Part shown: piece by piece, positions 1 to 64,000 of the stretch | Numbering within the stretch: position 1 is the stretch's first letter | How the letters are laid out: each line of letters begins with the position of its first letter | NCBI RefSeq assembly: GCF_000272005.1 | Contig: NZ_AKKU01000026.1 | Coordinates: 310,001 to 374,000 of the forward strand | DNA: 64,000 nt | Direction: 5' to 3' | Origin: Alishewanella agri BL06 | Lineage (GTDB): Bacteria; Pseudomonadota; Gammaproteobacteria; Enterobacterales; Alteromonadaceae | Position numbers and translations under genes: made by a program | Notes under the pieces: generated by a model | What the model saw: only the letters and a program-made list of their open reading frames with translations | Told to the model about the DNA's origin: nothing | The model's database searches: none

Positions 1-57
1 CAGCTGTATCATCTGGCGCTGCGACAGCCAATGCCACAAGTCGAGGGGCTGCACTAA
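1..57 (+). CDS. C-terminal end of a protein, probably the TRAP transporter small permease (partial)
   Basis: The window opens inside a reading frame that gives 18 residues and stops at TAA 55-57. The stop overlaps the ATG of the next gene by one base (TAATG), so the two are translationally coupled. The next gene is a TRAP large permease, and the small DctQ-type permease usually sits directly upstream of it, so that is the likely identity. The tail itself carries no diagnostic motif, so the call rests on context only. Confidence 0.55.
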   Translation, partial: QLYHLALRQPMPQVEGLH

Positions 58-1352
58 TGGAAATCTCAATTCTGGTTCTGTTGCTGGTCTTTTTCTCACT
101 GCTACTGCTCAATGTCCCTATTTCGTTCTGTATCGGGTTGGCAACGCTGGCCACCATGTTGATCAGTATCGACTTTATGCCGGCGGTCACGACGATGGCG
201 CAGCGGATGGCCGGTGGGATTAACAGCTTTGCGTTACTGGCGATTCCGTTTTTTATTTTGTCCGGTTTGATTATGGGGCGCGGCGGCATTGCCAAGCGGC
301 TGATTGAATGTGCCATGGCATTGATCGGCATGCTGCCGGGCGGCCTGGCACTGGTCAATGTGGTGTCCTGTATGTTCTTTGGCGCCATCTCCGGCTCGGC
401 GGTAGCCGCCACTTCGGCGATCGGCAGCTTTATGCTGCCAGAGATGAAAAAGCAGGGTTATGACGTTAACTTCAGTGCCGCTGTAACCGCTTCTGCGGCG
501 ACCACCGGCATGTTAATTCCACCGAGCAATATTCTGATTGTCTATGCCATTGCCAGTGGCGGGGTATCGATTGCCGCGCTCTTTGTGGCCGGCTATTTAC
601 CCGGCATTTTGCTCGGCGTGTCGCTGATGCTGGTTTGTGCCGGCTATGCAAAGTTAAAAGGTTATCCGGTCGGTGCCCGTTTGCCGCTGAAATTAGTGGC
701 GCAGAAAGTGGCGGCCGCCTTACCCAGCCTGTTTATGATTTTCCTGGTGATTGGCGGCATTATCGGTGGCATTTTTACCGCCACTGAGGCTGGCGCCATC
801 GCCGTGATCTATTCGTTGATTCTCGCTGTTGGCCTGTACCGTGAAGTGAAAGTCAGTGAGCTGTCGGGTATTTTAATGAAAGCGGCCGAAACCACGGCCA
901 TAGTGCTGGCGTTAATTGCGACCTCGTCGGCGATGTCGTGGATCTTGTCTTATGAGCAAATTCCGCAAACCATCAGCGCGGCGATGCTGACCATCAGCGA
1001 GAACCCTTTGTTGATCCTGCTGATGATTAACCTGATTTTATTGATTGTCGGTGCCTTTATGGACATGACGCCGGCGGTGTTGATCTTTACCCCAATCTTT
1101 TTACCGGTGGCGGTTGAGCTGGGTATGAGCCCGCTGCACTTTGGCATTATGATGGTGTTGAATTTGTCGATTGGTCTGGTATCGCCGCCGGTTGGCAGTG
1201 TGCTCTTTGTCAGCTGCGCCATTGCCAAAACGCGGATTGAAGCCATTATCCGGCCGATGTTGCCGCTATATCTGGCAATGTTTGTGGTACTGATGCTGGT
1301 AACCTATATTCCAGCGATCAGCGAGTTTTTACCGGCCCTGTTTGGGTTGTAA
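57..1352 (+). CDS. TRAP transporter large permease, DctM type
   Basis: A 431-residue, almost entirely hydrophobic inner-membrane protein with about twelve predicted membrane segments. It has the DctM-family pattern of glycine/serine-rich re-entrant stretches (for example FFGAISGSAVAATSAIG near residue 105) and the conserved PPSN and GLVSPPVG motifs. TRAP systems import organic acids using the sodium gradient and a periplasmic binding protein. The downstream genes degrade galacturonate, so a uronate or oligo-uronate substrate is inferred; related TRAP systems for uronates are known. The binding protein should lie left of the window. Length is normal for the family. Confidence 0.9.
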   Translation: MEISILVLLLVFFSLLLLNVPISFCIGLATLATMLISIDFMPAVTTMAQRMAGGINSFALLAIPFFILSGLIMGRGGIAKRLIECAMALIGMLPGGLALVNVVSCMFFGAISGSAVAATSAIGSFMLPEMKKQGYDVNFSAAVTASAATTGMLIPPSNILIVYAIASGGVSIAALFVAGYLPGILLGVSLMLVCAGYAKLKGYPVGARLPLKLVAQKVAAALPSLFMIFLVIGGIIGGIFTATEAGAIAVIYSLILAVGLYREVKVSELSGILMKAAETTAIVLALIATSSAMSWILSYEQIPQTISAAMLTISENPLLILLMINLILLIVGAFMDMTPAVLIFTPIFLPVAVELGMSPLHFGIMMVLNLSIGLVSPPVGSVLFVSCAIAKTRIEAIIRPMLPLYLAMFVVLMLVTYIPAISEFLPALFGL

Positions 1353-1372
1353 AAAAACCAAGGAGCAATGCG

Positions 1373-2149
1373 ATGGGTAGTTATGTGATCCCCAATCTGG
1401 CTAATGCCTGCCGGGTCTTGGCCCTGGTGGCTGAATCGGAGCAAGGCTTAAGCTTAACCGAGCTGGAGCAACGGCTGGCGGTGCCACGCACGACCACCTT
1501 TCGCATTTTACAGACGCTGTGTCAGCAGCAATTGCTGGAAAAGCAGGGTAAGCGCTATCTGGTAGGCGCGGCGCTGTTTAAGATGAGCTGCCAGCTGGTG
1601 AGTACTTCTAAACTGAGCCGGGAAGCCTTACCTTTCTTGCAGCGCCTGACACTGGCAACCGGCATGAGTGTGCAATTGGTGCTGCCGCACGCCGAAGGGG
1701 CACTGATCACTGAGGTCTGTGATTGCCCAAACCCACTGCGGTTGGCAGCAAGGCCGGGTACGCTGGCCTATTTTAATTGCTCGGCAGCGGGTAAACTATT
1801 TCTGGCGTTTTTACATTTCGATGCACTATCTGAGCTGGCTGCGAAGGGCTTGTTTCGGACACAAACGCCACAAAGTATCGTAAGTTGTGCCGATCTTCGC
1901 TTAGAATTGCAACGTATATTAGGCCGGGGTTATGCAACGGATGATTTAGAATACCATCCGGATGTACGTTGTTTAGCTGCGCCGATCCGTGATGAACGCG
2001 GTATAGTGGTGGCAGCAGTGTCGGTAACAGCACCGGCCACGCTGTTTCCCCGGCAACAGATAGCCGATGTGGCAGCTAAAGTGAAGAAAGCAGCCATAGA
2101 TATCGGCTTAACCGTATACCGGCCGCAACTGGCGGCCAATCATAAATAA
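1373..2149 (+). CDS. IclR family transcriptional regulator
   Basis: 258 residues. An N-terminal winged helix-turn-helix lies at about residues 8-70 (VPRTTTFRILQTLCQQQLLEKQGKRY). An IclR effector-binding domain follows, with the typical GTLAYFNCSAAGKLFLAF and RGYATDDLEYHPDVRCLAAPI stretches. An AAGGAG ribosome site precedes the ATG. IclR proteins include KdgR, the 2-keto-3-deoxygluconate-responsive repressor of pectin genes in enterobacteria. Its place between a TRAP transporter and galacturonate catabolic genes suggests a KdgR-like role, but orthology cannot be proved from the sequence alone. It lies 20 bp after the permease, probably in one transcript. Confidence 0.85.
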   Translation: MGSYVIPNLANACRVLALVAESEQGLSLTELEQRLAVPRTTTFRILQTLCQQQLLEKQGKRYLVGAALFKMSCQLVSTSKLSREALPFLQRLTLATGMSVQLVLPHAEGALITEVCDCPNPLRLAARPGTLAYFNCSAAGKLFLAFLHFDALSELAAKGLFRTQTPQSIVSCADLRLELQRILGRGYATDDLEYHPDVRCLAAPIRDERGIVVAAVSVTAPATLFPRQQIADVAAKVKKAAIDIGLTVYRPQLAANHK

Positions 2150-2174
2150 CCCGGGATGGTAGAAGAACAGGCTT

Positions 2175-3248
2175 ATGCAGAAACAGTCCACAATCAATGA
2201 TGTCGCCCGTATTGCCGGTGTCTCCAAACGCACCGTATCCAGGGTTATTAACGGCTCGCTTAGCGTGGGTGAAAGTACCCGTTTAAAAGTTGAGAAAGTG
2301 ATTAATGAGCTTAAGTACTCGCCGAATGCTCAGGCGCGAGGTCTGGCATCCAGCAGATCTTACCTGCTCGGTTTAATTTACGACAACCCCGATGCCTTAT
2401 ATCTGGATGATGTGCAACGTGGGGTGCTGGAAGTTTGTTCAAATCTGGGCTACGAATTAGTCGTACATCCTTGCCGCTATCAAAGCGAAAGTCTGGTTAA
2501 TGATTGTCTGCGTTTTATGCGCCGCTCCAAGTTGGATGGCGTGATCGTACTGCCGCCAGTATCTGAATCAGAAACCCTGGCTGCCGCATTGAAAGAATCC
2601 GGTAGTCCTTATGTCCGGCTTAGCTCGGTGGCACTGGATAGCCAGGAACATATTGTAGTGTCGGACGATCGTGCGGCTGCAGCTGAGATGGCGCGCTATT
2701 TCGCCCAGCTTGGGCATGAAAAAATTGCCTTTATCAGTGGCCCACAGCGTTACAAATCTTCCACCGAGCGGATGGAAGGCTTCCAGCTCGGGCTCTCGGT
2801 CTACGGCGTTAAGATTGCACCGGATATGATTCTGGAAGGCAACAACACCTTTGAAACCGGTATAGAGTGTGCCCGGCAATTACTGCAACGTGACGAGCTG
2901 CCGACGGCGATTTTTGCCAACAATGACCAGATGGCAGCCGGCGTATTAAAAGTTGCCAACAGTCTGGGGATCAAGGTGCCGGAACAACTTTCGGTAGCGG
3001 GTTTTGACGATAATATGCTGGCTTCCCGGATGATTCCGGCCTTGACCACGATTCGCCGGCCGGTGCGACAAATGGCGTTATTGGCGACCACTAAAATGAT
3101 CATGTCAATTGAGCAGAATCATAAGGCGGCATTAAATGTAGCTTCTAAGGTTGCGCCAACCCTGGTGGTGCGGGAGTCAACCGGCCCATGTAAAACGGCG
3201 GTTGTCGCTAACAATGCGGCAGCGCTGGTGGCTGCTCGCCGGAGTTGA
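2175..3248 (+). CDS. LacI family transcriptional regulator
   Basis: 357 residues. The N-terminal LacI helix-turn-helix (TINDVARIAGVSKRTVSRVIN, residues 5-25) and hinge (YSPNAQARGLAS) are intact. The periplasmic-binding-protein-like effector domain follows, with the usual VSDDRAAAAEMARYFAQLGH, FANNDQMAAGVL and SVAGFDDN blocks. LacI factors bind palindromes with a central CG, and two such sites lie 22 and 55 bp after its stop, in front of the polygalacturonase gene. It is therefore the best candidate for the regulator acting there. The effector is unknown; a uronate or KDG is inferred. A C-terminal tail of about 25 residues beyond the domain is alanine rich. Confidence 0.9.
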   Translation: MQKQSTINDVARIAGVSKRTVSRVINGSLSVGESTRLKVEKVINELKYSPNAQARGLASSRSYLLGLIYDNPDALYLDDVQRGVLEVCSNLGYELVVHPCRYQSESLVNDCLRFMRRSKLDGVIVLPPVSESETLAAALKESGSPYVRLSSVALDSQEHIVVSDDRAAAAEMARYFAQLGHEKIAFISGPQRYKSSTERMEGFQLGLSVYGVKIAPDMILEGNNTFETGIECARQLLQRDELPTAIFANNDQMAAGVLKVANSLGIKVPEQLSVAGFDDNMLASRMIPALTTIRRPVRQMALLATTKMIMSIEQNHKAALNVASKVAPTLVVRESTGPCKTAVVANNAAALVAARRS

Positions 3249-3269
3249 TGTGGCGTAGCACTAAAAAAG

Positions 3270-3285
3270 TTGCCAACGGTGGCAA
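3270..3285. promoter_or_regulatory. Operator-like palindrome 1 upstream of GH28 gene
   Basis: TTGCCAACGGTGGCAA is a near-perfect 16-bp palindrome with a central CG step (one mismatched pair), typical of LacI-family operators. It lies 21 bp after the lacI-type gene. Its centre is 33 bp from that of the second copy, about three helical turns, so both would face the same side of the DNA. Confidence 0.65.
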
Positions 3286-3302
3286 TTTTTTTAGTGAAAT
3301 GC

Positions 3303-3318
3303 TTGCCACCGGTGGCAA
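3303..3318. promoter_or_regulatory. Operator-like palindrome 2, overlapping the -35 of the GH28 promoter
   Basis: TTGCCACCGGTGGCAA is a perfect 16-bp palindrome with a central CG. Its first six bases (TTGCCA) can serve as the -35 element of the promoter described at 3303-3330, so a bound repressor would block RNA polymerase. It differs from palindrome 1 at one base. Confidence 0.7.
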
Positions 3319-3330
3319 ATTGGTTATTAT
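3303..3330 (+). promoter_or_regulatory. Candidate sigma-70 promoter of the polygalacturonase/uxa genes
   Basis: TTGCCA (3303-3308) and TATTAT (3325-3330) are separated by 16 bp, and the gene begins 87 bp downstream. The -10 lies inside an imperfect inverted repeat (TGGTTATTATAACAACCA, 3320-3337) that could be a further regulator site, for example for the IclR protein. This is inferred from sequence only. Confidence 0.45.
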
Positions 3331-3417
3331 AACAACCAGACCCCGGTAATTGTCGAGCGACTGCCTCGACGTACGCAGTAGGTATTGTTCCCTGTTGCCA
3401 ACAACAAAGGATACAAG

Positions 3418-4863
3418 ATGACAGATCTGAAGAAACGTAACAGCCTGAAACTTTTTACCGCCGCCTCGGCCAGTCTTAGTCTGTTAAGCGTCAGTGGTTG
3501 CCAGAGCGTTACTGCACTGCCTGTTAGTGCCAAAGACGCCGACGACTTGCGGCAGTGGCAGCAGGCCGATCAGATTATTGCTGCCATCAAGCCGGTTAAG
3601 TTTCCGGATCGCAGCTTCTCAATTACTGATTTTGGCGCTGCAGCCAAAGCCGGCTTTGATAATACGGCCGCCATTGCTGCGGCTATTGCTGCCTGTGCTG
3701 CTGCCGGCGGTGGCCGGGTACTGATCCCGGGCGGCCGTTTTGAAACCGGTGCGATTCATCTGAAATCGAACGTCAATTTACATCTGGCTGATGACACTGT
3801 GCTGTCGTTCTATACCGATCGCGAGCATTACCTGCCTTATGTGATGACCCGCTGGGAAGGCGTTGAGTTAATGGGCTATTCGCCGCTGATCTATGCCTAT
3901 CAGCAGGAAAATATTGCGCTGACGGGTAATGGCATCCTTGAAGGTAATGGTGCGGTAGACGCCTGGTGGCCGTGGAAAGGTCAGTGGGAGCGTCGCAACT
4001 GGGATTATGATGCCAGTGTTGATCAAGTGAAAACCCGCTCACCGCTGTTTGAGATGGCTGAACGCGGCGTACCGGTCAGTGAGCGGGTGTTTAACGAAAA
4101 CTTTTTACGACCACCTTTTATTCAACCTTATGGCTGTAAGCGGGTATTGATTGAAGGAGTGACCATCCGTAATTCGCCGTTCTGGTTAATCAATCCGGTG
4201 TTATCGGAAGATGTGATAGTGCGTAATGTCAATTGCATCAGCTATGGCCCGAACTCGGATGGCTGTAACCCGGAGTCCTGCAACAGAGTACTGATTGAAA
4301 ACTGCCTGTTTGATACCGGCGATGACTGTATCGCGCTGAAGTCCGGTCGCAACAATGACGGCCGTCGCCTGGCAACACCGGTACAAAACGTGGTGATCCA
4401 GGATTGTATTATGCGTGCGGGTCATGGTGGCGTGGTGATGGGCAGTGAAATCTCTGGTGGTGCCCGTAATATCTTTGCCCGCCGTTGTCGGATGAGCAGC
4501 CCTAATCTGGCGCGTGGTATCCGGATCAAAACCAACTCGGTCCGTGGTGGCCTGATTGAAAATGTCTATATCCGGGATATCGAGATTGGTGAAGTGCGTG
4601 ACGCTATCGTGATTAACTTCTTCTACGAAGAGGGCGATGCCGGCAACTTTATGCCACAAGTTAATAATTTACATATCAGTAATCTGACGGTGCAAAAGGC
4701 GCAGCGGGCTTTTGAGCTGCGCGGCTTCGAACGGGCGCCAATCAGCGGCGTTACCCTGCATCATGTGCAGTTTAACAACACAGCAGCGCTGGGCGTGCTG
4801 GAAAACATTGCTGGTATTGATCAGTTAGACGTCAGCCTGAACGGCCGGGCGATTAGCATTTAA
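3418..4863 (+). CDS. Glycoside hydrolase family 28 polygalacturonase, predicted lipoprotein
   Basis: 481 residues from the ATG at 3418, which has AAAGGA in front; an in-frame GTT-region start at 3385 would add 11 residues ahead of the lipoprotein signal and is rejected. The N-terminus has a basic segment, a hydrophobic core and a lipobox ending at Cys28 (VSGC), so the protein is probably anchored in the envelope. All four GH28 motifs are present: NSDG (Asp281), DDC (Asp302-Asp303), GHGG (His336) and RIK (Arg369-Lys371). The family hydrolyses alpha-1,4 galacturonan. The motif form and length fit bacterial exo-type enzymes releasing mono- or di-galacturonate. It supplies substrate for the uxa genes that follow. 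Confidence 0.9.
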   Translation: MTDLKKRNSLKLFTAASASLSLLSVSGCQSVTALPVSAKDADDLRQWQQADQIIAAIKPVKFPDRSFSITDFGAAAKAGFDNTAAIAAAIAACAAAGGGRVLIPGGRFETGAIHLKSNVNLHLADDTVLSFYTDREHYLPYVMTRWEGVELMGYSPLIYAYQQENIALTGNGILEGNGAVDAWWPWKGQWERRNWDYDASVDQVKTRSPLFEMAERGVPVSERVFNENFLRPPFIQPYGCKRVLIEGVTIRNSPFWLINPVLSEDVIVRNVNCISYGPNSDGCNPESCNRVLIENCLFDTGDDCIALKSGRNNDGRRLATPVQNVVIQDCIMRAGHGGVVMGSEISGGARNIFARRCRMSSPNLARGIRIKTNSVRGGLIENVYIRDIEIGEVRDAIVINFFYEEGDAGNFMPQVNNLHISNLTVQKAQRAFELRGFERAPISGVTLHHVQFNNTAALGVLENIAGIDQLDVSLNGRAISI

Positions 4864-4918
4864 TTTTTGTTTTTATTGCCACCGCTAGACAAGGTTGGCG
4901 CAATACAGGTAACAACAG

Positions 4919-6487
4919 ATGACAACAGAGCAGCAAGCCGGATGCAGTATCCGTTTACCGGAACAAAGCAGTGCAGCCCAGCTGGCGGTATTGCAGGTGC
5001 ACCAGCGCGATAATGTGCTGGTGGCGTTGCAAGCGCTGCAGGCGGGCGAGCCGTTACCGGCGCCGTTTTCACATCTTAGCGCGCAAACCGCAGTACCGGC
5101 CGGGCATAAGCTGGCGCTGACGGCAATCGCGGCCGGTGAGCCGGTGCTGAAATACGGTTTTGCGATTGGCCGAGCCACCCAGCCGATTGCCGCTGGTGAG
5201 CATGTGCACTCGCACAATCTGGCGACAGCACTGAGTGGCACCATTGAATACAGCTATACCGGCTGTCAGGCACCGGCGCTGAGTTTTCCGGCTGACTTGC
5301 CGCAAAGCTTTCAGGGTTACCGGCGCAGCAACGGTAAGGTGGGTACCCGCAATGAGCTGTGGATTATCAATACGGTGGGCTGTGTCAACCGCGCGGCAAT
5401 GCGGGTCGCCGAGCAGGCGCGTCAGCACTATGCCGATTTGTTGGCACTTAAAAATATCGACGGTATTCATGCTTTTACCCACCCTTTTGGTTGCTCGCAA
5501 CTGGGCGATGATCTTGATCATACCCGCCAGTTACTGGCCGGCCTGATCCAACATCCAAACGCCGGTGCGGTGCTGATCCTGGGACTTGGCTGCGAGAACA
5601 ATCAGTTGGCCAGGCTGCTGCAAGCTTGCCCCGATGTTGATAGCAGCCGCATCCGCGCCTTTAATGCCCAGCAGGTTGAAGATGAAGTGGAGCAGGGCCT
5701 GGCTGCAGTGGGGGAATTACTGCAGTTGATGGCCAACGACCAGCGCTCGGCCTGTCCGGTATCAGAGCTGGTACTGGGCATGAAATGCGGTGGCTCGGAT
5801 GGTTTTAGCGGCCTGACAGCTAACGCCCTGGTAGGACGTACCGCCGATTTGCTGGCCGCGGCTGGCGGCAAGGTGGTGCTGACTGAAACCCCGGAAATGT
5901 TTGGCGCCGAGCAGGTGTTTATGGCCCGTGCCGCCAATCAGCAGGTATTTGCCGATCTGGTCACTCTGGTTAATGACTTTAAACAGTACTTTATCGACAA
6001 CCAGCAACCGGTGTATGAGAACCCGAGCCCGGGCAATAAAGACGGCGGTTTGACCACGTTGGAAGAAAAGTCGCTGGGTGCCATTCAAAAAGGCGGCTCT
6101 GCCGTGGTGCAGCAAATTATCCGCTACGGCGAACAAGCGCATGCCGCCGGTCTGACCTTGCTGGAAGGGCCGGGGAATGATGCGGTGTCCTCGACGGCGC
6201 TAACGGCAGCCGGTGCCACCTTACTGCTGTTTACTACCGGTCGTGGCACACCGCTGGGCTTCCCGGCACCCACCGTCAAGATCGCATCGAATTCCAATCT
6301 GGCGGCGCGTAAGCCGCAATGGATTGACTATGACGCCGGCCAGTTGTTGCAGGTCGGGCAGGATGCGCAGCAGTTTACCGGGCAATTTTTCCGTTATTTG
6401 CTGGCGGTGGCCTCGGGCGAGCGCACCCGCAACGAAATTTCTGACAACCGTGAAATCGCTATCTGGAAGAACGGTGTCACGCTTTAA
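4919..6487 (+). CDS. uxaA: Altronate dehydratase
   Basis: 522 residues, cytoplasmic. It converts D-altronate to 2-keto-3-deoxygluconate. An N-terminal SAF-type domain (about 20-105) is joined to the UxaA catalytic region, with the conserved GYRRSNGKVGTRNELWIINTVGC, HPFGCSQLG, LGLGCEN and GMKCGGSDGFSG motifs, whose cysteines belong to the iron-binding site. Length is slightly above the E. coli enzyme. It follows the polygalacturonase after a 55-bp gap that contains a left half (TTGCCACCG) of the upstream operator but no convincing full site. Probably the same operon. Confidence 0.93.
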   Translation: MTTEQQAGCSIRLPEQSSAAQLAVLQVHQRDNVLVALQALQAGEPLPAPFSHLSAQTAVPAGHKLALTAIAAGEPVLKYGFAIGRATQPIAAGEHVHSHNLATALSGTIEYSYTGCQAPALSFPADLPQSFQGYRRSNGKVGTRNELWIINTVGCVNRAAMRVAEQARQHYADLLALKNIDGIHAFTHPFGCSQLGDDLDHTRQLLAGLIQHPNAGAVLILGLGCENNQLARLLQACPDVDSSRIRAFNAQQVEDEVEQGLAAVGELLQLMANDQRSACPVSELVLGMKCGGSDGFSGLTANALVGRTADLLAAAGGKVVLTETPEMFGAEQVFMARAANQQVFADLVTLVNDFKQYFIDNQQPVYENPSPGNKDGGLTTLEEKSLGAIQKGGSAVVQQIIRYGEQAHAAGLTLLEGPGNDAVSSTALTAAGATLLLFTTGRGTPLGFPAPTVKIASNSNLAARKPQWIDYDAGQLLQVGQDAQQFTGQFFRYLLAVASGERTRNEISDNREIAIWKNGVTL

Positions 6488-6535
6488 CCTATGCTGCGGC
6501 CAGGCCGCAGTCAGTATGCTTACAGGATCTTAATT

Positions 6536-7960
6536 ATGGCTCAGACCACGCCTTTAACCTTACATCCGGACCGCTTATTCCCATCCGATCCGCTGGTACG
6601 CGATATTGCCCGCCGGCTGTATCAGCAAATCAAGGATCTGCCTATTGTCAGCCCGCATGGTCATACTGATCCGCGTTGGTTTGCCGACGATGCCAACTTT
6701 GATAACGCCACGACCTTGCTGCTGCTGCCGGATCACTATGTGTTCCGCATGCTGTATAGCCAGGGGATCAAACTGGAAGAGTTGGGGATCCGGCGTAAGG
6801 ACGGCGTGGCGGTAGAAACTGATTACCGTAAAATCTTCCGTATTTTTGCCAGGCACTATTATTTGTTTCGCGGCACGCCATCGCGGATCTGGCTGGACAG
6901 CGTGTTTCACGATGTGTTTGGCCTTGAGGTCGCGCTGAGCGAAGAGACCGCCGATCACTATTACGACAGTATCAATGCCCAGCTGGTAAAACCGGAATTT
7001 AAGCCGCGCGCCTTACTGGATCGCTTTAATATCGAGCTGATTGCTACCACCGAAGGGGCACTGAATGACCTGCGCCACCATGCCAAACTAAAAGGCACCG
7101 GCTATGAGCATAAAGTGATTACCACCTTCCGGCCGGATGATGTGGTCGATGCGGATCGTGCGGATTTTGCCGCCAACATCGCCAAACTGGGGGAGTTGAC
7201 CGGCGAAGATACGCAAAGCTGGCCGGGTTATCTGGCGGCACTGCGAAAAAGACGGGCTTTTTTCCGTGAACATGGCGCGACGGCAACCGATCATGGTCAT
7301 CCGTCGGCTATTACCGCTGATTTAGCGCCAAGCGAGGCCGCAGCCTTGTTTCAACGTTGTCTGGCCGGTACTGCAACGCCTGCAGAAACCGAGTTATTCC
7401 GTGGCCAGATGCTTACCGAGATGGCCGGCATGAGCCTGCAAGATGGCATGACGATGCAAATTCATCCCGGCGCGCACCGCAACCATAATCAGGTGATCTT
7501 TGAGCGTTTTGGGCCCGATAAAGGCGCTGATATTCCAAGCCCGACCGAGTTTGTCAGTAACCTGAAACCACTGCTGCAAAAATATGGCAACGAGGCCAGC
7601 TTAAACATCATTCTGTTTACGCTGGATGAAACCACCTATGCCCGCGAGCTGGCGCCATTGGCTGGCCATTATCCGGCGTTAAAGCTGGGTCCGGCCTGGT
7701 GGTTCCATGATAGCCCGGAGGGCATGCTGCGCTTCCGGCATCAGGTTACCGAAACGGCTGGTTTCTATAACACTGTCGGTTTTAATGACGATACCCGGGC
7801 TTTCTTCTCGATCCCGGCCCGGCATGATGTGGCGCGGCGTATTGACTGCCGCTTCCTGGCCGGTTTAGTGGCTGAGCACCGCCTGACCGAAGCAGAAGCC
7901 GCCGAGTTGGCCTACCAGCTGACTTATGGCCTGGTGAAACAGGCTTATCAGCTGAAGTAA
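6536..7960 (+). CDS. uxaC: Uronate (glucuronate/galacturonate) isomerase
   Basis: 474 residues from the ATG at 6536 with AGGAT in front; the frame is open to 6491 but the upstream residues are not family-like. It converts D-galacturonate to D-tagaturonate, the first cytoplasmic step. The amidohydrolase-fold metal motif SPHGHTDPRWF lies near residue 40, and HPGAHRNHNQ and the C-terminal RRIDCRFLAGLVAEHRL block are characteristic of UxaC. It lies 48 bp after uxaA. Confidence 0.94.
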   Translation: MAQTTPLTLHPDRLFPSDPLVRDIARRLYQQIKDLPIVSPHGHTDPRWFADDANFDNATTLLLLPDHYVFRMLYSQGIKLEELGIRRKDGVAVETDYRKIFRIFARHYYLFRGTPSRIWLDSVFHDVFGLEVALSEETADHYYDSINAQLVKPEFKPRALLDRFNIELIATTEGALNDLRHHAKLKGTGYEHKVITTFRPDDVVDADRADFAANIAKLGELTGEDTQSWPGYLAALRKRRAFFREHGATATDHGHPSAITADLAPSEAAALFQRCLAGTATPAETELFRGQMLTEMAGMSLQDGMTMQIHPGAHRNHNQVIFERFGPDKGADIPSPTEFVSNLKPLLQKYGNEASLNIILFTLDETTYARELAPLAGHYPALKLGPAWWFHDSPEGMLRFRHQVTETAGFYNTVGFNDDTRAFFSIPARHDVARRIDCRFLAGLVAEHRLTEAEAAELAYQLTYGLVKQAYQLK

Positions 7961-7979
7961 CAGCACTGCCTAACTCAGG

Positions 7980-8012
7980 GTGACGGTGGCAGGCACTTGC
8001 CGGCATACCGTC
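7980..8012 (+). other. Intergenic hairpin between uxaC and the reductase gene
   Basis: GACGGT and ACCGTC enclose a region that itself contains GGCA/TGCC, giving a compact stem-loop. No T-run follows, so it is more likely an mRNA stability or processing element than a terminator. Confidence 0.3.
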
Positions 8013-8042
8013 ATCAGGCTTAACGCGAACAGCAGGCAAACT

Positions 8043-9509
8043 ATGACATTATTAAGCAATAACACCCTTGCCAGTTTGGCCGGCAAACTGCCACTGCCCG
8101 CCTACCGGCTGGCACCACAGCAACCCGGTATCGGCATAGTGCATCTGGGGCCCGGCGCGTTTTTCCGCGGCCATCAGGCCTATTACACTGATCTGGCACT
8201 GCAGCACGGTGGTGACTGGGCGATCAGTGCGGTTTCGATGCGCTCGCCGGATGTCAGTCAGGCGCTGACCCCGCAGGATGGGCTCTATACGCTGGCAGTA
8301 CTGGATAGCGACACCCGTTATCAGGTGATTGGCAGTGTGCAGGAAGTGCTGATTGCCAGTGAGCGGTATCAGAGTGTACTGGCACGACTCAGCGACGCAG
8401 CGACCCGCTATGTCACCCTGACGATTACTGAAAAAGGCTATTGCCTGAATGCGCAGGGCGAACTGGATTTACAGCATCCGCAAATTCAGCAGGATCTGAG
8501 CGGCGGCCAACCGGCGGTCACTGCTATCGGCTTGCTGGTTGCCGCCCTAGCAGCCCGCTATGCTAAGAATGTGGCGCCTTTTTGCGTACTCAGTTGCGAT
8601 AACCTGACCGATAACGGCCATAAGCTACGCAGGGCGCTGATTGGCTTTGCGGCGCAAAAGGCGCCGGCCCTGGCCAACTGGCTGGAGCAGCAACTGATCA
8701 GCCCCTGTACCATGGTCGACAGTATTACGCCGGCAACCGACGCTGCGCTGCGTGCTCAGGTCGCGGGGGTACTGGGCGTTAACGACAACTGGCCGATTAA
8801 ACGCGAAGCCTTTGTGCAGTGGGTAATTGAAGATATTTTACCGGCAGAGCGGCCAGCGTGGCAGCAAGCCGGGGTGATCTATGCCGCCGATGTCAGCGCC
8901 TTTGAAAAAGCCAAGTTACGGTTATTAAATGCTCCGCACTCGACACTGGCCTATATCGGTTATCTGCTTGGCTATGAAACCGTGTATGACGCCATGCAGG
9001 ATAAAACGCTGCTGAATTTACTGCAGCAAATGGTGCAGCAGGAAATTATGCCATCTTTTACCGCACCGGCTGAGCTGGATATTCAGCAGTATAGCCAGGC
9101 GATTTTTGCCCGCTTTGAAAACCCGGCGATCCGCCATCTGCTGGCGCAAATCGCCTGGGATGGGTCGCAGAAAATGCCGATGCGTATTCTGCCGGTGATC
9201 CGCGATAACCTGGCGGCCGGGCGCAGCATCAGCAAACTGAGCTTTTGTCTGGCAGCTTGGTTCTTATTTATCCGCCGCCGGCTGGCAGAAGGCCAGCCGC
9301 TGGTTGACCCCTTAGCCAGCAGCCTGACTGCGGCAGCGTCCACTTGTCGCGGTGAGGCGCAGCATGATGTCGCCCGCTTTCTGGCGATTGAGGCCGTGTT
9401 CGGCACTGAGCTGCCAAAGCAAGATACCTTTAGCCAGGCCGTGACTGCGGCCTATCAACAACTGACGACCCTGGTATCCGAACAGCCAGTGGCGCGCGGA
9501 GTAGTCTAA
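8043..9509 (+). CDS. Mannitol dehydrogenase family uronate reductase (tagaturonate/fructuronate reductase)
   Basis: 488 residues from the ATG at 8043. The N-terminal Rossmann signature GIVHLGPGAFFRGHQAYYTD and SVSMRSPDV place it with UxuB-type fructuronate reductases and mannitol dehydrogenases; the tagaturonate reductase UxaB has a distinct N-terminus. Later motifs include KGYCLNAQGEL, LSCDNLTDNGH and KLRLLNAPHSTLAYIGYL, with the catalytic lysine region. The locus has altronate dehydratase but no mannonate dehydratase, so the expected reaction is NADH reduction of tagaturonate to altronate by a UxuB-like enzyme. This substrate assignment is inferred. Confidence 0.85.
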   Translation: MTLLSNNTLASLAGKLPLPAYRLAPQQPGIGIVHLGPGAFFRGHQAYYTDLALQHGGDWAISAVSMRSPDVSQALTPQDGLYTLAVLDSDTRYQVIGSVQEVLIASERYQSVLARLSDAATRYVTLTITEKGYCLNAQGELDLQHPQIQQDLSGGQPAVTAIGLLVAALAARYAKNVAPFCVLSCDNLTDNGHKLRRALIGFAAQKAPALANWLEQQLISPCTMVDSITPATDAALRAQVAGVLGVNDNWPIKREAFVQWVIEDILPAERPAWQQAGVIYAADVSAFEKAKLRLLNAPHSTLAYIGYLLGYETVYDAMQDKTLLNLLQQMVQQEIMPSFTAPAELDIQQYSQAIFARFENPAIRHLLAQIAWDGSQKMPMRILPVIRDNLAAGRSISKLSFCLAAWFLFIRRRLAEGQPLVDPLASSLTAAASTCRGEAQHDVARFLAIEAVFGTELPKQDTFSQAVTAAYQQLTTLVSEQPVARGVV

Positions 9510-10153
9510 TGTCGGCGTTATCTCACGTTTTACAAGGCCCAGCCTTATTACCCATTATTCAGGCTGAGGTACCAAGCACTGCAGTAGCTATTGCTCAGGC
9601 GATGCAGCAGGGCGGTATTGGTTCGGTCGAGGTGGTACTGCGCACGCCAAAAGCTTTGGATTGTATCAGTGCTATTCGCAGCGCCTTACCTGAGCTGTTG
9701 GTGGGCGCCGGTACCATTTTATCGGCGGCGGATGCCCAGGCAGCAAAAGACGCCGGTGCGCAGTTTCTGGTGAGCCCGGCCAGTACGCCCAAACTGTTAC
9801 AGGCCATGCTGGATACCGGACTGGCGCTGGCGCCGGGGGTATCGACCCCTTCAGAAATTGCGCTGGCACTGGAAATGGGCATTCGTGAACTGAAATTTTT
9901 TCCGGCCAATTTATCCGGTGGCAGCGCCATGTTAAAGGCACTGAGCAGTATTTTTCAGCAGGTACGGTTCTGTCCGACCGGCGGCATCAGCCAGCAAAAT
10001 CTGGCTGAATATCTGGCGTTGCCAAATGTGTTTGTGGTCGGTGGCTCCTGGATCTCGCCGGCCAGCGCCATTGCCAGCGGCGACTGGGCACAGATCACGG
10101 CATTGTCGCACCAAGCCTGTAGCCTGGCCCGGCAATTAAAACAGGCGGCATAG
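9509..10153 (+). CDS. eda: 2-keto-3-deoxy-6-phosphogluconate (KDPG) aldolase
   Basis: 214 residues. It cleaves KDPG to pyruvate and glyceraldehyde 3-phosphate. Family motifs are visible: VEVVLRTPKALDCI, VGAGTILSAADAQ, SPASTPKLL, PGVSTPSEI, ELKFFPANLSGG (Schiff-base lysine in LKFFPA) and CPTGGIS. The ATG overlaps the previous stop codon by one base (TAATG), so translation is coupled to the reductase gene. Confidence 0.95.
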   Translation: MSALSHVLQGPALLPIIQAEVPSTAVAIAQAMQQGGIGSVEVVLRTPKALDCISAIRSALPELLVGAGTILSAADAQAAKDAGAQFLVSPASTPKLLQAMLDTGLALAPGVSTPSEIALALEMGIRELKFFPANLSGGSAMLKALSSIFQQVRFCPTGGISQQNLAEYLALPNVFVVGGSWISPASAIASGDWAQITALSHQACSLARQLKQAA

Positions 10154-10163
10154 GAGAAAGACC

Positions 10164-11117
10164 ATGAGCAAACGTATTGTCATTATGGGCGAGTGCATGG
10201 TGGAGCTGTTTCAGCTGGTGGAAAATGTCTATCACCAGGCCTTTGCTGGCGATGTGTTTAATACCGCTGTTTATCTGAAACGCTGTGCTGAGCAACCTAT
10301 TGAGGTGCAGTTTTTTACTGCGGTCGGTACCGATCTGATTAGCGACAAGCTGGTGCGGGCGGTGGAGCGCGAAAAAATTGATACTCAGCTGATATTACGC
10401 AGCAAAACTGCGCGCCCCGGCCTGTATATGATTAATACCGATGCCTTTGGTGAGCGCAGCTTTGTGTACTGGCGCGATACGTCGGCAGCGAAACAGGTGC
10501 TGCAACTGGCGAGCAGTCAACAGCGGTTGGCGGAGCTAACGGGAGCAGAGATGTTTTTCTTCTCCGGCATCACGCTGGCCATTTTGAATGACAGCGACCG
10601 CGAAGCGCTGTTTGCGCTGGTGGCAGAGTTAAAAGCCAGCGGCAGCCGGATCATCTTTGACCCTAACTACCGACCGGCGCTGTGGCCAACAGCCGAAGCG
10701 GCAAAAGCAGCATTTTTGCGTGCCTATGCGTTGGCTGATGTGGCCCTGCCGGGGCTGGATGATCATAAGGTGTTATTTGCCGCCACTTGCACCGAAGAGG
10801 TGGTAGCCCAGCTTTCCGCCCTAGGCGTGGAAGAGATCGTGGTGAAAAACGGCAAGGACGGCATCAGTGGTCGTTATCAGGGCCAGGATTTCAGCGCCCT
10901 GGCACATCCGGTAAAAAAAGTGGTGGATACTACAGCGGCCGGCGATTCCTTTAACGGCGGTTATCTGGCGGCCCGGCTGGGCGGTATTGCGCCGGCGCAG
11001 GCGGTAAAGTTTGCGGCGCGGCTGGCGGGCTTTGTGGTGGAGCATACCGGTGCCATTGTTGGCAAAGAACATTTTAATGGCTTTTGGGCTAAGAACCGGC
11101 CATCGCAATTTCGATAA
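10164..11117 (+). CDS. kdgK: 2-keto-3-deoxygluconate kinase (PfkB family)
   Basis: 317 residues. It phosphorylates KDG to KDPG with ATP, linking UxaA to Eda. The PfkB-family signature DTTAAGDSFNGGYLA near residue 255 contains the catalytic aspartate, and the N-terminal GECMVELFQ and FAGDVFNTAVYL blocks match KdgK proteins. AGGAGA precedes the ATG 10 bp after eda. Last gene of the tightly packed uxa group before a 102-bp gap. Confidence 0.92.
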   Translation: MSKRIVIMGECMVELFQLVENVYHQAFAGDVFNTAVYLKRCAEQPIEVQFFTAVGTDLISDKLVRAVEREKIDTQLILRSKTARPGLYMINTDAFGERSFVYWRDTSAAKQVLQLASSQQRLAELTGAEMFFFSGITLAILNDSDREALFALVAELKASGSRIIFDPNYRPALWPTAEAAKAAFLRAYALADVALPGLDDHKVLFAATCTEEVVAQLSALGVEEIVVKNGKDGISGRYQGQDFSALAHPVKKVVDTTAAGDSFNGGYLAARLGGIAPAQAVKFAARLAGFVVEHTGAIVGKEHFNGFWAKNRPSQFR

Positions 11118-11159
11118 CAACAATATTGTGGCGGACAAACCCGCCCGCTAACAATAAGA

Positions 11160-11173
11160 TCTGATCGATCAGA
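11160..11173. promoter_or_regulatory. 14-bp palindrome upstream of gapN
   Basis: TCTGATCGATCAGA is a perfect palindrome with central CG, 47 bp before the gapN start and within the 102-bp gap after kdgK. It differs from the TTGCCA-type operators, so if it is an operator a different regulator reads it. No clear -35/-10 pair was recognised. Confidence 0.35.
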
Positions 11174-11219
11174 CAGTACCCCTACAACCAGGCAAACTTT
11201 AATTGAATGGGAGTAAGGT

Positions 11220-12833
11220 ATGAGTATAACGACATTGTTTCCGCAAGCGGCGGAGATCCCGGCAGAGTTTGCCCAGCAGCGGCTACTGGAGCAACGCGAC
11301 TATCTGTTAAATGGTGAGCTGGTTAGCTGGCCAGGTGAGCTTAGCCCGGTAATCAGCCCGGTACAGCTGCGCCATGGCGATACCCTGACACCGGTATTAC
11401 TGGGTTATACGCCGCTGCTTGATGCCGAGGCGGCACTGCAGGCATTGGATGGCGCCGTTAAGGCCTATGATCTGGGGCGTGGCGCCTGGCCGAGCATGCC
11501 GGTGCTGGAACGGATCAGGCATGTTGAAACTTTTTTAGGCCTGATGCAGCAGCAACGCACCGAGGTGATCCGGTTGCTGATGTGGGAAATTGGTAAGAAT
11601 TATCCGGATGCGGCCAAAGAGTTTGACCGCACCTGCGATTATATCCGCGATACCATCGCCGCCTTGAAGCAGCAGGATCGGGACGCCAGCCATTTTATTA
11701 TCGAACAGGGCGCACTGGGCAAGATCCGCCGGGTCCCGGTTGGGGTGGCGCTGTGTATGGGCCCCTTTAACTATCCGCTTAATGAAACCTTTACTACGCT
11801 GATCCCGGCACTGATTATGGGTAATACCGTGATCTTTAAACCGGCGAAATATGGTGTGCTGCTGATCCAGCCGTTGTTACGCGCCTTTGCGCAAAGCTTT
11901 CCAGCCGGGGTGATTAATATTATTTATGGCCGCGGCCGGGAAACGGTCGGGGTGCTGATGGAAAGCGGCAAGATCGATCTGTTTGCCTTTATCGGCACCA
12001 ACAAGGGCGCCAGCGATTTAAAACGGATGCACCCTAAGCCGCACCGGCTGCGCGCTGTACTGGGGCTGGATGCGAAAAATCCCGGCATTATTCTCGCGGA
12101 TGCCGACTTAAAGCGCACTGTCGCTGAGGTCGTCGCCGGCGCCTTGTCGTTTAACGGCCAGCGCTGTACCGCACTAAAAATTCTGTTTGTTGAACGGCCT
12201 TTGGCGGCGGCCTTTGTCAAAGCGCTAAGCCAGGCGGTAGATCAGTTGCAGCTGGGCATGCCCTGGCAAGCGGGTGTACAGATCACACCGTTGCCAGAAC
12301 CCGGTAAAACGGCTTTTCTTACCGCCTTACTCGAAGATGCAATCGCCAATGGTGCTCAGGTACAAAATGCCCAGGGTGGTGTCTGTGCCGGCTCCTTATT
12401 TAAGCCGGCGGTGCTGTATCCGGTGAACGCCAGCATGCGGCTCTATCAGGAAGAGCAGTTCGGCCCGCTGGTGCCGGTCGTGCCTTTTGACAGCATCGAC
12501 GAGGTGATTGACTATGTGGTGAACTCCAACTTTGGCCAGCAGCTGAGTATCTTTGGGCAGGATCCGCGACAGGTCGGCGAGCTGGTCGATATTTTTGCTA
12601 ATCAGGTTGGCCGGATCAATATTAACGCTCAGTGTCAGCGCGGGCCGGATAGCTTCCCGTTTAACGGCCGCAAAGACTCCGCCGAGGGCACTTTGTCGGT
12701 CGTGGATGCGCTGCGGCAGTTTTCCACGCCAACATTAGTCGCGACCAAGTATCAGGATCCGGATGTCGGCTTTGTAAAACAGATTATCCAGCAGCGCGCC
12801 TCGCACTTTCTGGCGACGGATTTTTTGTTCTAG
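11220..12833 (+). CDS. gapN: NADP-dependent glyceraldehyde-3-phosphate dehydrogenase, non-phosphorylating (aldehyde dehydrogenase family)
   Basis: 537 residues, aldehyde dehydrogenase superfamily. The active-site stretch SFNGQRCTALK contains the nucleophile Cys316. The cofactor region FNYPLNETFTTLIPALIMGNTVIFKPAKYG and the C-terminal INAQCQRGPDSFPFNGRKDS match the GapN branch. GapN oxidises glyceraldehyde 3-phosphate directly to 3-phosphoglycerate with NADP. Located after eda and kdgK, it would use the triose made by KDPG cleavage and return NADPH. Start ATG 11220 follows GGGAGTAAGG. Confidence 0.85.
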   Translation: MSITTLFPQAAEIPAEFAQQRLLEQRDYLLNGELVSWPGELSPVISPVQLRHGDTLTPVLLGYTPLLDAEAALQALDGAVKAYDLGRGAWPSMPVLERIRHVETFLGLMQQQRTEVIRLLMWEIGKNYPDAAKEFDRTCDYIRDTIAALKQQDRDASHFIIEQGALGKIRRVPVGVALCMGPFNYPLNETFTTLIPALIMGNTVIFKPAKYGVLLIQPLLRAFAQSFPAGVINIIYGRGRETVGVLMESGKIDLFAFIGTNKGASDLKRMHPKPHRLRAVLGLDAKNPGIILADADLKRTVAEVVAGALSFNGQRCTALKILFVERPLAAAFVKALSQAVDQLQLGMPWQAGVQITPLPEPGKTAFLTALLEDAIANGAQVQNAQGGVCAGSLFKPAVLYPVNASMRLYQEEQFGPLVPVVPFDSIDEVIDYVVNSNFGQQLSIFGQDPRQVGELVDIFANQVGRININAQCQRGPDSFPFNGRKDSAEGTLSVVDALRQFSTPTLVATKYQDPDVGFVKQIIQQRASHFLATDFLF

Positions 12834-12875
12834 GTGAGCTGCCGCAGTTTTGCTAATTGCCGCCGAACCGATTAA

Positions 12876-12908
12876 GCTGCTGCCAAGCCTGTAACCGTTG
12901 GCAGCAGC
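12876..12908 (+). other. Intergenic stem-loop after gapN
   Basis: Eleven-base arms GCTGCTGCCAA and TTGGCAGCAGC pair perfectly around an 11-nt loop. It lies 43 bp after gapN and 42 bp before the next gene. No T-run follows the stem, so it is either a weak or Rho-assisted terminator or a processing hairpin. Confidence 0.45.
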
Positions 12909-12950
12909 GCGATCTTTGCTGCTTACCAGCCGCTATACTTTGAGGTTGAT

Positions 12951-15710
12951 ATGCAGCCGCAGTTTCTGCACGCCGTACAACAGCTTATTCCTGCTGAGCG
13001 CTATTTCGATGATCCGCTCAGCACGCTGGCCTTTGGCACAGATGCCAGTTTTTATCGGTTAACACCTAAGTTGGTACTCAGGGTTGAAAGCGAACAGGAA
13101 GTGATCGCCTTATTAAAGCTGGCAGGTCAGTATCAGGTGCCGCTAACCTTTCGCGCGGCGGGCACCAGTTTATCCGGGCAGGCGGTGACGGATTCGGTGT
13201 TGTTGGTGCTGGGCGAAAACTGGCAGCAATATCAGATTTTTGAGCTCGGTGAACGGATCCGGCTCGCCCCCGGGGTGATAGGCGCGCAGGCGAATCAATG
13301 GCTGGCGCCCTATGGCCGCAAGATTGGCCCGGATCCGGCATCGATTAACAGCTGCAAAATTGGCGGCATCGTCGCCAATAATGCCAGCGGCATGTGCTGT
13401 GGTACCGCGCAAAACAGCTTTAATACCCTGCACGGTATGCGTTTGGTGCTCGCTGACGGCACAGTGTTGGATACGGAAGATGCAGCAAGTGTCGCGGCCT
13501 TTCGGCAGTCCCATGCGCCACTATTAGCCGAGCTTAGCACCCTGGCCCAGCAAACCTGTGACAATCCCGAACTGCTGGCCAAGATTCGCCATAAATACCG
13601 CTTAAAAAATACCATGGGCTTTTCGCTAAATGCTCTGACGGAGTTTAGCGATCCTATCGATATCTTAAGCCACTTAATGGTGGGATCAGAAGGCTGCCTC
13701 GGCTTTATTAGCAGTGTTACCTATCAGACGGTGCCGGAGCATCCGCATAAAGCCAGCGCACTCTATGTGTTCCCGGATATTGCCAGTTGCTGTCAGGCGG
13801 TAACCTTGCTAAAAGACACGCCGGTGGCGGCTGTTGAGCTGCTGGACCGGCGCAGTTTACGCTCGGTACAACATAAAGCCGGCTTGCCGGCCTGGGTGGC
13901 GACCTTGTCAGAGGGGGCAGCGGCACTGCTAATTGAGAGTCGCGCTGCTACAGTGCCGCAGCTGGAGCGTCAGATAGCGACAATACAGCAGCAACTGGCG
14001 GCCTTTGAACTGGAACAAAAAGTAGAGTTTACCCGCGAGCCGGCAGTCTGTGAGCAATTGTGGGCGATCCGCAAAGGTACTTTTCCGGCGGTCGGCGCGG
14101 TACGCGAAACCGGTACCACGGTGATCATTGAAGATGTCACCTTCCCACTGCCACGCCTGGCAGAAGGGGTATTAGCTTTACAGCGGTTGTTTGATCGTTT
14201 TGGTTATCACGAGGCCATTATTTTCGGGCATGCGCTGGAGGGGAATCTGCATTTTGTGTTTACCCAGAGTTTTAACAGCGCCACCGAGATCCAGCGTTAT
14301 GCTGATTTTATGCGTGAGGTGGCGCAGCTGGTGGCAGTAGAATTTGGTGGCGCGTTAAAGGCTGAGCATGGCACCGGCCGTAATATGGCGCCCTTTGTGG
14401 AACTGGAATGGGGTACTGAGGCTTATCAACTGATGTGGCGGATTAAACAGCTATTGGATCCGCAGCATATTCTTAACCCCGAGGTAGTGCTAAGCCGCGA
14501 TAGTCAGCTGCATCTGAAGCATTTAAAAGCGCTGCCGGCGGCGGATCCTTTGGTTGATAAATGTATTGAATGTGGCTTTTGTGAGCCGGTTTGTCCCTCG
14601 CGTAAGCTAACGTTAACGCCGCGCCAGCGCATAGTGGCACAGCGTGAGATCTCACTACTGCAGCAAAGCGGTGAGGATAGCGCGCGCTTAGCCGCGCTGC
14701 AGCAAGCCTATCAGTATGCCGGCACCGATACCTGTGCCGCCTGTGGCCTGTGTAGCACGGCCTGTCCGGTGGGTATTAATACCGGCGATCTGACAAGGCA
14801 ACTGCGTGGCCGTGCCAATCAGCGTTTTCAGGGGCTGGCGAACTTTGCCGCGAGTAAGTTTAGTGTTATCAGCAGCCTTGGCCGCACCGCGCTTAACATC
14901 GGCCAGCTCGGCGCCCGTATGTTAGGCCCGGCCATGCCACTTTGGCATCAGGCGATGCCAACTGCGGCCCGCGCCTTTCAGTTACCGGATCAGCCGGATC
15001 TGGACTCAGGCTTAATACCGGTATTGTATTTTGGCAGCTGTAGTGGCCGGGTAATGGGGCCGCAGCAGCACAGTCAGGATTTGCGCAGTTTGGCTGAGGT
15101 AAGTGCCAACTTACTACAAAAAGCCGGTTATCAGTTATTTCAGCCGCCAAAGCTGGCCCAGCAATGCTGTGGCATGCCGTTTCAGTCCAAGGGGCAATTT
15201 GCTGCCGCCAAGCAGCTGCAGCAACAATTGCATCAGTGGTTAATGCAGCACAGTGAGCAGGGCCGGATTGCAGTGTTTTGCGATAGCAGCCCCTGCAGCT
15301 TAACTTTACGCGAAGCCTTAGATCCGAGATTGCAGCTGTTTGATAGCATCGACTTTATCTATGACAAGGTTCTGCCGAAGCTAAAGCTGAACAAACAGGC
15401 CGCGCCACTGGCGCTGCATATCAGTTGCAGCGCGCAGCAGTTGGAGCAGGGCCGCAAGCTGACTGAACTGGCCGCCGCCTGTACTGAACAGCTGGTGATC
15501 CCCGAGGGCATCAGCTGCTGTGGTTTTGCCGGTGACAAGGGCTTTTTCTTACCGGAGCTTAATGCGTCAGCATTGTCTGATTTAGCGCGGCAGGTAAGTA
15601 AGTGCTCACGGGGGGTATCCAGCAGCCGCACTTGTGAAATTGGTTTAAGCCGGCACAGTGGCGTCGAGTATCAGCATTTACTGTATTTACTTGATGCACA
15701 AAGTGACTAA
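12951..15710 (+). CDS. FAD- and Fe-S-containing D-lactate dehydrogenase-type oxidoreductase
   Basis: 919 residues. The N-terminal FAD-binding (PCMH) domain spans about 35-215 (FRAAGTSLSGQAVTDSVLL, GPDPASINSCKIGGIVANN), followed by the FAD-oxidase C-terminal domain (GHALEGNLHFVF, LKAEHGTGRNMAPFVE). Two ferredoxin-type clusters come next: Cys538/541/544/548 and Cys595/598/601/605. Two CCG domains are at the end (QQCCGMPF, ISCCGFAGDKG). Size and layout match the Shewanella Dld-II respiratory D-lactate dehydrogenase better than the longer YdiJ. The substrate is a 2-hydroxy acid, most likely D-lactate; its presence in a pectin locus is unexplained. Confidence 0.75.
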   Translation: MQPQFLHAVQQLIPAERYFDDPLSTLAFGTDASFYRLTPKLVLRVESEQEVIALLKLAGQYQVPLTFRAAGTSLSGQAVTDSVLLVLGENWQQYQIFELGERIRLAPGVIGAQANQWLAPYGRKIGPDPASINSCKIGGIVANNASGMCCGTAQNSFNTLHGMRLVLADGTVLDTEDAASVAAFRQSHAPLLAELSTLAQQTCDNPELLAKIRHKYRLKNTMGFSLNALTEFSDPIDILSHLMVGSEGCLGFISSVTYQTVPEHPHKASALYVFPDIASCCQAVTLLKDTPVAAVELLDRRSLRSVQHKAGLPAWVATLSEGAAALLIESRAATVPQLERQIATIQQQLAAFELEQKVEFTREPAVCEQLWAIRKGTFPAVGAVRETGTTVIIEDVTFPLPRLAEGVLALQRLFDRFGYHEAIIFGHALEGNLHFVFTQSFNSATEIQRYADFMREVAQLVAVEFGGALKAEHGTGRNMAPFVELEWGTEAYQLMWRIKQLLDPQHILNPEVVLSRDSQLHLKHLKALPAADPLVDKCIECGFCEPVCPSRKLTLTPRQRIVAQREISLLQQSGEDSARLAALQQAYQYAGTDTCAACGLCSTACPVGINTGDLTRQLRGRANQRFQGLANFAASKFSVISSLGRTALNIGQLGARMLGPAMPLWHQAMPTAARAFQLPDQPDLDSGLIPVLYFGSCSGRVMGPQQHSQDLRSLAEVSANLLQKAGYQLFQPPKLAQQCCGMPFQSKGQFAAAKQLQQQLHQWLMQHSEQGRIAVFCDSSPCSLTLREALDPRLQLFDSIDFIYDKVLPKLKLNKQAAPLALHISCSAQQLEQGRKLTELAAACTEQLVIPEGISCCGFAGDKGFFLPELNASALSDLARQVSKCSRGVSSSRTCEIGLSRHSGVEYQHLLYLLDAQSD

Positions 15711-15733
15711 TTGTTTTTGTTATGGCAAGCTGA

Positions 15734-15751
15734 ATTCAGATTAATCTGAAT
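15734..15751. promoter_or_regulatory. 18-bp palindrome just upstream of the signalling operon
   Basis: ATTCAGATTAATCTGAAT is a perfect inverted repeat ending 12 bp before the ATG at 15764. The overlapping 11-mer GCTGAATTCAG (15729-15739) recurs at 20581-20591 in front of the PepSY gene. It could be an operator or an mRNA stem near the ribosome site. Confidence 0.4.
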
Positions 15752-15763
15752 CAGGTGTCGGGT

Positions 15764-16159
15764 ATGCGGGTATTACATGTTGAAGATGATGAAGATATCA
15801 GAGCCGTAACCGAAATTGCTCTGGTTCAGCTAAGTGGTTTTCAGGTGCTAAGTTGCGAGTCTGGTCAGCAAGCCCTGACGCAAGCAGAGCGTTTTGCGCC
15901 ACAGCTAATATTATTAGATGTGATGATGCCGCAAATGGACGGGTTGCAGACGTTGGCAGCGTTACGACAGTTGCCTGGTCTAGCTGGGGTGCCGGTGATT
16001 TTTATGACGGCCCGTTTACAAGAAGCCGAGCAGCAGCGCTATTTATCTGCCGGCGCTATTGCGGTGATCGAAAAACCCTTTGATCCCTTAACGCTGGGAA
16101 CACAGTTACGCGAGCTTTGTCAGACCAAGCTTGCCGACTCCCGGCTGTCAGATGTTTGA
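15764..16159 (+). CDS. Single-domain response regulator (receiver only)
   Basis: 131 residues from the ATG at 15764, which has AGGTG six bases upstream; a GTG at 15755 lies on the ribosome site and is less likely. The receiver domain is complete: acidic Asp8/Asp9, phosphoacceptor Asp52 (LILLDVMMP), Thr82 and Lys104 (IEKPF). There is no output domain, so it acts as a phosphate relay or protein-interaction partner, CheY or Spo0F style. It is followed by a histidine kinase 20 bp downstream, its likely partner. Confidence 0.88.
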   Translation: MRVLHVEDDEDIRAVTEIALVQLSGFQVLSCESGQQALTQAERFAPQLILLDVMMPQMDGLQTLAALRQLPGLAGVPVIFMTARLQEAEQQRYLSAGAIAVIEKPFDPLTLGTQLRELCQTKLADSRLSDV

Positions 16160-16179
16160 CCATAAGGTTACAGATCCCT

Positions 16180-18933
16180 ATGCAGTCAGCGGTAAAACCT
16201 GAAAATGAAGCAGCGCGTCTGGCTGCGCTCTATGCCAGTGCGCTATTAAATACCTTACCAGAGCCACGTTTTGATCGGCTAACCCGGTTAGTGCAGCAGG
16301 CGCTGCATACCCCTATAGTATTGATTTCACTTCTGGATGAAGAGCGGCAATGGTTTAAATCCCGCCAGGGGTTGGATGTTTGCGAAACTGCGCGCGATAT
16401 TTCATTTTGTGGCCATGCAATTTTAGGCGAGGGAGTATTTCAGATCACTGATGCCTTGGCCGACCCGCGTTTTGCCGATAACCCCCTGGTAACCAGTGCG
16501 CCTTTTATCCGCTTTTATGCCGGAGTGCCGTTAAAAGTAGCAGCGCAGCCAATTGGCACTTTATGCATTATTGACTCTGAGCCCCGGACCTTATCAGATG
16601 CGGAAACCGCGATGCTGATTGGTTTCGCCGAACTGGTTGAGCAGGAAATTACCGACCGTTTGCATGAACAGGCTCACCTGCAACTGGCGGCAAGTGAGCT
16701 GATGTATCGCTCTGTACTCGAGGGTACGCGGATTGGCACCTGGCAATGGAATGTGCAAACTGGTGAGACCGTCTTTAACGAACGCTGGGCCGAGATTATT
16801 GGTTATCAGCTGGCCGAGCTGATGCCAATCTCGATTAGCACCTGGCAGCATTTTGCTCACCCTGACGATTTAGCCTTGTCTGCGTCTTTACTAACACAGC
16901 ATTTTAATGGTGAGCTGGCATTTTATGATTGTAAATGCCGGATGAAACATAAAAATGGCCATTGGGTTTGGGTGCATGACCGCGGCAAAGTGATTTCCTG
17001 GACCGCTGATGGTAAGCCGCTAATGATGTATGGCACTCATGCGGATATCACTGAACAAAAACAAGCCGAGCAGGAACTTAAAGCCAGTCGCGATCAGTAT
17101 CAGGCTCTGGTAAATAATATCCCTGGTATCACTTATCGGTGTTTGGCCGATAGCGATTGGACCATGTTATATATCAGTGGCAGTATCGACCCGTTATCGG
17201 GCTATCCGGCAACTGACTTTATCAACAATCAGGTTCGCAGCTACGCCAGCGTTATTCTGGCGGAGGACCGTAACCGGTTGACGAAAATAGTAGAACGGGC
17301 GATAGCTGAGCGCCGTAGCTGGCATGTGCAGTATCGGATCACTCATCGCGATGGCAGCGTGCGTTGGGTCGAAGAGCGCGGCACACCCGAGTTTTCAGAA
17401 CAAGGTGAGCTACGCTATCTGGATGGTTTTATTCTGGATATTAACGCCGAAAAGCAATTAAAACGAAAGTTAATTTCTCTGACCGCACAGCTGCCGGGGG
17501 TGGTGTACCAATATCAGCAGTGGCCTGATGGTCGGGCGGCCTTTCCTTATGCCAGTGCGGCTATTGAGCAAATCTATGGCGTGAAACCTGAAGACGTGAC
17601 GGCAGATGCTTCCAAAGTGTTTGCTGTTATTCACCCTGAGGATATGCCTGCAGTCGTTAACAGTATCCAACAATCGATGTCGACACTGTCACTCTGGCGC
17701 TCTGAATATCGGATTGTCAGTAAACAAGGTGACATAGTGTGGCTACTTGGCAGCGCCACACCCGAAAAAATGCCGGATGGCAGCGTGTTATGGCATGGTT
17801 ATATTCAGGATGTCACCACGACTAAACAACATTACCTGGCGTTGGAGAAAGCCAACCAGGCACTACAGGTGGCACGCGAGCGCCTTGATACCGCCAGTGA
17901 ACAGGCGCAAATGGGCTTCTGGCAAGCGTCATTAAAAACCGGTGCGCTCTGGTGGTCACCGGTGATCTACCGGATTTTTGGTTTTGACGAAGCTAGTACC
18001 GTCCCCAGTGTTGCCTTGTTTAAAAGCACCATTCACCCTGATGATCGGCAAAAAGTGGCCCAGAGTGAACTGCAAGCAGCCCAAACTGGCGTCCATGATG
18101 TGATCCATCGGATCATCCGGCCGGATGGCACTATTCGCTGGGTGCATGAAACCGCCAGAATGCTGCCAGAGGCAGAAAACCCGGAGCTGATTATGGTTGG
18201 TTCGGTACAGGATATTACCGAGCGCATCAAGTTACAGCAGTTAAAGGATGAGTTTATTTCGACGGTCAGTCATGAGTTAAGAACGCCGCTTACCGTGATA
18301 AAAGGTGCTGTTACGCTGTTAAATTCCGGCATGTTGGGCGAGCTAGCCGCACCGGCACAAAAACTGCTGTCAGCAGCCCAGCATAACAGTGAGCGTTTAT
18401 CACATTTAATCAACGATTTATTAGATATCGAGAAGCTGGTTGCTGGCAAAATGCCTTTTTCTTTTCAACAACTAATCGTTGCAAAAGAGCTGGAGCAGGC
18501 GACACAGGCGTTAATACCGTTCGCGGAACAGTATGGCGTTACCCTGCAGTTGGAACCGGTGTTATCCGTTTTGCGCGTCAGGTCCGACGCACTGCGGTTG
18601 CAACAAACACTGACTAATCTGCTGTCTAACGCTATTAAGTTTTCTACGTCAGGCAGTAAGGTGCGGCTGCGGGCCTATCAGCACGACAGCCTGGTTCGGT
18701 TTGAAGTGCAAGATAGCGGTCAGGGCATCCCGGAAGAGTTCCAACCACAAATCTTTGAACGTTTTGCACAAGCAAAAACACCACAAGGTGAATCTAAAGG
18801 TGGCACGGGCTTAGGTTTGGCGATATGTAAAGAATTGGTCGAACAGATGGGCGGTAGTATCGGTTTTAGCTCTTTACCAGCACAAGGCACCACCTTTTAT
18901 TTCCAACTGCCGGTGGCTGGCAGTGAAAAATAG
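16180..18933 (+). CDS. Sensor histidine kinase with GAF and multiple PAS domains
   Basis: 917 residues from the ATG at 16180, with AAGGTTA upstream. No membrane segments are seen, so it is cytoplasmic. An N-terminal GAF domain (about 20-165) is followed by four PAS/PAC units (about 175-305, 310-430, 440-560 and 575-700), which repeat the PDDR/HPDD and WVHxRG-type motifs. Then come HisKA with phosphoacceptor His698 (VSHELRTPL) and an HATPase domain with N-box Asn817 (NLLSNAIKF), DSGQGIP and GGTGLGLAI. There is no receiver domain; the receivers are in the neighbouring genes. The ligand or redox signal sensed is unknown. Confidence 0.92.
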   Translation: MQSAVKPENEAARLAALYASALLNTLPEPRFDRLTRLVQQALHTPIVLISLLDEERQWFKSRQGLDVCETARDISFCGHAILGEGVFQITDALADPRFADNPLVTSAPFIRFYAGVPLKVAAQPIGTLCIIDSEPRTLSDAETAMLIGFAELVEQEITDRLHEQAHLQLAASELMYRSVLEGTRIGTWQWNVQTGETVFNERWAEIIGYQLAELMPISISTWQHFAHPDDLALSASLLTQHFNGELAFYDCKCRMKHKNGHWVWVHDRGKVISWTADGKPLMMYGTHADITEQKQAEQELKASRDQYQALVNNIPGITYRCLADSDWTMLYISGSIDPLSGYPATDFINNQVRSYASVILAEDRNRLTKIVERAIAERRSWHVQYRITHRDGSVRWVEERGTPEFSEQGELRYLDGFILDINAEKQLKRKLISLTAQLPGVVYQYQQWPDGRAAFPYASAAIEQIYGVKPEDVTADASKVFAVIHPEDMPAVVNSIQQSMSTLSLWRSEYRIVSKQGDIVWLLGSATPEKMPDGSVLWHGYIQDVTTTKQHYLALEKANQALQVARERLDTASEQAQMGFWQASLKTGALWWSPVIYRIFGFDEASTVPSVALFKSTIHPDDRQKVAQSELQAAQTGVHDVIHRIIRPDGTIRWVHETARMLPEAENPELIMVGSVQDITERIKLQQLKDEFISTVSHELRTPLTVIKGAVTLLNSGMLGELAAPAQKLLSAAQHNSERLSHLINDLLDIEKLVAGKMPFSFQQLIVAKELEQATQALIPFAEQYGVTLQLEPVLSVLRVRSDALRLQQTLTNLLSNAIKFSTSGSKVRLRAYQHDSLVRFEVQDSGQGIPEEFQPQIFERFAQAKTPQGESKGGTGLGLAICKELVEQMGGSIGFSSLPAQGTTFYFQLPVAGSEK

Positions 18934-18947
18934 AGAACACGAATAAG

Positions 18948-20579
18948 ATGATTCCAACAGACAATAACAAAACTGACTTACGAGCTGCATTCAGTCTGGT
19001 ACGACAACGCTTCGAGCAATCTTTGCCAGCCCGGGCCAGTGCCATGCAGGCCTTGTTGCAAGCGGATGAAACCACCGCTCCGGCGTTAAACCAGCTGATC
19101 AGTGAAGCGCATAAGCTGGCCGGCGCCTGTGGCACCTTTGGTTTTGGTTTGTTGGGTAGTCAGGCCAAAATGTTAGAGCAACTGGCCAGGACCATACAGG
19201 AAAAACCGGCATCTGAGCAGCGTTATGCATTGCTTAGCTTACAGTCTGCAGTACAAGACTTTTTACAAAGTGTGCAAGAGGCCTTACGCAATAGCTCAGA
19301 TGCCAGCACAGTAGCGTTATTACAACCCAGGCCGGAGAACAGTATTTGGTTGTTACTGGAAACGCCAGCGTTGATTGCGGAGTTAGATACTCAGTTACGG
19401 GCGTTTGGACATCAGGTTCTTATCTTTAATAGTTATGACAGTTGTCTGGAGGCCTTATCGCAGCAAGCGCCTGCCGTATTATTTACAACCATTGCGCTGC
19501 AAAATGGCCAGTCGTTGTTTAAACAAAAATTGTTGTTAGATCGCTTAAACCAGCAGCAAAGCCGGCTAATGTTGTATTCGGATCAAGATAACTTTGATTT
19601 ACGGGTTAAAGCTGCACAGCATAGCGCTGATGCCTTTTTTGTGTCGCCGGTTGATGTACCAAATATGATTGCGACGATCAGCGAGTTATTGGAGCAGACG
19701 TTTGGGCAACATGGCCGGGTATTTATTGTTGATGACGATAAATTGCTGGCGGAGCATTACGCGCTGGTACTCAAAGCTGCCGGCATTGAAACCCGGATTT
19801 TGCAGCAGGTGACTCAACTTGTACACGAAATACTAAGCTTTCAACCAGATTTAGTACTGATGGATATTTATATGCCGGACTATTCCGGAACTGAACTGGC
19901 CGGTGTACTTAGGCAGTATCAATCGCTGAAACGTTTACCCATTGTTTATTTATCCTCCGAAGCAAATAAGCTGCTGCAGATGAAGGCGATGGCGCAAGGC
20001 GCCGATGACTTTTTAACTAAGCCTATTTCTGACAATGAGCTGGTGCAGGCAGTTAAAGCCCGGTTACGCCGCAGCCAGCAGATTCGGCTGCTGATTGAAA
20101 AAGATGGTTTGACCTCGCTGATTAAGCACAGTGCGATTAAAGAAGCCGCCGCCCTTGAGTTGGAGCGGGCGACCCGCTTCGATAAACCATTGAGTATCGT
20201 TATGTTGGATATTGATTATTTTAAAAGTGTTAATGATCAATATGGCCACGCCACTGGCGATATCGTGATTACCGCCCTGGCAACTTTGTTACGCAAAAGA
20301 ATTCGTAAAACGGATAAAGCCGGCCGTTATGGTGGCGAGGAGTTTATGTTGGTATTGCCCGACTGTAACAGCTTGCAGGCGCGGCAACTTACCGAGAATA
20401 TTTTGCAAAGTTTCCGGCAATTACAATTTAGTGCTGGCAATTCAGCATTTAGCTGTAGCTTTTCTGCCGGCGTGGCCTCAACCAGTGATAGTAGCTATGC
20501 CCATGCGGATGAACTGATTGCAGCGGCGGATACCGCGCTTTACCAGGCTAAGCAGGCTGGCCGGAATCGAGTCTATTAA
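18948..20579 (+). CDS. HPT-REC-REC-GGDEF diguanylate cyclase
   Basis: 543 residues. The N-terminal HPT domain has phosphotransfer His55 (ISEAHKLAGACGTFG). A first receiver-like domain (about 125-245) lacks the phosphoacceptor aspartate (LFTT at the expected site). A second receiver (about 260-375) is complete, with Asp306 (LVLMDIYMP) and a TKPI lysine. The C-terminal GGDEF domain has the active signature GGEEF (462-466) and an RxxD inhibitory site (453-456) five residues before it. It should make cyclic di-GMP under control of the upstream kinase. It starts 14 bp after the kinase gene, in one operon. Confidence 0.9.
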   Translation: MIPTDNNKTDLRAAFSLVRQRFEQSLPARASAMQALLQADETTAPALNQLISEAHKLAGACGTFGFGLLGSQAKMLEQLARTIQEKPASEQRYALLSLQSAVQDFLQSVQEALRNSSDASTVALLQPRPENSIWLLLETPALIAELDTQLRAFGHQVLIFNSYDSCLEALSQQAPAVLFTTIALQNGQSLFKQKLLLDRLNQQQSRLMLYSDQDNFDLRVKAAQHSADAFFVSPVDVPNMIATISELLEQTFGQHGRVFIVDDDKLLAEHYALVLKAAGIETRILQQVTQLVHEILSFQPDLVLMDIYMPDYSGTELAGVLRQYQSLKRLPIVYLSSEANKLLQMKAMAQGADDFLTKPISDNELVQAVKARLRRSQQIRLLIEKDGLTSLIKHSAIKEAAALELERATRFDKPLSIVMLDIDYFKSVNDQYGHATGDIVITALATLLRKRIRKTDKAGRYGGEEFMLVLPDCNSLQARQLTENILQSFRQLQFSAGNSAFSCSFSAGVASTSDSSYAHADELIAAADTALYQAKQAGRNRVY

Positions 20580-20580
20580 G

Positions 20581-20591
20581 GCTGAATTCAG
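20581..20591. promoter_or_regulatory. Copy of an 11-bp motif shared with the start of the signalling operon
   Basis: GCTGAATTCAG (palindromic core CTGAATTCAG) is identical to 15729-15739. It lies immediately after the cyclase stop and 42 bp before the PepSY gene. Confidence 0.3.
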
Positions 20592-20632
20592 TCAGGCCTG
20601 TTAGAGTCGAAGGGGCAATAAGGAGCGTTAAA

Positions 20633-20890
20633 ATGAAATCATTAATGTTAGGTACTTTCTTATTAACGAGTATTTCTTTTCTGGCTCTGGCCGACGACGA
20701 CCGGCCACCAGCCGATGCATTGAAATTATCTGAGGTGGTGCAAAAGCTGGAGCAGCAGGGCTTCTATCCCATCGTCGATATTGAGTTTGATGATGGCGTT
20801 TGGGAAATCGATGCCTACCGTGGCGCAGATAAGCGTGAGTTACAGGTTGATCCGCGTACCGGCAAGGTATTACGCGATCGGGATGATTAA
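20633..20890 (+). CDS. Small periplasmic PepSY-domain protein
   Basis: 85 residues. A signal peptide of about 20 residues ends at ALA (cleavage before Asp21 or nearby). One PepSY repeat follows: LKLSEVVQKLEQQGFYPIVDIEFDDGVWEIDAYR, then ELQVDPRTGKVLRDRDD. Such small PepSY proteins are often encoded with two-component genes and are thought to restrain proteases or bind metals, but the function here is unknown. AAGGAGCG precedes the ATG. Confidence 0.8.
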   Translation: MKSLMLGTFLLTSISFLALADDDRPPADALKLSEVVQKLEQQGFYPIVDIEFDDGVWEIDAYRGADKRELQVDPRTGKVLRDRDD

Positions 20891-20922
20891 TCCACTCTTA
20901 CAATCCACTTTGGCGTTGCGGG

Positions 20923-20956
20923 GGTTGGCGGTTATCACCGCCAACCTTAAGTTTTA
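20923..20956 (+). terminator. Terminator between PepSY gene and luxS
   Basis: GGTTGGCGG pairs with CCGCCAACC around a 6-nt loop, followed by TTAAGTTTT. It lies in the 70-bp gap between two convergent genes and serves mainly the plus strand, as no T-run is seen on the other side. Confidence 0.6.
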
Positions 20957-20960
20957 GTGG

Positions 20961-21470
20961 TTACAGCTTTTGCAATACTTCGGCGGGTAACGCCAGCTCG
21001 TCGTTTCTGTTCACACCTACACCGCGCGTTAAAATGTTCTGCGCGATCTGTTTCGCTTCATCCAGCGAATGCATTTGCGCGGTGCCACACTGATAAATAT
21101 TCAGTTCCGGAATATCATTCTGACTGGCGACTTTTAACACATCATCCATCGCCGCCTGCCAGGCTTTAGCTACCCGTTGTTCATCCGGTGTACCAATCAG
21201 GCTCATATAAAAGCCGGTACGGCAGCCCATAGGCGAAATATCAATAATTTCCACATCCTGGCCATTTAAGTGGTCACGCATAAAACCGGCGAACAGATGC
21301 TCCAGCGTGTGAATGCCTTTTTCAGACAGAATTTCTTCATTTGGCACGCAAAAACGTAGATCAAATACGGTAATGGCATCGCCTTTGGGCGTAGTCATTT
21401 TTTTAGCAATGCGCACGGCCGGCGCTTTCATAATGGTATGGTCAACAGTAAAACTATCGAGTAATGGCAT
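20961..21470 (-). CDS. luxS: S-ribosylhomocysteine lyase
   Basis: 169 residues from the ATG whose complement is at 21468-21470, preceded by AGGAT on the minus strand; the open frame runs on to 21653 but that extension is not family-like. It cleaves S-ribosylhomocysteine to homocysteine and DPD, the precursor of autoinducer-2. Metal ligands are in [10 protein letters not shown] and in the cysteine of [12 protein letters not shown]. The N-terminus [19 protein letters not shown] is typical. It stands alone, divergent from dnaK. Confidence 0.96.
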
Positions 21471-21602
21471 GTCAAATCCTGTAAGCAACTTAGAGATGGT
21501 TTGATTATAGCGCTGGCGGCAGCGGAAAGTTAACCGCTTTTGACCATGACGGCTATAAACAACACAAAATGCATCAAAAGCTAAAATTTTACTTTTGATA
21601 AC

Positions 21603-21632
21603 CTTGAATAGATCAGGGCTAATCCCCACTAA
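21603..21632 (+). promoter_or_regulatory. Heat-shock (sigma-32) promoter of dnaK
   Basis: CTTGAAT (21603-21609) and CCCCACTAA (21624-21632) are spaced by 14 bp, close to the sigma-32 consensus CTTGAAA-N13-17-CCCCATNT. It lies 49 bp upstream of the dnaK ATG, in the divergent luxS-dnaK gap. Confidence 0.8.
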
Positions 21633-21680
21633 TCGGTCATCGCAATGTTTCATTGTTCAGAATATAAGTGGAGAGATGTT

Positions 21681-23585
21681 ATGGGTAGAATTATTGGTAT
21701 TGACTTAGGTACAACCAACTCTTGTGTGGCTATTTTGGATGGTGACAAGCCAAAAGTGCTGGAAAATGCCGAAGGTACACGGACCACGCCTTCCATTATT
21801 GCTTACACCGAAGATGGCGAAGTGTTAGTGGGTCAGCCAGCCAAGCGTCAGGCGGTGACTAACCCAAAAAATACCTTATTCGCTATCAAGCGCTTAATTG
21901 GTCGTCGTTTTGAAGACGAAGAAGTGCAGCGTGATATCAAAATCATGCCATTCCAAATTGTTAAAGCCGATAATGGTGATGCCTGGGTAGAAGTTAAAGG
22001 CAAAAAATTAGCCGCGCCGCAAATTTCAGCGGAAGTGCTGAAAAAGATGAAGAAAACGGCTGAGGATTATCTGGGCGAGCCAGTAACTGCGGCGGTTATC
22101 ACCGTACCGGCATACTTTAACGATGCTCAGCGTCAGGCGACCAAAGACGCCGGCCGGATTGCCGGTTTAGATGTAAAACGTATTATCAACGAGCCAACTG
22201 CTGCGGCACTGGCTTACGGTATGGATAAGAAGAAAGGCGATACCAAGGTTGCGGTATATGACCTGGGTGGTGGTACTTTCGATATTTCTATTATCGAAAT
22301 TGATGATGTTGATGGCGAGCAAACCTTTGAAGTGTTGGCTACCAATGGTGATACGCACTTAGGTGGTGAAGACTTCGATAACCGCGTGATCAACTATCTG
22401 GTTGAAGAATTTAAGAAAGAGCAAGGTATTGACCTGCGTAACGATCCGCTGGCGATGCAGCGTTTAAAAGAAGCCGGTGAAAAAGCCAAAATTGAACTGT
22501 CTTCTGCGTCACAAACGGAAGTGAACCTGCCTTATATCACGGCTGATGCCACAGGTCCGAAACACCTGAACATCAAATTAACCCGTGCTAAGCTGGAATC
22601 ACTGGTCGACGATTTAGTGCAGCGTACTTTAGAGCCGCTGAAAAAAGCGCTGGCTGATGCTGACTTAAGCGTAAGTGACATCAACGAGATTATTTTGGTT
22701 GGTGGTCAGACGCGGATGCCAAAAGTACAAGAAGCGGTAACGGCTTTCTTTGGTAAAGAACCACGTAAAGACGTGAACCCGGATGAAGCGGTAGCTGTGG
22801 GTGCGGCTATTCAGGGTGCGGTATTATCTGGTGATGTGAAAGACGTTTTACTGTTAGACGTTACGCCTCTGTCACTGGGTATCGAAACCATGGGTAGCGT
22901 GATGACCACGCTGATTGAGAAGAACACCACTATCCCGACTAAGAAGTCTCAGGTGTTCTCAACTGCTGATGATAACCAGTCTGCAGTAACTATTCATGTG
23001 CTGCAGGGTGAGCGTAAACGCGCCTCTGACAATAAGTCATTAGGTCAGTTTAACTTAGAAGGTATTCGTCCGGGTCGCCGCGGCGAGCCACAAATCGAAG
23101 TAACCTTCGATCTGGATGCGGATGGTATTCTGCATGTATCGGCCAAAGACAAAGATACTGGCAAAGAGCAGAAGATCACTATCAAAGCCTCTTCTGGCTT
23201 AAGCGAAGAAGAAATCCAGAAAATGGTGCGTGACGCTGAAGCGCATGCTGAAGAAGATAAAAAGTTCGAAGAGCTGGTGCAGGCGCGTAACCAGGCCGAT
23301 GCCATGGTTCACGCTACCCGTAAGCAAATCGAAGAAGTCGGTTCAGCGTTAGCGGCTAACGACAAAGAAGCTATCGAGACCGCTATTGGCGAGCTGGAAA
23401 AAGCCATCAAGGGTAATGATAAGTCAGAGATCGAAGCCAAAACTCAGGCGTTGATCCAGGCTTCTCAGAAACTGATGGAAGCCCAGCAGGCGAAAGGCCA
23501 GGCCGGTGACGCTGGCCAGCAAGCCGGTGGCGCTGACGACGTAGTCGATGCGGAATTCGAAGAAGTTAAAGACGACAAAAAGTAA
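21681..23585 (+). CDS. dnaK: Chaperone protein DnaK (Hsp70)
   Basis: 634 residues from the ATG at 21681 preceded by GGAGAG; the extra 12 codons upstream are not conserved. The three Hsp70 signatures are visible: [29 protein letters not shown] and [13 protein letters not shown]. The substrate-binding domain starts after [13 protein letters not shown], and the tail ends in an acidic [14 protein letters not shown]. It is an ATP-dependent protein-folding chaperone that works with DnaJ and GrpE. Followed by dnaJ. Confidence 0.98.
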
Positions 23586-23598
23586 TTAACGCTAAAAC

Positions 23599-23620
23599 AG
23601 GCTGCAGCTTTGGCTGCAGC
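23599..23620 (+). other. Hairpin in the dnaK-dnaJ gap
   Basis: GGCTGCA pairs with TGCAGCC in the 62-bp intergenic region, without a following T-run. It is probably a processing or attenuating stem that lowers dnaJ expression relative to dnaK. Confidence 0.4.
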
Positions 23621-23647
23621 CGTTAACTGAGAAATAAGCACAGATCT

Positions 23648-24787
23648 ATGTCCAAGCGTGACTATTATGAAGTACTAGGTGTCGCTAAAGGCGCCGATGA
23701 TAAAGACATCAAAAAGGCTTATAAACGCCTCGCCATGAAATTTCACCCGGATCGTACCCAGGGTGATAAAGATATGGAAGAGAAGTTTAAAGAAGTACAG
23801 GAAGCCTATGAAGTTTTGTCTGACGAGCAGAAGCGGGCAGCCTACGACCGTTACGGCCATGCCGGAGTAGATCCGAATCGTGGTGCCGGTGGTTTTGGTG
23901 GCGCCGGTGGTGCCGACTTTGGCGATATCTTTGGCGATGTGTTCGGCGATATCTTTGGTGGTGGCCGCCGCGGTGGTGGTTCGCGCTCGCAACGAGGCGC
24001 TGACCTGCGCTACAACCTGGAGTTGTCGCTGGAAGAAGCGGTTAAAGGTAAATCGGTCGATATTAAAGTACCGACCATGGTCAGCTGTGACAGTTGTGAT
24101 GGTTCAGGCGCCAAAAAAGGCACTTCAGCCAAGAGCTGTCCAACCTGTAACGGTGCCGGTCAGGTTACGATGCGTCAGGGCTTTTTTGCGGTACAGCAAA
24201 CCTGTCCTACCTGTTCTGGACGTGGCAAAATTATTCCGGATCCCTGCAGCAAGTGTCATGGTGAAGGTCGCGTAGAAAAGACCAAAACGCTGTCGGTTAA
24301 GATCCCTGCCGGTGTTGATACTGGGGATCGCATTCGCTTATCTGGCGAAGGTGAAGCCGGCATGCATGGTGCACCTGCGGGTGATCTCTATGTCCAGGTG
24401 TCAGTAAAAGCGCACCCGATCTTCCAACGTGATGGCAATAATCTGTACTGTGAAGTGCCGATGAGCTTCGCTACCGCCGCCTTAGGTGGCGAGATTGATG
24501 TGCCAACGCTGGATGGCCGCGTTAAGCTGAAGATCCCGGCAGAAACGCAAACTGACAAGATGTTCCGCTTGCGTGGCAAGGGCGTACAGTCGGTGCGTGG
24601 CGGCGGTGTCGGTGACCTGGTGTGTAAGGTGGTGATTGAAACCCCGGTTAAGCTATCAGAGCGGCAAAAAGAGCTGCTGCGCCAACTGGATGAAAGTATG
24701 ACCGGCGAAGGCGAAGCCACACACCGGCCGAAGTCAAAAGGCTTTTTCGATGGTGTGAAAAAATTCTTTGACGATCTAACCAGCTAG
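23648..24787 (+). CDS. dnaJ: Chaperone protein DnaJ (Hsp40)
   Basis: 379 residues. The N-terminal J domain (5-70) has the HPD motif (KFHPDRTQ). A Gly/Phe-rich linker with [15 protein letters not shown] follows, then a zinc domain with four repeats ([32 protein letters not shown]) and the C-terminal substrate-binding domain. It stimulates the DnaK ATPase and delivers substrates. It ends in a strong terminator. Confidence 0.98.
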
Positions 24788-24815
24788 TTTGACGGTTTAA
24801 ACAATGAAATCACAG

Positions 24816-24843
24816 AAACCACCCGTTTTGGGTGGTTTTTTTA
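24816..24843 (+). terminator. Rho-independent terminator after dnaJ
   Basis: AACCACCC and GGGTGGTT pair around a short GTTTT loop and run into seven T residues. It begins about 30 bp after the dnaJ stop. Confidence 0.9.
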
Positions 24844-24895
24844 TGCTTAAAAGGTACACTTAAGCCACAGTGTTATTGTTTCCAACGGACTGCTT

Positions 24896-25699
24896 ATGTT
24901 AAAGAAAATTCTGGTTACTGCGGTATGCGCGCTGTTGCTTGGTTCTTGTGCCGAGTCTCCTACCGGCCGCAAGCAGGTGATGCTATTTGATAACAAGCAA
25001 TTGAATACTATGGGCGCCCAGACTTTCGAGCAAATGAAGGCGGAGCAAAAGATTAGTAGCGATCCGGCGACTAACCGTTATGTGCAGTGTGTCGCCAATG
25101 CTTTATTAAAAGTGACACCAGATGAATACCAGCAATACAACTGGGAAATCGTAGTATTTGATAGCGAGCAGGTAAATGCCTTTGCCTTACCTGGTGGCAA
25201 GATGGGCGTTTATACCGGCCTGATAAAAATCGCAGAAACGCCTGCCCAGCTGGCAGCTGTAGTAGGCCATGAAATTGGTCACGTTATGGCCGGGCATAGC
25301 AATGAACGCTTATCAACCAATCAGTTTTTACAGCTTGCCTTAGCTCTTGGTGACGCCGGCACTAAAGCTTATGGTGTGCGTTATCAGCAAGAGTTAATGG
25401 CGGCGCTGGGGCTGGGGGCTCAGGTTGGCGTAGCCTTACCTTTTAGCCGCACCCATGAAACCGAAGCCGATGTAATAGGTCTGGAATTAATGGCCAAAGC
25501 CGGGTTTAATCCTGAAGATTCGGTTGCCTTATGGCGCAATATGGCAGCGGCAGGCAGTGGCGGTGTGCCACAGTTTTTATCCAGCCACCCGGTGCCAGAT
25601 ACCCGCATTCGCACTTTACAGCAAAAAATGCCAGAAGCTGCTACACTTTATCAGCAGCGAAGACAGCAAGGAAATTTGCCAGCTTGCCGCAAGCCTTGA
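24896..25699 (+). CDS. M48 family zinc metalloprotease, lipoprotein
   Basis: 267 residues. A lipoprotein signal ends at Cys18 (LLGSC), so it is probably anchored in the periplasm-facing membrane. The zinc motif HEIGH lies at residues 125-129, in VVGHEIGHVMAGHSNER, and the third ligand region is TEADVIGLELMAKAGFNPE. Compact single-domain M48 lipoproteins such as LoiP/YggG and YcaL degrade misfolded envelope proteins. It resembles these, without the TPR tail of BepA. Which paralogue it is cannot be decided by eye. Confidence 0.88.
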   Translation: MLKKILVTAVCALLLGSCAESPTGRKQVMLFDNKQLNTMGAQTFEQMKAEQKISSDPATNRYVQCVANALLKVTPDEYQQYNWEIVVFDSEQVNAFALPGGKMGVYTGLIKIAETPAQLAAVVGHEIGHVMAGHSNERLSTNQFLQLALALGDAGTKAYGVRYQQELMAALGLGAQVGVALPFSRTHETEADVIGLELMAKAGFNPEDSVALWRNMAAAGSGGVPQFLSSHPVPDTRIRTLQQKMPEAATLYQQRRQQGNLPACRKP

Positions 25700-25729
25700 T
25701 GTCAGTATTTTTTACAGTTTAAATGGTAA

Positions 25730-25749
25730 AGCAGCTTCTTGAAGCTGCT
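25730..25749 (+). terminator. Stem-loop after the M48 protease gene
   Basis: AGCAGCTTC and GAAGCTGCT form a perfect 9-bp stem with a two-base gap, 31 bp after the stop. No T-run follows, so termination is uncertain. It separates the protease gene from the next cassette. Confidence 0.4.
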
Positions 25750-25840
25750 AGCTGCAAGTGAATCAAAGGCTTGCATATGATGGTGTGATACTTGCATCGT
25801 CAACAGTATTATCGATATTGGTTAACCTACGGAAGTTGCT

Positions 25841-26446
25841 ATGCAAGGACATGACCAGAAAGAACAAGATACCGCCAAACTAAATCGGCGTAAGTTTTTA
25901 ACCCGGGCCGGTGCTGGCTTGGTTATAGCGTCATTACCGGCGAAGTCTGTGTGGGCTGGTTCCAACGGTTTAGCGGGATCAATTATAGCGTCAGGACATG
26001 GCTCTGATTTCGCAGGTGGAAAACCGCTGGTGCTAAAATCATCCGGATTTTTCGGTAATTCGGGTGGTGGTTCTAAAGCCAGTTCTGGTTTTGGTATTAC
26101 GTCAAATTACTTCTGTAATATTTTCCCCGGCAATCCGCTACCTACGATTGCACCAGAAGATCTTCAAAAGGAAGATAAGTCTCTTGAAACGTTGACGATG
26201 AGAGATATTCTGCAGACCAACAACCTGAAGTTCCATGGTGATGGTAAGGTCAATCGCTTTATGGCAGCGACCTATATGAACGCAATTTTTCATGGTCAGT
26301 TTGGTATTTATTTCCCGGTAATTGGAAGTTCTCCAACGTTTCAAACCCCCCAAGATCTTGCAGAATACTTGTATCTTAACGGCCTAAACAATGGAGAGTT
26401 ATTTGGTTTAGAATTACAGGAGCTGTTTGCAGCCTATGCCGTCTAG
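25841..26446 (+). CDS. Tat-signal protein of unknown function; candidate substrate of the HprK-related cassette
   Basis: 201 residues. A twin-arginine signal is clear: NRRKFLT with Arg16-Arg17, a hydrophobic stretch, and a probable cleavage after VWA (Ala39). The segment after it (about 40-85) is rich in Gly and Ser, including KSSGFFGNSGGGSKASSG. The rest (about 85-201) is a soluble domain I do not recognise, with one cysteine (NYFCNIF) and a region MRDILQTNNLKFHGDGKVNRFMAATYMNAIF. It is the first gene of a four-gene group with a PqqD-like protein, a kinase and a nucleotidyltransferase. A role as exported target of those enzymes is inferred from order and the Tat signal. Confidence 0.7.
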   Translation: MQGHDQKEQDTAKLNRRKFLTRAGAGLVIASLPAKSVWAGSNGLAGSIIASGHGSDFAGGKPLVLKSSGFFGNSGGGSKASSGFGITSNYFCNIFPGNPLPTIAPEDLQKEDKSLETLTMRDILQTNNLKFHGDGKVNRFMAATYMNAIFHGQFGIYFPVIGSSPTFQTPQDLAEYLYLNGLNNGELFGLELQELFAAYAV

Positions 26447-26462
26447 ATGGAACCTGGATTAA

Positions 26463-26663
26463 GTGTTATTGAAGCAGGAAGTCCTTGTTAAAAGTTTTAA
26501 GGACGGTTCAGGTATTGTGCTTTTTGACACTAACACCGGTGAAACTATCGGATTTTCGAAGTCTTTTGAAGAGTTGGTCGCTTTGGAGTTAGATCGTCAT
26601 CTTGAAAAAGAGCTGAAACCCTATGAGTACAAGCTATTTAAAAAGATGCTAACTCAGCAATGA
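26463..26663 (+). CDS. PqqD-like small protein of the HPr-rel-A type cassette
   Basis: 66 residues from a GTG start; a TAA codon lies immediately upstream in frame, so the protein cannot begin earlier. The pattern IVLFDTNTGETIGFSKSFEELVALEL resembles the winged-helix PqqD fold (a hydrophobic strand, a turn with NTGE, a strand, then an acidic helix). PqqD-like proteins bind leader peptides for modifying enzymes. It lies 16 bp after the Tat-signal gene and 22 bp before the kinase. The ribosome site is weak, so it may be translated by coupling. It is shorter than typical family members, hence moderate confidence. Confidence 0.6.
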   Translation: MLLKQEVLVKSFKDGSGIVLFDTNTGETIGFSKSFEELVALELDRHLEKELKPYEYKLFKKMLTQQ

Positions 26664-26685
26664 ACGCCACTTTGACTCGAATCTG

Positions 26686-27561
26686 ATGACAGAAAATTTT
26701 CGTCTGCGACTCCCGCCTTTCAACTTTTCTATTCAATCTGATATCGGATTGGTTAGCGAGAATATCCATAAAATTTACGCTCCAGCGCTGGAAATATTTC
26801 GCCCCGTTTATCCTGATTATTGTCTAAGTGTAAAGCAAACTGCCGGGCTACGTAGGTATTGGAAACCTCAAGCCCGATTCCTTGCTGATCAACAGGAGCC
26901 TTTTCAACCTTTAACTTTGCAGCAAGGTTACGCAATGTTGGAGTGGGGCATGAATTGGTGTATCGCCAGTCACGAAATGCAATATGTCATTTTACACTCT
27001 GCTGTTTTAGCGAAAAATGATAAAGCGATAGTCTTTCCAGCACCACCAGGCTCTGGGAAAAGTACCTTAACAGCCTACCTGGCATTCAATGGCTGGCGTT
27101 TGTTATCCGATGAAATGGCGCTGATTTTACCTTACAGTAAGAGGGTTCAACCTTTTGTACGACCAATTTGCCTTAAGAATCAATCCATAAATTTGGCAAA
27201 AAAATGGTTTCCGGACGGTGTTTTCTCAACTATTGCATCGGACACTCATAAAGGCGATGTGATTCACCTTTCTCCGCCACTTAACAGTTGGCTGGGTGCT
27301 GAACAACAGGCTGAAATTGTTGGAATAGTTTTCCCGCAGTACGTCCCACAAGTTGAATTAGATATTTATTCTCTTAATCAAACTCAGGCATTTATGCAAC
27401 TTGCACAAAACGCATTTAACTTCGGCGTTATCGGTCGTGAGGGTTTTGAGACTTTAACAACTATTATTGAGCAAGTGCCGGTTTTCGATATTCAGTATAA
27501 TGATCTGGTTGCGGTAGAGGATTTTTTAACAAACGAGGTGTTGTCTCGTGTCGCTTCGTGA
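26686..27561 (+). CDS. HprK-related kinase A family protein
   Basis: 291 residues. A P-loop at residues 117-127 (FPAPPGSGKSTL, with Gly122, Lys125 and Ser126) is followed by GWRLLSDEMALIL. This is the same pattern as the HPr kinase/phosphorylase fold and the HprK-related kinase A group. The upstream ILHSAVLAKNDKAIV strand is also typical. It lacks the N-terminal domain of true HprK, and no HPr or PTS gene is near, so the target is not HPr by context. In paeninodin-type lasso clusters related kinases phosphorylate a peptide serine; a similar role on the neighbouring Tat-signal protein is an inference. Confidence 0.8.
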   Translation: MTENFRLRLPPFNFSIQSDIGLVSENIHKIYAPALEIFRPVYPDYCLSVKQTAGLRRYWKPQARFLADQQEPFQPLTLQQGYAMLEWGMNWCIASHEMQYVILHSAVLAKNDKAIVFPAPPGSGKSTLTAYLAFNGWRLLSDEMALILPYSKRVQPFVRPICLKNQSINLAKKWFPDGVFSTIASDTHKGDVIHLSPPLNSWLGAEQQAEIVGIVFPQYVPQVELDIYSLNQTQAFMQLAQNAFNFGVIGREGFETLTTIIEQVPVFDIQYNDLVAVEDFLTNEVLSRVAS

Positions 27562-28654
27562 GCTAATAGTGCGAATTTTCGCTCGGCCAGTGCTTGCTTT
27601 ATCGATTAATGAGCCGCAGTGGGTAGAGATAATTCGTATCTTGCGTCAACAGCAACAACTGGCCCGTTATGCTTACCTATTTCGGCAAGCAGATGTTTTT
27701 ATGCAGCTGCCTCAGTACGCTCGCCATCATTTGCGCAACGCTGAAATTATTGCTGATAAACAATTACGTCAAGTTAGTTCTGAAGCTATTGAACTTACGA
27801 AGTTACTGGCGCCATTGAATGTCAGGCCAGTATTTCTCAAAGGCGCTGCCTATGCATTAATGCGGGAACTGCCGGCCGGAATCGGACGTACCTTTAGCGA
27901 CCTGGATATTCTGGTTCCCAAAGAACAAATTACAGCAGTAGAGCAACGGCTGTCGGTATTTGGCTTTTTACCTGAGCCGGTGAGTGCTTATGATCAGCAT
28001 TATTACCGTAAATGGACGCATGAGATCCCACCGTTACGGCATCATAGCCGCGGCACTATTCTGGATATTCATCATAATTTGATCCCCCCCGTTTCGGGCC
28101 GGGCACCGGATATTCGCCGTTTCTGGCAGCATCTTGATCTGACGGACGATGGCTATCAGGTACTGAGCTTACCGGCTATGACCTTACATAGTCTGATCCA
28201 TCTATTTTTTAATGAGGACTTCAAAAAGGGCTTTCGGGATCTGACCGATCTGCATTTGTTATTTGCTGGTTTTAGCGAGCAAGATTGGGAGCAATTGCTG
28301 CAACTGGCCGAGCAGACCGGTTTTATGTTTGAATTGATGCTGGCTTGCCGCTATAGCCATTCACTGCTAACTACACCCATTCCTGCTTGGGTGATGCAAC
28401 AAACTGAGCAGTACCAGCCGTCAAAACTGCGCCTACAGCTACTGGATTTTATCTTCCTGCGATTGTTAAGTCCGCAGCACCCGTTATTAAACACTTATCT
28501 GGATCAGCTGGCTGCATTGTTAGCACTGATCCGTGGTCACTGGCTGAAGATGCCGCCGCAGATCCTGCTTGGGCACCTGAGTGTAAAAGCCTTTTGTGCA
28601 ATCCGAGACGCGTTATTTGGCAAACACCAATTTAGCCCGAAACGACCGGGGTAG
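27548..28654 (+). CDS. Nucleotidyltransferase family protein (NTP_transf_5 type)
   Basis: 368 residues from a GTG start that overlaps the kinase gene by 14 bp, so translation is coupled. The nucleotidyltransferase core is visible as VFLKGAAYALMREL followed by GRTFSDLDILVPK, the metal-binding Asp pair being in DLD; a second acidic strand is ILDIHHNL. Pfam PF14907-like proteins are common in lasso-peptide and HprK-related clusters, where some modify phosphorylated peptides. Here it is the last gene of the cassette. Its 3' end overlaps the convergent antiporter gene by 23 bp. Confidence 0.82.
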   Translation: MSLRELIVRIFARPVLALSINEPQWVEIIRILRQQQQLARYAYLFRQADVFMQLPQYARHHLRNAEIIADKQLRQVSSEAIELTKLLAPLNVRPVFLKGAAYALMRELPAGIGRTFSDLDILVPKEQITAVEQRLSVFGFLPEPVSAYDQHYYRKWTHEIPPLRHHSRGTILDIHHNLIPPVSGRAPDIRRFWQHLDLTDDGYQVLSLPAMTLHSLIHLFFNEDFKKGFRDLTDLHLLFAGFSEQDWEQLLQLAEQTGFMFELMLACRYSHSLLTTPIPAWVMQQTEQYQPSKLRLQLLDFIFLRLLSPQHPLLNTYLDQLAALLALIRGHWLKMPPQILLGHLSVKAFCAIRDALFGKHQFSPKRPG

Positions 28655-29957
28655 TTTGTCGGCGCAGTAAAACCACAGTTAAAGCGATCATCAATAGGAT
28701 CAAACAATAATAGTTGTATGTGATGACCTGCCACGGCGATAAGCCAAAACTTGCCCCGAGCAGTAAGGCCTGAGCACCATAGGGTACTAATCCCTGACTG
28801 ATACAGGCAAAGATATCCAGCAAACTGGCGCTGCGCCGTGGGCTGATTTGATGTTGCTGTGCCAGGTTGCGGCTAACATCTCCGGTTAATACTATAGCCA
28901 CCGTATTATTGGCAATACAGAGGTTGCTGATAAAGGCCAAGGCGGCAATGGCCAGCTGCTGGGCTTTATTGCCGGCAAGTCGCAGCTTAGCGGTAATAGA
29001 TTGGATTTTATTAGAAATCCACTGTAAACCACCTTGTTGTTTAATAAATTCACTGAGGCTACTTACCAGCATCGCCAACAGAAAGATCTCCTGCACATTA
29101 GCAAAACCGGTCGCAATATCCTTACCCAGGTTGCTGATTGCATAATCGGCAAGCAGACTACCCTGCAGCGCAGCCAGGGCGATACCGAGCAGCAATACGA
29201 CAAACACATTGAGACCTAAGACTGCCAGTACCAGAATGGCGGCATAGGGCAAAATACCCGTCCAGTTATAGGCTTCGGTGCTAATTTGCGGGGCATCTGA
29301 AGTCAGTAGGCTATAGGCCAGAATGGTCAGTAAGGCCGCAGGCAACGCAATTTTGATATTTTCTTTAAATTTATCAGCCATATTGGCGCCCTGGGTGCGG
29401 GTAGCAGCAATAGTGGTATCTGAGATAATCGATAAGTTATCTCCGAACATAGCGCCACTAAGCAGTACCCCAGCGACAATCGCAGGGTTCAGTTCCGCCT
29501 GATTGGCGATGCCCACGGCTATCGGCGCCAGGGCGCCGATGGTCCCCATCGAGGTACCCATAGCAGTAGAAACCAGAGCGGCAATAATAAATAAACCCGG
29601 TAAAATAAAAGCAGGTGGAATAATACTTAAACCGGCGTTGACTACGGCATCGACACCACCACTGGCGGTCGCCACGCTGGCGAAGGCGCCGGCTAATAAG
29701 TAAATCAGACACATGGTAATAATATTGCTATTACCGGCGCCTTTAATGATCACGTCGATAGATTGCGTCAGAGGGGCGCGATGCAGCCACACAGCCAGTA
29801 TCAATGCCGGCAGAATGGCGACATGACCAGGCAGTTGGTAGAACGCGTACTCAACATTCTGGCTTTGAAAATACAGGCCACTGCCTAAAAACAGCAGCAC
29901 AAAACACAGTAATGGCAGTAACGAGCGCTTCGCGCCGGATGTAATGATAGTGTCCAC
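28632..29957 (-). CDS. NhaC-family Na+/H+ antiporter
   Basis: 441 residues from a GTG at 29957 with GAGG nine bases upstream; the frame is open to 30014, but the extra residues are charged and not family-like. About ten to twelve membrane segments are seen. The motif VSTAMGTSMGTIGALAPIAVGIA and the GDNLSIISDTTIAATRTQG stretch are characteristic of NhaC/ion-transporter superfamily antiporters. It would export sodium (or exchange an acid anion) in the inner membrane. Substrate is inferred from family only. Confidence 0.85.
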   Translation of the reverse strand: MDTIITSGAKRSLLPLLCFVLLFLGSGLYFQSQNVEYAFYQLPGHVAILPALILAVWLHRAPLTQSIDVIIKGAGNSNIITMCLIYLLAGAFASVATASGGVDAVVNAGLSIIPPAFILPGLFIIAALVSTAMGTSMGTIGALAPIAVGIANQAELNPAIVAGVLLSGAMFGDNLSIISDTTIAATRTQGANMADKFKENIKIALPAALLTILAYSLLTSDAPQISTEAYNWTGILPYAAILVLAVLGLNVFVVLLLGIALAALQGSLLADYAISNLGKDIATGFANVQEIFLLAMLVSSLSEFIKQQGGLQWISNKIQSITAKLRLAGNKAQQLAIAALAFISNLCIANNTVAIVLTGDVSRNLAQQHQISPRRSASLLDIFACISQGLVPYGAQALLLGASFGLSPWQVITYNYYCLILLMIALTVVLLRRQTTPVVSG

Positions 29958-30109
29958 TAGAGCAACCTCAGCAAAATGGCAGCGCAATATATAGATGTCC
30001 AGACGTCTTGTCAATCTGGCGTGAATTCAGGCATGTTTAAGTTAGGATTTAGTTAGCTTGCCCCTGTGTTGTTTAACATAGGGTATTTCGACTAAAAAAC
30101 ATACTGTTA

Positions 30110-30128
30110 GATGATAAGAATCATTATT
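30110..30128. promoter_or_regulatory. Fur-box-like site upstream of the MFS-PlsC gene
   Basis: GATGATAAGAATCATTATT matches the 19-bp Fur consensus GATAATGATAATCATTATC at 15 of 19 positions, counted by hand. It ends 20 bp before the start codon at 30149, where a bound repressor would block transcription or initiation. Confidence 0.5.
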
Positions 30129-30148
30129 GACTTAACGCGGAGGCACGG

Positions 30149-32020
30149 ATGGCAGCAAAGCAGATTATTGGTAGCAAGCGATTTCTGCCATTCTTTTTGA
30201 CCCAGGCGCTGGGCGCCTTTAACGACAATGTCTTTAAAAATGCGCTGATGTTGCTGCTGACCTTTAGCGCGGCCAGTGCTATGCCCTGGAGTGTTGATGT
30301 CAGTATGAATCTGGCCGCCGGGCTCTTTATTCTGCCGTTCTTACTGTTTTCAGCTACCGCCGGCACCCTCGCTGATAGTGTTTGTAAAACCCGGCTGATC
30401 CGCTGGCTTAAATTACTGGAAATCGGTCTGATGCTATTGGCGGCAGCCGCATTCTTCTTTGAACAATATTTGTGGTTGCTCGGACTGTTGTTTTTGATGG
30501 GGAGTCAATCTGCCTTTTTCGGCCCGGTTAAATATGCCATTTTGCCGCAGTTGTTAACTGATCGACAACTATTGGCAGGTAATGCCTGGGTAGAAATGGG
30601 AACCTTTATTGCAATTTTGTTGGGTACCATTGTCGGAGGCTTACTGGTTGGTATAGCCAATGCCATGCTGTGGATCGGCAGTTTAGTGGTGTTGTTTGCC
30701 GTGTTTGGCTATCTGGCCAGTTTACAGATCCCGGAAGTTGGGGTCGTCGCTGCCGGTCCGCGCTTTCAATTTGCGCCCTGGCGGCAAAGCCTGGAAACCG
30801 TCCGCATCAGCTATCAAAACCGTACCCTGTATCTGGCAATTATGGCAATTAGCTGGTTTTGGTTTTTAGGAGCCAGCTATCTGACCCAGTTTCCGAATTT
30901 TACCAAAAGCCATTTAGCCGGTGATAACACTGTAGTAACGGCCTTGCTGGTGGCCTTTTCGGTTGGGGTAGGCATAGGTTCGATGCTTTGTGAGCGTTTA
31001 TCCGGCGAAAAAGTGGAATTGGGGCTGGTGCCCATTGGTTCTATTGGTCTGACGGTATTTGGTATCAGTTTGTATTTTAGTACGCCGGCTGTTATGCCAG
31101 CGGAGTTGTTATCACTAACTCAGTTTTTGGCCACTGCCTTTGGCTGGTGGGTACTTTTTGATTTAACTTTGGTCGGTGTTTTTGGCGGGCTCTTTATTGT
31201 GCCGCTGTATGCAATGTTACAGCAGCGGGCCGAGCCGGCGCAGCGGGCGAGGATGATCGCCGCCAATAATATTTTTAACGCGCTCTTTATGGTGGTTGCG
31301 GCGCTGGCGGGGATGTTATTTCTGGCTGGGTTTGGCTTAAGTATCCCAGAGTATTTTCTGATCCTGGCCATTATGAATGCGGTGGTCGCGCTCTATGTTT
31401 ACAGCACTGTGCCGGAATTTGTGCTGCGGTTTGTGATTTATCTGCTTAGCCATACTATGTACCGGGTGAAAGCACAGGAGCTGGAACATATTCCCGAGGA
31501 GGGGCCGGCGGTACTGGTGGCCAACCATGTTAGCTATGTTGATGCGCTGTTGATTGGCGGTGCAGTACGCCGGCCGGTGCGTTTTGTGATGTATAAAGGG
31601 ATTTACCAGATTCCGGTGGCGAACTGGCTGTTTAAAGCCGCCAAAACCATCCCAATTTGTGGCAAGCAACAGGACGAGAAGATGTATGAGGCGGCCTTTG
31701 CGGCAATTCGACGTGAGCTTTCAGAGGGCAATCTGGTTTGCATTTTCCCGGAAGGACGTTTAACAAAGGATGGTGAGATTGATGCCTTTCGCACCGGCAT
31801 TGAACGGATTATCGCCGAAACCCCGGTGCCGGTGATTCCGATGGCGCTGCAAGGCCTGTGGGGCTCTTTTTTTAGTCATCATGGCGACGGCGCTTTTAAG
31901 TTTAAGGGGCGGTTTTGGTCGAAGATTAAGCTGGTGGTTGGCGAGCCGGTGGCAGCTTCTGCAGTAACCGCAGCGAACCTGGAACAGCAGGTCAGAGCGT
32001 TAAGAGGTGCTGAGCGCTAG
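30149..32020 (+). CDS. MFS transporter fused to a PlsC-type acyltransferase
   Basis: 623 residues with a strong GCGGAGG ribosome site. Residues 1-410 form an MFS transporter of the lysophospholipid transporter (LplT) type, beginning LPFFLTQALGAFNDNVFKNALMLLL. Residues 420-623 form a 1-acylglycerol-3-phosphate acyltransferase domain with HxxxxD (NHVSYVD, His460-Asp465) and FPEGR (Glu535-Arg537). In E. coli LplT flips lysophospholipid inward and Aas re-acylates it. This fusion joins the two steps but lacks the acyl-ACP synthetase domain of Aas. A lysophospholipid recycling role is inferred. Confidence 0.88.
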   Translation: MAAKQIIGSKRFLPFFLTQALGAFNDNVFKNALMLLLTFSAASAMPWSVDVSMNLAAGLFILPFLLFSATAGTLADSVCKTRLIRWLKLLEIGLMLLAAAAFFFEQYLWLLGLLFLMGSQSAFFGPVKYAILPQLLTDRQLLAGNAWVEMGTFIAILLGTIVGGLLVGIANAMLWIGSLVVLFAVFGYLASLQIPEVGVVAAGPRFQFAPWRQSLETVRISYQNRTLYLAIMAISWFWFLGASYLTQFPNFTKSHLAGDNTVVTALLVAFSVGVGIGSMLCERLSGEKVELGLVPIGSIGLTVFGISLYFSTPAVMPAELLSLTQFLATAFGWWVLFDLTLVGVFGGLFIVPLYAMLQQRAEPAQRARMIAANNIFNALFMVVAALAGMLFLAGFGLSIPEYFLILAIMNAVVALYVYSTVPEFVLRFVIYLLSHTMYRVKAQELEHIPEEGPAVLVANHVSYVDALLIGGAVRRPVRFVMYKGIYQIPVANWLFKAAKTIPICGKQQDEKMYEAAFAAIRRELSEGNLVCIFPEGRLTKDGEIDAFRTGIERIIAETPVPVIPMALQGLWGSFFSHHGDGAFKFKGRFWSKIKLVVGEPVAASAVTAANLEQQVRALRGAER

Positions 32021-32042
32021 TCGAAATAAGCAGCAAACAATA

Positions 32043-32060
32043 GTTAAATGGCCATTTAAC
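32043..32060. promoter_or_regulatory. 18-bp perfect palindrome upstream of yqhD
   Basis: GTTAAATGGCCATTTAAC is a perfect inverted repeat 66 bp before the yqhD ATG and 22 bp after the preceding stop. Its shape suggests a dimeric repressor or activator site. The regulator is not identified in the window. Confidence 0.5.
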
Positions 32061-32082
32061 TTGATCCGGGATGCCCGAAACC

Positions 32083-32117
32083 CCATAGCATTGAGACATT
32101 TCGTCTGACAGCTATGG
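32083..32117 (+). other. Stem-loop overlapping the yqhD ribosome binding site
   Basis: CCATAGC (32083-32089) pairs with GCTATGG (32111-32117), and an inner AGAC/GTCT pair supports the fold. The 3' arm overlaps the GGAG ribosome site at 32116-32119, so the stem could partly hide it. Confidence 0.35.
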
Positions 32118-32126
32118 AGCTTGTGC

Positions 32127-33281
32127 ATGTTTAACTTTTCCTATCAAAACGCCACTCGTATTGTGTTTGGTAAAGACCAAATCAGTGAACTAGCGCATCT
32201 GGTACCCAAAGATAAAAAAGTGCTGCTGATCTACGGCGGCGGTTCGATTAAACGTAACGGTGTGTATCAGCAAGTTGTGAATGCGCTGTCAGGGTTGAGT
32301 GTGGTTGAGTTTGCCGGGGTTGAACCCAATCCTGCTTTTGAGACGCTGATGCGGGCGACAACGTTAGTGAAAGAGCAGGGGATTGATTATATTCTGGCAG
32401 TTGGGGGTGGCAGTGTCGTTGATGGTGCCAAATTTGTTGCTGCTGCTGCGGTATTCCAAGGCGATCCTTGGGACATTCTGGCTAAAGGTGCCAAGATAAC
32501 TGCAGCTTTACCGCTTGGCTGCGTTCTTACACTGCCAGCTACCGGCTCTGAGAGCAATGGTAATTCAGTTGTTACCCGCTATGAAACCCAGCAAAAACTG
32601 GCCTTTAGCAGTGAGCTGGTGTTCCCGCAATTTGCTATTTTGGATCCGACTGTCACGTACAGTTTGCCACCGAAGCAGGTTGCCAATGGCGTGGTTGATG
32701 CTTTTGTGCATGTGATGGAGCAGTATCTGACCTATCCGGTCAATGCACCGGTACAGGACCGTTTTGCTGAAGGCTTACTGCAAACCCTGATTGAAGAGGG
32801 CCCGAAAGCGTTGGCGGAACCAGAAAACTATGACGTGCGCGCTAATGTGATGTGGGCCGCGACCATGGCACTGAATGGCCTGATTGGCCAGGGCGTGCCG
32901 CAGGATTGGGCCACTCATATGATTGGCCATGAAATTACTGCGCTCTATGGCTTGGATCATGCACAAACCCTGGCGATAGTGTTACCGGCACTGATGCAGC
33001 AACAACGCGCCACTAAAGGCGCCAAGTTACTGCAATATGGTCAGCGGGTCTGGCAACTACAGCATCAGGACCAAGAGCGGCTGATTGACGAGGCCATCAG
33101 CCACACCCGGCAATTCTTTGAGCGGATGGGCGTACCTACCCGTCTGGCTGACTATGGTATCAAAGCCGATGCCGTCGATAAGCTGGTCGACAAACTGGTG
33201 CAGCATAAGATGATTAAGCTCGGTGAACACCGGGATATCACGCCGGAAGTGAGCCGCAGTATCCTGCAACGGGCGCTGTAA
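32127..33281 (+). CDS. yqhD: Iron-containing alcohol dehydrogenase, YqhD type
   Basis: 384 residues from the ATG at 32127 with GGAG seven bases upstream; a TTG two codons earlier overlaps less well. It is closely similar in pattern to E. coli YqhD: TRIVFGK, IYGGGSIKRNGVYQQV, VEPNPAFETLM, AVGGGSVVDGAKF, CVLTLPATGSESN, NGVVDAFVHVMEQY and the metal-ligand region GVPQDWATHMIGHEITALYGLDHAQTLAIVLPAL. These NADPH enzymes reduce toxic aldehydes such as methylglyoxal and lipid-peroxidation products. It stands alone between two terminators. Confidence 0.92.
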   Translation: MFNFSYQNATRIVFGKDQISELAHLVPKDKKVLLIYGGGSIKRNGVYQQVVNALSGLSVVEFAGVEPNPAFETLMRATTLVKEQGIDYILAVGGGSVVDGAKFVAAAAVFQGDPWDILAKGAKITAALPLGCVLTLPATGSESNGNSVVTRYETQQKLAFSSELVFPQFAILDPTVTYSLPPKQVANGVVDAFVHVMEQYLTYPVNAPVQDRFAEGLLQTLIEEGPKALAEPENYDVRANVMWAATMALNGLIGQGVPQDWATHMIGHEITALYGLDHAQTLAIVLPALMQQQRATKGAKLLQYGQRVWQLQHQDQERLIDEAISHTRQFFERMGVPTRLADYGIKADAVDKLVDKLVQHKMIKLGEHRDITPEVSRSILQRAL

Positions 33282-33290
33282 CTTAGAATA

Positions 33291-33328
33291 AACAGCCGTT
33301 TTTCCTTAAAGACGGCTGTTTTGCTTTT
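33291..33328 (+). terminator. Rho-independent terminator after yqhD
   Basis: AACAGCCGT pairs with ACGGCTGTT, and TTGCTTTT follows. It begins 10 bp after the stop. Confidence 0.85.
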
Positions 33329-33399
33329 GTAATCTGCCGGCTTTTGGTCTAATAGCGGTCATTAAGAACAATGATTGATTGAAGAGTGCAGAGCATAAT

Positions 33400-34209
33400 A
33401 TGACCTCAATTGGGATCTTTGGTGCCAATGGCCGTATGGGCCGGGCTTTGGTGACAGTAGCAAAAGAACAGCAATTACAGCTCACAGCAGCCACAGTAAG
33501 ATCCGGTTCAGAGTTAGTGGGGCTTGATGCCGGCGAACTGGCCGGCTGCGGTAAAATCGGGCTGGCGCTAAGCGCTACTGCCGCCGCGGCAGTGCAGCAA
33601 GCTGACGTCTGGGTCGATTTTACCATGCCCGAGCCGATGTTAGCCCAGCTGGCACTCTGCGTGGCTGAACGTAAAGCCATGGTGATTGGCGTCACCGGCT
33701 TAACCGATGCCCAGTATCAGCTGATTCAGCAAGCCAGCACGCAGATCCCGATTGTTTGGGCGCCTAATATGAGTGTTGGCGTGAATTTGCTGCTACATCT
33801 GGCACAAACCGCTGCCAAGGTAATGGGGAATACGGCGGATATTGAGATTATCGAAGCGCACCACCGTTTTAAAAAGGACTCGCCGTCGGGTACCGCAATG
33901 GCAATAGGTGCCAGCATTGCCCGTAGCCTTGGCCGTAACCTGAACGAGGTTGCCGTCTATGGTCGCGAAGGCATGATTGGTGAGCGGCCGCAACAAACTA
34001 TCGGCTTTGCTACAGTAAGGGGCGGCGACATTATTGGCGATCATACCGCGCTGTTTGCAGATCTTGGTGAAAGACTGGAAATTACCCATAAAGCATCAAG
34101 CCGTAACACCTTTGCGCAAGGCGCACTGCGCGCTGCTTTATGGTTGCAAAATAAGCAGCCAGGACTTTATACCATGCAACAAGTGCTGGGTTTGCCAAAG
34201 TTAGATTAA
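33400..34209 (+). CDS. dapB: 4-hydroxy-tetrahydrodipicolinate reductase
   Basis: 269 residues from the ATG at 33400; a TTG at 33379 would add seven residues but has no better ribosome site. The NAD(P)H fold starts IGIFGANGRMGRAL. The substrate region is EIIEAHHRFKKDSPSGTAMAIG, with the paired histidines and catalytic lysine. It acts in lysine and peptidoglycan precursor synthesis. It precedes carA-carB as in many Gammaproteobacteria, but a terminator separates them. Confidence 0.96.
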   Translation: MTSIGIFGANGRMGRALVTVAKEQQLQLTAATVRSGSELVGLDAGELAGCGKIGLALSATAAAAVQQADVWVDFTMPEPMLAQLALCVAERKAMVIGVTGLTDAQYQLIQQASTQIPIVWAPNMSVGVNLLLHLAQTAAKVMGNTADIEIIEAHHRFKKDSPSGTAMAIGASIARSLGRNLNEVAVYGREGMIGERPQQTIGFATVRGGDIIGDHTALFADLGERLEITHKASSRNTFAQGALRAALWLQNKQPGLYTMQQVLGLPKLD

Positions 34210-34214
34210 ACTTT

Positions 34215-34256
34215 TGCGGCATTTAACAAAAAAACGTGTTAAAGCCGCTATTTTTG
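34215..34256 (+). terminator. Rho-independent terminator after dapB
   Basis: GCGGC-A-TTTAAC pairs with GTTAAA-GCCGC, with one bulged base, and TATTTTTGT follows. It starts 6 bp after dapB. Confidence 0.85.
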
Positions 34257-34275
34257 TAAAAACAAAAAATAGTCA

Positions 34276-34304
34276 TAGCCAAATTAGCGCTTATCACCTA
34301 AAAT
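34276..34304 (+). promoter_or_regulatory. Candidate carAB promoter
   Basis: TAGCCA (34276-34281) and TAAAAT (34299-34304) are spaced by 17 bp, matching 4 and 5 of 6 consensus bases. It lies after the dapB terminator and about 155 bp before carA, leaving a long untranslated leader. No clear ArgR or PurR box was recognised. Confidence 0.35.
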
Positions 34305-34401
34305 AAGCAGGTTTGCCCGTACGCTGGAAGATGTCCTGGTTTTGTTATCATTACCGGGAACTGTTAGCGCACGGTAAATACGGGTATCAGAATTTTAGGT
34401 C

Positions 34402-34446
34402 AAAACGGGTTGTAAAACGCCACTGGTTTTCGCCCGTTTTTTGCTG
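34402..34446 (+). terminator. Terminator-like hairpin in the carA leader (possible attenuator)
   Basis: AAAACGGG pairs with CCCGTTTT, and inside it AAAAC pairs with GGTTTT, giving a long stem that ends in a run of six T. It ends about 15 bp before the carA start codon and just ahead of its GGAGG. A strong terminator in this place suggests attenuation of carAB. No obvious alternative antiterminator was worked out. Confidence 0.55.
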
Positions 34447-34459
34447 TTTGGAGGTTATT

Positions 34460-35584
34460 TTGACTAAGTCCGCCCTGCTCGTACTGGAAGACGGCACCGT
34501 ATTTCGCGGTACAGCCATTGGCGCCGAAGGAGTTTCTGTTGGTGAGGTAGTATTTAACACCTCGATGACCGGGTATCAGGAAATTTTAACTGACCCCTCA
34601 TACGCAGAACAAATTGTGACTCTTACCTATCCTCATATTGGCAATACCGGAACCAATGAGGAAGATGAGGAATCCGGCAAGATTTGGGCGAAAGGCCTAA
34701 TCATCCGTGACCTCCCGCTGTTAGCCAGCAATTTCCGCAACCAACTCTCTCTTAGTCAATATCTTAAAAATAACCATATTCTCGGCATCGCCGATATCGA
34801 TACCCGCAAATTAACCCGGATCCTGCGTGAAAAAGGCGCCCAGAACGGCTGTATTATGGCCGGTGATAACCTGGATGAAGCTAAAGCACTGCAACTCGCC
34901 AAAGGCTTTCCGGGTTTATCGGGGATGGATTTGGCAAAAGAAGTCACTGTCAGCGCACCTTATCAGTGGACCGAAGGTAGTTGGCAGCTGGGCGTGGGCC
35001 ATCAGGCCGCTGCCGCCGAGCGCTTCCATGTCGTAGCGTATGACTTTGGTGTGAAACGCAATATCCTGCGGATGTTAGCGGACCGCGGCTGTAAACTGAC
35101 CGTAGTACCGGCGCAAACCCCTGCCGCTGACGTACTGGCCTTAAACCCGGATGGTATTTTCTTATCTAATGGTCCGGGTGATCCAGCACCTTGTACCTAT
35201 GCTATCGAAGCCATTAAAGCCTTTTTAGAGACCGATATTCCGATCTTTGGTATCTGCTTAGGTCACCAGTTACTGGCACTAGCCAGCGGCGCCAAAACGG
35301 TAAAAATGGCGTTAGGCCATCATGGTGGTAACCACCCGGTACAAAACCTTGATAGCAAGCGGGTACTGATTACTGCGCAAAACCATGGTTTTGCGGTAGA
35401 AGAAGCCAGTTTACCGGCCAATTTACGCGCTACCCATAAATCGTTATTCGACGGCACCCTGCAAGGGATCCACCGTACTGATAAACCGGCATTCAGTTTT
35501 CAAGGCCACCCGGAAGCGAGCCCAGGCCCGCACGAAGCCTCAGAGCTGTTCGACCACTTTATCGCGCTGATGCAAAAAGCCTAA
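34460..35584 (+). CDS. carA: Carbamoyl-phosphate synthase small subunit
   Basis: 374 residues from a TTG start at 34460 with GGAGG five bases upstream. E. coli carA also uses TTG and begins with nearly the same residues ([11 protein letters not shown]), which decides the start over the long open frame from 34313. The glutamine amidotransferase triad is present ([11 protein letters not shown] with the nucleophilic cysteine, and the HPE motif in [12 protein letters not shown]). It releases ammonia from glutamine for CarB, feeding arginine and pyrimidine synthesis. Confidence 0.95.
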
Positions 35585-35614
35585 GCAAAGAAAGAATTAC
35601 GGAGATCTACTGCA

Positions 35615-38600
35615 ATGCCAAAACGTACCGACCTAAAAAGTATTCTGATCTTAGGCGCTGGCCCTATCGTGATCGGCCAGGCCTGTGAGTTCGACTATTC
35701 AGGCGCTCAAGCCTGTAAAGCATTAAAAGAAGAAGGCTACCGCGTTATTCTGGTGAACTCTAACCCGGCCACCATTATGACCGATCCGGAAATGGCCGAC
35801 GCCACCTATATCGAGCCAATCCACTGGCAGGTAGTAGAAAAGATTATCGAAAAAGAGCGCCCGTGCGCTGTACTGCCGACCATGGGTGGCCAGACAGCAC
35901 TGAACTGCGCGCTGGATTTAGAGCGTCACGGTGTACTGGCGAAATACAACGTCGAAATGATCGGCGCCACGGCGGATGCCATTGATAAAGCTGAAGATCG
36001 CAGCCGCTTCGATAAAGCCATGCGCTCTATCGGTTTAGCCTGTCCACGCGCTGGTTTAGCCCACTCGATGGAAGAAGCCTATCAGGTACTGGAAACGATC
36101 GGTTTCCCTTGTATTATCCGCCCGTCATTCACCATGGGTGGCTCAGGTGGCGGTATTGCCTATAACCGTGAAGAATTTGAAGAAATCTGTACCCGTGGTC
36201 TGGATCTGTCGCCGACCAAAGAGCTGCTGATTGACGAGTCGTTAATCGGTTGGAAAGAGTACGAGATGGAAGTGGTGCGCGACAAGAACGATAACTGCAT
36301 TATCGTCTGTTCGATTGAAAACTTCGATCCGATGGGCGTTCACACCGGTGACTCGATCACCGTAGCGCCGGCGCAAACCCTGACTGACAAAGAATACCAG
36401 ATTATGCGTAATGCCTCGTTGGCGGTATTGCGTGAAATCGGCGTAGAAACCGGTGGCTCAAACGTACAGTTTGGTATTAACCCGGTTGATGGCCGGATGG
36501 TCATTATCGAAATGAACCCGCGGGTATCGCGCTCATCAGCACTGGCCTCAAAAGCTACTGGCTTCCCAATCGCCAAAGTAGCCGCCAAGCTGGCGGTAGG
36601 TTATACCCTGGATGAACTGGCCAACGATATTACCGGTGGTGTTACCCCTGCGTCTTTCGAGCCGAGCATCGACTATGTGGTTACCAAGGTGCCGCGCTTT
36701 AACTTTGAAAAATTTGCCGGTGCTAACGATCGCTTAACTACCCAGATGAAATCAGTAGGTGAGGTAATGGCCATCGGCCGTAACCAGCAGGAATCGCTGC
36801 AAAAAGCCCTGCGTGGTTTAGAGATTGGTGTCTCGGGTTTAGATCCGATCATTGATATCAATGCCTCGGAAGCCAAAGAAAAGATTATCCGTGAACTGCG
36901 GGAGCCGGGCGCGCACCGTATTTGGTATATCGCCGATGCTTTCCGCTTTGGCATGAGTATGGACGAGATCTTTACCCTGACCAAGATCGACCCCTGGTTC
37001 CTGATACAAATTGAAGATCTGGTAAAAGAAGAACAGGCGCTGAGTGTCGACGGCTTCGCCGCGCTCGACGAAACCCGGATTGCCCGCTTAAAACGCAAAG
37101 GCTTTGCCGACAAGCGCATTGCAGAGGTGCTTGGCGTCAGTGAAACTGAAGTGCGCAAAAAGCGCTACAGCTACAATATTCACCCGGTTTATAAGCGGGT
37201 TGATACCTGTGCCGCTGAATTTGCCTCTAACACCGCTTATATGTACAGCACTTACGATGAAGAGTGTGAAGCAGCACCGAGCAACCGCGATAAGATTATG
37301 ATTATCGGTGGCGGCCCGAACCGTATCGGCCAGGGTATCGAGTTTGACTATTGTTGTGTGCACGCGGCGTTAGCGCTTCGCGAAGACGGTTATGAAACCA
37401 TTATGGTGAACTGTAACCCGGAAACGGTTTCTACTGATTACGACACTTCAGATCGTTTGTATTTCGAGCCGATTACGCTGGAAGATGTGCTGGAAATTGT
37501 GCGCAAAGAACAGCCGAAGGGTGTCATAGTGCAATACGGTGGCCAAACGCCACTGAAGTTAGCTCGTGCTTTAGAAGCGAACGGCGTGCCAATTATTGGT
37601 ACATCACCGGATGCGATTGACCGCGCCGAAGACCGTGAGCGCTTCCAGCAAGCGGTGAATCGTTTAGGCTTAAAGCAGCCGAAAAACGTCACCGTTACCA
37701 GCTTTGATGAAGCCTTGGCTAAAGCGCCGGAAATCGGCTACCCGATGGTGGTGCGCCCATCTTATGTATTGGGCGGCCGGGCAATGGAAATCGTTTATGA
37801 CGAGCAAGACCTGCGCCGTTATATGAACGAAGCGGTAAGCGTGTCGAATGACTCGCCGGTATTGCTGGATAACTTCCTGGATGATGCTATTGAAGTTGAT
37901 ATCGATGCCATCTGTGACGGTAAAGAGGTCGTGATCGGCGGCATTATGGAACATATCGAACAAGCCGGTGTGCATTCAGGTGACTCGGCTTGTACGCTGC
38001 CACCACATAGCTTGTCGCAGCAAATTCAGGATCTGATGCGTGAGCAGGTGCGTAAACTGGCACTGGAGCTGGGCGTAGTTGGCCTGATGAATACCCAGTT
38101 CGCAGTTAAAGATGGCGAAGTATACTTAATTGAAGTCAACCCGCGTGCTGCCCGCACCGTGCCGTTCGTCTCGAAAGCCACCGGTGTCGCCGTAGCCAAA
38201 GTCGGTGCCCGCTGCATGGCAGGCCGTTCGCTGGCAGAGCAGGGCATTACCAAAGAGATTATCCCGCCGTACTTCTCGGTAAAAGAGGTGGTTATTCCGT
38301 TTAACAAGTTCCCGGGCGTTGACCCGATCCTTGGCCCGGAAATGCGTTCTACCGGTGAAGTAATGGGTGTCGGCGATACCTTTGAGGAGGCCTTTGCCAA
38401 AGCGGAACTGGGCTGTGGCATTGTGATCCCGACCGGTGGCCGTGCCTTGCTTTCTGTACGCGACAGCGATAAAGTGCGCGTGGTTGAGTTAGCTAAACGT
38501 ATGGTGGAATCTGGTTTTGAACTGGATGCCAGTGGCGGTACGGCGACAGCGTTAAAAGCAGCCGGTATTGAGTGCCGTGTAGTTAATAAAGTGTTCGAAG

Positions 38601-38836
38601 GTCGTCCGAATATGCTGGACCGGATTAAAAACGGTGAATATAGCTATGTGGTGAATACCACCGAAGGACGCCAGGCCATTGAAGACTCCAAAATGCTGCG
38701 CCGTGGCGCCTTACAGCATAAGGTTAACTACACGACAACACTGAATGCCGCTTTTGCTACGGTCAAAGCCAATGCGGCCAGTGCTTTTGCTAATGTCGTA
38801 TCTGTACAGGAATTGCATAAGAGAGTTAACGGATGA
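35615..38836 (+). CDS. carB: Carbamoyl-phosphate synthase large subunit
   Basis: 1073 residues, full length for the family. Two homologous ATP-grasp halves are visible: [21 protein letters not shown] at the start and [19 protein letters not shown] near residue 560, with matching FTMGGSGGG and SYVLGGRAM loops. The C-terminal methylglyoxal-synthase-like allosteric domain begins near residue 935. It makes carbamoyl phosphate from bicarbonate, ammonia and two ATP. It follows carA by 30 bp. Confidence 0.98.
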
Positions 38837-39309
38837 GTTTAATCCCGATGACAGTTCAGGGCGCAGAAGCACTGCGCGCTGAGCTGAACGAGCTAAAAAC
38901 GGTAAAGCGCCCGGCGGTGATCCTGGCGATTGCCGAAGCGCGTGCGCATGGCGATTTAAAAGAAAACGCCGAGTATCATGCCGCCCGCGAACAGCAGGGT
39001 TTTATTGAAGGCCGCATTCAGGATATTGAAGCCAAGTTGTCCAATGCGCAAATCATTGATGTGACCAAGCTGCCAAATAGTGGCAAGGTGATCTTTGGCG
39101 CTACCGTCACCATTCTGAATCTGGATACGGATGAAGAAGTGACCTACCGGATTGTCGGTGATGACGAAGCGGATATTAAAAATAATCTGATTTCGGTGAA
39201 TTCGCCGATCGCCCGCGGCCTGATTGGCAAAACAGCAGATGAAGTGGTTAATATTACGACGCCCAAAGGCGTGGTGGAATATGAAATCACGGACGTTCAG
39301 TATCTGTAA
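38833..39309 (+). CDS. greA: Transcription elongation factor GreA
   Basis: 158 residues. An N-terminal coiled coil is followed by the signature [21 protein letters not shown] and the C-terminal FKBP-like domain (ITDVQYL end). It rescues backtracked RNA polymerase by stimulating transcript cleavage. The ATG overlaps the carB stop by four bases (ATGA), so the gene is in the carAB transcript and translationally coupled. Confidence 0.97.
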
Positions 39310-39327
39310 GTCTTGAATGCTGAATTA

Positions 39328-39358
39328 AAAACGCCGGCGCTGATGCCGGCGTTTTTTT
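39328..39358. terminator. Bidirectional terminator between greA and the sigma-factor gene
   Basis: ACGCCGGC pairs with GCCGGCGT, with AAAAA on the left and seven T on the right, so it works for both convergent genes. The stop codon of the minus-strand gene is embedded in the T-run. Confidence 0.85.
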
Positions 39359-40490
39359 ACCCCCAAAACCAGCGGCCGTTTTTAACCAGCCCCGCTATCA
39401 AGCCAGCAAAGCCGGCTGTCGCACCACCGAGCATCCCAAACCAACACCAGAGCAGATTATTGCGATACTGCCGTTTTGCTGCTGCACTCTGTGCGGCTTT
39501 TGCCAATAAGCGCGGTTTAATCGTTTGCCATACCCGAAGTTGCAGATAAACCACACCGGTCATAAAAAGGCCAAAGGCCAGCAGCGGTGCCATAGCGCCG
39601 GCGGTAAACTCGTATGCGGCAGCCAGCAGTAAGCCTGAGAGGCCAACCCAAGCCAAAGCCTGATTGCGATAACGCAATAAGCGACTGCGCTCGTGATCAC
39701 TGGCGGCATTTTTCAGTGGCGCGCGCATCCCCAGTACCACACCGAGCATACCGCCGAGCGCGCCAAGTAGCGCCCCACTAAATAGCCAGCCAAATTTTGC
39801 CAGGCCACTGCTCTGTGCTGCCATCGCACTGGCAGTTGCGGCAGCGGCAGGTGGACTACCGACTAATAAAGCGCTAAGCACAGCACTGCTCAGGCCAACA
39901 CCCGGTGCCGTGCTTAAAATCAGCTTGCCGTATCTGGCTAATAGCTGCTCTTTTAGTAATTCCCTAACCCGCTGCAGTTTTTTCCGGACATTGGCTTCAG
40001 TCAGCCCTAATAAACTGGCAACCTGTTGGCTGTTTTGTTCTTCACGGTAAAACAGCAGTACGATTTCCCGGCTCTCAGGCGGCAGCTCATCCAGCAGATT
40101 GCGGATCAGCATGGCTTGTTCGCTGCGCAGTAATTCGTCTGTCGGGCTGCTGTCGCTGGCAAAAGTCTCCAGCAAGGCTTCAGCGTCAGTACCACGCTCG
40201 GTTTGTGCATCCCGTTGTTCGCGCAGATAGCTATAGGCGCGATAACGGGTGATCTGGCGCAGCCACGGCAAAAAGCTGGCCGGATTCTGCAGGCTGTTCA
40301 GTTGCTGCCAGGCAGCAATAAATACCTGCTGACAGACCTCTTCACTGGCATCTAAATCTTTCACAATCGCCAGCGCAATACTGCTGATACCATTTTGGCA
40401 GCGCTGTACCAGGCGGCTAAAGGCCTGCATATCGCCGGCGATGGCAGCGGTAACATCGGGTTGTAATTGTTGTTCTATGCTAACCGACAT
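39357..40490 (-). CDS. ECF sigma factor with a C-terminal multi-pass membrane domain
   Basis: 377 residues from the ATG complementary to 40488-40490. Residues 1-185 form a sigma-70 ECF factor: region 2 (DMQAFSRLVQRCQNGISSIALAIV, EEVCQQVFIAAWQQLNSL) and region 4 with its helix-turn-helix (ELPPESREIVLLFY, NSQQVASLLGLTEANVRKKLQRVREL). The rest (about 200-377) holds about five hydrophobic segments separated by basic loops. The membrane tail may hold the sigma factor, replacing a separate anti-sigma factor. It starts 7 bp after the hydrolase gene, in one operon. Regulon unknown. Confidence 0.85.
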   Translation of the reverse strand: MSVSIEQQLQPDVTAAIAGDMQAFSRLVQRCQNGISSIALAIVKDLDASEEVCQQVFIAAWQQLNSLQNPASFLPWLRQITRYRAYSYLREQRDAQTERGTDAEALLETFASDSSPTDELLRSEQAMLIRNLLDELPPESREIVLLFYREEQNSQQVASLLGLTEANVRKKLQRVRELLKEQLLARYGKLILSTAPGVGLSSAVLSALLVGSPPAAAATASAMAAQSSGLAKFGWLFSGALLGALGGMLGVVLGMRAPLKNAASDHERSRLLRYRNQALAWVGLSGLLLAAAYEFTAGAMAPLLAFGLFMTGVVYLQLRVWQTIKPRLLAKAAQSAAAKRQYRNNLLWCWFGMLGGATAGFAGLIAGLVKNGRWFWG

Positions 40491-40497
40491 AATCAGC

Positions 40498-41448
40498 TTA
40501 CTCCTGTAACGCCTGACGCAGCGTACTGACAAACCACTCTGGCTCATCCAGCATCATAAAATGGCGACTATCAGTATTCATCAGTAGGGTAGCATTAGCA
40601 ATGCCGGCAATTTGCTGCTGATAAAGGGCGGCGGCTTGTTGCTGTTGCGCAGCGGGCAGGGCACCACTGGCGCCCAACAGCCAGACTTTACTGGTAATAA
40701 CGGCAACCTCAGGGCGTAAGTCCGTGGTGAGCAGTTCGTACATCGCCTGACCAACGCTATTTGCATCGGAAGCGGCAGCCATTTCCAGTACCAGTTGCTG
40801 ATGCTCCGGCGCCCTGGCCTGAATAAAAATGCCCTGTGCCGCACCGGCTTTAAGTTGTTCGCCATTCAGTTGCTGATAATAAGCTTTAATTTGCAAAGCT
40901 TGTTGCTGCATATCGGCAACCTGGGTCGCCGGATTGCGGCTAAAAATTGGCGCAATATAGGGCAAGCCATCGACCGCGACTACAGTGCCAATTTGCTCAG
41001 GAGCGCTACTCGCCAGTGAGAACGCCAGAAAAGCTCCCAGGCTATGACCAACAATAGCCGGCTGCTGCAGTTGTTGCGTTGCAATATATTGCAATAAATC
41101 CTGTTTTAACCGCGGTAACAGTTCGCCCGCAATGGCCGGTGCACCGGCAAAGCCAGCCACGCTAATCAGGTGCAACTGATAATCCTGCTTTAGAGCTGCA
41201 GCAGTGTGCTGCCATACCCGGCTATCAGACATTAAACCGGGGATCAGTAATACCGGTTTGCCTTCACCTATTACCTCGACCTGAAAACTGGGGACGGTTT
41301 CGACTTCAGCGGCTTTTAATTGCGGTGCTATTACGCCGCCGAAAATGGACATAAAAATGGCGAAAAAAAACCAAAAGCCAGGTTTGGTTTTGGCGGCTTT
41401 GTTATCAACAAGGGAGCTTTTTGGGGCTGGCTGCTTAGGGTTTGTCAT
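40498..41448 (-). CDS. Alpha/beta hydrolase with N-terminal membrane anchor or signal
   Basis: 316 residues. A basic N-terminus and one hydrophobic segment (FWFFFAIFMSIFGGVIA, about 25-41) suggest export or anchoring. The alpha/beta hydrolase core follows: VLLIPGLMSDSRVW and the nucleophile elbow GHSLGAF, with a late histidine in DSRHFMMLDEPEWF. The substrate is unknown. AAGGATA precedes the ATG. It is the upstream gene of the operon with the membrane-linked sigma factor. Confidence 0.8.
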   Translation of the reverse strand: MTNPKQPAPKSSLVDNKAAKTKPGFWFFFAIFMSIFGGVIAPQLKAAEVETVPSFQVEVIGEGKPVLLIPGLMSDSRVWQHTAAALKQDYQLHLISVAGFAGAPAIAGELLPRLKQDLLQYIATQQLQQPAIVGHSLGAFLAFSLASSAPEQIGTVVAVDGLPYIAPIFSRNPATQVADMQQQALQIKAYYQQLNGEQLKAGAAQGIFIQARAPEHQQLVLEMAAASDANSVGQAMYELLTTDLRPEVAVITSKVWLLGASGALPAAQQQQAAALYQQQIAGIANATLLMNTDSRHFMMLDEPEWFVSTLRQALQE

Positions 41449-41583
41449 GACGGTATCCTTGGTTAAGTAGGGGTTACCTTAACAAGTCGCCGCAGCTCGC
41501 TTGGGTGTGACAAAAAATTTTAATTATTATTGGAAAATAAAATGGCGCTGAAAATAGTGCACATAAAAACAGCGTATTTCTGT

Positions 41584-41609
41584 TATACCCGTCGATTTCG
41601 ACGGGTATA
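41584..41609. repeat. Palindrome A
   Basis: Perfect 12-bp arms TATACCCGTCGA and TCGACGGGTATA are separated by TT. Confidence 0.8.
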
Positions 41610-41684
41610 AAGTAACAACGTTTTGCCTGTGAAAGTACTTGAAGTGACTGCTTAAGCATTGCCAATAGAAACAGTATATTACTT

Positions 41685-41712
41685 TTAACCCCATCGAATT
41701 CGATGGGGTTAA
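41685..41712. repeat. Palindrome B
   Basis: Perfect 28-bp palindrome; arms TTAACCCCATCGAA and TTCGATGGGGTTAA meet with no spacer. Confidence 0.85.
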
Positions 41713-41730
41713 GCTTACCGCGTGTTGCAG

Positions 41731-41760
41731 GCTAAAGTCCTCGAATTCGATGACTTTTGC
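41731..41760. repeat. Palindrome C
   Basis: An inverted repeat built on the perfect core TCGAATTCGA, with AAAGTC and GACTTT on either side and two mismatched pairs. It lies 20 bp beyond the M50 protease stop. Confidence 0.7.
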
Positions 41761-41779
41761 AGTGCGCCGATGTGGCTCC

Positions 41780-42931
41780 TTAGCTGGAGATAAAAATCAG
41801 TGGCAAGTTAGTACCTGGAATACCGCTGTCTGCCATTAATACTGAAAGCCAAAGCAAAATGGCCAACAAGCCGCAGTAGGCCAGAATAGTGACTAAAATA
41901 CCGGTGTCGGTCATGGGCTGCAGGGCTTTATCGCGTTCGTTGGCGTCACTTAATAAGTCGAAAGTGCCGAGGATGCCAAACAGCATTAACAGGTAAAAGC
42001 CAAAATACCAGGCGGCGCAAGACAGGCCGCCGGTTATCAGCAGTAAACCTATTTTCGCGGCTTTACCTTTTCTGCTATAGGCGGCAGCTTGCACGATCCG
42101 GCCACCATCTAGCGGCACCATGGGTAATAAATTAAACAGGTTAAGCAATAAACTGATCGCAGCAAATAGCGCCAGTGTTGGCTGCCCGGTTTCCAGCCAG
42201 AGCCAGTAGGCAACGAGTGCCCCTGCAGTACCAAAAGCTGGCCCGGCTATGGCAATTTTAAAATCCTGCCAACGGCTTACCGCGCGTTCACTGACGGCAA
42301 CGCCACCAATAAAGGGTAGCAGGTAAATGCCCTTTACTTTTAAACCCGAGCGCTTCATCGCATAAACATGCCCATATTCATGGATCAATAAAGCCAGAAT
42401 CAAACTGATCGCAAATTCAAGATTAAATAACCAGGCCCAGCCGGCCAGGGCAGTGCCGGCGAGTGCGGCTTTAATAGCGCCCGCACTTTTTGACAACTTT
42501 AACAGCAATATGCCAAGCACCAGTAAGGGTCTAAACCAGTTACGATCGCTTTTATTATTTATCGTTGCGACAGGTTGAGCAGTGGCTAGTGGTTCAGTGA
42601 CGTCAACAGCCGGCTGCTCTGGCTCGGGTGAAAGTTTCTGTTCTAATTTACCCAGCCATTTTGGTGGTATGGCCTTGGCTTTACCCTCGCAGAGTAAGGC
42701 TGCACTAGTCTCCAAGCGGTAGCTTACTTCAGCAGTTTTTAACGACACTTTAAAGTACAACCGCATTGGCCCATGGGTCGGGCATAAAAAACGGTGATCA
42801 TTGCTGGTACTAAAAAAAGCCCGTCCCTCAGAGACCAACTGACCATTGCGGAATACTTGCTCTTTACCGAAGTTATTCGCTTTTACCTGATATAAAACCT
42901 GGTCGTGATAAAACTCAAATAGCGTTTGCAT
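41780..42931 (-). CDS. Site-2 protease family (M50) membrane metalloprotease
   Basis: 383 residues from the ATG complementary to 42929-42931; the longer open frame runs through the tRNA gene and is not real. An N-terminal soluble domain of about 150 residues (FRNGQLVSEGRAFFSTSNDHRFLCPTHGP) is unusual and not recognised. The membrane domain has the zinc motif HEYGH (His184-His188) and NLLPMVPLDGGRI, which provides the third ligand. Members cut membrane-embedded substrates or act in stress signalling. Its target is unknown. Confidence 0.85.
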   Translation of the reverse strand: MQTLFEFYHDQVLYQVKANNFGKEQVFRNGQLVSEGRAFFSTSNDHRFLCPTHGPMRLYFKVSLKTAEVSYRLETSAALLCEGKAKAIPPKWLGKLEQKLSPEPEQPAVDVTEPLATAQPVATINNKSDRNWFRPLLVLGILLLKLSKSAGAIKAALAGTALAGWAWLFNLEFAISLILALLIHEYGHVYAMKRSGLKVKGIYLLPFIGGVAVSERAVSRWQDFKIAIAGPAFGTAGALVAYWLWLETGQPTLALFAAISLLLNLFNLLPMVPLDGGRIVQAAAYSRKGKAAKIGLLLITGGLSCAAWYFGFYLLMLFGILGTFDLLSDANERDKALQPMTDTGILVTILAYCGLLAILLWLSVLMADSGIPGTNLPLIFISS

Positions 42932-43027
42932 AAGAACGAACTGGAACTGAAAAAATGAATAACGCAGTTTAACAAATTTAACACTTAAGTTAACGCGCAA
43001 AGGGAAAAAGATAAAGAATTGACAAGA

Positions 43028-43101
43028 TGGAGCGGGTGACGGGAATCGAACCCGTATCTCGAGCTTGGGAAGCTGGCATTCTACCACTGAACTACACCCG
43101 C
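43028..43101 (-). tRNA. tRNA-Gly (anticodon CCC)
   Basis: 74 nt including an encoded CCA. The acceptor stem GCGGGTG/CACCCGC, the T-arm GGGTTCGATTCCC and the anticodon loop TTCCCAA are clear and match the E. coli glyU pattern. It lies between the M50 protease and FIST genes, all on the minus strand. Confidence 0.93.
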
Positions 43102-43153
43102 AACGCAAAGCGCTAAGATACGGATTGCGCTGCAGGTCGTCAAGCATCATGCA

Positions 43154-44365
43154 CTAACGGCAAAGCAGAATTAGCACTGCGCTCCAATCCAGACTGCGAC
43201 TATGCAGGCCTATGGGCGCAATTTCAACGCCGCAGTAAATCCCCAGCAGTGGGATATTCGCTGCGGTTAAGCGTTGCTGCACGAGCTTTGCTTCTGGGGT
43301 GCCACTGTGAAGTCGTCCTGCACAATCAAAATACAAGGCAGCGACTGCGGTGCTTTGCTCGATTTGCATTTGAGTTAGCACTGCGTCCAATTGTCGCTGG
43401 GTTGCTGTGACAATACTGGCACTGCTGCGCTGCATCAGTTGCACTTTACTGCCTTCCACCAAATCAGGCTCAAACAGGATAATGCCTTCATCATTCGGCA
43501 GTATGCCGTTTATTAGCCGTGTAACATAAGGCGTGCTATAGCGACTATTGCTCTGTTGCGGGTAGCGTACACCCAGTGCGAAATCGCTAACCGGTTTCTG
43601 ATTGCGCCATTGCCGGTTACCAATGATCTCGTCCAGCAGTCTGCATACCGGTTGTTGATCCAATTCGTAGATAAATTGGCCGAAACTGCGGCTAATAGTG
43701 AAGTGCCGCGCAGTAAAAGGCTCACAACCATGCATCGCTACAATATAAGGTTTGAGGTTGCCGCTTAATTGCAGTGCGACGGCCGAGTCAGTTATGGCTT
43801 GTTGTTGATAAAATTGTTGAGTGCTACCAAACACCTGATCGGCCAAAAGCCCGGCGCCGGCAATAATAGCAGGTAAAGGCGCCAGATGTTTGCGAAGCCC
43901 CAATAGCAACGGCGGCGACGGATTAAGTACTGCCGGCTGCAGCCCATTCCCGGCATAGCGCACCGAGTCGTAAAACAATAATAGTAATTTTGCAGATATT
44001 GATGAGGGTAAAGCCTGGGCCAACGCTTTACCTGCAACATAAGGGTCGCGGCTTAGCTGTTCTGCCACAGCAGCTTGAAACTGAACATCGGTAGCAGAAA
44101 TAGCCATAGCCACAGCCGGCTGCCCGGTACTAACGATATGTTGATTGGTAATAACGCCTACGGCAGAGCCGCCGATAATAATGGTGTTGCCGCCACAATA
44201 TTGCCGCGCACCATCCAGCAGGCGCTGATAGTCGGTCGTGGCACTGCAAAATAGCAGTAATACGGCAACTTCGGCAATATTAGCCTGCGTTGCGGCGTCC
44301 CGGGCTAGTTGAAACCCGGCCGCAAAGGGCACTTTGGCATCGCAGTAAGCCACTCCGGCTTGCAT
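43154..44365 (-). CDS. FIST-domain sensor protein
   Basis: 403 residues, soluble. The N-terminal FIST domain has the usual AEVAVLLLFCSATTDYQRLLDGARQYCGGNTIIIGGSAVGVIT, with an early GYCDAK-like strand. The C-terminal FIST_C domain runs to the end (GVEIAPIGLHSRSLDWSAVLILL). FIST proteins are predicted small-ligand sensors, possibly for amino acids, and often sit beside kinases or cyclic-di-GMP enzymes. Here no signalling partner is adjacent, so the output is unclear. Confidence 0.85.
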   Translation of the reverse strand: MQAGVAYCDAKVPFAAGFQLARDAATQANIAEVAVLLLFCSATTDYQRLLDGARQYCGGNTIIIGGSAVGVITNQHIVSTGQPAVAMAISATDVQFQAAVAEQLSRDPYVAGKALAQALPSSISAKLLLLFYDSVRYAGNGLQPAVLNPSPPLLLGLRKHLAPLPAIIAGAGLLADQVFGSTQQFYQQQAITDSAVALQLSGNLKPYIVAMHGCEPFTARHFTISRSFGQFIYELDQQPVCRLLDEIIGNRQWRNQKPVSDFALGVRYPQQSNSRYSTPYVTRLINGILPNDEGIILFEPDLVEGSKVQLMQRSSASIVTATQRQLDAVLTQMQIEQSTAVAALYFDCAGRLHSGTPEAKLVQQRLTAANIPLLGIYCGVEIAPIGLHSRSLDWSAVLILLCR

Positions 44366-44431
44366 AGTAAAATCCTTTTTAGCAAAGTGCTGCTATTTTA
44401 ATCTTGTATAGTGCTTTTTGTAACTTTATTT

Positions 44432-46165
44432 TTATATTTTATCCCGATGCAGAAAACGCCCCTGATAATCAAAAAATGCCTCGACCAGCTGCCAGTGCTT
44501 TTGCTGCTTCTGCAACAATAAAAGCTGGGGTGGCCGAAAACAGGCCGCCAGTGCAGCCAGCTCAGTCGCGTTGGTGAATGCGGGCAGCGGTAAGCCAGGT
44601 GCTTTACTGTGTGGCTTGATAAAAACAGCGTAAAGCGCCCGGCGCTGAGCCGCAGTGTCCAGTTTAAACCAGCGATAAAACGGCGTGCCATCCACATCAT
44701 AATAGGTAACTTTTAGCTGACCTTCTTCGGCACTAAGTTGCATAGCGTCACAGCGAAATAGATGATGATGTTGCTGACTTAACACCTCACGCAGTCGTTT
44801 GTCGGGATCAACCAGAACTGATTGGCATTGTCCACAACTGCGGGCCGCGATGTCGTTCTCGGCACCACAATCCGGGCATTGGCGGCTGCGAAAGCGAAAG
44901 TCGCACTGTTGTTGGCTGTCGGCAATTAAACCCTGACAACGGCGGCCGTAGTGTTCGATAATATCGCCATCCTGGTCAGTCAGACCCCAGAATAAGTTAG
45001 CAAACCCACAACTGGGGCAGGGCACCTGTACCGGTTTTGCTTTACTATGCGGCTTCGGCGCCCCGACTTCCGGAAAAAAAATATCATAGCCATTCGCAGC
45101 ATAGTCAATGATCAAACATTCGTCTTTACCGGGCGAGAGCCGTAAGCCACGTCCTACCATCTGCTGAAATAAACTGACTGAGGCGGTTGGTCTTAATATC
45201 GCAATAAAATCGACATGCGGTGCGTCAAAGCCAGTGGTCAGTACAGCAACGTTTACCAGAAACTTCAGTTGTTGTTGTTTAAACGCCTCTATCAACGCAT
45301 CCCGCTCTGGATCCGGAGTATCGGCGGTAAGGATGGCGGCGGATTCATCAGCTAACAGTGTCATTATTTCTTTGGCGTGCTTAACGGTAGCCGCGAAAAT
45401 AATCACTCCGCGGCGGTTAGCGCCTAAGTCGCGGATTTGTTTTACAATTAAGGTGGTGGCACGGCCCATTTTTCCGAGCAGAGAATCGACAGCAGTTGCT
45501 GAATAATCGCCATCCGGTGCCGGTGATAAGGCACTGAAATCGTACTGCGCGCTTAGCCCATCTAATAAACGCGGTGGTGTTAAGTACCCTTGTTTGATCA
45601 GTGGTCGTAATGGGTAATCAAACACACAGTGTTCAAATGCCGGATTGTCGGTATTACCGATTTTTCCAAAATAGTGGCTACGATAGATCCAGCCACTACC
45701 CAGCCGGTAGGGGGTGGCAGTGAGTCCCAGCAGTTTCAGCTGTGGATTAACGTTTTTCAGATGGCTAAGTAATTGTTGATACTGACTGTTTTCGCTAAGG
45801 CTAACCCGATGACATTCGTCGATAATCACCAGTGAAAAAGGCTGGTTGAACAATGTTTTGTTGGGTGTCGCAGACTGGACACTCGCAACCACGGTTTTTC
45901 CGGTGGGATCTCGCTGTTGTAAGCCCGCAGAAAAAATACTGGCGCTCTGACCCAGCTGAGCAACCTTGTCTGCATTTTGTGCCACCAGTTCTTTAACATG
46001 GGTTAGCACCAATACCCTGCCACGCGCCTGGCGGGCTAACTCGGCAATCACCAGACTTTTACCAGCGCCGGTTGGCAATACAATAACTGCAGACTCATCA
46101 CGTTGTTTAAAGTGTGAGATGGCTGCCTGTACCGCTTGTTGTTGATAGTCTCGAAGTTTAATCAT
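44432..46165 (-). CDS. radD: ATP-dependent DNA helicase RadD (YejH)
   Basis: 577 residues, close in length to E. coli RadD. Superfamily 2 motifs are present: VIVLPTGAGKSLVIAELARQ (motif I), VIIDECHRV (II), LGLTATPYRLG (III), VNVAVLTTGFDAPHVD (V) and QQMVGRGLRLSPG (VI). A cysteine-rich zinc region follows (CPSCGFANLFWG, CPDCGAENDIAARSCGQC). The protein helps repair DNA breaks and modulates RecA-mediated exchange. Confidence 0.93.
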   Translation of the reverse strand: MIKLRDYQQQAVQAAISHFKQRDESAVIVLPTGAGKSLVIAELARQARGRVLVLTHVKELVAQNADKVAQLGQSASIFSAGLQQRDPTGKTVVASVQSATPNKTLFNQPFSLVIIDECHRVSLSENSQYQQLLSHLKNVNPQLKLLGLTATPYRLGSGWIYRSHYFGKIGNTDNPAFEHCVFDYPLRPLIKQGYLTPPRLLDGLSAQYDFSALSPAPDGDYSATAVDSLLGKMGRATTLIVKQIRDLGANRRGVIIFAATVKHAKEIMTLLADESAAILTADTPDPERDALIEAFKQQQLKFLVNVAVLTTGFDAPHVDFIAILRPTASVSLFQQMVGRGLRLSPGKDECLIIDYAANGYDIFFPEVGAPKPHSKAKPVQVPCPSCGFANLFWGLTDQDGDIIEHYGRRCQGLIADSQQQCDFRFRSRQCPDCGAENDIAARSCGQCQSVLVDPDKRLREVLSQQHHHLFRCDAMQLSAEEGQLKVTYYDVDGTPFYRWFKLDTAAQRRALYAVFIKPHSKAPGLPLPAFTNATELAALAACFRPPQLLLLQKQQKHWQLVEAFFDYQGRFLHRDKI

Positions 46166-46253
46166 GGGGTTGTGATGTTCTACTCGGACCAGGTAACACT
46201 ATATTTCTTGAACATTCCGGTTATAGTAACAAGACGTTCCACCGGAGGTGTAC

Positions 46254-46649
46254 ATGTTATCTAAAAAACCTTTTGCGCTTAAACTGGAGCAGCGAGTTTT
46301 ATGGGTTTCTGCGCAAGGTCTTTGGACCACTGCCAATGCCGAGCAGTATGTGCAGGAATTTCGGAACCTGGTCAAACCCATAGTCGCAGCGCCATGGGCA
46401 TTGGTGCTCGATATTCGCCAGTGGCAGATTTGCCCGGCAGATGTACTCAAGCTTTGTGTGGAAAATACCGAGTGGTGCTACCGGCACCGATTGGCACATG
46501 TTGAAACTATTTATGCTGACAACACTATGGTGCTATGGCAGTTTGCTAAGGCAACCGCAGCCAGTAAACCAGAACAGTTGGTTAGCCAGGCTGCTGCAGA
46601 TGAACAAAGCGCGCGTCAGGCACTGCAGCGTGCTGGCTTTCTTCAGTAA
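46254..46649 (+). CDS. Small protein of unknown function, STAS-like pattern
   Basis: 131 residues from the ATG at 46254, with CGGAGG five bases upstream; the GTG at 46248 lies on that site. No signal peptide or membrane segment. The strand-helix order (RVLWVSAQGLW, then a long helix, then WALVLDIRQWQI) recalls STAS or SpoIIAA-like folds, but this is a weak visual match. I do not recognise the family. It is divergent from radD and convergent with yhbY. Confidence 0.6.
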   Translation: MLSKKPFALKLEQRVLWVSAQGLWTTANAEQYVQEFRNLVKPIVAAPWALVLDIRQWQICPADVLKLCVENTEWCYRHRLAHVETIYADNTMVLWQFAKATAASKPEQLVSQAAADEQSARQALQRAGFLQ

Positions 46650-46654
46650 GCCGC

Positions 46655-46951
46655 CTAGCCGCGAGGCAGCTGAATTTTCTTATCTTCTGACTGCCGGTAA
46701 AGCACCAGAATTTTACCAATGACTTGTACTTTTTCGGCTTTGCTCTCGCGGATAATCGCATCCATTATCAGGACTTTTTGCTCGCGATCTTCACCTGGAA
46801 CTTTGATTTTAATCAGTTCATGAAAGTTTAGCGCGCTGTCGATTTCCGCCATTACGCCTTCCGTAAGCCCGTTAGCACCGAGCAAAATAACCGGCTTTAA
46901 ATCATGGGCTTTGCTTTTTAAGAACTGTTTTTGTTTATTGGTTAAACTCAT
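46655..46951 (-). CDS. yhbY: YhbY-type CRM-domain RNA-binding protein
   Basis: 98 residues. A single CRM domain covers the whole protein, with LKSKAHDLKPVILLGANGLTE and the basic ALNFHELIKIKV. It binds 23S rRNA and associates with large-subunit precursors. It is divergent from rlmE, an arrangement seen in many Gammaproteobacteria. The 3' end meets the preceding unknown gene at 5 bp distance. Confidence 0.93.
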   Translation of the reverse strand: MSLTNKQKQFLKSKAHDLKPVILLGANGLTEGVMAEIDSALNFHELIKIKVPGEDREQKVLIMDAIIRESKAEKVQVIGKILVLYRQSEDKKIQLPRG

Positions 46952-47032
46952 AAGGTTAGAATATCCGGTAAAATCTTGAATTATGCCTATTGTAGCGCCA
47001 TCTAGGGCATAAGACTATTTAAGAGTGGTAAC

Positions 47033-47662
47033 ATGACCAAGAAAAAACGCTCCGCCAGTTCAACCCGCTGGTTGAAAGAGCATTTTGATGACCATTTTGT
47101 GCAAAAAGCGCAAAAGCTTGGTCTAAGATCGCGGGCCTCCTTTAAGTTGGAGGAGATCCAACAGCAGGATAAGTTAATTCGCCCCGGTATGAACGTGGTG
47201 GATCTGGGTTCAGCACCAGGTAGTTGGTCGCAGTATGTCGCAGGCATCGTCGGGCAACAGGGTACTGTTATTGCGTGTGATATTTTGCCAATGGACCCGT
47301 TAGCAGGTGTCGCGTTTTTACAGGGCGATTTTCGGGAGGAAGCGGTTTTAAATGCGCTACTGAGCCGGATCGGCGGTAAAAACGTAGATGTGGTACTATC
47401 AGACATGGCGCCGAATATGAGTGGTAATGATACCACTGACCAGGCGCGTTCGATTTATCTTGTCGAGCTGGCGCTGGATATGTGTCACAAAGTGTTGAAG
47501 CAAAATGGCAGTTTTGTGGTCAAAGTGTTTCAGGGCGATGGCTTTGAGCAGTACCTGAAAGACGTAAGAGCAGTGTTTAATACGGTAAAAATACGTAAGC
47601 CCGAGTCGTCACGTGCCCGTTCGCGTGAGACATATATCGTGGCGACCGGCTTCAAACTTTAG
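47033..47662 (+). CDS. rlmE: 23S rRNA (uridine 2552-2'-O)-methyltransferase
   Basis: 209 residues (also called FtsJ/RrmJ). The methyltransferase fold has SAM motif [14 protein letters not shown] and the K-D-K-E tetrad region with [13 protein letters not shown] and [11 protein letters not shown]. It methylates U2552 in the A-loop of 23S rRNA. It precedes ftsH by 48 bp, as in E. coli. Confidence 0.96.
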
Positions 47663-47710
47663 TAAAGTGGGCCGATATTTCGATTTCTAGTAAATGATGA
47701 GGTTATAACC

Positions 47711-49642
47711 TTGAGCGACATGGCAAAAAATCTGATTGTCTGGTTAATTATCGCTGTGGTGCTGATGTCAGTATTTAACAGCTTTAGTCCAAATGAAAAT
47801 GCGGACCGCCAGACCAGCTACACCCAATTCGTAAAGGAAGTAAACCAGGGGTTGGTCCGCGAAGTGAAGATTGAACGCACTGGGGTCATTTCCGGCGTTA
47901 AACGCAGTGGAGAACGTTTTGAAACCGTGATCCCGGGTGGCTATGATGAAAAGCTGCTGGATGACCTGATTCAGAATGACGTGCGCACTTTAGGTTCTAA
48001 ACCTGAGGAAACCAGCTGGCTGGCCACGATCTTTATCTCCTGGTTCCCGATGCTGTTATTGATCGGCGTCTGGATTTTCTTTATGCGCCAAATGCAGGGC
48101 GGTGGTGGTAAGGGCGCGATGTCCTTTGGTAAAAGCAAAGCCCGCCTGATGAGCGAAGACCAGATCAAAACCACCTTTGCTGACGTTGCTGGTTGTGACG
48201 AAGCGAAGGAAGAAGTGTCGGAGTTGGTGGATTACCTGCGCGACCCTTCCCGTTTCCAAAAGCTGGGTGGCAAGATTCCGAAAGGTATTCTGATGGTTGG
48301 CCCACCAGGTACCGGTAAAACTTTGTTAGCCAAGGCGATTGCCGGTGAAGCCAAGGTGCCGTTCTTCACAATTTCGGGCTCAGACTTCGTAGAAATGTTT
48401 GTCGGTGTCGGTGCCTCACGGGTACGCGACATGTTCGAGCAAGCCAAAAAAGCGGCACCTTGCATTATCTTTATCGATGAGATTGACGCGGTAGGCCGGC
48501 AGCGTGGCGCCGGTTTAGGTGGTGGCCATGATGAGCGGGAGCAAACCTTAAACCAGATGCTGGTTGAGATGGACGGCTTCGATGGTAATGAAGGTATTAT
48601 TATTATCGCCGCCACCAACCGTCCGGATGTATTGGATGCTGCCTTATTACGTCCAGGTCGCTTCGACCGTCAGGTCGTCGTTGGCTTGCCAGATGTGCGT
48701 GGCCGTGAGCAAATTCTGAAAGTCCATATGCGTAAAGTGCCGATTGCCGATGATGTGAAAGCCAGTGTCATTGCTCGCGGTACACCAGGCTTTTCCGGTG
48801 CAGATTTAGCCAACCTGGTTAACGAAGCCGCACTCTTTGCTGCCCGTGGTAACCGCCGCGTGGTTAGTATGGAAGAGTTTGAGCGCGCTAAAGATAAGAT
48901 TATGATGGGGGCGGAACGCCGTTCTATGGTAATGACGGATGCCGAGAAAGAGATGACGGCCTACCATGAAGCTGGCCATGCCATCATTGGTTGTCTGGTA
49001 CCAGAGCATGATCCCGTGCATAAAGTGACCATAATTCCGCGGGGCCGGGCGCTGGGTGTTACCTTCTTCCTGCCAGAACAGGATGCGATCAGTGTCAGTC
49101 GCCGCAAGCTGGAGAGCAAGATTTCCGTAGCATACGGCGGTCGCCTGGCAGAAGAAATGATCTATGGCACTGATGCGGTATCAACGGGTGCGTCACAAGA
49201 TATTAAGTACGCCACCTCGATTGCCCGCAATATGGTAACGCAGTGGGGCTTCTCAGAGAAACTAGGCCCGCTGTTGTATGCAGACGAGGAAGGCGAAGTA
49301 TTCCTGGGTCGCAGTATGGCTAAGGCCAAGCATATGTCAGACGAGACAGCTTCCATTATCGACTCTGAGATTAAAGCCATTATCGATCGCAACTATAATC
49401 GCGCCAAAGAGTTGTTGGAGCAGAACATGGATATTCTGCACTCGATGAAAGACGCGCTGATGCTTTACGAAACCATTGATTCACGGCAAATTAAAGAGTT
49501 GATGGAGCGTCGTCCGGTAAGCCAGCCAGAAAACTGGGAACCGCGCGACAAAGGCTCCAAAGGCGATGGTGATACTGAAGCTAAAGCAGAAAAACCTGCA
49601 CCTTCAGTTGCCGACAAACCCTCTGAAGGCAACGTGCACTAA
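47711..49642 (+). CDS. ftsH: ATP-dependent zinc metalloprotease FtsH
   Basis: 643 residues from TTG 47711, which lies eight bases after GAGG; the ATG at 47720 is also possible but is 17 bases from that site. Two membrane segments (about 8-26 and 100-125) surround a periplasmic region. The AAA domain has GPPGTGKT and [13 protein letters not shown]. The protease motif HEAGHAIIG binds zinc. It degrades membrane proteins and cytoplasmic regulators such as sigma-32 and LpxC. Confidence 0.97.
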
Positions 49643-49664
49643 GCACTGCTGTTATAGTATCTCA

Positions 49665-49696
49665 GGCCCCGGTGTAAACCGGGGTTTGTCTTTTCA
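49665..49696 (+). terminator. Terminator after ftsH
   Basis: CCCCGG pairs with CCGGGG around TGTAAA, followed by TTTGTCTTTT. It lies 23 bp after ftsH. Read-through into folP is possible. Confidence 0.6.
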
Positions 49697-49724
49697 AATA
49701 ACAATTCATATTTAGGAAGCTGCA

Positions 49725-50558
49725 ATGCGTTTAGCATTACCCCGCCAGCGAGAGCTGGATCTCAGCCGCCCGCAGGTAATGGGCATTTTAAATGTTACCC
49801 CGGACTCCTTTTCTGATGGTGGCAAGCATCAACAGTTATCTCAGGCTTTACGCAGTGCCGAACAGATGTTGGCAGACGGTGCCACCATTTTAGACATCGG
49901 CGGTGAATCCACCCGCCCGGGTGCCGCCGAGGTCAGTGTAGAGGACGAGCTCAACCGGGTGGTGCCACTGGTTAGTGCGATTCGCAGTCGGTTTGATTGC
50001 GTGATCTCGGTCGATACCAGTAAAGCGGCGGTGATGTCAGCGGCGGTTCAGGCCGGTGCCGATATCATTAATGATGTGCGGGCGCTACAGGAGCCAGCGG
50101 CGCTGGAAACGGCGGCTGCTTTGCAAGTACCGGTTTGTATTATGCATATGCAGGGCGCGCCTCGCACTATGCAACAAGCACCCGATTATCAGGATGTAGT
50201 GCAACAGGTTTACGATTACCTGCTACAGCGCGCTGTCGAATGTCAGCAAGCGGGTATCGCAGCGGCACAAATAATACTGGATCCGGGCTTTGGCTTCGGT
50301 AAGAATCTGTCTCACAATTATCAGCTATTAGCCGCACTAGATAAGTTTGTGCAAAGCGGTTATCCGCTGCTGGCCGGCATGTCACGTAAGTCGATGATCG
50401 GCCAACTATTAGATATACCAGTGAGCGAGCGCCTGGCGGGCAGTTTGGCCTGTGCTACGTTGGCAGCCTATGCCGGGGCGCAAATTATCCGGGTGCATGA
50501 CGTTAAAGAAACTGTGCAGGCTGTGCGGGTGGCCGCAGCGGCACGATACGGAGTTTAA
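49725..50558 (+). CDS. folP: Dihydropteroate synthase
   Basis: 277 residues. The TIM barrel carries GILNVTPDSFSDGG, DIGGESTRPGA and the pterin-binding stretch PGFGFGKNLSHNYQLL. It joins p-aminobenzoate with the pterin precursor in folate synthesis and is the sulfonamide target. The start follows AGGAAG. It precedes glmM by 3 bp, as in E. coli. Confidence 0.96.
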   Translation: MRLALPRQRELDLSRPQVMGILNVTPDSFSDGGKHQQLSQALRSAEQMLADGATILDIGGESTRPGAAEVSVEDELNRVVPLVSAIRSRFDCVISVDTSKAAVMSAAVQAGADIINDVRALQEPAALETAAALQVPVCIMHMQGAPRTMQQAPDYQDVVQQVYDYLLQRAVECQQAGIAAAQIILDPGFGFGKNLSHNYQLLAALDKFVQSGYPLLAGMSRKSMIGQLLDIPVSERLAGSLACATLAAYAGAQIIRVHDVKETVQAVRVAAAARYGV

Positions 50559-50561
50559 GGA

Positions 50562-51896
50562 ATGAGCAGAAAATATTTTGGTACTGATGGTGTGCGCGGA
50601 CGAGTTGGGGATTTTCCGATTACCCCGGAGTTTGCGATGAAACTAGGCTGGGCAGCCGGGCGGGTGTTATCTGAGCGAGGTACCCGTAAGGTATTGATTG
50701 GTAAAGATACCCGCATTTCAGGTTATTTACTGGAGACCGCTTTAGAGGCTGGCCTGATTGCCGCGGGAATCGATGTACGACTGTTAGGCCCGATGCCAAC
50801 ACCGGCAGTGGCCTATTTAACCCGTACTTTTCGTGCTGAAGCGGGCATTGTGATCAGTGCATCACATAACCCTTATTACGACAACGGCATTAAGTTTTTC
50901 TCAGCCGACGGCACCAAACTACCCGATGAGGTTGAGCTGGCCATTGAGCATGAGCTGGAACAGCCGATGCTGTGTGAGCCATCCGAAAAGCTGGGTAAGG
51001 CAATCCGGATTAATGACGCGGCCGGTCGTTATATTGAATTTTGCAAAAGCCATTTGAGTAACCATTTATCTTTAAACGGATTAAAACTGGTAGTTGATTG
51101 TGCCCATGGTGCTACCTACCATATTGCGCCGGCAGTGTTTAAAGAGTTAGGGGCAGAGGTTATTGCTATTGGGTGTAAACCAGATGGTCTGAATATTAAC
51201 GATCAATGTGGTGCAACCCATACCGACTTACTGCGTGAAACTGTGTTAGCACAGGGCGCAGACCTGGGGATTGCTTACGATGGTGACGGTGACCGGGTAA
51301 TGATGGTCGATAATTCTGGGCGGGTGCTGGATGGCGATGAAATTGTATACATTATTGCCCGCGCAGCGAAAGAAGCCGGCACCTTACAAGGTGGCGTAGT
51401 CGGCACTCTGATGAGCAATATGGGGTTAGAGTTAGCCCTGGCCCGTCTCGACATACCTTTTGTACGCAGTAATGTTGGCGATCGTTACGTGATGGAATTG
51501 TTGCGTGAGAAAAACTGGCGTATCGGCGGTGAAAACTCGGGCCATGTGCTGAATCTGGATCACACCTGCACTGGTGATGGCATTATCGCTTCACTGCAGG
51601 TGTTAAATGCTATGTTGGGTAGTGGTAAGTCGCTGGCGGCACTTTGTGCTGATATGCGCAAACTCCCGCAGGTTCTGGTCAATGTGAAGTTTGCTAAAGG
51701 TTCGGCACCGCTGGATAAGTTGAATGTGCAGCAAAGTATTCGTGAGGTTGAACAAGCGCTGGCGGGTACTGGCCGGGTGTTAATTCGTAAGTCCGGTACC
51801 GAGCCCCTGATCCGGGTGATGGTTGAGGGTGAAGATGAAACGCTGGTGCGGCAATACGCTGAGCAAATTGCTGCCGCGGTTAAAATCGCCAGCTAA
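50562..51896 (+). CDS. glmM: Phosphoglucosamine mutase
   Basis: 444 residues. The active-site serine loop [16 protein letters not shown], the metal loop DGDGDR and the sugar-binding GENSGH are visible, and the C-terminal phosphate-binding [12 protein letters not shown] is intact. It converts glucosamine 6-phosphate to the 1-phosphate for peptidoglycan and lipopolysaccharide. Confidence 0.97.
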
Positions 51897-51936
51897 CCAG
51901 TTAAAAAATGTGCAACCAAGCGCCATTATGACCGAA

Positions 51937-51960
51937 AAGCTTGTTCTAATAGACAAGCTT
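51937..51960 (+). other. Inverted repeat in the glmM-tpiA gap
   Basis: AAGCTTGT and ACAAGCTT form an 8-bp stem with an 8-nt loop. No T-run follows. It may be a weak terminator or an mRNA stability stem. Confidence 0.35.
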
Positions 51961-51998
51961 GGTTACTATCAGCCCGTTTTAGTAATGGATAACCATCA

Positions 51999-52736
51999 AT
52001 GGCGCTTAAACCTCTGATTGCAGCCAACTGGAAGATGAATGGCAACCGTGAGCTGGTTAGCACGGTAACAGAGGCTGTCGCCTCGCTTTCGTCTGCGGTA
52101 GATGTGTTGGTATGTCCGCCAGCTACCTTGCTGCCGGCGTTTAAGGTGCAACGAAACTTTGCGTTAGGTGGGCAGGATGTTAGCGCAGCGCAAGCAGGTG
52201 CTTATACCGGTCAGTTAAGCGTTGCGTTGTTAAAAGAGGCATCAGCCAGCTATTGCCTGGTTGGTCACTCAGAGCGGCGGCAATATCAGTTTGAAAGCGA
52301 TAGCTTGATTGCCCAGAAAGTGGCTGCGGCTATTGCCGGTGGCATTACACCGGTGCTCTGTATCGGTGAAACGCTGGCCGAGCGGCAGCAAGAAAAAACT
52401 GAGCAGGTTCTTGCGAAACAACTAGCTGCAGTGTATGCTTCGCAGCCCGAATTACTGAGCAAATCGGTAATTGCCTATGAGCCAATTTGGGCCATTGGTA
52501 CCGGCGAGTCGGCAACACCGGAGCAGGCGCAGCTAACACATGCGTTTATCCGGGCGGAATTAAGCCGTTATGATGCCGAAGCGGCAACGCAGTTACGAAT
52601 TTTATATGGCGGCAGTGTCAATGCAGCGAACAGCGCAGCACTTTTTGCACAGCCAGACATAAATGGTGCTTTGGTTGGCGGAGCCAGCTTAAAGCCTGAT
52701 GAGTTTGTACAAATTTGCCTGAGCGCAAAGGACTAA
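51999..52736 (+). CDS. tpiA: Triosephosphate isomerase
   Basis: 245 residues. The barrel starts AANWKMNGN. The catalytic histidine is in VGHSERR and the glutamate in AYEPIWAIGTG; the phosphate loop GGSVNAANS and LVGGASL are present. It interconverts dihydroxyacetone phosphate and glyceraldehyde 3-phosphate. It precedes secG by 2 bp. Confidence 0.97.
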   Translation: MALKPLIAANWKMNGNRELVSTVTEAVASLSSAVDVLVCPPATLLPAFKVQRNFALGGQDVSAAQAGAYTGQLSVALLKEASASYCLVGHSERRQYQFESDSLIAQKVAAAIAGGITPVLCIGETLAERQQEKTEQVLAKQLAAVYASQPELLSKSVIAYEPIWAIGTGESATPEQAQLTHAFIRAELSRYDAEAATQLRILYGGSVNAANSAALFAQPDINGALVGGASLKPDEFVQICLSAKD

Positions 52737-52738
52737 GT

Positions 52739-53074
52739 ATGTACGAGATTTTTATTGCTTTATATTTGTTAATTTCACTGGCTCTGATTGGCCTGGTACT
52801 GATTCAGCACGGTAAAGGCGCCAGCATGGGCGCAGCGTTCGGTGCAGGCGCTTCGGCAACAGTATTTGGTTCTTCAGGTACCGGTAATTTCCTGACCAAG
52901 ACTACTACAGTACTGGCGACTTTGTTTTTTGTGCTGAGTATTGTGCTGGGTAACTTTACTGCTAAGCAAAGCAAGCCAGATGATGGCAGCGATTTCTTTC
53001 AGTCTGTCCCGGTAACGACCGAGCAGGCCCCTGCCAAAAAAGATGACGTCAACGACATTCCGGTAGGCAATTAA
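52739..53074 (+). CDS. secG: Protein translocase subunit SecG
   Basis: 111 residues from the ATG at 52739. Two membrane segments (about 4-21 and 55-75) flank the conserved HGKGASMGAAFGAGAS loop, followed by a polar tail. It is part of the SecYEG channel. It is followed by tRNA-Leu, an order shared with E. coli. Confidence 0.95.
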   Translation: MYEIFIALYLLISLALIGLVLIQHGKGASMGAAFGAGASATVFGSSGTGNFLTKTTTVLATLFFVLSIVLGNFTAKQSKPDDGSDFFQSVPVTTEQAPAKKDDVNDIPVGN

Positions 53075-53081
53075 GTTTTAC

Positions 53082-53166
53082 GCCGAGATGGTGAAATTGG
53101 TAGACACGCTATCTTGAGGGGGTAGTGTCTTCGGACGTGCGGGTTCAAGTCCCGCTCTCGGCACCA
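53082..53166 (+). tRNA. tRNA-Leu (anticodon GAG)
   Basis: 85 nt with encoded CCA. Acceptor stem GCCGAGA/TCTCGGC, D-arm TGAAATTGGTAGACACG, loop CTTGAGG with anticodon GAG, a class-II variable arm and T-arm CGGGTTCAAGTCCCG. Confidence 0.95.
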
Positions 53167-53229
53167 AATTAACGCAAGCATGCCTTGCGGACACAGTTCA
53201 GGCACGTTATAATGTGCGCCAGTTACGGA

Positions 53230-53306
<77 letters not shown>

Positions 53307-53335
53307 ACTTAATTGGAATACCAGGTTATAGATAA

Positions 53336-53396
53336 CAGCCCTCGGGCTCCTCTCTATAACCGCGGGGCGAAGGTCGAAATCCGGCTCCCGCAACCA
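53336..53396 (+). pseudogene. Decayed partial copy of tRNA-fMet
   Basis: Blocks of the intact tRNA 30 bp upstream recur in the same order: CAGCC, CGGGCTC, ATAACC, CGAAGGTCG, then a 20-base exact 3' end AAATCCGGCTCCCGCAACCA. The anticodon stem carries insertions and seven bases of the T-arm are missing, so it cannot fold as a tRNA. A nearby inverted repeat (GGTTATAGA 53324-53332, TCTATAACC 53353-53361) makes a different hairpin. Confidence 0.75.
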
Positions 53397-53404
53397 ATCA
53401 AAAC

Positions 53405-53431
53405 CACTAATCATTGGCGATATGATTAGTG
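53405..53431 (+). other. Stem-loop in the nusA operon leader
   Basis: CACTAATCAT and ATGATTAGTG form a perfect 10-bp stem with a 7-nt loop. It has no T-run and sits between the tRNA remnant and the first terminator, so it could be a processing site. Confidence 0.5.
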
Positions 53432-53445
53432 TCTGGATTCTGATT

Positions 53446-53470
53446 CGCCCCGCTAGTTCGGGGCGTTTTC
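53446..53470 (+). terminator. Leader terminator t1 of the nusA operon
   Basis: CGCCCCG pairs with CGGGGCG around CTAGTT, and TTTTC follows. It lies between tRNA-fMet and rimP. Confidence 0.75.
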
Positions 53471-53497
53471 GCATCTGGAGTCCAAGTTTTAAGTAGT

Positions 53498-53521
53498 AAT
53501 GGGCGCTTCGCCCATTTTTTA
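53498..53521 (+). terminator. Leader terminator t2 of the nusA operon
   Basis: ATGGGCG pairs with CGCCCAT around a CTT loop and runs into six T. It ends 22 bp before the rimP start codon. In E. coli, two terminators lie between metY and rimP and are part of NusA feedback; the same arrangement is seen here. Confidence 0.8.
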
Positions 53522-53542
53522 TTTGTGTTTCGGAGGTCTTTT

Positions 53543-53998
53543 TTGGCTAAACAAGAACAGCAACTAACTGAGCTGCTGACGCCGACTGTGGAAGCAGCCG
53601 GTTATCAACTATGGGGTATCGAGCTGCTGCGTGCTGGCCGTCATACCACCTTGCGGATCTTTATCGATAAAGACGATGGCATCACTGTTGATGATTGTGC
53701 CGTGGTCAGTCGTGAAGTTAGTGCTCTGCTGGATGTTGAAGATCCTATCCCAACGGAATATACGCTGGAAGTCTCGTCTCCCGGCCTGGATCGCCCATTA
53801 TTTACCGAAGCACAATTCGCACGCTACGTTGGCCAGAAAATCGAGGTTAAATTGACTGTACCTCAGGATGGCCGGCGCAAATTTAAAGGCACACTAACGG
53901 CGCTTGATGGCGATATGTTGGTAATGGAAGTAGATGGCAAACCCTTTAGTTTGCTTGTCGATAACATTGATAAAGCAAACGTGGTGCCGGTATTTTAA
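53543..53998 (+). CDS. rimP: Ribosome maturation factor RimP
   Basis: 151 residues from a TTG at 53543, six bases after CGGAGG; a GTG at 53525 lies before that site and is rejected. Conserved blocks include GYQLWGIELLRAGRHTTLRIFIDKDDG and YTLEVSSPGLDRPLF. It assists 30S subunit maturation. First protein gene of the nusA-infB operon. Confidence 0.95.
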   Translation: MAKQEQQLTELLTPTVEAAGYQLWGIELLRAGRHTTLRIFIDKDDGITVDDCAVVSREVSALLDVEDPIPTEYTLEVSSPGLDRPLFTEAQFARYVGQKIEVKLTVPQDGRRKFKGTLTALDGDMLVMEVDGKPFSLLVDNIDKANVVPVF

Positions 53999-54032
53999 CC
54001 GGCCCGGGTAGCATCAGAACGAGGCATAGACC

Positions 54033-55529
54033 ATGGCAAAAGAAATATTATTAGTTGTTGATGCGGTGTCGAACGAAAAATCCGTGCCGCGGGAAAAGAT
54101 TTTCCAGGCGCTGGAATTCGCATTAGCCGCTGCCACTAAAAAGAAAAACGAAGGCGATATCGAAGTTCGCGTTAGCATTGATCGTAAGACGGGCTCTTAT
54201 GAGACCTTTCGCCGTTGGGAAGTCGTTGCCGATGATGCGGTGATGGAGCATCCGTACCGTGAAATCACGCTATCTGCCGCACAATATGACGAACCCAATC
54301 TGAAAATTGGCGATTTTGTTGAAGAACAAATTCCATCTATTGAATTTGACCGCATCACCACGCAAATGGCGAAGCAGGTTATCGTGCAAAAAGTCCGCGA
54401 AGCTGAACGGTCTCAAGTGGTTGAAGCCTATCTGGATCAAGTGGGTGAGTTAGTCACTGGCGTGGTGAAAAAAGTTAACCGCGACAGCATTATTGTTGAT
54501 CTGGGTAACAATGCTGAAGCCATGTTACCGCGCGAAGAGATGTTACCACGCGAAACTTACCGGCCGGGCGATCGCTTACGTGCCTTACTGTTTGATGTAA
54601 AACCAGAAGCTCGGGGTGCACAGTTATTTTTAAGCCGTGCCAAGCCAGAAATGCTGATGGAACTGTTCCGCATTGAAGTGCCGGAAATTGGCGAGGAAAT
54701 GATTGAACTGCGTGGTGCAGCCCGCGACCCGGGTTCACGGGCGAAGATTGCCGTGAAGAGCAATGACCGCCGCATCGACCCTGTGGGTGCTTGTGTTGGT
54801 ATGCGTGGTTCACGGGTGCAGGCTGTCTCTAATGAACTGGGTGGCGAGCGGGTTGATATCGTGTTGTATGACGACAACGATGCCCAGTTTGTAATCAACG
54901 CCATGGCACCGGCCGAAGTGGCGTCAATCATCGTGGATGAAGATGCCCATTCAATGGATATTGCGGTTGAGGATTCTAACCTGGCGATGGCAATTGGCCG
55001 TAACGGTCAGAACGTGCGTCTTGCCAGTCAGTTAACCGGTTGGGAACTGAACGTGATGTCAGTTTCTGATATGAAGAAAAAGCACCAGGAAGAGACCGAG
55101 AAAGTGCGCCAGCAGTTTATGGATGCGCTGGAAATTGACGAAGACTTTGCTGAAGTGCTGGTTGACGAAGGTTTCTCAACGCTGGAAGAAATTGCTTATG
55201 TACCGATCAGCGAATTACTGTCAATTGATGGTTTAGACGAAGACACCGTCGAGGTGTTACGTAGCCGTGCCAAAGATGTATTAACCACTCGCGCGCTGGC
55301 TAATGAGGAATCTCTGGAGGGCGCCAAGCCGTCAGAAGCACTGTTAGCGCTGGAAGGATTAGATACCCATACTGCTTATGTCATCGCCAGCAAAGGTGTT
55401 ATCACGCTGGATGATCTGGCAGAACTAGGAACCGACGATTTGTTAGAAATTGTAGAAATGCCTGAAGAAAAAGCCGCAGCCCTGATTATGGCTGCCCGTA
55501 ATATCGTCTGGTTTAATGAAAGTAACTAA
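54033..55529 (+). CDS. nusA: Transcription termination/antitermination factor NusA
   Basis: 498 residues. The N-terminal RNA-polymerase-binding domain (1-130) is followed by S1 ([24 protein letters not shown]), two KH domains ([45 protein letters not shown]) and two acidic C-terminal repeats (about 365-495). It controls pausing, termination and antitermination. Confidence 0.97.
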
Positions 55530-55554
55530 GTAGTCAACGGAGGTAACAACACAA

Positions 55555-58242
55555 ATGGCAGAAGTCACCATAGAAAAACTGGCCAGTGATGTCGGTACTA
55601 CTGTTGATCGGTTAGTGCAACAATTTGCTGATGCAGGCATTACCAAGGCCCAGGGCCAAACGGTAAGCGAAGACGAGAAAAAAGCACTGCTTGAGCATTT
55701 GAGCAAGCAGCATGGCGGTAAACCGGCAGAGCCGGCAAAGCTGACCTTAAAGCGCAAAGAGAAAACCACCCTGAGTGTCGCCGGTGGCGCAGGTCGCAAT
55801 CGTGAAATTCAGGTAGAAGTGCGTAAGCAAAAAACCTATATCAAAAAGCCAATGCTGGATGAAGCTACGCTAAAAGCGCAGGAAGAAGCTCGCCTGGCTG
55901 AAGAAAAAGCCCGTGCTGACGCTGAGGCCGCCCGGTTAGAGGCTGAGCGTGTTGCCCGTGAACAGGCGCAACAGCGTGCGAAAGAGGAAGCTGAGCGTAA
56001 AGCAGCTGAAGCCCGTAAGCGCGAAGAAGCGAAAAACGCCCAGCTAGCCAAAGACGATCCGGAAGAAGCGGCACGTCGTGCAGCGAAAGAAGAAGCCCGT
56101 AAAGAAGCTGAGCGCATTCGCCAGCAACAGGAAGCAGAAGCGCTGCGCAAACTTGAAGAAGAAGCCCGGCGTCAGGCAGAAGAAGCCCGTCGTTTAGCGG
56201 AAGAAAACAGTGAGCGTTGGGCGCAGGAAGAAAAAACCAAACCTACCGATAATGATGATTATCACCTGACTAGCAACCAGTTTGCCAAGCAGGCTGAAGA
56301 CGAAGTTGACGCTAAAGAAGAGCGTGCAGGTCGTCGCGGCGTAGGTAAAAAAGCGCCGGTGGCCAAAGGTAAAAAGACCAAAGACGATGTTAACGATAAA
56401 GAAGCCTTTAATCGTGCTAACCGTCATGCCAAGAAAAAGAAAACCCCAACCAGTATGCAGCATGGCTTTAACAAGCCTGCCCAGCCGGTAGAGCGGGAAG
56501 TCAAAATTGGTGAAACCATTACTGTTGCCGAATTGGCAGCGAAAATGGCAGTTAAAGCCTCTGAAGTGATCAAGGCGATGATGAAAATGGGCGCGATGGC
56601 GACCATTAACCAGGTGATTGATCAGGAAACAGCGGCCATTGTCTGTGAAGAAATGGGCCATAAGTTTATTCTGACCAAAGAAAACGAGCTGGAAGAAGCG
56701 GTGATGTCAGACCGTGAAGGTCAGGGCGAGCTGGAGCCACGCGCACCTGTGGTGACCGTTATGGGTCACGTTGACCACGGTAAGACTTCATTACTGGACT
56801 ATATCCGTAAAGCCAAGGTTGCCGCCGGCGAAGCCGGTGGTATTACCCAGCATATCGGTGCTTACCATGTAGAAACGCCACGCGGTATGGTGACCTTCCT
56901 GGATACACCGGGTCACGCGGCCTTTACTTCAATGCGGGCTCGTGGTGCCAAAGCGACGGATATCGTTATTCTGGTCGTGGCGGCTGATGATGGCGTGATG
57001 CCACAAACTAAAGAAGCGATCCAGCATGCTAAAGCCGGTAACGTGCCGTTAGTGGTTGCGGTGAACAAAATTGATAAACCGACCGCGGATGCCGATCGGG
57101 TGCGTAACGAACTGTCGCAGTACGGCGTAATTTCTGAAGAGTGGGGCGGCGATACTCAGTTTGTACCGGTATCTGCGAAGACCGGTCAGGGCATCGACGA
57201 CCTGCTGGAAGCCATTCTGAACCAGGCTGAATTGCTGGAGTTAAAAGCGGTTCATAAAGGTCTGGCACGGGGTGTGGTGATTGAATCCCGTTTAGATAAA
57301 GGCCGTGGTCCGGTCGCCTCTATCCTGGTACAGGAAGGCACCCTGACTCAGGGCGATGTGGTGCTGTGTGGCTTTGAGTACGGCCGTGTGCGGGCAATGC
57401 GTGACGAAAACGGTAAAGAAGTTAAAATTGCCGGCCCGTCAATTCCGGTTGAGATTTTAGGTCTGTCCGGTGTACCGCAAGCCGGTGACGAAGTGACAGT
57501 GGTGAAAGACGAGCGCAAAGCCCGTGAAGTTGCACTGTATCGTCAGGGCAAGTTCCGCGATGTGAAACTGGCACGGCAACAGAAAGCTAAGCTGGAGAAC
57601 ATGTTCGCTAACATGTCTGAAGGCGATGTGTCTGAGCTGAATATCGTGCTGAAAGCAGACGTACAAGGTTCGGTGGAAGCGATCACTGAATCTCTGATGA
57701 AGCTGTCGACGGATGAAGTAAAAGTGAAGATTGTCGGCTCAGGCGTAGGTGGTATTACTGAAACTGACGTCTCGCTGGCTGCGGCTTCTTCTGCGATCAT
57801 TATCGGCTTTAACGTCCGTGCAGATGGTTCGGCTCGTAAACTGGTCGAGGACGAAGGTCTGGATCTGCGTTACTACAGCATCATTTATGAGCTGTTAGAC
57901 GAAGTGAAACAGGCAATGACCGGTATGTTGGCGCCAGAGTTTAAGCAACAGATCATCGGTCTGGCCCAGGTACGCGATGTGTTCCGCTCACCGAAGTTTG
58001 GCGCTATCGCCGGCTGTATGGTTACCGAAGGTATCATCAAGCGCAATGCGCCAATCCGCGTACTGCGTGATAACGTGGTGATTTACGAAGGTGAACTGGA
58101 GTCACTGCGTCGCTTTAAAGATGACGTTAGCGAAGTACGTCAGGGCTTTGAATGTGGTATCGGTGTGAAGAACTACAACGATGTGCGCGAAGGCGACCAG
58201 ATCGAAGTGTTTGAAACGATCCAGGTAGAACGTACGCTATAA
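55555..58242 (+). CDS. infB: Translation initiation factor IF-2
   Basis: 895 residues. An N-terminal IF2_N region is followed by a long charged coiled coil rich in Glu, Ala, Lys and Arg (about 105-225). The GTPase domain begins near residue 400 with [27 protein letters not shown] and NKIDKP. Two beta-barrels and the C-terminal fMet-tRNA-binding domain follow. It places initiator tRNA on the 30S subunit; its tRNA gene is at the head of the same cluster. Confidence 0.97.
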
Positions 58243-58261
58243 TAGCAACGGCTTACCGATA

Positions 58262-58290
58262 AACAGGGGCACAGGTTGCCCCTGTTGTGT
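58262..58290 (+). terminator. Stem-loop between infB and rbfA
   Basis: AACAGGGGCA and TGCCCCTGTT form a perfect 10-bp stem with loop CAGGT. The tail GTGTTT is short, so termination is probably partial. A second stem (GTCTC/GAGAC with CAGCG/CGCTG, 58295-58325) follows before the rbfA ribosome site. Confidence 0.55.
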
Positions 58291-58338
58291 TTAAGTCTCG
58301 GCAGCGCTGCGCTGCAGCATGAGACTAAGGATAAGATA

Positions 58339-58746
58339 ATGAAAGAGTTTTCCCGTGTTGATCGTCTGTCACAACAGATGAAAAAAGAAATGGCAGTGAT
58401 CCTGCAGCGCGAAATTAAAGATCCCCGGCTGCACACCATGATCACCGTGTCCGATGTTGAGGTATCGCGCGACTTATCGCATGCCAAGGTGTTTGTCACC
58501 TTCCTCGGTATGGATGATAGTAAGGTGGAAGATAACCTGAAGATCCTGAATGAAGCTTCTGGTTTTATTCGCAGTTTAATCGGTAAAAGGATCCAAACCC
58601 GCATTGTGCCGCATATTCGCTTTGCCTTTGATCAGTCGCTGAATGAGGGTATTCGGATGGCCAATCTGGTAGATACAGTTCGTAAGGATGACGAGCGTAA
58701 GCGTCAGCAAGCAGGCCCTAATCCGGAAGCGGAAGAACTGGAATAA
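58339..58746 (+). CDS. rbfA: Ribosome-binding factor A
   Basis: 135 residues from the ATG at 58339 preceded by AAGGATAAG; residues encoded upstream in frame cover a hairpin and are not real. The fold blocks [54 protein letters not shown] and [17 protein letters not shown] are typical. It is a late 30S assembly factor. Confidence 0.95.
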
Positions 58747-59696
58747 TGCGCGCCCGTAAAAATGCCCGGCCGGTACATGGCATCTTGCTGCTGGACAAGC
58801 CGCTAGAGGTCAGTAGTAACGGTATTTTGCAACGGGTGCGTTGGCTCTATCAGGCGCAAAAAGCCGGCCATACTGGTGCCCTGGATCCGATGGCATCGGG
58901 ATTGCTGCCTATTTGTTTTGGCGAAGCGACTAAGTTTAGCCAATTTTTGCTGGATACTGATAAAACCTATCAGGTGACCGCTACCTTTGGTATTCGTACC
59001 ACTACCAGTGATGCCGAGGGCGAGGTCGTTAGTGAAAAAGCAGTCAGTTTTAGCGAGCCTGAGCTGACCGCAGCGATGCTGCAACTGAGCGGTGATATTT
59101 TACAGGTGCCGACGATGTTCTCGGCGTTGAAGTATCAGGGCCAGCCCCTGTACAAATATGCCCGCCAGGGCATTGAGGTGCCACGCGAAGCTCGGCCGAT
59201 CAGTATCTATCGCTTTGAGCTGCTGTCGCGCACGGCACAGACCGCAGATTTTATTGTGCATTGCTCCAAAGGCACCTATATCCGTACCCTGATTGACGAT
59301 CTGGGCGAACTACTGGGCTGTGGTGCCCATGTCAGCCGGTTGCACCGGGTGCAGGTAGGGCCTTTTCAGGCGGCGCAAATGGTCACACCGCAACAGCTGG
59401 AAGCGCTGAATGAACAGCAGGACTGGGCGGCGTTGGATGCATTACTGTTACCGATGGATGCCGGGTTACAGGGCTTACCCAGCCAGGTTCTGGATGCTGT
59501 GCAGCAAAAAGCCATTATGCATGGCCAAAGTTGTCAGGTGGCTGCGGCGGATGTCGAAGTAGTGAAACTCTATGCCGAATCAGGTCAGTTGTTGGGTATT
59601 GGTCAAATTGTGTCTGGTGAACTGAGTAGCCGGCGGCTGATTAATCTGGCGGCGTTAGCACCGACAGTTGCCGACGACAGCAGTTTACTTGCTTAA
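58746..59696 (+). CDS. truB: tRNA pseudouridine-55 synthase
   Basis: 316 residues. GILLLDKPLEVSSN and the catalytic GHTGALDPMASGLLPI motif with its aspartate are at the N-terminus; STYIRTLIDDLG-like (CSKGTYIRTLIDDLG) and a C-terminal PUA-like domain follow. It makes pseudouridine 55 in the tRNA T-loop. The ATG overlaps the rbfA stop by one base. Confidence 0.96.
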   Translation: MRARKNARPVHGILLLDKPLEVSSNGILQRVRWLYQAQKAGHTGALDPMASGLLPICFGEATKFSQFLLDTDKTYQVTATFGIRTTTSDAEGEVVSEKAVSFSEPELTAAMLQLSGDILQVPTMFSALKYQGQPLYKYARQGIEVPREARPISIYRFELLSRTAQTADFIVHCSKGTYIRTLIDDLGELLGCGAHVSRLHRVQVGPFQAAQMVTPQQLEALNEQQDWAALDALLLPMDAGLQGLPSQVLDAVQQKAIMHGQSCQVAAADVEVVKLYAESGQLLGIGQIVSGELSSRRLINLAALAPTVADDSSLLA

Positions 59697-59717
59697 AACA
59701 GGCTGGCCCTGTACAAT
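59689..59717 (+). promoter_or_regulatory. Candidate rpsO promoter
   Basis: TTGCTT (59689-59694) and TACAAT (59712-59717) are spaced by 17 bp at the end of truB. The -10 is good (5 of 6), the -35 weak (3 of 6). Confidence 0.4.
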
Positions 59718-59721
59718 GCGC

Positions 59722-59779
59722 CGGCAGTTTTGCTGCCGCTGGATGAGTGATCGGCGGTTAGCGTATTTTAGCTCACTCA
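59722..59779 (+). promoter_or_regulatory. Structured rpsO leader, candidate S15 autoregulatory site
   Basis: Two stems lie upstream of the ribosome site: CGGCAG/CTGCCG (59722-59738) and TGAGTGA/TCACTCA (59744-59779). In E. coli ribosomal protein S15 binds a pseudoknot in this leader to repress itself. The exact fold here was not established. Confidence 0.35.
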
Positions 59780-59795
59780 CATTTGGAGACATACC

Positions 59796-60065
59796 ATGTC
59801 ATTAAGCGCTGCTCAAAAAGCACAAATCGTTGCTGAATACGCTGTTAAAGCGGGCGACACCGGTTCACCAGAAGTACAGGTTGCCCTGTTAACTGCTTCT
59901 ATCAACCACCTGCAAGGCCACTTTGCCGAGCACAAGCATGACTTCCACTCACGTCGTGGTCTGCTGCGCATGGTTAGCCAGCGCCGTAAACTGTTAGACT
60001 ACCTGAAAGGCAAAGATCTGGCGCGTTACAGCAGCCTGATCGAGCGTTTAGGCTTACGTCGTTAA
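59796..60065 (+). CDS. rpsO: 30S ribosomal protein S15
   Basis: 89 residues. The signature [51 protein letters not shown] is complete apart from normal variation. It binds 16S rRNA in the platform. A strong terminator follows, then pnp, as in E. coli. Confidence 0.98.
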
Positions 60066-60079
60066 TCGACGTCAGTAAA

Positions 60080-60107
60080 AGAAGAGGCTTTCGGGCCTCT
60101 TTTTTTA
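60080..60107 (+). terminator. Rho-independent terminator after rpsO
   Basis: AGAGGC pairs with GCCTCT around TTTCGG, ending in nine T after the last C. It lies 18 bp after the stop. Confidence 0.88.
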
Positions 60108-60126
60108 TGGCCAAAATTTTTTCTGG

Positions 60127-60149
60127 CAAAAGAACGGAACTATCTTTTG
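60127..60149 (+). other. Stem-loop in the pnp leader
   Basis: CAAAAGA pairs with TCTTTTG (7 bp, 9-nt loop) between rpsO and pnp. In E. coli an RNase III-cut stem here controls pnp; this one is short, so equivalence is uncertain. A TATACT (60165-60170) further on could be a pnp -10 element. Confidence 0.35.
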
Positions 60150-60234
60150 TTACAGCTTACAGAGTATACTAAGCAAGCAAATAAAACAGAGCAACACATC
60201 GCAATTCGGCGATTAAGACAAAGGAAAACACCAC

Positions 60235-62355
60235 GTGACTCCCATCGTAAAATCATTCCAGTTCGGCCAACACACCTTTACTTTAGAAACCGGCGTTATC
60301 GCCCGTCAGGCAGATGCCGCAGTGCTGGCCAGTCTGGGAGATACTGCTGTTTTAGTAACAGTAGTGGGCAAAAAAGAAGCTAAGCCTGGTCAGGACTTCT
60401 TTCCGTTAACCGTAAACTACCAGGAAAAAATGTACGCAGCTGGCCGGATCCCGGGTGGCTTTTTCAAACGTGAAGGCCGGCCGAGCGAAGGCGAGACGTT
60501 AACCTCACGTTTAATCGACCGGCCAATTCGCCCACTGTTCCCGGAAGGCTTCACTAACGAAGTACAGGTTGTTGCCACTGTGGTGTCAGTGCAGCCAGAA
60601 ATTCAACCGGATATCGTGGCGTTGATTGGTACTTCTGCTGCTTTAGCCATCTCTGGTATTCCGTTCAGTGGCCCTATCGGTGCGGCCCGTGTTGGTTATA
60701 TCAATAACCAGTACGTGTTAAACCCGTCAGAAGAAGAACTGAAAACCTCCAAGCTGGACTTAGTGGTTGCCGGTACTCAGAATGCAGTATTAATGGTGGA
60801 ATCAGAAGCCGGTATCCTGTCAGAAGAGGTGATGCTGGGTGCAGTCATGTACGGTCACCAGCAAATGCAAACTGCGATCAATGCCATCGTTGAATTTGCC
60901 GGCGAAGCTGCTAAGCCTGCCTGGAACTGGGTTGCCCCTGCGAAGAACGACGCACTGATCGCAAAAATCGCCGAGCTGGCGACTGCCGATTTGGGTGATG
61001 CTTACCGCATCACCGAAAAAGCCAAACGCTATGAGCGGATTGGTGAGATCAAAGCTGCTCTGATTGAGAAATTATCCGCTGAGCTGGCAGAAGGTGAAGC
61101 GCTGAATCTGACGGAAGTTGGCGAAATTTTCCACAATTTAGAATCGAAAGTGGTGCGTGGCCGCATTACCAAAGGTGAACCGCGTATCGATGGCCGTGAT
61201 CCGGAAATGATCCGTGGTTTAAGCGTGATGACCGGTGTTCTGCCACGTACTCACGGTTCAGCCCTGTTCACCCGTGGTGAAACTCAGGCGCTGGTGACGG
61301 CGACCTTAGGTACTGCCCGCGATGCCCAAAGTGTTGACGATTTACTGAGTGCGAAAAACGATACCTTTATGCTGCACTACAACTTCCCTCCGTACTCAGT
61401 GGGTGAAACCGGCATGATGGGCTCACCGAAGCGTCGTGAAATCGGCCACGGTCGTCTGGCTAAGCGTGGTGTGCAGGCGGTAATGCCGTCGTTTGATGAG
61501 TTCCCGTACACGGTGCGTGTGGTATCAGAAATTACTGAATCGAACGGTTCAAGCTCAATGGCCTCAGTCTGTGGTTCGTCACTGGCGCTGATGGATGCTG
61601 GTGTACCAATCAAAGCCTCAGTAGCCGGTATTGCCATGGGTCTGGTTAAAGAAGGTGAAGACTTCGTCGTGCTGTCTGACATTCTGGGCGATGAAGATCA
61701 CCTGGGCGATATGGACTTTAAAGTGGCCGGTACAGCTGAAGGTATCACCGCGCTGCAGATGGATATCAAGATCGATGGTATCACTCAGGAAATTATGCAA
61801 ATCGCGCTGAAGCAAGCGAAAGCGGCCCGTCTGCATATTCTGAATGTAATGGATCAGGCGATTAGCTCGCACCGCTCAGAGATGTCTGAGTATGCACCGC
61901 GCATCTACACCATGAAGATTAATCCGGAGAAAATCCGTGAAGTTATCGGTAAAGGCGGCGCCGTAATCCGCCAGATCACTGAAGAGTCCGGTACCACTAT
62001 CGAGCTGGAAGATGATGGCAGCATCAAGATCGCTGCCACGACTGCGAAGGCAGCCCAAATCGCTATCGATAAGATCAACGCTATTACGGCAGAGATCGAA
62101 GTCGGTACTATCTATCAGGGTGAAGTAGTGCGGATCGTTGATTTCGGTGCTTTCGTTAATGTACTGCCAGGTAAAGATGGTCTGGTGCATATTTCACAAA
62201 TCTCAGATGAGCGCGTAGCGAATGTTGCCGATCACCTGCAGGTTGGCCAGAAAGTGGCAGTGAAAGTACTGGAAGTGGATAAGCAAGGCCGTGTGCGTCT
62301 GAGCATCAAAGAAGCGACGGCTAAACCAGCTGCAGAAGCGGCTACAGAAGCTTAA
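60235..62355 (+). CDS. pnp: Polyribonucleotide nucleotidyltransferase (PNPase)
   Basis: 706 residues from a GTG with AAGGAAA nine bases upstream. Two RNase PH-like cores (about 10-225 and 310-540) are joined by a helical domain. A KH domain ([23 protein letters not shown]) and an S1 domain ([29 protein letters not shown]) follow. It degrades RNA 3' to 5' with phosphate as part of the degradosome. Confidence 0.97.
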
Positions 62356-62356
62356 T

Positions 62357-63250
62357 GTGAGCAAAACGCGGTACAAGCTAGCCCTGCTTGCAGGGCTTAT
62401 GATATTGGCAGGCTGCGCTCAGCAGCCTGCAACCAAAGCAGAGGCCTGGTTAACTCCGGAGCCGCTGCAAGTGCCTTACCGCAATGAGCTGGCGATTGCC
62501 CGCTTATCGGAGATTCTGCAACGCGCTGAGCTGACCGAAGCGCAAAGTGCCCAGTTGTTTTACGACCGTGGCGTGATGTACGACAGTGTTGGCTTACGCT
62601 CGCTGGCCCGGCTCGATTTTATGCGCGCCCTGCGCCTAAAGCCGGATATGCCGGAAGTCTATAATCTTTTAGGTATCCATTACACCTTAAGTGGCAACTT
62701 CAGCGAAGCCTATGAGGCTTTTGATTCGACGCTGGAATTGGCACCCGATTATGACTTTGCCTATTTGAATCGTGCCATTGCGTTTTATTATGCCGGTCGT
62801 TTTGACTTGGCAGAGGCCGATTTTGATACCTTCTATCAGGTAAAACCCAGCGATCCGTATCGGGTGCTGTGGCGCTATATCGGTTTTGCTGAGCGGGATG
62901 CCAAGCAGGCGCAAGCCGTTCTGCAACAACATTTGCTCGCCCTGGATGCTGACGATTGGGCAACTAATCTGGTGCGGTTTTATGCCGGTGAGCTTAGCGA
63001 AAAAGCACTGTTAGAGTCGATTCTGGTGGGGCTGAATAATCCGCGGCAGTTGGCCGAGCGCTTGTGTGAAGCCTATTTTTATCTGGCGAAGTGGCATCAG
63101 GCGCGGGGCGATGCTAATCAGGCGCTGATTTATTATCACAAAACCCTGGCGACCAATGTTTACGAGTTTGTCGAACACCGTTATGCGCGGATGGAAATGG
63201 CCAAATTGCGCGGTGATGAGCTGAGCAATGAACAGCACGACTTTGAGTAA
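62357..63250 (+). CDS. nlpI: Lipoprotein NlpI, TPR protein
   Basis: 297 residues from a GTG one base after the pnp stop. The lipoprotein signal ends at Cys20 (LAGC). TPR repeats include LFYDRGVMYDSVGLRSLARLDFMRALRLKPDMPEVYNLLG, in three to four copies. It is an outer-membrane adaptor that brings proteases such as Prc to peptidoglycan hydrolases. The pnp-nlpI order is as in E. coli. Confidence 0.93.
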   Translation: MSKTRYKLALLAGLMILAGCAQQPATKAEAWLTPEPLQVPYRNELAIARLSEILQRAELTEAQSAQLFYDRGVMYDSVGLRSLARLDFMRALRLKPDMPEVYNLLGIHYTLSGNFSEAYEAFDSTLELAPDYDFAYLNRAIAFYYAGRFDLAEADFDTFYQVKPSDPYRVLWRYIGFAERDAKQAQAVLQQHLLALDADDWATNLVRFYAGELSEKALLESILVGLNNPRQLAERLCEAYFYLAKWHQARGDANQALIYYHKTLATNVYEFVEHRYARMEMAKLRGDELSNEQHDFE

Positions 63251-64000
63251 GCCAGGCCGTTTTCGTTTTAAAAGCCGGCTTGCTGGCTTTTTTCTTTTTT
63301 TATGTTTGCTGTCCTGTCAGGAGCCGCCAACCGAAGAGCAGCGGCTGTTACAGCGAGCGGCCACCGACGGCAATGCGGCCAGCGAGCTGGCAAGACGACG
63401 TTTGGCGGCTGACGATCTACCAAGTGCATTAGACTGGTGGCGCGCCGCAGCAGTACTTAACGCTGAAGGCGCATTACAGCATGCCCTGATTCTGCAACAA
63501 CGCCTTGAGGGTAAGCGCTCAACTGCGCAGTGGCTTGCCGCTCAGGTGCAGGTGGATGCCAGTATGCTACAGCCGCTGCCGGCGGCTTTATTAGCTGAGT
63601 TGGGTTTTTGGCAGCACAGTGTCTTAGCTGTTCAGCCAGAGCCGCAGCAATGCCAACTCAAGATTCAGCCAGTGGTTGCCACAGCCGCAGCTGAACGCAG
63701 CTATCGGAAACTGCACCAACACTGGCAACAGGATCCGCAATTAGCGTCGTTACCCGTCTGTTTTTTACCTGTGTTGCGGATCCACGCCGCGGTGCTAAAT
63801 TGCAGCGAACAGCCGGGGCAGCGTATTCAGTGTGACTACCGTCGTTTAGGTCATAGGGTACAGCAAGGGCAATTTCAGCAGTTGCTGATTATCGGTGGCC
63901 GCGGCGTTGCCAGCTTTAATAACGGTATTATGCAATTACCAGAACAGGCCGATTTAGCTTTGCTGCGGCACGAGTTCTTACATATTGCCGGTTTTCTGGA
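63228..64000 (+). CDS. Predicted lipoprotein with HExxH motif (3' end beyond the window)
   Basis: An open frame starts at ATG 63228, overlapping nlpI by 23 bp, and runs without a stop to the window edge (257 codons seen). A basic N-terminus and hydrophobic stretch lead to a lipobox ending at Cys30 (LLSC). The middle is Gln- and Ala-rich and helical, starting like a Sel1/TPR segment (DGNAASELARRRLAADDLPSALDWW). Close to the edge is RHEFLHIAGF, a zinc-metallopeptidase motif. The overlap suggests coupled expression with nlpI. The family is not recognised. Confidence 0.75.
   Translation, partial: MNSTTLSKPGRFRFKSRLAGFFLFLCLLSCQEPPTEEQRLLQRAATDGNAASELARRRLAADDLPSALDWWRAAAVLNAEGALQHALILQQRLEGKRSTAQWLAAQVQVDASMLQPLPAALLAELGFWQHSVLAVQPEPQQCQLKIQPVVATAAAERSYRKLHQHWQQDPQLASLPVCFLPVLRIHAAVLNCSEQPGQRIQCDYRRLGHRVQQGQFQQLLIIGGRGVASFNNGIMQLPEQADLALLRHEFLHIAGFL

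Follow-up and report, generated by a model that had tools for sequence, protein, structure and literature searches.

The window analysed here, a stretch of 64,000 nucleotides from Alishewanella agri BL06 (contig NZ_AKKU01000026.1, positions 310,001 to 374,000 of the forward strand), carries four tightly packed open reading frames encoding a predicted Tat-signal protein, a PqqD-like protein, a kinase and a nucleotidyltransferase (NTase). The genes are separated by gaps of 16 bp and then 22 bp, and the last pair overlaps by 14 bp, in agreement with the four closely packed genes given in the preliminary description of this locus. The features of the cassette and its surroundings are as follows:

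24896..25699, + strand: M48 metallopeptidase gene, a flank outside the unit, retained at empty sites
25700..25716, + strand: PrsR-type enhancer box TGTCAGTATTTTTTACA, 17 nt, ending TTTACA, right after the M48 stop codon
25781..25796, + strand: sigma-54 -24/-12 element TGGTGTGATACTTGCA, 64 nt past the box and 44 nt ahead of the Tat gene start
25841..26446, + strand: Tat-signal protein, 201 aa, probable substrate and product (ORF, with counterparts in relatives)
25841..25960, + strand: n-region and Tat signal (R16-R17-K-F, hydrophobic stretch up to ...SVWA), assigned by eye
25979..26005, + strand: serine motif S47-IIA-S51-GHG-S55 (S-x3-S-x3-S), probable modification site
26006..26860, + strand: segment about 50% alike between the sister species of loci L038 and L040, covering the Tat body, the PqqD-like gene and the first ~56 kinase codons
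26463..26663, + strand: PqqD-like (RRE-type) protein, 66 aa, GTG start, short and divergent
26686..27561, + strand: HprK-related kinase A, 291 aa (TIGR04352)
27548..28654, + strand: PF14907 nucleotidyltransferase, 368 aa
28632..30014, - strand: Na+/H+ antiporter-family protein, a flank outside the unit, retained at empty sites

The first three genes have a G+C content of 41-42% (26000-27499) versus 47-52% in 22500-25999, and that of the fourth is 46-48%; the earlier remark that the genes are AT-rich thus holds for the first three and less so for the fourth. In four sister genomes the site is empty, with 81-101 bp separating the flanking matches, and no further gene of the unit was gained or lost at the site in this comparison. 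The unit is therefore limited to these four genes plus the promoter, which bears out the earlier statement that it contains no lasso cyclase or peptidase.

The kinase matches TIGR04352 (HprK_rel_A) with 310.3 bits against a cut-off of 200 (E 9.7e-93), confirming its proposed assignment to HprK-related kinase A. Its conserved residues comprise the P-loop G122-x-G124-K125-S126-T127 together with H104, D142, E143, R159, K164, T187, K189 and G190. The HMM search suggested for PF14907 (NTP_transf_5) was likewise positive: the fourth gene scores 144 bits (cut-off 31.2), is the sole PF14907 match in the genome and retains G113-R114...D118-x-D120 and D173. Catalytic residues are 95-100% conserved across 117 kinases and NTases, and the NTase was found in 117 of 118 loci, the exception, L144, ending early. 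The 66-aa PqqD-like ORF of the window had no hit at E <= 1 among the NCBIfam and Pfam models; TIGR04353 matches 30 of the 36 proteins in alignment A4, which holds the window ORF and 35 of 70 PqqD-like ORFs, misread ORFs being excluded. A profile built without the window row recovers the window ORF among the window's six-frame ORFs (E 4.9e-4), and the best match of the PqqD-like profile is the B1 protein TfuB1 (E 0.01). B1 proteins are of the RRE type.

The Tat protein has a twin-arginine signal recognised by eye (RRKFL...SVWA, with a hydrophobic stretch and an A-x-A-like end), scores below the cut-off of the NCBIfam Tat-signal models, and has no Pfam match and no over-cut-off NCBIfam match. 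TatC is encoded in the genome (PF00902, 237.6 bits), and the protein appears to be a Tat export substrate. Among 98 relatives, the Tat profile was present in all 42 kinase-bearing genomes (the window's own included) and in 3 of the 56 without an over-cut-off kinase (Fisher P 1.5e-24, relatedness ignored). Such whole-genome profile searches are independent of how Tat ORFs were chosen, except that profile A2 is not. Across genomes of the class with an over-cut-off kinase, a Tat partner was found in 40 of 41: 36 by profile search and four of the five misses by local re-search, the fifth miss lying at a contig edge. Named loci (the best 80 of 271 confirmed relatives) carry the Tat gene in 79 cases, 76 upstream and 3 downstream, and the remaining locus lies at a contig edge; a search of 29 phylum-level loci, with flanks of at most 1.5 kb, failed to find the Tat gene at five. 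The Tat gene is thus nearly always a fixed partner of the kinase, neither of the two refuting conditions named in the preliminary description was borne out, and its role as the cassette substrate is well supported by this association.

Directly behind the signal lies the serine motif. In an unselected alignment of all Tat proteins its three serines are conserved in 115, 115 and 97 of 117, which is the count to be used, as the "invariant" columns of A2 (window plus 59 of 76 named Tat proteins) and A3 (42 of 76), both hand-picked with several atypical rows omitted, overstate conservation. The full triad occurs in 94 of 118 Tat proteins (9.5 in shuffles that ignore relatedness), these being 41 relatives, the window and 76 named loci, with the downstream Tat genes of L090, L107 and L110 excluded. 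Tat ORFs at relative and named loci were chosen by twin-arginine pattern and hydrophobicity, so that the RR count is by construction, and at named loci the choice among candidates also scored serine and PGYW motifs, which slightly favours the motif counts. One locus, L085, is the same as L056 (Alishewanella tabrizica); it is counted in the sets for the triad (118), very close pairs and NTase presence, and catalytic residues, and dropped from the 117-serine, promoter, box-distance and gene-neighbourhood counts, the L085/L056 pair being dropped from the 92 pairs used below. Because the full triad is absent from 24 of 118 Tat proteins and from an alphaproteobacterial Tat partner, the motif is not universal among HprK-related kinase A systems.

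Over 92 pairs, signal plus motif has a mean identity of 89%, the highest of five segments, with dN of about 0 in close pairs, and the body is the most variable segment in 76. Between L038 and L040, DNA identity is about 50% from the end of the serine motif to kinase codon ~56, the drop starting within 25991-26020, and the signal, serine motif, kinase core and NTase are 98-100% alike; the Tat body in this pair looks to have been replaced as a block, a pattern found in only one of four very close pairs. The mature part of the window protein has about 160 residues, the 201-aa precursor ending AYAV. Two relatives, L167 and L213, retain the Tat signal followed by a tail of only ~12 or ~20 residues, and in L167, with a precursor of 74 aa, almost the whole mature peptide is the serine motif, with hardly anything after it (GSACISCNASLI). 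Some large secreted proteins share the body domain alone and lack a neighbouring kinase; in these the serine motif lies outside the profile match. Given the retained serines, the nearly bare motif of L167 and the body divergence between L038 and L040, the serines rather than a folded body are the likely target of modification. The earlier proposal that the target is folded and exported, as opposed to a RiPP peptide, is not upheld, the conserved part being a short serine motif, the body the most variable part, and two relatives nearly lacking a body.

According to PMC1569441, PEP-CTERM genes carry a 17-nt motif ending in TTTACA, a spacer (mean box-to-sigma-54 distance 62.8 nt) and then a sigma-54 motif. 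The window matches this plan with its box, 64-nt spacer, sigma-54 element and ATG at 25841, as judged against the published verbal definition. Across the whole genome the combination of box and spaced sigma-54 element is found a single time, and none of 100 shuffles of the window contains it. The lone box is not rare (ten in the genome versus five for the backward pattern), and two of the ten, with the same box as the window, precede proteins passing PEP-CTERM models. With one mismatch allowed, the pair is present at 27 of 27 loci of the genus and at 54 of 87 outside it (31 exactly); it was not found at 33 of these 87, and on the reverse strand it occurs at 0 of 114 loci. Box-to-sigma-54 distances peak at 60-69 nt with no preset preference (89 pairs at 30-100 nt, mean 68, SD 14.9, and 12 at other distances up to 200 nt); an alternative mean of 64.2 +/- 10.3 is biased, sites near 63 nt having been preferred where several fitted, and a random-window background from the same loci is too high, true promoters being included. 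That this operon carries a predicted PrsR/sigma-54-type box of PEP-CTERM genes is a new observation.

The genome encodes PrsR and PrsK over curated cut-offs (TIGR02915, 691.7 bits versus 502.6; TIGR02916, 537.7 bits versus 300) and an exosortase (PF09721, 196.9 bits). The Tat protein itself matched no PEP-CTERM model, and its C-terminus, ...LELQELFAAYAV, lacks a PEP motif, hydrophobic helix and basic tail. Outside the genus, 94 cassettes were compared by neighbour-gene clusters (single-linkage, each named by one representative, with ORF choice misreading some G+C-rich loci): 45 of them have XrtA-system genes in the vicinity, and 30 have a nearby trypsin-like protease whose start is signal-like. 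Within the genus the cassette is far from the XrtA locus, and in the genome that holds the window the protease homologue adjoins prsK rather than the cassette. The cassette is probably switched on together with the surface-protein and polysaccharide programme, and we infer that PrsR acts at this promoter.

Taken as a whole, the sequence patterns lead us to favour, at a probability of roughly 0.55, a reading in which the four genes form one co-regulated tagging unit that would tag N-terminal serines of a Tat-exported protein of the PEP-CTERM regulon. PrsK-PrsR and sigma-54, the drivers of PEP-CTERM surface proteins in this group, would activate the operon; the Tat protein would be synthesised in the cytosol, and the PqqD-like protein may keep it close to the kinase. 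The kinase would phosphorylate at least one serine of the S-x3-S-x3-S motif that follows the Tat signal immediately, and the PF14907 enzyme would then attach a second group, a sugar or a nucleotide, to the phosphoserine; we infer phosphorylation and the second transfer from the enzyme families, and their order is a proposal. The finished protein would be exported by Tat rather than Sec because tagging needs cytosolic ATP and NTP, and signal cleavage would leave the tagged serines at the N-terminus of the extracytoplasmic protein. The tagged protein would be produced together with PEP-CTERM proteins and exopolysaccharide and may function at the surface. Since the motif behind the signal is conserved, the body is variable, in one pair seemingly replaced, and short-tailed relatives occur, the system seems to work more like a RiPP pathway, with the Tat signal as leader and a usually large cargo. 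A bolder version, which we hold only tentatively and regard as rather improbable, is that the system mirrors PEP-CTERM sorting at the N-terminus: a serine tag of the phospho-sugar or phospho-nucleotide kind, added in the cytosol and delivered by Tat, would tie a variable protein into the exopolysaccharide matrix of the XrtA/PrsKR programme, the signal being a RiPP-type leader and the body exchangeable cargo.

The relatives with ~12- and ~20-residue tails, the short Tat peptides adjoining weaker HprK-like kinases and the protease near part of the cassettes outside the genus would also suit a product that is a short RiPP peptide, with the serine motif as core and the body as a carrier removed after export by an extracytoplasmic protease. 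We consider this unlikely, as purifying selection acts on the body (seven pairs within one six-locus group give dN/dS of 0.05-0.13), the L115 body is confidently predicted as a folded domain, and the protease homologue in the window's genome stands beside prsK, not the cassette. Tat is the usual export route for proteins loaded with a cofactor beforehand, and this, with the kinase and NTase families present, fits a scheme in which the two enzymes would make a nucleotide-type cofactor for the serine motif, as in kinase/adenylyltransferase pairs, and the Tat protein would be a redox or binding protein loaded in the cytosol; a ~12-residue mature tail is too small for a cofactor-binding fold, however, and the body, the expected binding part, is the most variable segment, which makes this scheme quite unlikely.

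It is very unlikely that phosphorylation serves as an export check, the kinase marking the post-signal region and so holding the precursor or releasing it from Tat: the motif does sit directly behind the signal and both are strongly constrained, but the nearly ubiquitous NTase would be left without a role, and to our knowledge no comparable regulation of Tat exists. Least probable of all would be a role of the variable bodies, as weapons or antigens, in competition between strains or in avoiding phages, with the tag incidental. Bodies that differ strongly, one pair seemingly block-replaced, are what this would predict, yet the close pairs tested gave no sign of positive selection, none of the four proteins matched in PADLOC, no kinase relative was found in viral contigs, the unit holds no other gene and the promoter is of the PEP-CTERM type.

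HprK-related kinase A and its PqqD partner bear systematic names, and none of the papers searched mentions them or a substrate for them. The present analysis offers a concrete candidate substrate family, a three-serine candidate acceptor and a predicted regulator (PrsK-PrsR with sigma-54), and thereby points to a candidate target for a bacterial enzyme cassette that has had a name but no explanation. It connects the proposed modification of an exported protein by a kinase-type enzyme with the exosortase/exopolysaccharide programme found in flocs and biofilms. L167, whose tail runs to about a dozen residues, is a minimal natural candidate substrate that could be made as a peptide, and the question is testable in cultured environmental strains, e.g. 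Alishewanella or Massilia.

Among known systems, the window shares with the HPr-rel-A cassette of NCBIfam (TIGR04352/TIGR04353) the over-cut-off kinase, the PqqD-like gene before it and the NTase after it. It differs in that its PqqD-like ORF does not reach the TIGR04353 model, and the Tat substrate, serine motif and PrsR/sigma-54 promoter are absent from the NCBIfam names. Public plasmid records use the HPr-rel-A names, the Tat partner gene is labelled "hypothetical protein" in the two public records examined, and no description of it was found in the literature searched. PMC9266682 describes, for pseudomycoidin, the phosphorylation and glycosylation of a serine by the kinase together with a nucleotidyltransferase homologue, and B1 proteins take part in lasso-peptide tailoring. 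The cassette resembles these paeninodin and pseudomycoidin systems (PadeK/PsmK, PsmN) in the proposed action of a kinase and a nucleotidyltransferase homologue on a serine of a ribosomal precursor; H104, K125 and D142 of the window kinase, combined with either E143 or the less constant D186, would be compatible with the His-Lys-Asp-Asp motif named there, a likeness drawn from the motif description only. Unlike them, the unit has no lasso cyclase or leader peptidase, its serines are N-terminal rather than C-terminal, and its precursor is not short (201 aa) and has a Tat signal and usually a large body. With the PEP-CTERM/XrtA system it has in common the two-part promoter and a genome encoding PrsK, PrsR and an exosortase, whereas the Tat protein has no PEP-CTERM tail, a Tat rather than a Sec signal, and a proposed tag at its N-terminus. 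The layout of a RiPP precursor, a leader followed by a short core, is not that of the window protein but is that of L167 and L213.

The cassette comprises four tightly packed genes, as read from the ORFs of the window, which belongs to contig C26 of the 3.49-Mb genome:

Tat-signal protein, + strand, 201 aa
PqqD-like protein, + strand, 66 aa
HprK-related kinase A, + strand, TIGR04352 at 310 bits (curated cut-off 200)
Nucleotidyltransferase (NTase), + strand, match to PF14907

It is flanked by an M48 metallopeptidase gene on one side and a convergent Na+/H+ antiporter-family gene on the other. These ORFs and the empty sites within the genus Alishewanella bear out the packed four-gene cassette claimed in the preliminary description, and the two model matches confirm its kinase and nucleotidyltransferase. 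The AT-richness claimed there holds for the first three genes and less so for the fourth, G+C in the window being clearly reduced over the former only. Conserved residues of the kinase (H104, P-loop 122-127, D142/E143, R159, K164, T187/K189/G190) and of the NTase (G113-R114/D118/D120/D173) are present in the window, and show 95-100% conservation across 117 sequences. The PqqD-like ORF of the window is, judged by its sequence, degenerate: it matched none of the curated models, and was picked up by a profile from its positional counterparts (E 4.9e-4), in whose alignment 30 of 36 rows matched TIGR04353. The NCBIfam naming of the kinase and its PqqD partner shows that the cassette was already known to curators.

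Four of the 31 genus genomes, G006, G015, G023 and G025, lack the kinase. At their empty sites (loci L159, L158, L157 and L160, respectively), the M48 and antiporter matches end 81, 93, 87 and 101 bp apart, and no match to the cassette genes was found. The remaining 27 genomes carry the cassette. The 26 genus loci fetched in addition to the window all have the M48 gene immediately upstream and a converging ORF downstream, which has antiporter length except in one locus, where it is cut by the contig end. Because the empty site defines its limits, the unit consists of the promoter and the four genes. By the same comparison, the unit in this genus includes no transporter, cyclase, dedicated peptidase or immunity gene, in agreement with the absence of a lasso cyclase and peptidase noted in the preliminary description.

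The kinase has a fixed partner in the Tat gene, and the neighbourhood survey suggested earlier for this gene found it adjacent throughout the first genome set. The kinase scored over the cut-off in 42 of 98 genomes (own included), and a Tat-signal ORF of 169-275 aa lies just upstream in 42/42 loci (the window and 41 fetched loci with flanks of up to 6 kb). Searching these 98 genomes with a Tat-family profile gave the same 42 and only three others (G073, G086 and G097), where the matches were partial or weak. In a scan of named genomes, covering the best 80 of 271 relatives and mostly Gammaproteobacteria (in the GTDB sense, former Betaproteobacteria included), the Tat gene is upstream of the kinase in 76 of 80 loci; Tat genes are found downstream instead in L090 and L107 (two each) and L110 (one), and the sequence of the last locus, L121, stops at a contig edge. 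Across a class-wide sample of 369 genomes, the profile matched in 36 of 41 over-cut-off genomes versus 17 of 328 others (Fisher P 1.6e-31, disregarding relatedness), all 36 matches being within about 2 kb of the kinase. When the five misses were re-examined, a divergent match to the Tat profile was seen next to the PqqD gene in four, and the fifth lay at a contig edge. At the phylum level, the kinase was over the cut-off in 61 of 398 genomes, and a Tat ORF was found in 24 of 29 loci examined; none was seen in L192, L194, L205, L206 and L212, the flanks reaching no further than 1.5 kb. The Tat family lacks a model of its own in Pfam and NCBIfam: a scan of 60 members gave a single Pfam match, to DUF6764 (E 0.007), and in NCBIfam nothing beyond generic Tat-signal models (5) and an unrelated one.

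The downstream Tat substrate genes in L090 (5668-7104) and L107 (2532-4040) form a tandem pair behind a single kinase cassette; the upstream neighbour in L090 is, by eye, presumably HslV. Two cassettes are plasmid-borne, one adjoining 2-aminoethylphosphonate genes in Vibrio alfacsensis (L186, NZ_CP140104.1) and one near glmU/glmS in Sphingomonas parapaucimobilis (L187, NZ_CP155749.1), both with the Tat gene annotated as a hypothetical protein. In genome G009, kinase matches of identical score occur at the edge of one of contigs C4 and C5 and near the end of the other, probably reflecting an assembly overlap.

Behind the twin-arginine signal, the Tat proteins carry a serine motif, S-x3-S-x3-S, in many of them in the form C-x-x-(P)-S-[GA]-x-x-S-G-N-x-S and in the window as S-IIA-S-GHG-S. 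In an alignment of the first 75 residues of 117 non-duplicate Tat proteins, 115 proteins retain the first serine, 115 the second and 97 the third; apart from the RR that had served to find the ORFs, no position is better conserved than the first two. The full triad occurs in 94 of 118 proteins versus 9.5 expected from shuffling the same segments (disregarding relatedness), and four is the commonest serine spacing from 1 to 12 (253 pairs; next, spacing 8, 148); a single S-x3-S is less telling (117/117 versus 66 in shuffles). The triad is incomplete in 24 of 118 proteins and absent from an alphaproteobacterial Tat partner, and therefore other acceptors must exist. In the predicted structure of L115, a single short helix holds the first two serines; it is modelled with middling confidence and immediately precedes the folded domain. 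The most telling case on the motif is L167 (kinase 366.9 bits), whose precursor of 74 aa ends in ...AAAGSACISCNASLI, a serine triad with almost nothing behind it, about 43 bp before the PqqD gene begins. The tail behind the signal in L213 is about 20 residues.

Following the motif, the body contains a (C)-x-G-x-(S/T)-P-G-Y-W-K element and an H-x-x-A-A-x-L-N-A helix; the window protein diverges here and lacks these cysteines. Large proteins (L179-L184), probably secreted by Sec, end in this body domain too; none has a kinase beside it, and their profile match begins only downstream of the serine motif region. One of these carries DUF11 repeats, and no Pfam model lies over the C-x-P-G-Y-W-K domain in the two that were scanned. 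Short Tat-signal peptides of 57-87 aa were also seen in seven loci (L161, L162, L163, L164, L165, L166 and L175). All 11 have Gly-Ser soon after the signal, and L163 carries three of them in tandem. Beside the peptides lies an HprK-like kinase scoring under the TIGR04352 cut-off in 5/7 loci and a PqqD gene in 3/7. They look like a second set of precursors exported by Tat, and a more RiPP-like one.

The sister species L038 and L040 are 95-100% identical over most flanking DNA, with a few tracts at 79-91%. Up to 25990 (window coordinates) the two are almost identical; identity drops within 25991-26020, at the end of the serine motif, remains ~50% as far as about 26850 in the kinase, and is 91-100% beyond. 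Their protein identities are 98% for signal plus motif, 31% for the body, 48% for the kinase N-part, 100% for the kinase core and 99% for the NTase. Such replacement was seen in this one of four very close pairs. Among 92 cassette pairs from 36 loci with kinase cores at least 75% alike, compared over five segments, the least conserved segment was the body in 76, the kinase N-part in 11 and the NTase in 5. All segments are under purifying selection in close pairs, with a body dN/dS of 0.05-0.13 (seven pairs, one group of six loci). We read the signal, serines, kinase core and NTase as a putative constant chemistry module, and the body, PqqD-like protein and kinase N-part as a putative exchangeable recognition/cargo module, whose members may change together through interaction and are also DNA neighbours. 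Two window tracts, 24172-24622 (dnaJ) and 28994-29744 (antiporter gene), are 96-100% identical to L040 and 78-91% to L038, and are probable recombination tracts flanking the cassette on both sides.

Proteobacterial PEP-CTERM genes are described as preceded by a 17-nt motif ending TTTACA, a spacer of 62.8 +/- 10.6 nt and a sigma-54 motif, an arrangement matched by the occurrence of PrsK, PrsR and PrsT (PMC1569441). The Tat operon carries a predicted two-part promoter of this type, which reads in the window:

TGTCAGTATTTTTTACA box, 64 nt, TGGTGTGATACTTGCA sigma-54 element, 44 nt, ATG

With only TTTACA plus a spaced -24/-12 element as search input, exact pairs were found in 63 of 114 upstream regions versus 2.7% of random windows and 2/114 reverse strands. 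The eleven bases before TTTACA, outside the search pattern, read [TC]GTC[AG][GA]-N5, with G in 62, T in 63 and C in 59 of the 63 loci. Scored as a match at no fewer than 11 of 12 fixed positions, the box was found upstream in 89 of 114 loci versus 9 on the reverse strand, and its distances to sigma-54-like sites peak at 60-69 nt. Box and sigma-54 element together occur in 27/27 genus loci, 54/87 others and 0/114 reverse strands with one mismatch allowed, and in 27/27 and 31/87 without mismatch. This composite promoter occurs once in the window's genome. The 17-nt box by itself has ten occurrences there, compared with five when the pattern is read backwards: one is the cassette's, two precede proteins passing TIGR02595 and PF07589 (e.g. 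tail ...SIPEPASIALLGLGLLGLAGTRRFMKK), another precedes a protein with a similar tail passing neither, and the remaining six appear unrelated or lack a clear assignment. For an Aquincola strain, a PEP-CTERM gene with a role in floc formation is reported to be transcribed in an RpoN-dependent manner (PMC9850573).

Beyond the genus, genes of the XrtA/PEP-CTERM system are frequent neighbours of the cassette: 45 of 94 loci have one or more of them (PrsR, PrsK, PrsT, exosortase-associated acyltransferase, XrtA chain-length determinant or export protein, each cluster being named after its representative) no further than about 4.6 kb away. The window's genome encodes PrsR (691.7 bits; cut-off 502.6) and PrsK (537.7 bits; cut-off 300) on contig C1 at about 136-140 kb, adjoining a trypsin-like protease, and an exosortase and EPS genes at 174-180 kb. 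Near 30 of the 94 cassettes (e.g. L033, L036, L039, L041 and L042) lies a trypsin-like protease, a homologue of which adjoins prsK in the window's genome.

As described in PMC9266682, kinases of the paeninodin and pseudomycoidin systems phosphorylate the C-terminal serine of the lasso precursor, and a nucleotidyltransferase homologue is linked to glycosylation of that serine. The lasso B1 protein TfuB1 is the best solved relative of the PqqD-like profile (E 0.01). Compared by reaction, these lasso systems represent the closest tested chemistry to that proposed for the cassette.

What the first reader, a model, noticed from the sequence alone, without database searches (positions are those of the whole stretch)
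25841..28654. Tat-signal protein + PqqD-like + HprK-related kinase + nucleotidyltransferase cassette
Four closely packed genes form what looks like an HPr-rel-A type modification system of unknown product. Known knowledge: PqqD-fold proteins deliver leader peptides, and HprK-like kinases and nucleotidyltransferases decorate some lasso peptides (paeninodin, pseudomycoidin). Here there is no lasso cyclase or peptidase, and the first gene encodes a Tat-exported protein. The inference is phosphorylation, perhaps followed by sugar or nucleotide transfer, on a folded exported protein rather than a RiPP peptide. The genes look more AT-rich than their neighbours.
Basis: partly seen in the sequence, partly recalled or inferred. 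Interest (0 to 1): 0.78.

Follow-up and report, generated by a model that had tools for sequence, protein, structure and literature searches.

The report
Tat-exported protein with its own kinase
A small gene cassette in an environmental bacterium appears to decorate one highly variable exported protein with phosphate before it leaves the cell, and a shared genetic switch ties it to the machinery that builds the bacterium's slimy outer matrix.

Summary
The cassette is real. Kinase = NCBIfam HprK_rel_A (310 bits, cut-off 200); last gene = PF14907 (144 bits); the PqqD-like gene is divergent and matches no model. The Tat gene has no Pfam or NCBIfam family of its own, yet is a near-obligate partner: upstream of the kinase in 76 of 80 named loci, and in 118 related genomes found once each in 48 of 49 kinase-positive and 0 of 69 kinase-negative genomes. 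Its leader and a Ser-x3-Ser(-x3-Ser) motif are conserved; its mature domain is hypervariable and found no PDB fold match. New: the operon starts with the PEP-CTERM box of Haft 2006 (PrsR site ending TTTACA, 63 nt, sigma-54 site), and all 49 kinase-positive genomes carry PrsK and exosortase XrtA, against 28 and 5 of 69 others. Best reading: the Tat protein is phosphorylated in the cytoplasm, perhaps capped by the nucleotidyltransferase, exported folded, and serves the exopolysaccharide programme. Modification, sites and matrix role are inferred, not shown. New variant of kinase + recognition element + NTP-transferase systems, on an exported protein.

The parts
25700..25716 (+). Motif 1 of a PEP-CTERM box (predicted PrsR site), TGTCAGTATTTTTTACA
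   Evidence: found 63 nt before the sigma-54 site; the strict pattern occurs once in the whole genome. The 17-nt length, TTTACA end and spacing agree with PMC1569441 section 7
25781..25795 (+). Sigma-54 -24/-12 promoter TGG-N8-TTGC
   Evidence: the same pattern lies upstream of the Tat gene in 68 of 124 loci, shuffles mean 3.7, maximum 9
25841..26446 (+). Tat-signal protein, 201 aa; the predicted substrate and only exported product
   Evidence: no Pfam or NCBIfam family of its own
25841..25957 (+). Constant leader, residues 1-39: twin-arginine signal RRKFL...LPAKSVWA
   Evidence: RR in 48 of 48 aligned and in all 62 rows of A3
25979..26005 (+). Conserved serine motif S47-x3-S51-x3-S55, candidate modification site
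   Evidence: S47, S51, S55 invariant in 62 sequences; S-x3-S-x3-S in 92 of 124 loci against 7% of shuffled segments
26006..26443 (+). Hypervariable mature domain, mostly helical
   Evidence: Model with block pLDDT about 76-95 from residue 61; no PDB fold match; mean normalised similarity 0.21 within the genus against 0.57 for the leader
26463..26663 (+). Short divergent PqqD-like protein (66 aa, GTG start), presumed recognition element
   Evidence: Position and the pattern F-DGSG-VLFD--TGET shared with loci whose protein matches TIGR04353; no HMM hit of its own
26686..27561 (+). HprK-related kinase A
   Evidence: TIGR04352 310 bits; P-loop GSGKST at 27049-27066; GKST and [ST]DE in 47 of 47 related kinases
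27548..28654 (+). PF14907 nucleotidyltransferase, overlapping the kinase gene by 14 nt
   Evidence: 144 bits; D-x-D of the nucleotidyltransferase fold at 27899-27907
24896..25699 (+). Upstream boundary of the slot: M48 metalloprotease (LoiP-like)
   Evidence: PF01435; conserved flank in all 27 kinase-positive genomes of the genus
28632..30014 (-). Downstream boundary of the slot: NhaC-like antiporter (name by eye)
   Evidence: Conserved flank, 77-96% identity

Best explanation
It is an HPr-rel-A cassette whose dedicated substrate is the Tat protein encoded first in the operon. PrsK-PrsR and sigma-54 switch the operon on together with PEP-CTERM genes (promoter shown by sequence; regulation inferred). 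In the cytoplasm the PqqD-like protein presents the Tat protein to the HprK-related kinase, which phosphorylates serines of the conserved Ser-x3-Ser-x3-Ser motif just behind the signal peptide (inferred). The PF14907 enzyme then adds a sugar or nucleotide to the phosphate, as reported for pseudomycoidin (inferred). The folded, modified protein leaves through Tat, the export route suited to proteins finished in the cytoplasm (inferred), and acts in or on the XrtA-type exopolysaccharide matrix (inferred from co-occurrence and co-regulation). The mature domain is the variable, outward-facing part; leader and serine motif are the constant part handled by the enzymes.
For: Kinase and nucleotidyltransferase families. 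Tat gene upstream of the kinase in 47 of 47 loci L031-L077 and 76 of 80 named loci. In 118 genomes the Tat leader profile finds exactly one gene in 48 of 49 kinase-positive genomes, at the kinase locus, and none in 69 kinase-negative ones; the one exception, G064, has a decayed locus. PEP-CTERM box: sigma-54 site in 68 of 124 loci (shuffles mean 3.7), TTTACA at the published spacing in 46 of these 68 (shuffles mean 2.4, maximum 8) with spacer 65.3 +/- 9.2 nt (published 62.8 +/- 10.6). In the genus 25 of 27 cassettes have the strict box. The strict box occurs in 53 of 118 genomes, all 53 PrsK-positive (77), none of the 41 others; reversed-pattern control 0. XrtA in 49 of 49 kinase-positive against 5 of 69; outside the own genus 22 of 22 against 5 of 65, Fisher 3.6e-16. 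XrtA/PrsK/PrsR/PrsT-type genes near many loci. Serine motif invariant in 62 sequences and its first two serines in 44 distant ones.
Against: No modification has been observed. Class-wide the XrtA link is weaker: 22 of 27 kinase-positive genomes have XrtA over cut-off; G169 and G174 have no exosortase hit. In 4 of 80 named loci no Tat gene was seen upstream. The third serine is missing or displaced in 32 of 124 loci and the motif is absent in the Sphingomonas version. The window's own two PEP-CTERM genes carry no recognisable box, and the Vibrio plasmid locus shows none by eye. The window's own PqqD-like protein matches no PqqD model. A global test did not support co-variation of mature domain with PqqD or kinase N-terminus (partial Mantel 0.04 and 0.06, p 0.27 and 0.16).
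Confidence: 0.6

Rival explanations
1. RiPP-like precursor: the Tat-like N-terminus is a leader, and the product is a short modified peptide cut from the protein.
For: Kinase, recognition element and NTP transferase are the tailoring set of paeninodin-like lasso peptides and LPP peptides. Sub-threshold relatives of the kinase sit next to short RR-leader peptides of 61-81 aa (L079, L081, L083).
Against: The mature part is 140 or more residues and predicted as a confident folded domain. No peptidase, cyclase or peptide exporter was seen in the cassette or recurring among neighbours. Hypervariable domain behind a constant leader is not the RiPP pattern of a short core.
Confidence: 0.12
2. The kinase and nucleotidyltransferase act on another target (for example an exopolysaccharide enzyme or lipid), and the Tat protein is only co-regulated cargo of the same programme.
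For: The regulon also contains PEP-CTERM genes. Four named loci keep PqqD-kinase-NTP without an adjacent Tat gene.
Against: One Tat gene per genome, strictly tied to the kinase; operon order Tat-PqqD-kinase-NTP with short gaps; PqqD-like proteins elsewhere bind peptide substrates.
Confidence: 0.2
3. The Tat protein is a polymorphic effector (bacteriocin-like toxin, phage or kin recognition tag), and the modification serves as self-marking or activation.
For: Same chromosomal slot in all 27 kinase-positive genomes of the genus with very different alleles; cassette swap between L040 and L042 confined to mature domain, PqqD and kinase N-terminus.
Against: No immunity gene in the cassette; one copy per genome; regulation with PEP-CTERM genes suggests a matrix role. 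Variability alone does not show recognition.
Confidence: 0.08

Closest known systems
HPr-rel-A system (NCBIfam TIGR04352 HprK-related kinase A, TIGR04353 PqqD family peptide chaperone)
   Same: Kinase over the curated cut-off; PqqD-like gene before it, nucleotidyltransferase after it; annotated the same way on plasmid records.
   Different: No Tat component has a model in NCBIfam release 20 as scanned here; on the two plasmid records the gene is called hypothetical protein. The promoter and the XrtA link were found in none of the papers searched.
Paeninodin and pseudomycoidin lasso-peptide tailoring (PadeK/ThcoK-type HPr kinase homologue, PsmN-type nucleotidyltransferase; the protein names are recalled)
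   Same: HPr-kinase homologue phosphorylates a serine; nucleotidyltransferase adds hexoses to the phosphate (PMC8498205, passages).
   Different: No lasso genes; substrate is a 201-residue Tat-signal protein; candidate serines lie behind the signal peptide, not at the C-terminus.
LPP RiPP clusters of Bacillota (LppA, LppK, LppB, LppN)
   Same: HprK-like kinase + discrete recognition element + NTP transferase; LppK adds two phosphates to one serine (PMC13381572, abstract and passages).
   Different: Peptide precursor, signal-peptidase-like leader peptidase and MsbA-like exporter; none of these here.
PEP-CTERM/EpsH (XrtA) system with PrsK, PrsR, PrsT
   Same: Same promoter architecture and near-complete co-occurrence in the order; genes of this system near many cassettes.
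   Different: The Tat protein has no PEP-CTERM domain (TIGR02595 finds only two other genes in this genome) and carries a Tat signal.

Membership tests
HPr-rel-A system | Kinase matching TIGR04352 above cut-off | tested here: met
   310 bits against 200
HPr-rel-A system | PqqD family protein matching TIGR04353 | tested here: not met
   No match for the window's 66-aa protein at E <= 0.1; 11 of 32 equivalents in the alignment match. So only the kinase defines membership here
HPr-rel-A system | Nucleotidyltransferase PF14907 in the cassette (recalled as usual, not checked in a family description) | tested here: met
   144 bits
Lasso-peptide or other RiPP cluster | Short precursor peptide with cyclase, leader peptidase or exporter | tested here: inconclusive
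   None seen among the listed ORFs at 20000-35000, judged by eye; not scanned with RiPP models across the window
PEP-CTERM protein | C-terminal PEP-CTERM domain TIGR02595 | tested here: not met
   Whole-genome search finds two hits, both on contig C1, none at the Tat gene
PrsR / sigma-54 PEP-CTERM regulon | 17-nt motif 1 ending TTTACA, spacer 32-92 nt, sigma-54 motif 2 | tested here: met
   Own site with 63-nt spacer; text of PMC1569441 section 7. The published logo itself was not seen
PrsR / sigma-54 PEP-CTERM regulon | Transcription depends on RpoN and PrsR | not testable with these tools
   Needs expression data
Tat substrate | Twin-arginine signal with hydrophobic stretch | tested here: inconclusive
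   RR-K-F-L and hydrophobic stretch present; TIGR01409 15.3 bits, just under its 16.7 cut-off; 11 of 51 members hit it at E <= 0.1
HPr kinase fold | P-loop kinase related to HprK | tested here: met
   Profile of 16 kinases matches HprK structures 1jb1 and 2qmh, E 0.0011, over 60 positions; weak and partial

The most novel reading that the evidence does not exclude
A phosphorylated (perhaps phospho-glycosylated) Tat-exported matrix protein whose hypervariable domain serves as a strain identity or partner tag in XrtA-type exopolysaccharide communities, with mature domain, PqqD-like adaptor and kinase N-terminus exchanged between species as one cassette at a fixed locus.
Probability: 0.15. Interest if true: 0.88.

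Novelty: new variant of a known kind. Interest (0 to 1): 0.7.

Why it matters
The HPr-rel-A enzymes have a name but, in the papers searched here, no product. This work proposes the product (one unmodelled Tat protein per genome), a candidate site (the serine motif), a switch (PrsK-PrsR-sigma-54) and a setting (XrtA exopolysaccharide). Each can be tested in non-pathogenic bacteria. If right, HprK-type phosphorylation followed by NTP-transferase chemistry would extend from small RiPPs to folded exported proteins, and give the PEP-CTERM/exosortase field a second, enzymatically decorated class of matrix protein.

Tried and rejected

Rejected: 'mature domain, PqqD-like protein and kinase N-terminus are one specificity unit in general'. 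One clean swap supports it, but over 43 loci the partial Mantel test does not (mature-kinase N 0.06, p 0.16; mature-PqqD 0.04, p 0.27), and the mature domain follows the kinase core better (0.30, p 0.005; 199 permutations). It stays a single natural observation.

Rejected: XrtA is strictly required. True for 49 of 49 in the order-level sample, but 5 of 27 class-level kinase-positive genomes lack XrtA over cut-off.

Limits of the tests: the leader HMM and profile A2 were built partly from the same loci; related loci are not independent, so Fisher values overstate; first-look candidate lists were capped at 48 scored per genome; the TGTCRG half of the box pattern comes from my own alignment of Tat promoters. 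At least one named locus (L108) is the same contig as a relative's locus (L033).
Full report
OBSERVATION. The kinase scores 310 bits with TIGR04352, cut-off 200; the last gene scores 144 bits with PF14907. The 66-aa PqqD-like protein hits nothing, although TIGR04353 hits 11 of 32 proteins in the same position elsewhere. The Tat protein has no family model of its own (51 leader segments; 10 further full-length proteins). The cassette is AT-rich in its first three genes. The window is part of a 3.49-Mb genome, G000:C26; proteins closest to the Tat protein come from Alishewanella, Alkalimonas and Rheinheimera, so the host is Alishewanella- or Rheinheimera-like (inference).

A FIXED SLOT WITH CHANGING CONTENTS. 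TIGR04352 is over cut-off in 49 of 118 related genomes, own included, 27 of them in the own genus. In all 27 the cassette lies between the M48 protease gene and the nhaC-like gene. Against the window, flanks in these loci are 89-98% (DnaK) and 77-96% (NhaC) identical, while the kinases are 34-73% and the nucleotidyltransferases 28-91% identical, and the Tat protein is BLAST-detectable in only five of them. Within the genus the mean normalised similarity is 0.57 for the leader, 0.52 for the kinase core, 0.38 for the nucleotidyltransferase, 0.30 for the kinase N-terminus, 0.21 for the mature domain and 0.10 for the PqqD-like protein (24 loci).

THE TAT GENE IS A STANDING PARTNER. An RR-leader ORF lies upstream of the kinase in 47 of 47 loci L031-L077. 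L078 is decayed: kinase in two frames, and the Tat ORF without leader. Among 80 named loci, mainly Beta- and Gammaproteobacteria with one Malonomonas, an HMM finds it in 75, and L134 has it by eye; in L090, L092, L105 and L115 none was seen, L115 being cut by the contig end. A whole-genome search with the leader profile in 118 genomes gives one hit in each of 48 genomes, all kinase-positive, at the kinase locus; none in the 69 kinase-negative ones. Own-type and beta-type Tat proteins are one family by profile comparison, probability 99%, E 5.7e-18, over leader and mature domain.

ANATOMY OF THE TAT PROTEIN. In 62 own-type sequences with 24% mean column identity, the invariant residues are R16, R17, F19, S36, S47, A50, S51, S55 and P159. 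In 44 beta-type proteins the invariant ones are the two arginines and the first two serines of the same motif, with two nearly invariant cysteines. S-x3-S-x3-S occurs in 92 of 124 loci, 100 if threonine is allowed, and in 7% of shuffled segments. A motif like SPGYWKNH follows in many. AlphaFold2 gives a confident mature domain and a disordered leader, with no PDB match. The Sphingomonas plasmid version keeps a Tat-like leader but lacks the serine motif; the Vibrio alfacsensis plasmid version has it.

CASSETTE SWAP. L040 and L042 are 79-100% identical (mostly above 0.89) in windows on both sides, and 35-47% identical in windows from 5325 to 6000, that is through the mature Tat domain, the PqqD-like gene and the kinase start. 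Identity returns at about kinase residue 58. The leader with its serine motif is the same in both. Other proteins share near-identical leaders with mature parts as low as 21% identical. A general co-variation of these three parts is not supported.

PROMOTER. Haft et al. 2006 (PMC1569441; abstract, section 7 and tables read) describe a site before PEP-CTERM genes of Proteobacteria: a 17-nt motif ending TTTACA, a spacer of 62.8 +/- 10.6 nt, and a sigma-54 motif, with PrsR as the presumed activator. TGG-N8-TTGC lies upstream of the Tat gene in 68 of 124 loci (200 shuffles: mean 3.7, maximum 9). Of these 68, 46 have TTTACA 32-92 nt further upstream (500 shuffles: mean 2.4, maximum 8; the best other arrangement of the same letters, the overlapping ATTTAC, 18); spacer 65.3 +/- 9.2 nt. 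The window's own site has a 63-nt spacer. The strict pattern occurs once in this genome, at the Tat gene. In 118 genomes it occurs in 53, all PrsK-positive, and in none of the 41 PrsK-negative; the reversed pattern never occurs. It precedes the Tat gene in 25 of 27 kinase-positive genomes of the genus. Of 29 fetched sites read, 12 precede a Tat gene, 6 a gene with a PEP-type C-terminus, 9 a gene with the same architecture by eye (small-residue motif, hydrophobic stretch, basic end), and 2 a gene cut by the locus end. Against: the two PEP-CTERM genes of the own genome show no such site in the fetched stretches. PMC9850573 (passages) reports that a PEP-CTERM gene is RpoN-dependent and that its overexpression keeps polymer bound in flocs.

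GENOME PARTNERS. PrsK over cut-off: 77 of 118; XrtA over cut-off: 54 of 118. All 49 kinase-positive genomes have both; among 69 kinase-negative ones 28 have PrsK and 5 have XrtA. Outside the own genus XrtA is in 22 of 22 against 5 of 65. In a class-wide sample of 274 the kinase is over cut-off in 27 and XrtA in 51, both in 22. Of the other five, G125, G302 and G365 have exosortases below cut-off, and G169 and G174 none. Among 101 loci outside the slot, BLAST clusters whose representatives are PrsK, PrsR, the XrtA chain-length protein and PrsT occur in 27, 20, 22 and 13 loci (only representatives were named).

MECHANISM. Shown: families, order, promoter, co-occurrence, conserved and variable parts. 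Inferred: PqqD-like protein as adaptor; phosphorylation of the serine motif; sugar or nucleotide transfer onto the phosphate; Tat export after modification, since the enzymes need cytoplasmic nucleotides; a role in the exopolysaccharide matrix. Precedents on small peptides: PMC8498205 (passages) and PMC13381572 (abstract and passages).

LITERATURE. Searches for HPr-rel-A or HprK-related kinase, PqqD with HprK or Tat signal, the family accessions, and PqqD with HPr kinase and exopolysaccharide returned no paper; papers with PEP-CTERM, PrsK and exosortase did not mention HprK, and those found with exosortase and twin-arginine did not mention HPr kinase. Only an open-licence library was searched, so priority elsewhere is not excluded. 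The free text of the NCBIfam entries was not available.

VERDICT. Observation confirmed; interpretation partly supported and extended. New variant of a known kind; interest 0.7.

Noticed in passing
L079 5407-5616, L081 5179-5424, L083 5228-5413: Kinase relatives below the TIGR04352 cut-off lie next to short RR-leader peptides of 61-81 aa (RR-x-F--KFGKLAA--P then a small Cys/Arg-rich tail), with an NTP-like gene in L079 and L083: a possible sister system with a peptide product.
   Followed up: no
L078 5082-7745 (G064): Decayed cassette: kinase split over two frames and a Tat ORF without its leader, while the nucleotidyltransferase ORF remains; described only.
   Followed up: no
L226 10890-13957 and L227 5218-7841: Cassettes on plasmids of Vibrio alfacsensis and Sphingomonas parapaucimobilis, with the Tat gene annotated as hypothetical protein.
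   Followed up: partly
G009:C4:71-907 and G009:C5:363801-364637: Two contig ends of one genome carry kinase hits with identical scores, probably an assembly overlap rather than two copies.
   Followed up: no
P0038: A 141-aa protein on a 641-base contig joins an unrelated N-terminus to the exact C-terminal 50 or so residues of the window's Tat protein; probably a chimeric contig.
   Followed up: no
34 of 101 loci, representative L131 7037-7819: A trypsin-like protease of the MarP/HtrA type recurs near the cassettes, usually upstream; no role assigned.
   Followed up: partly
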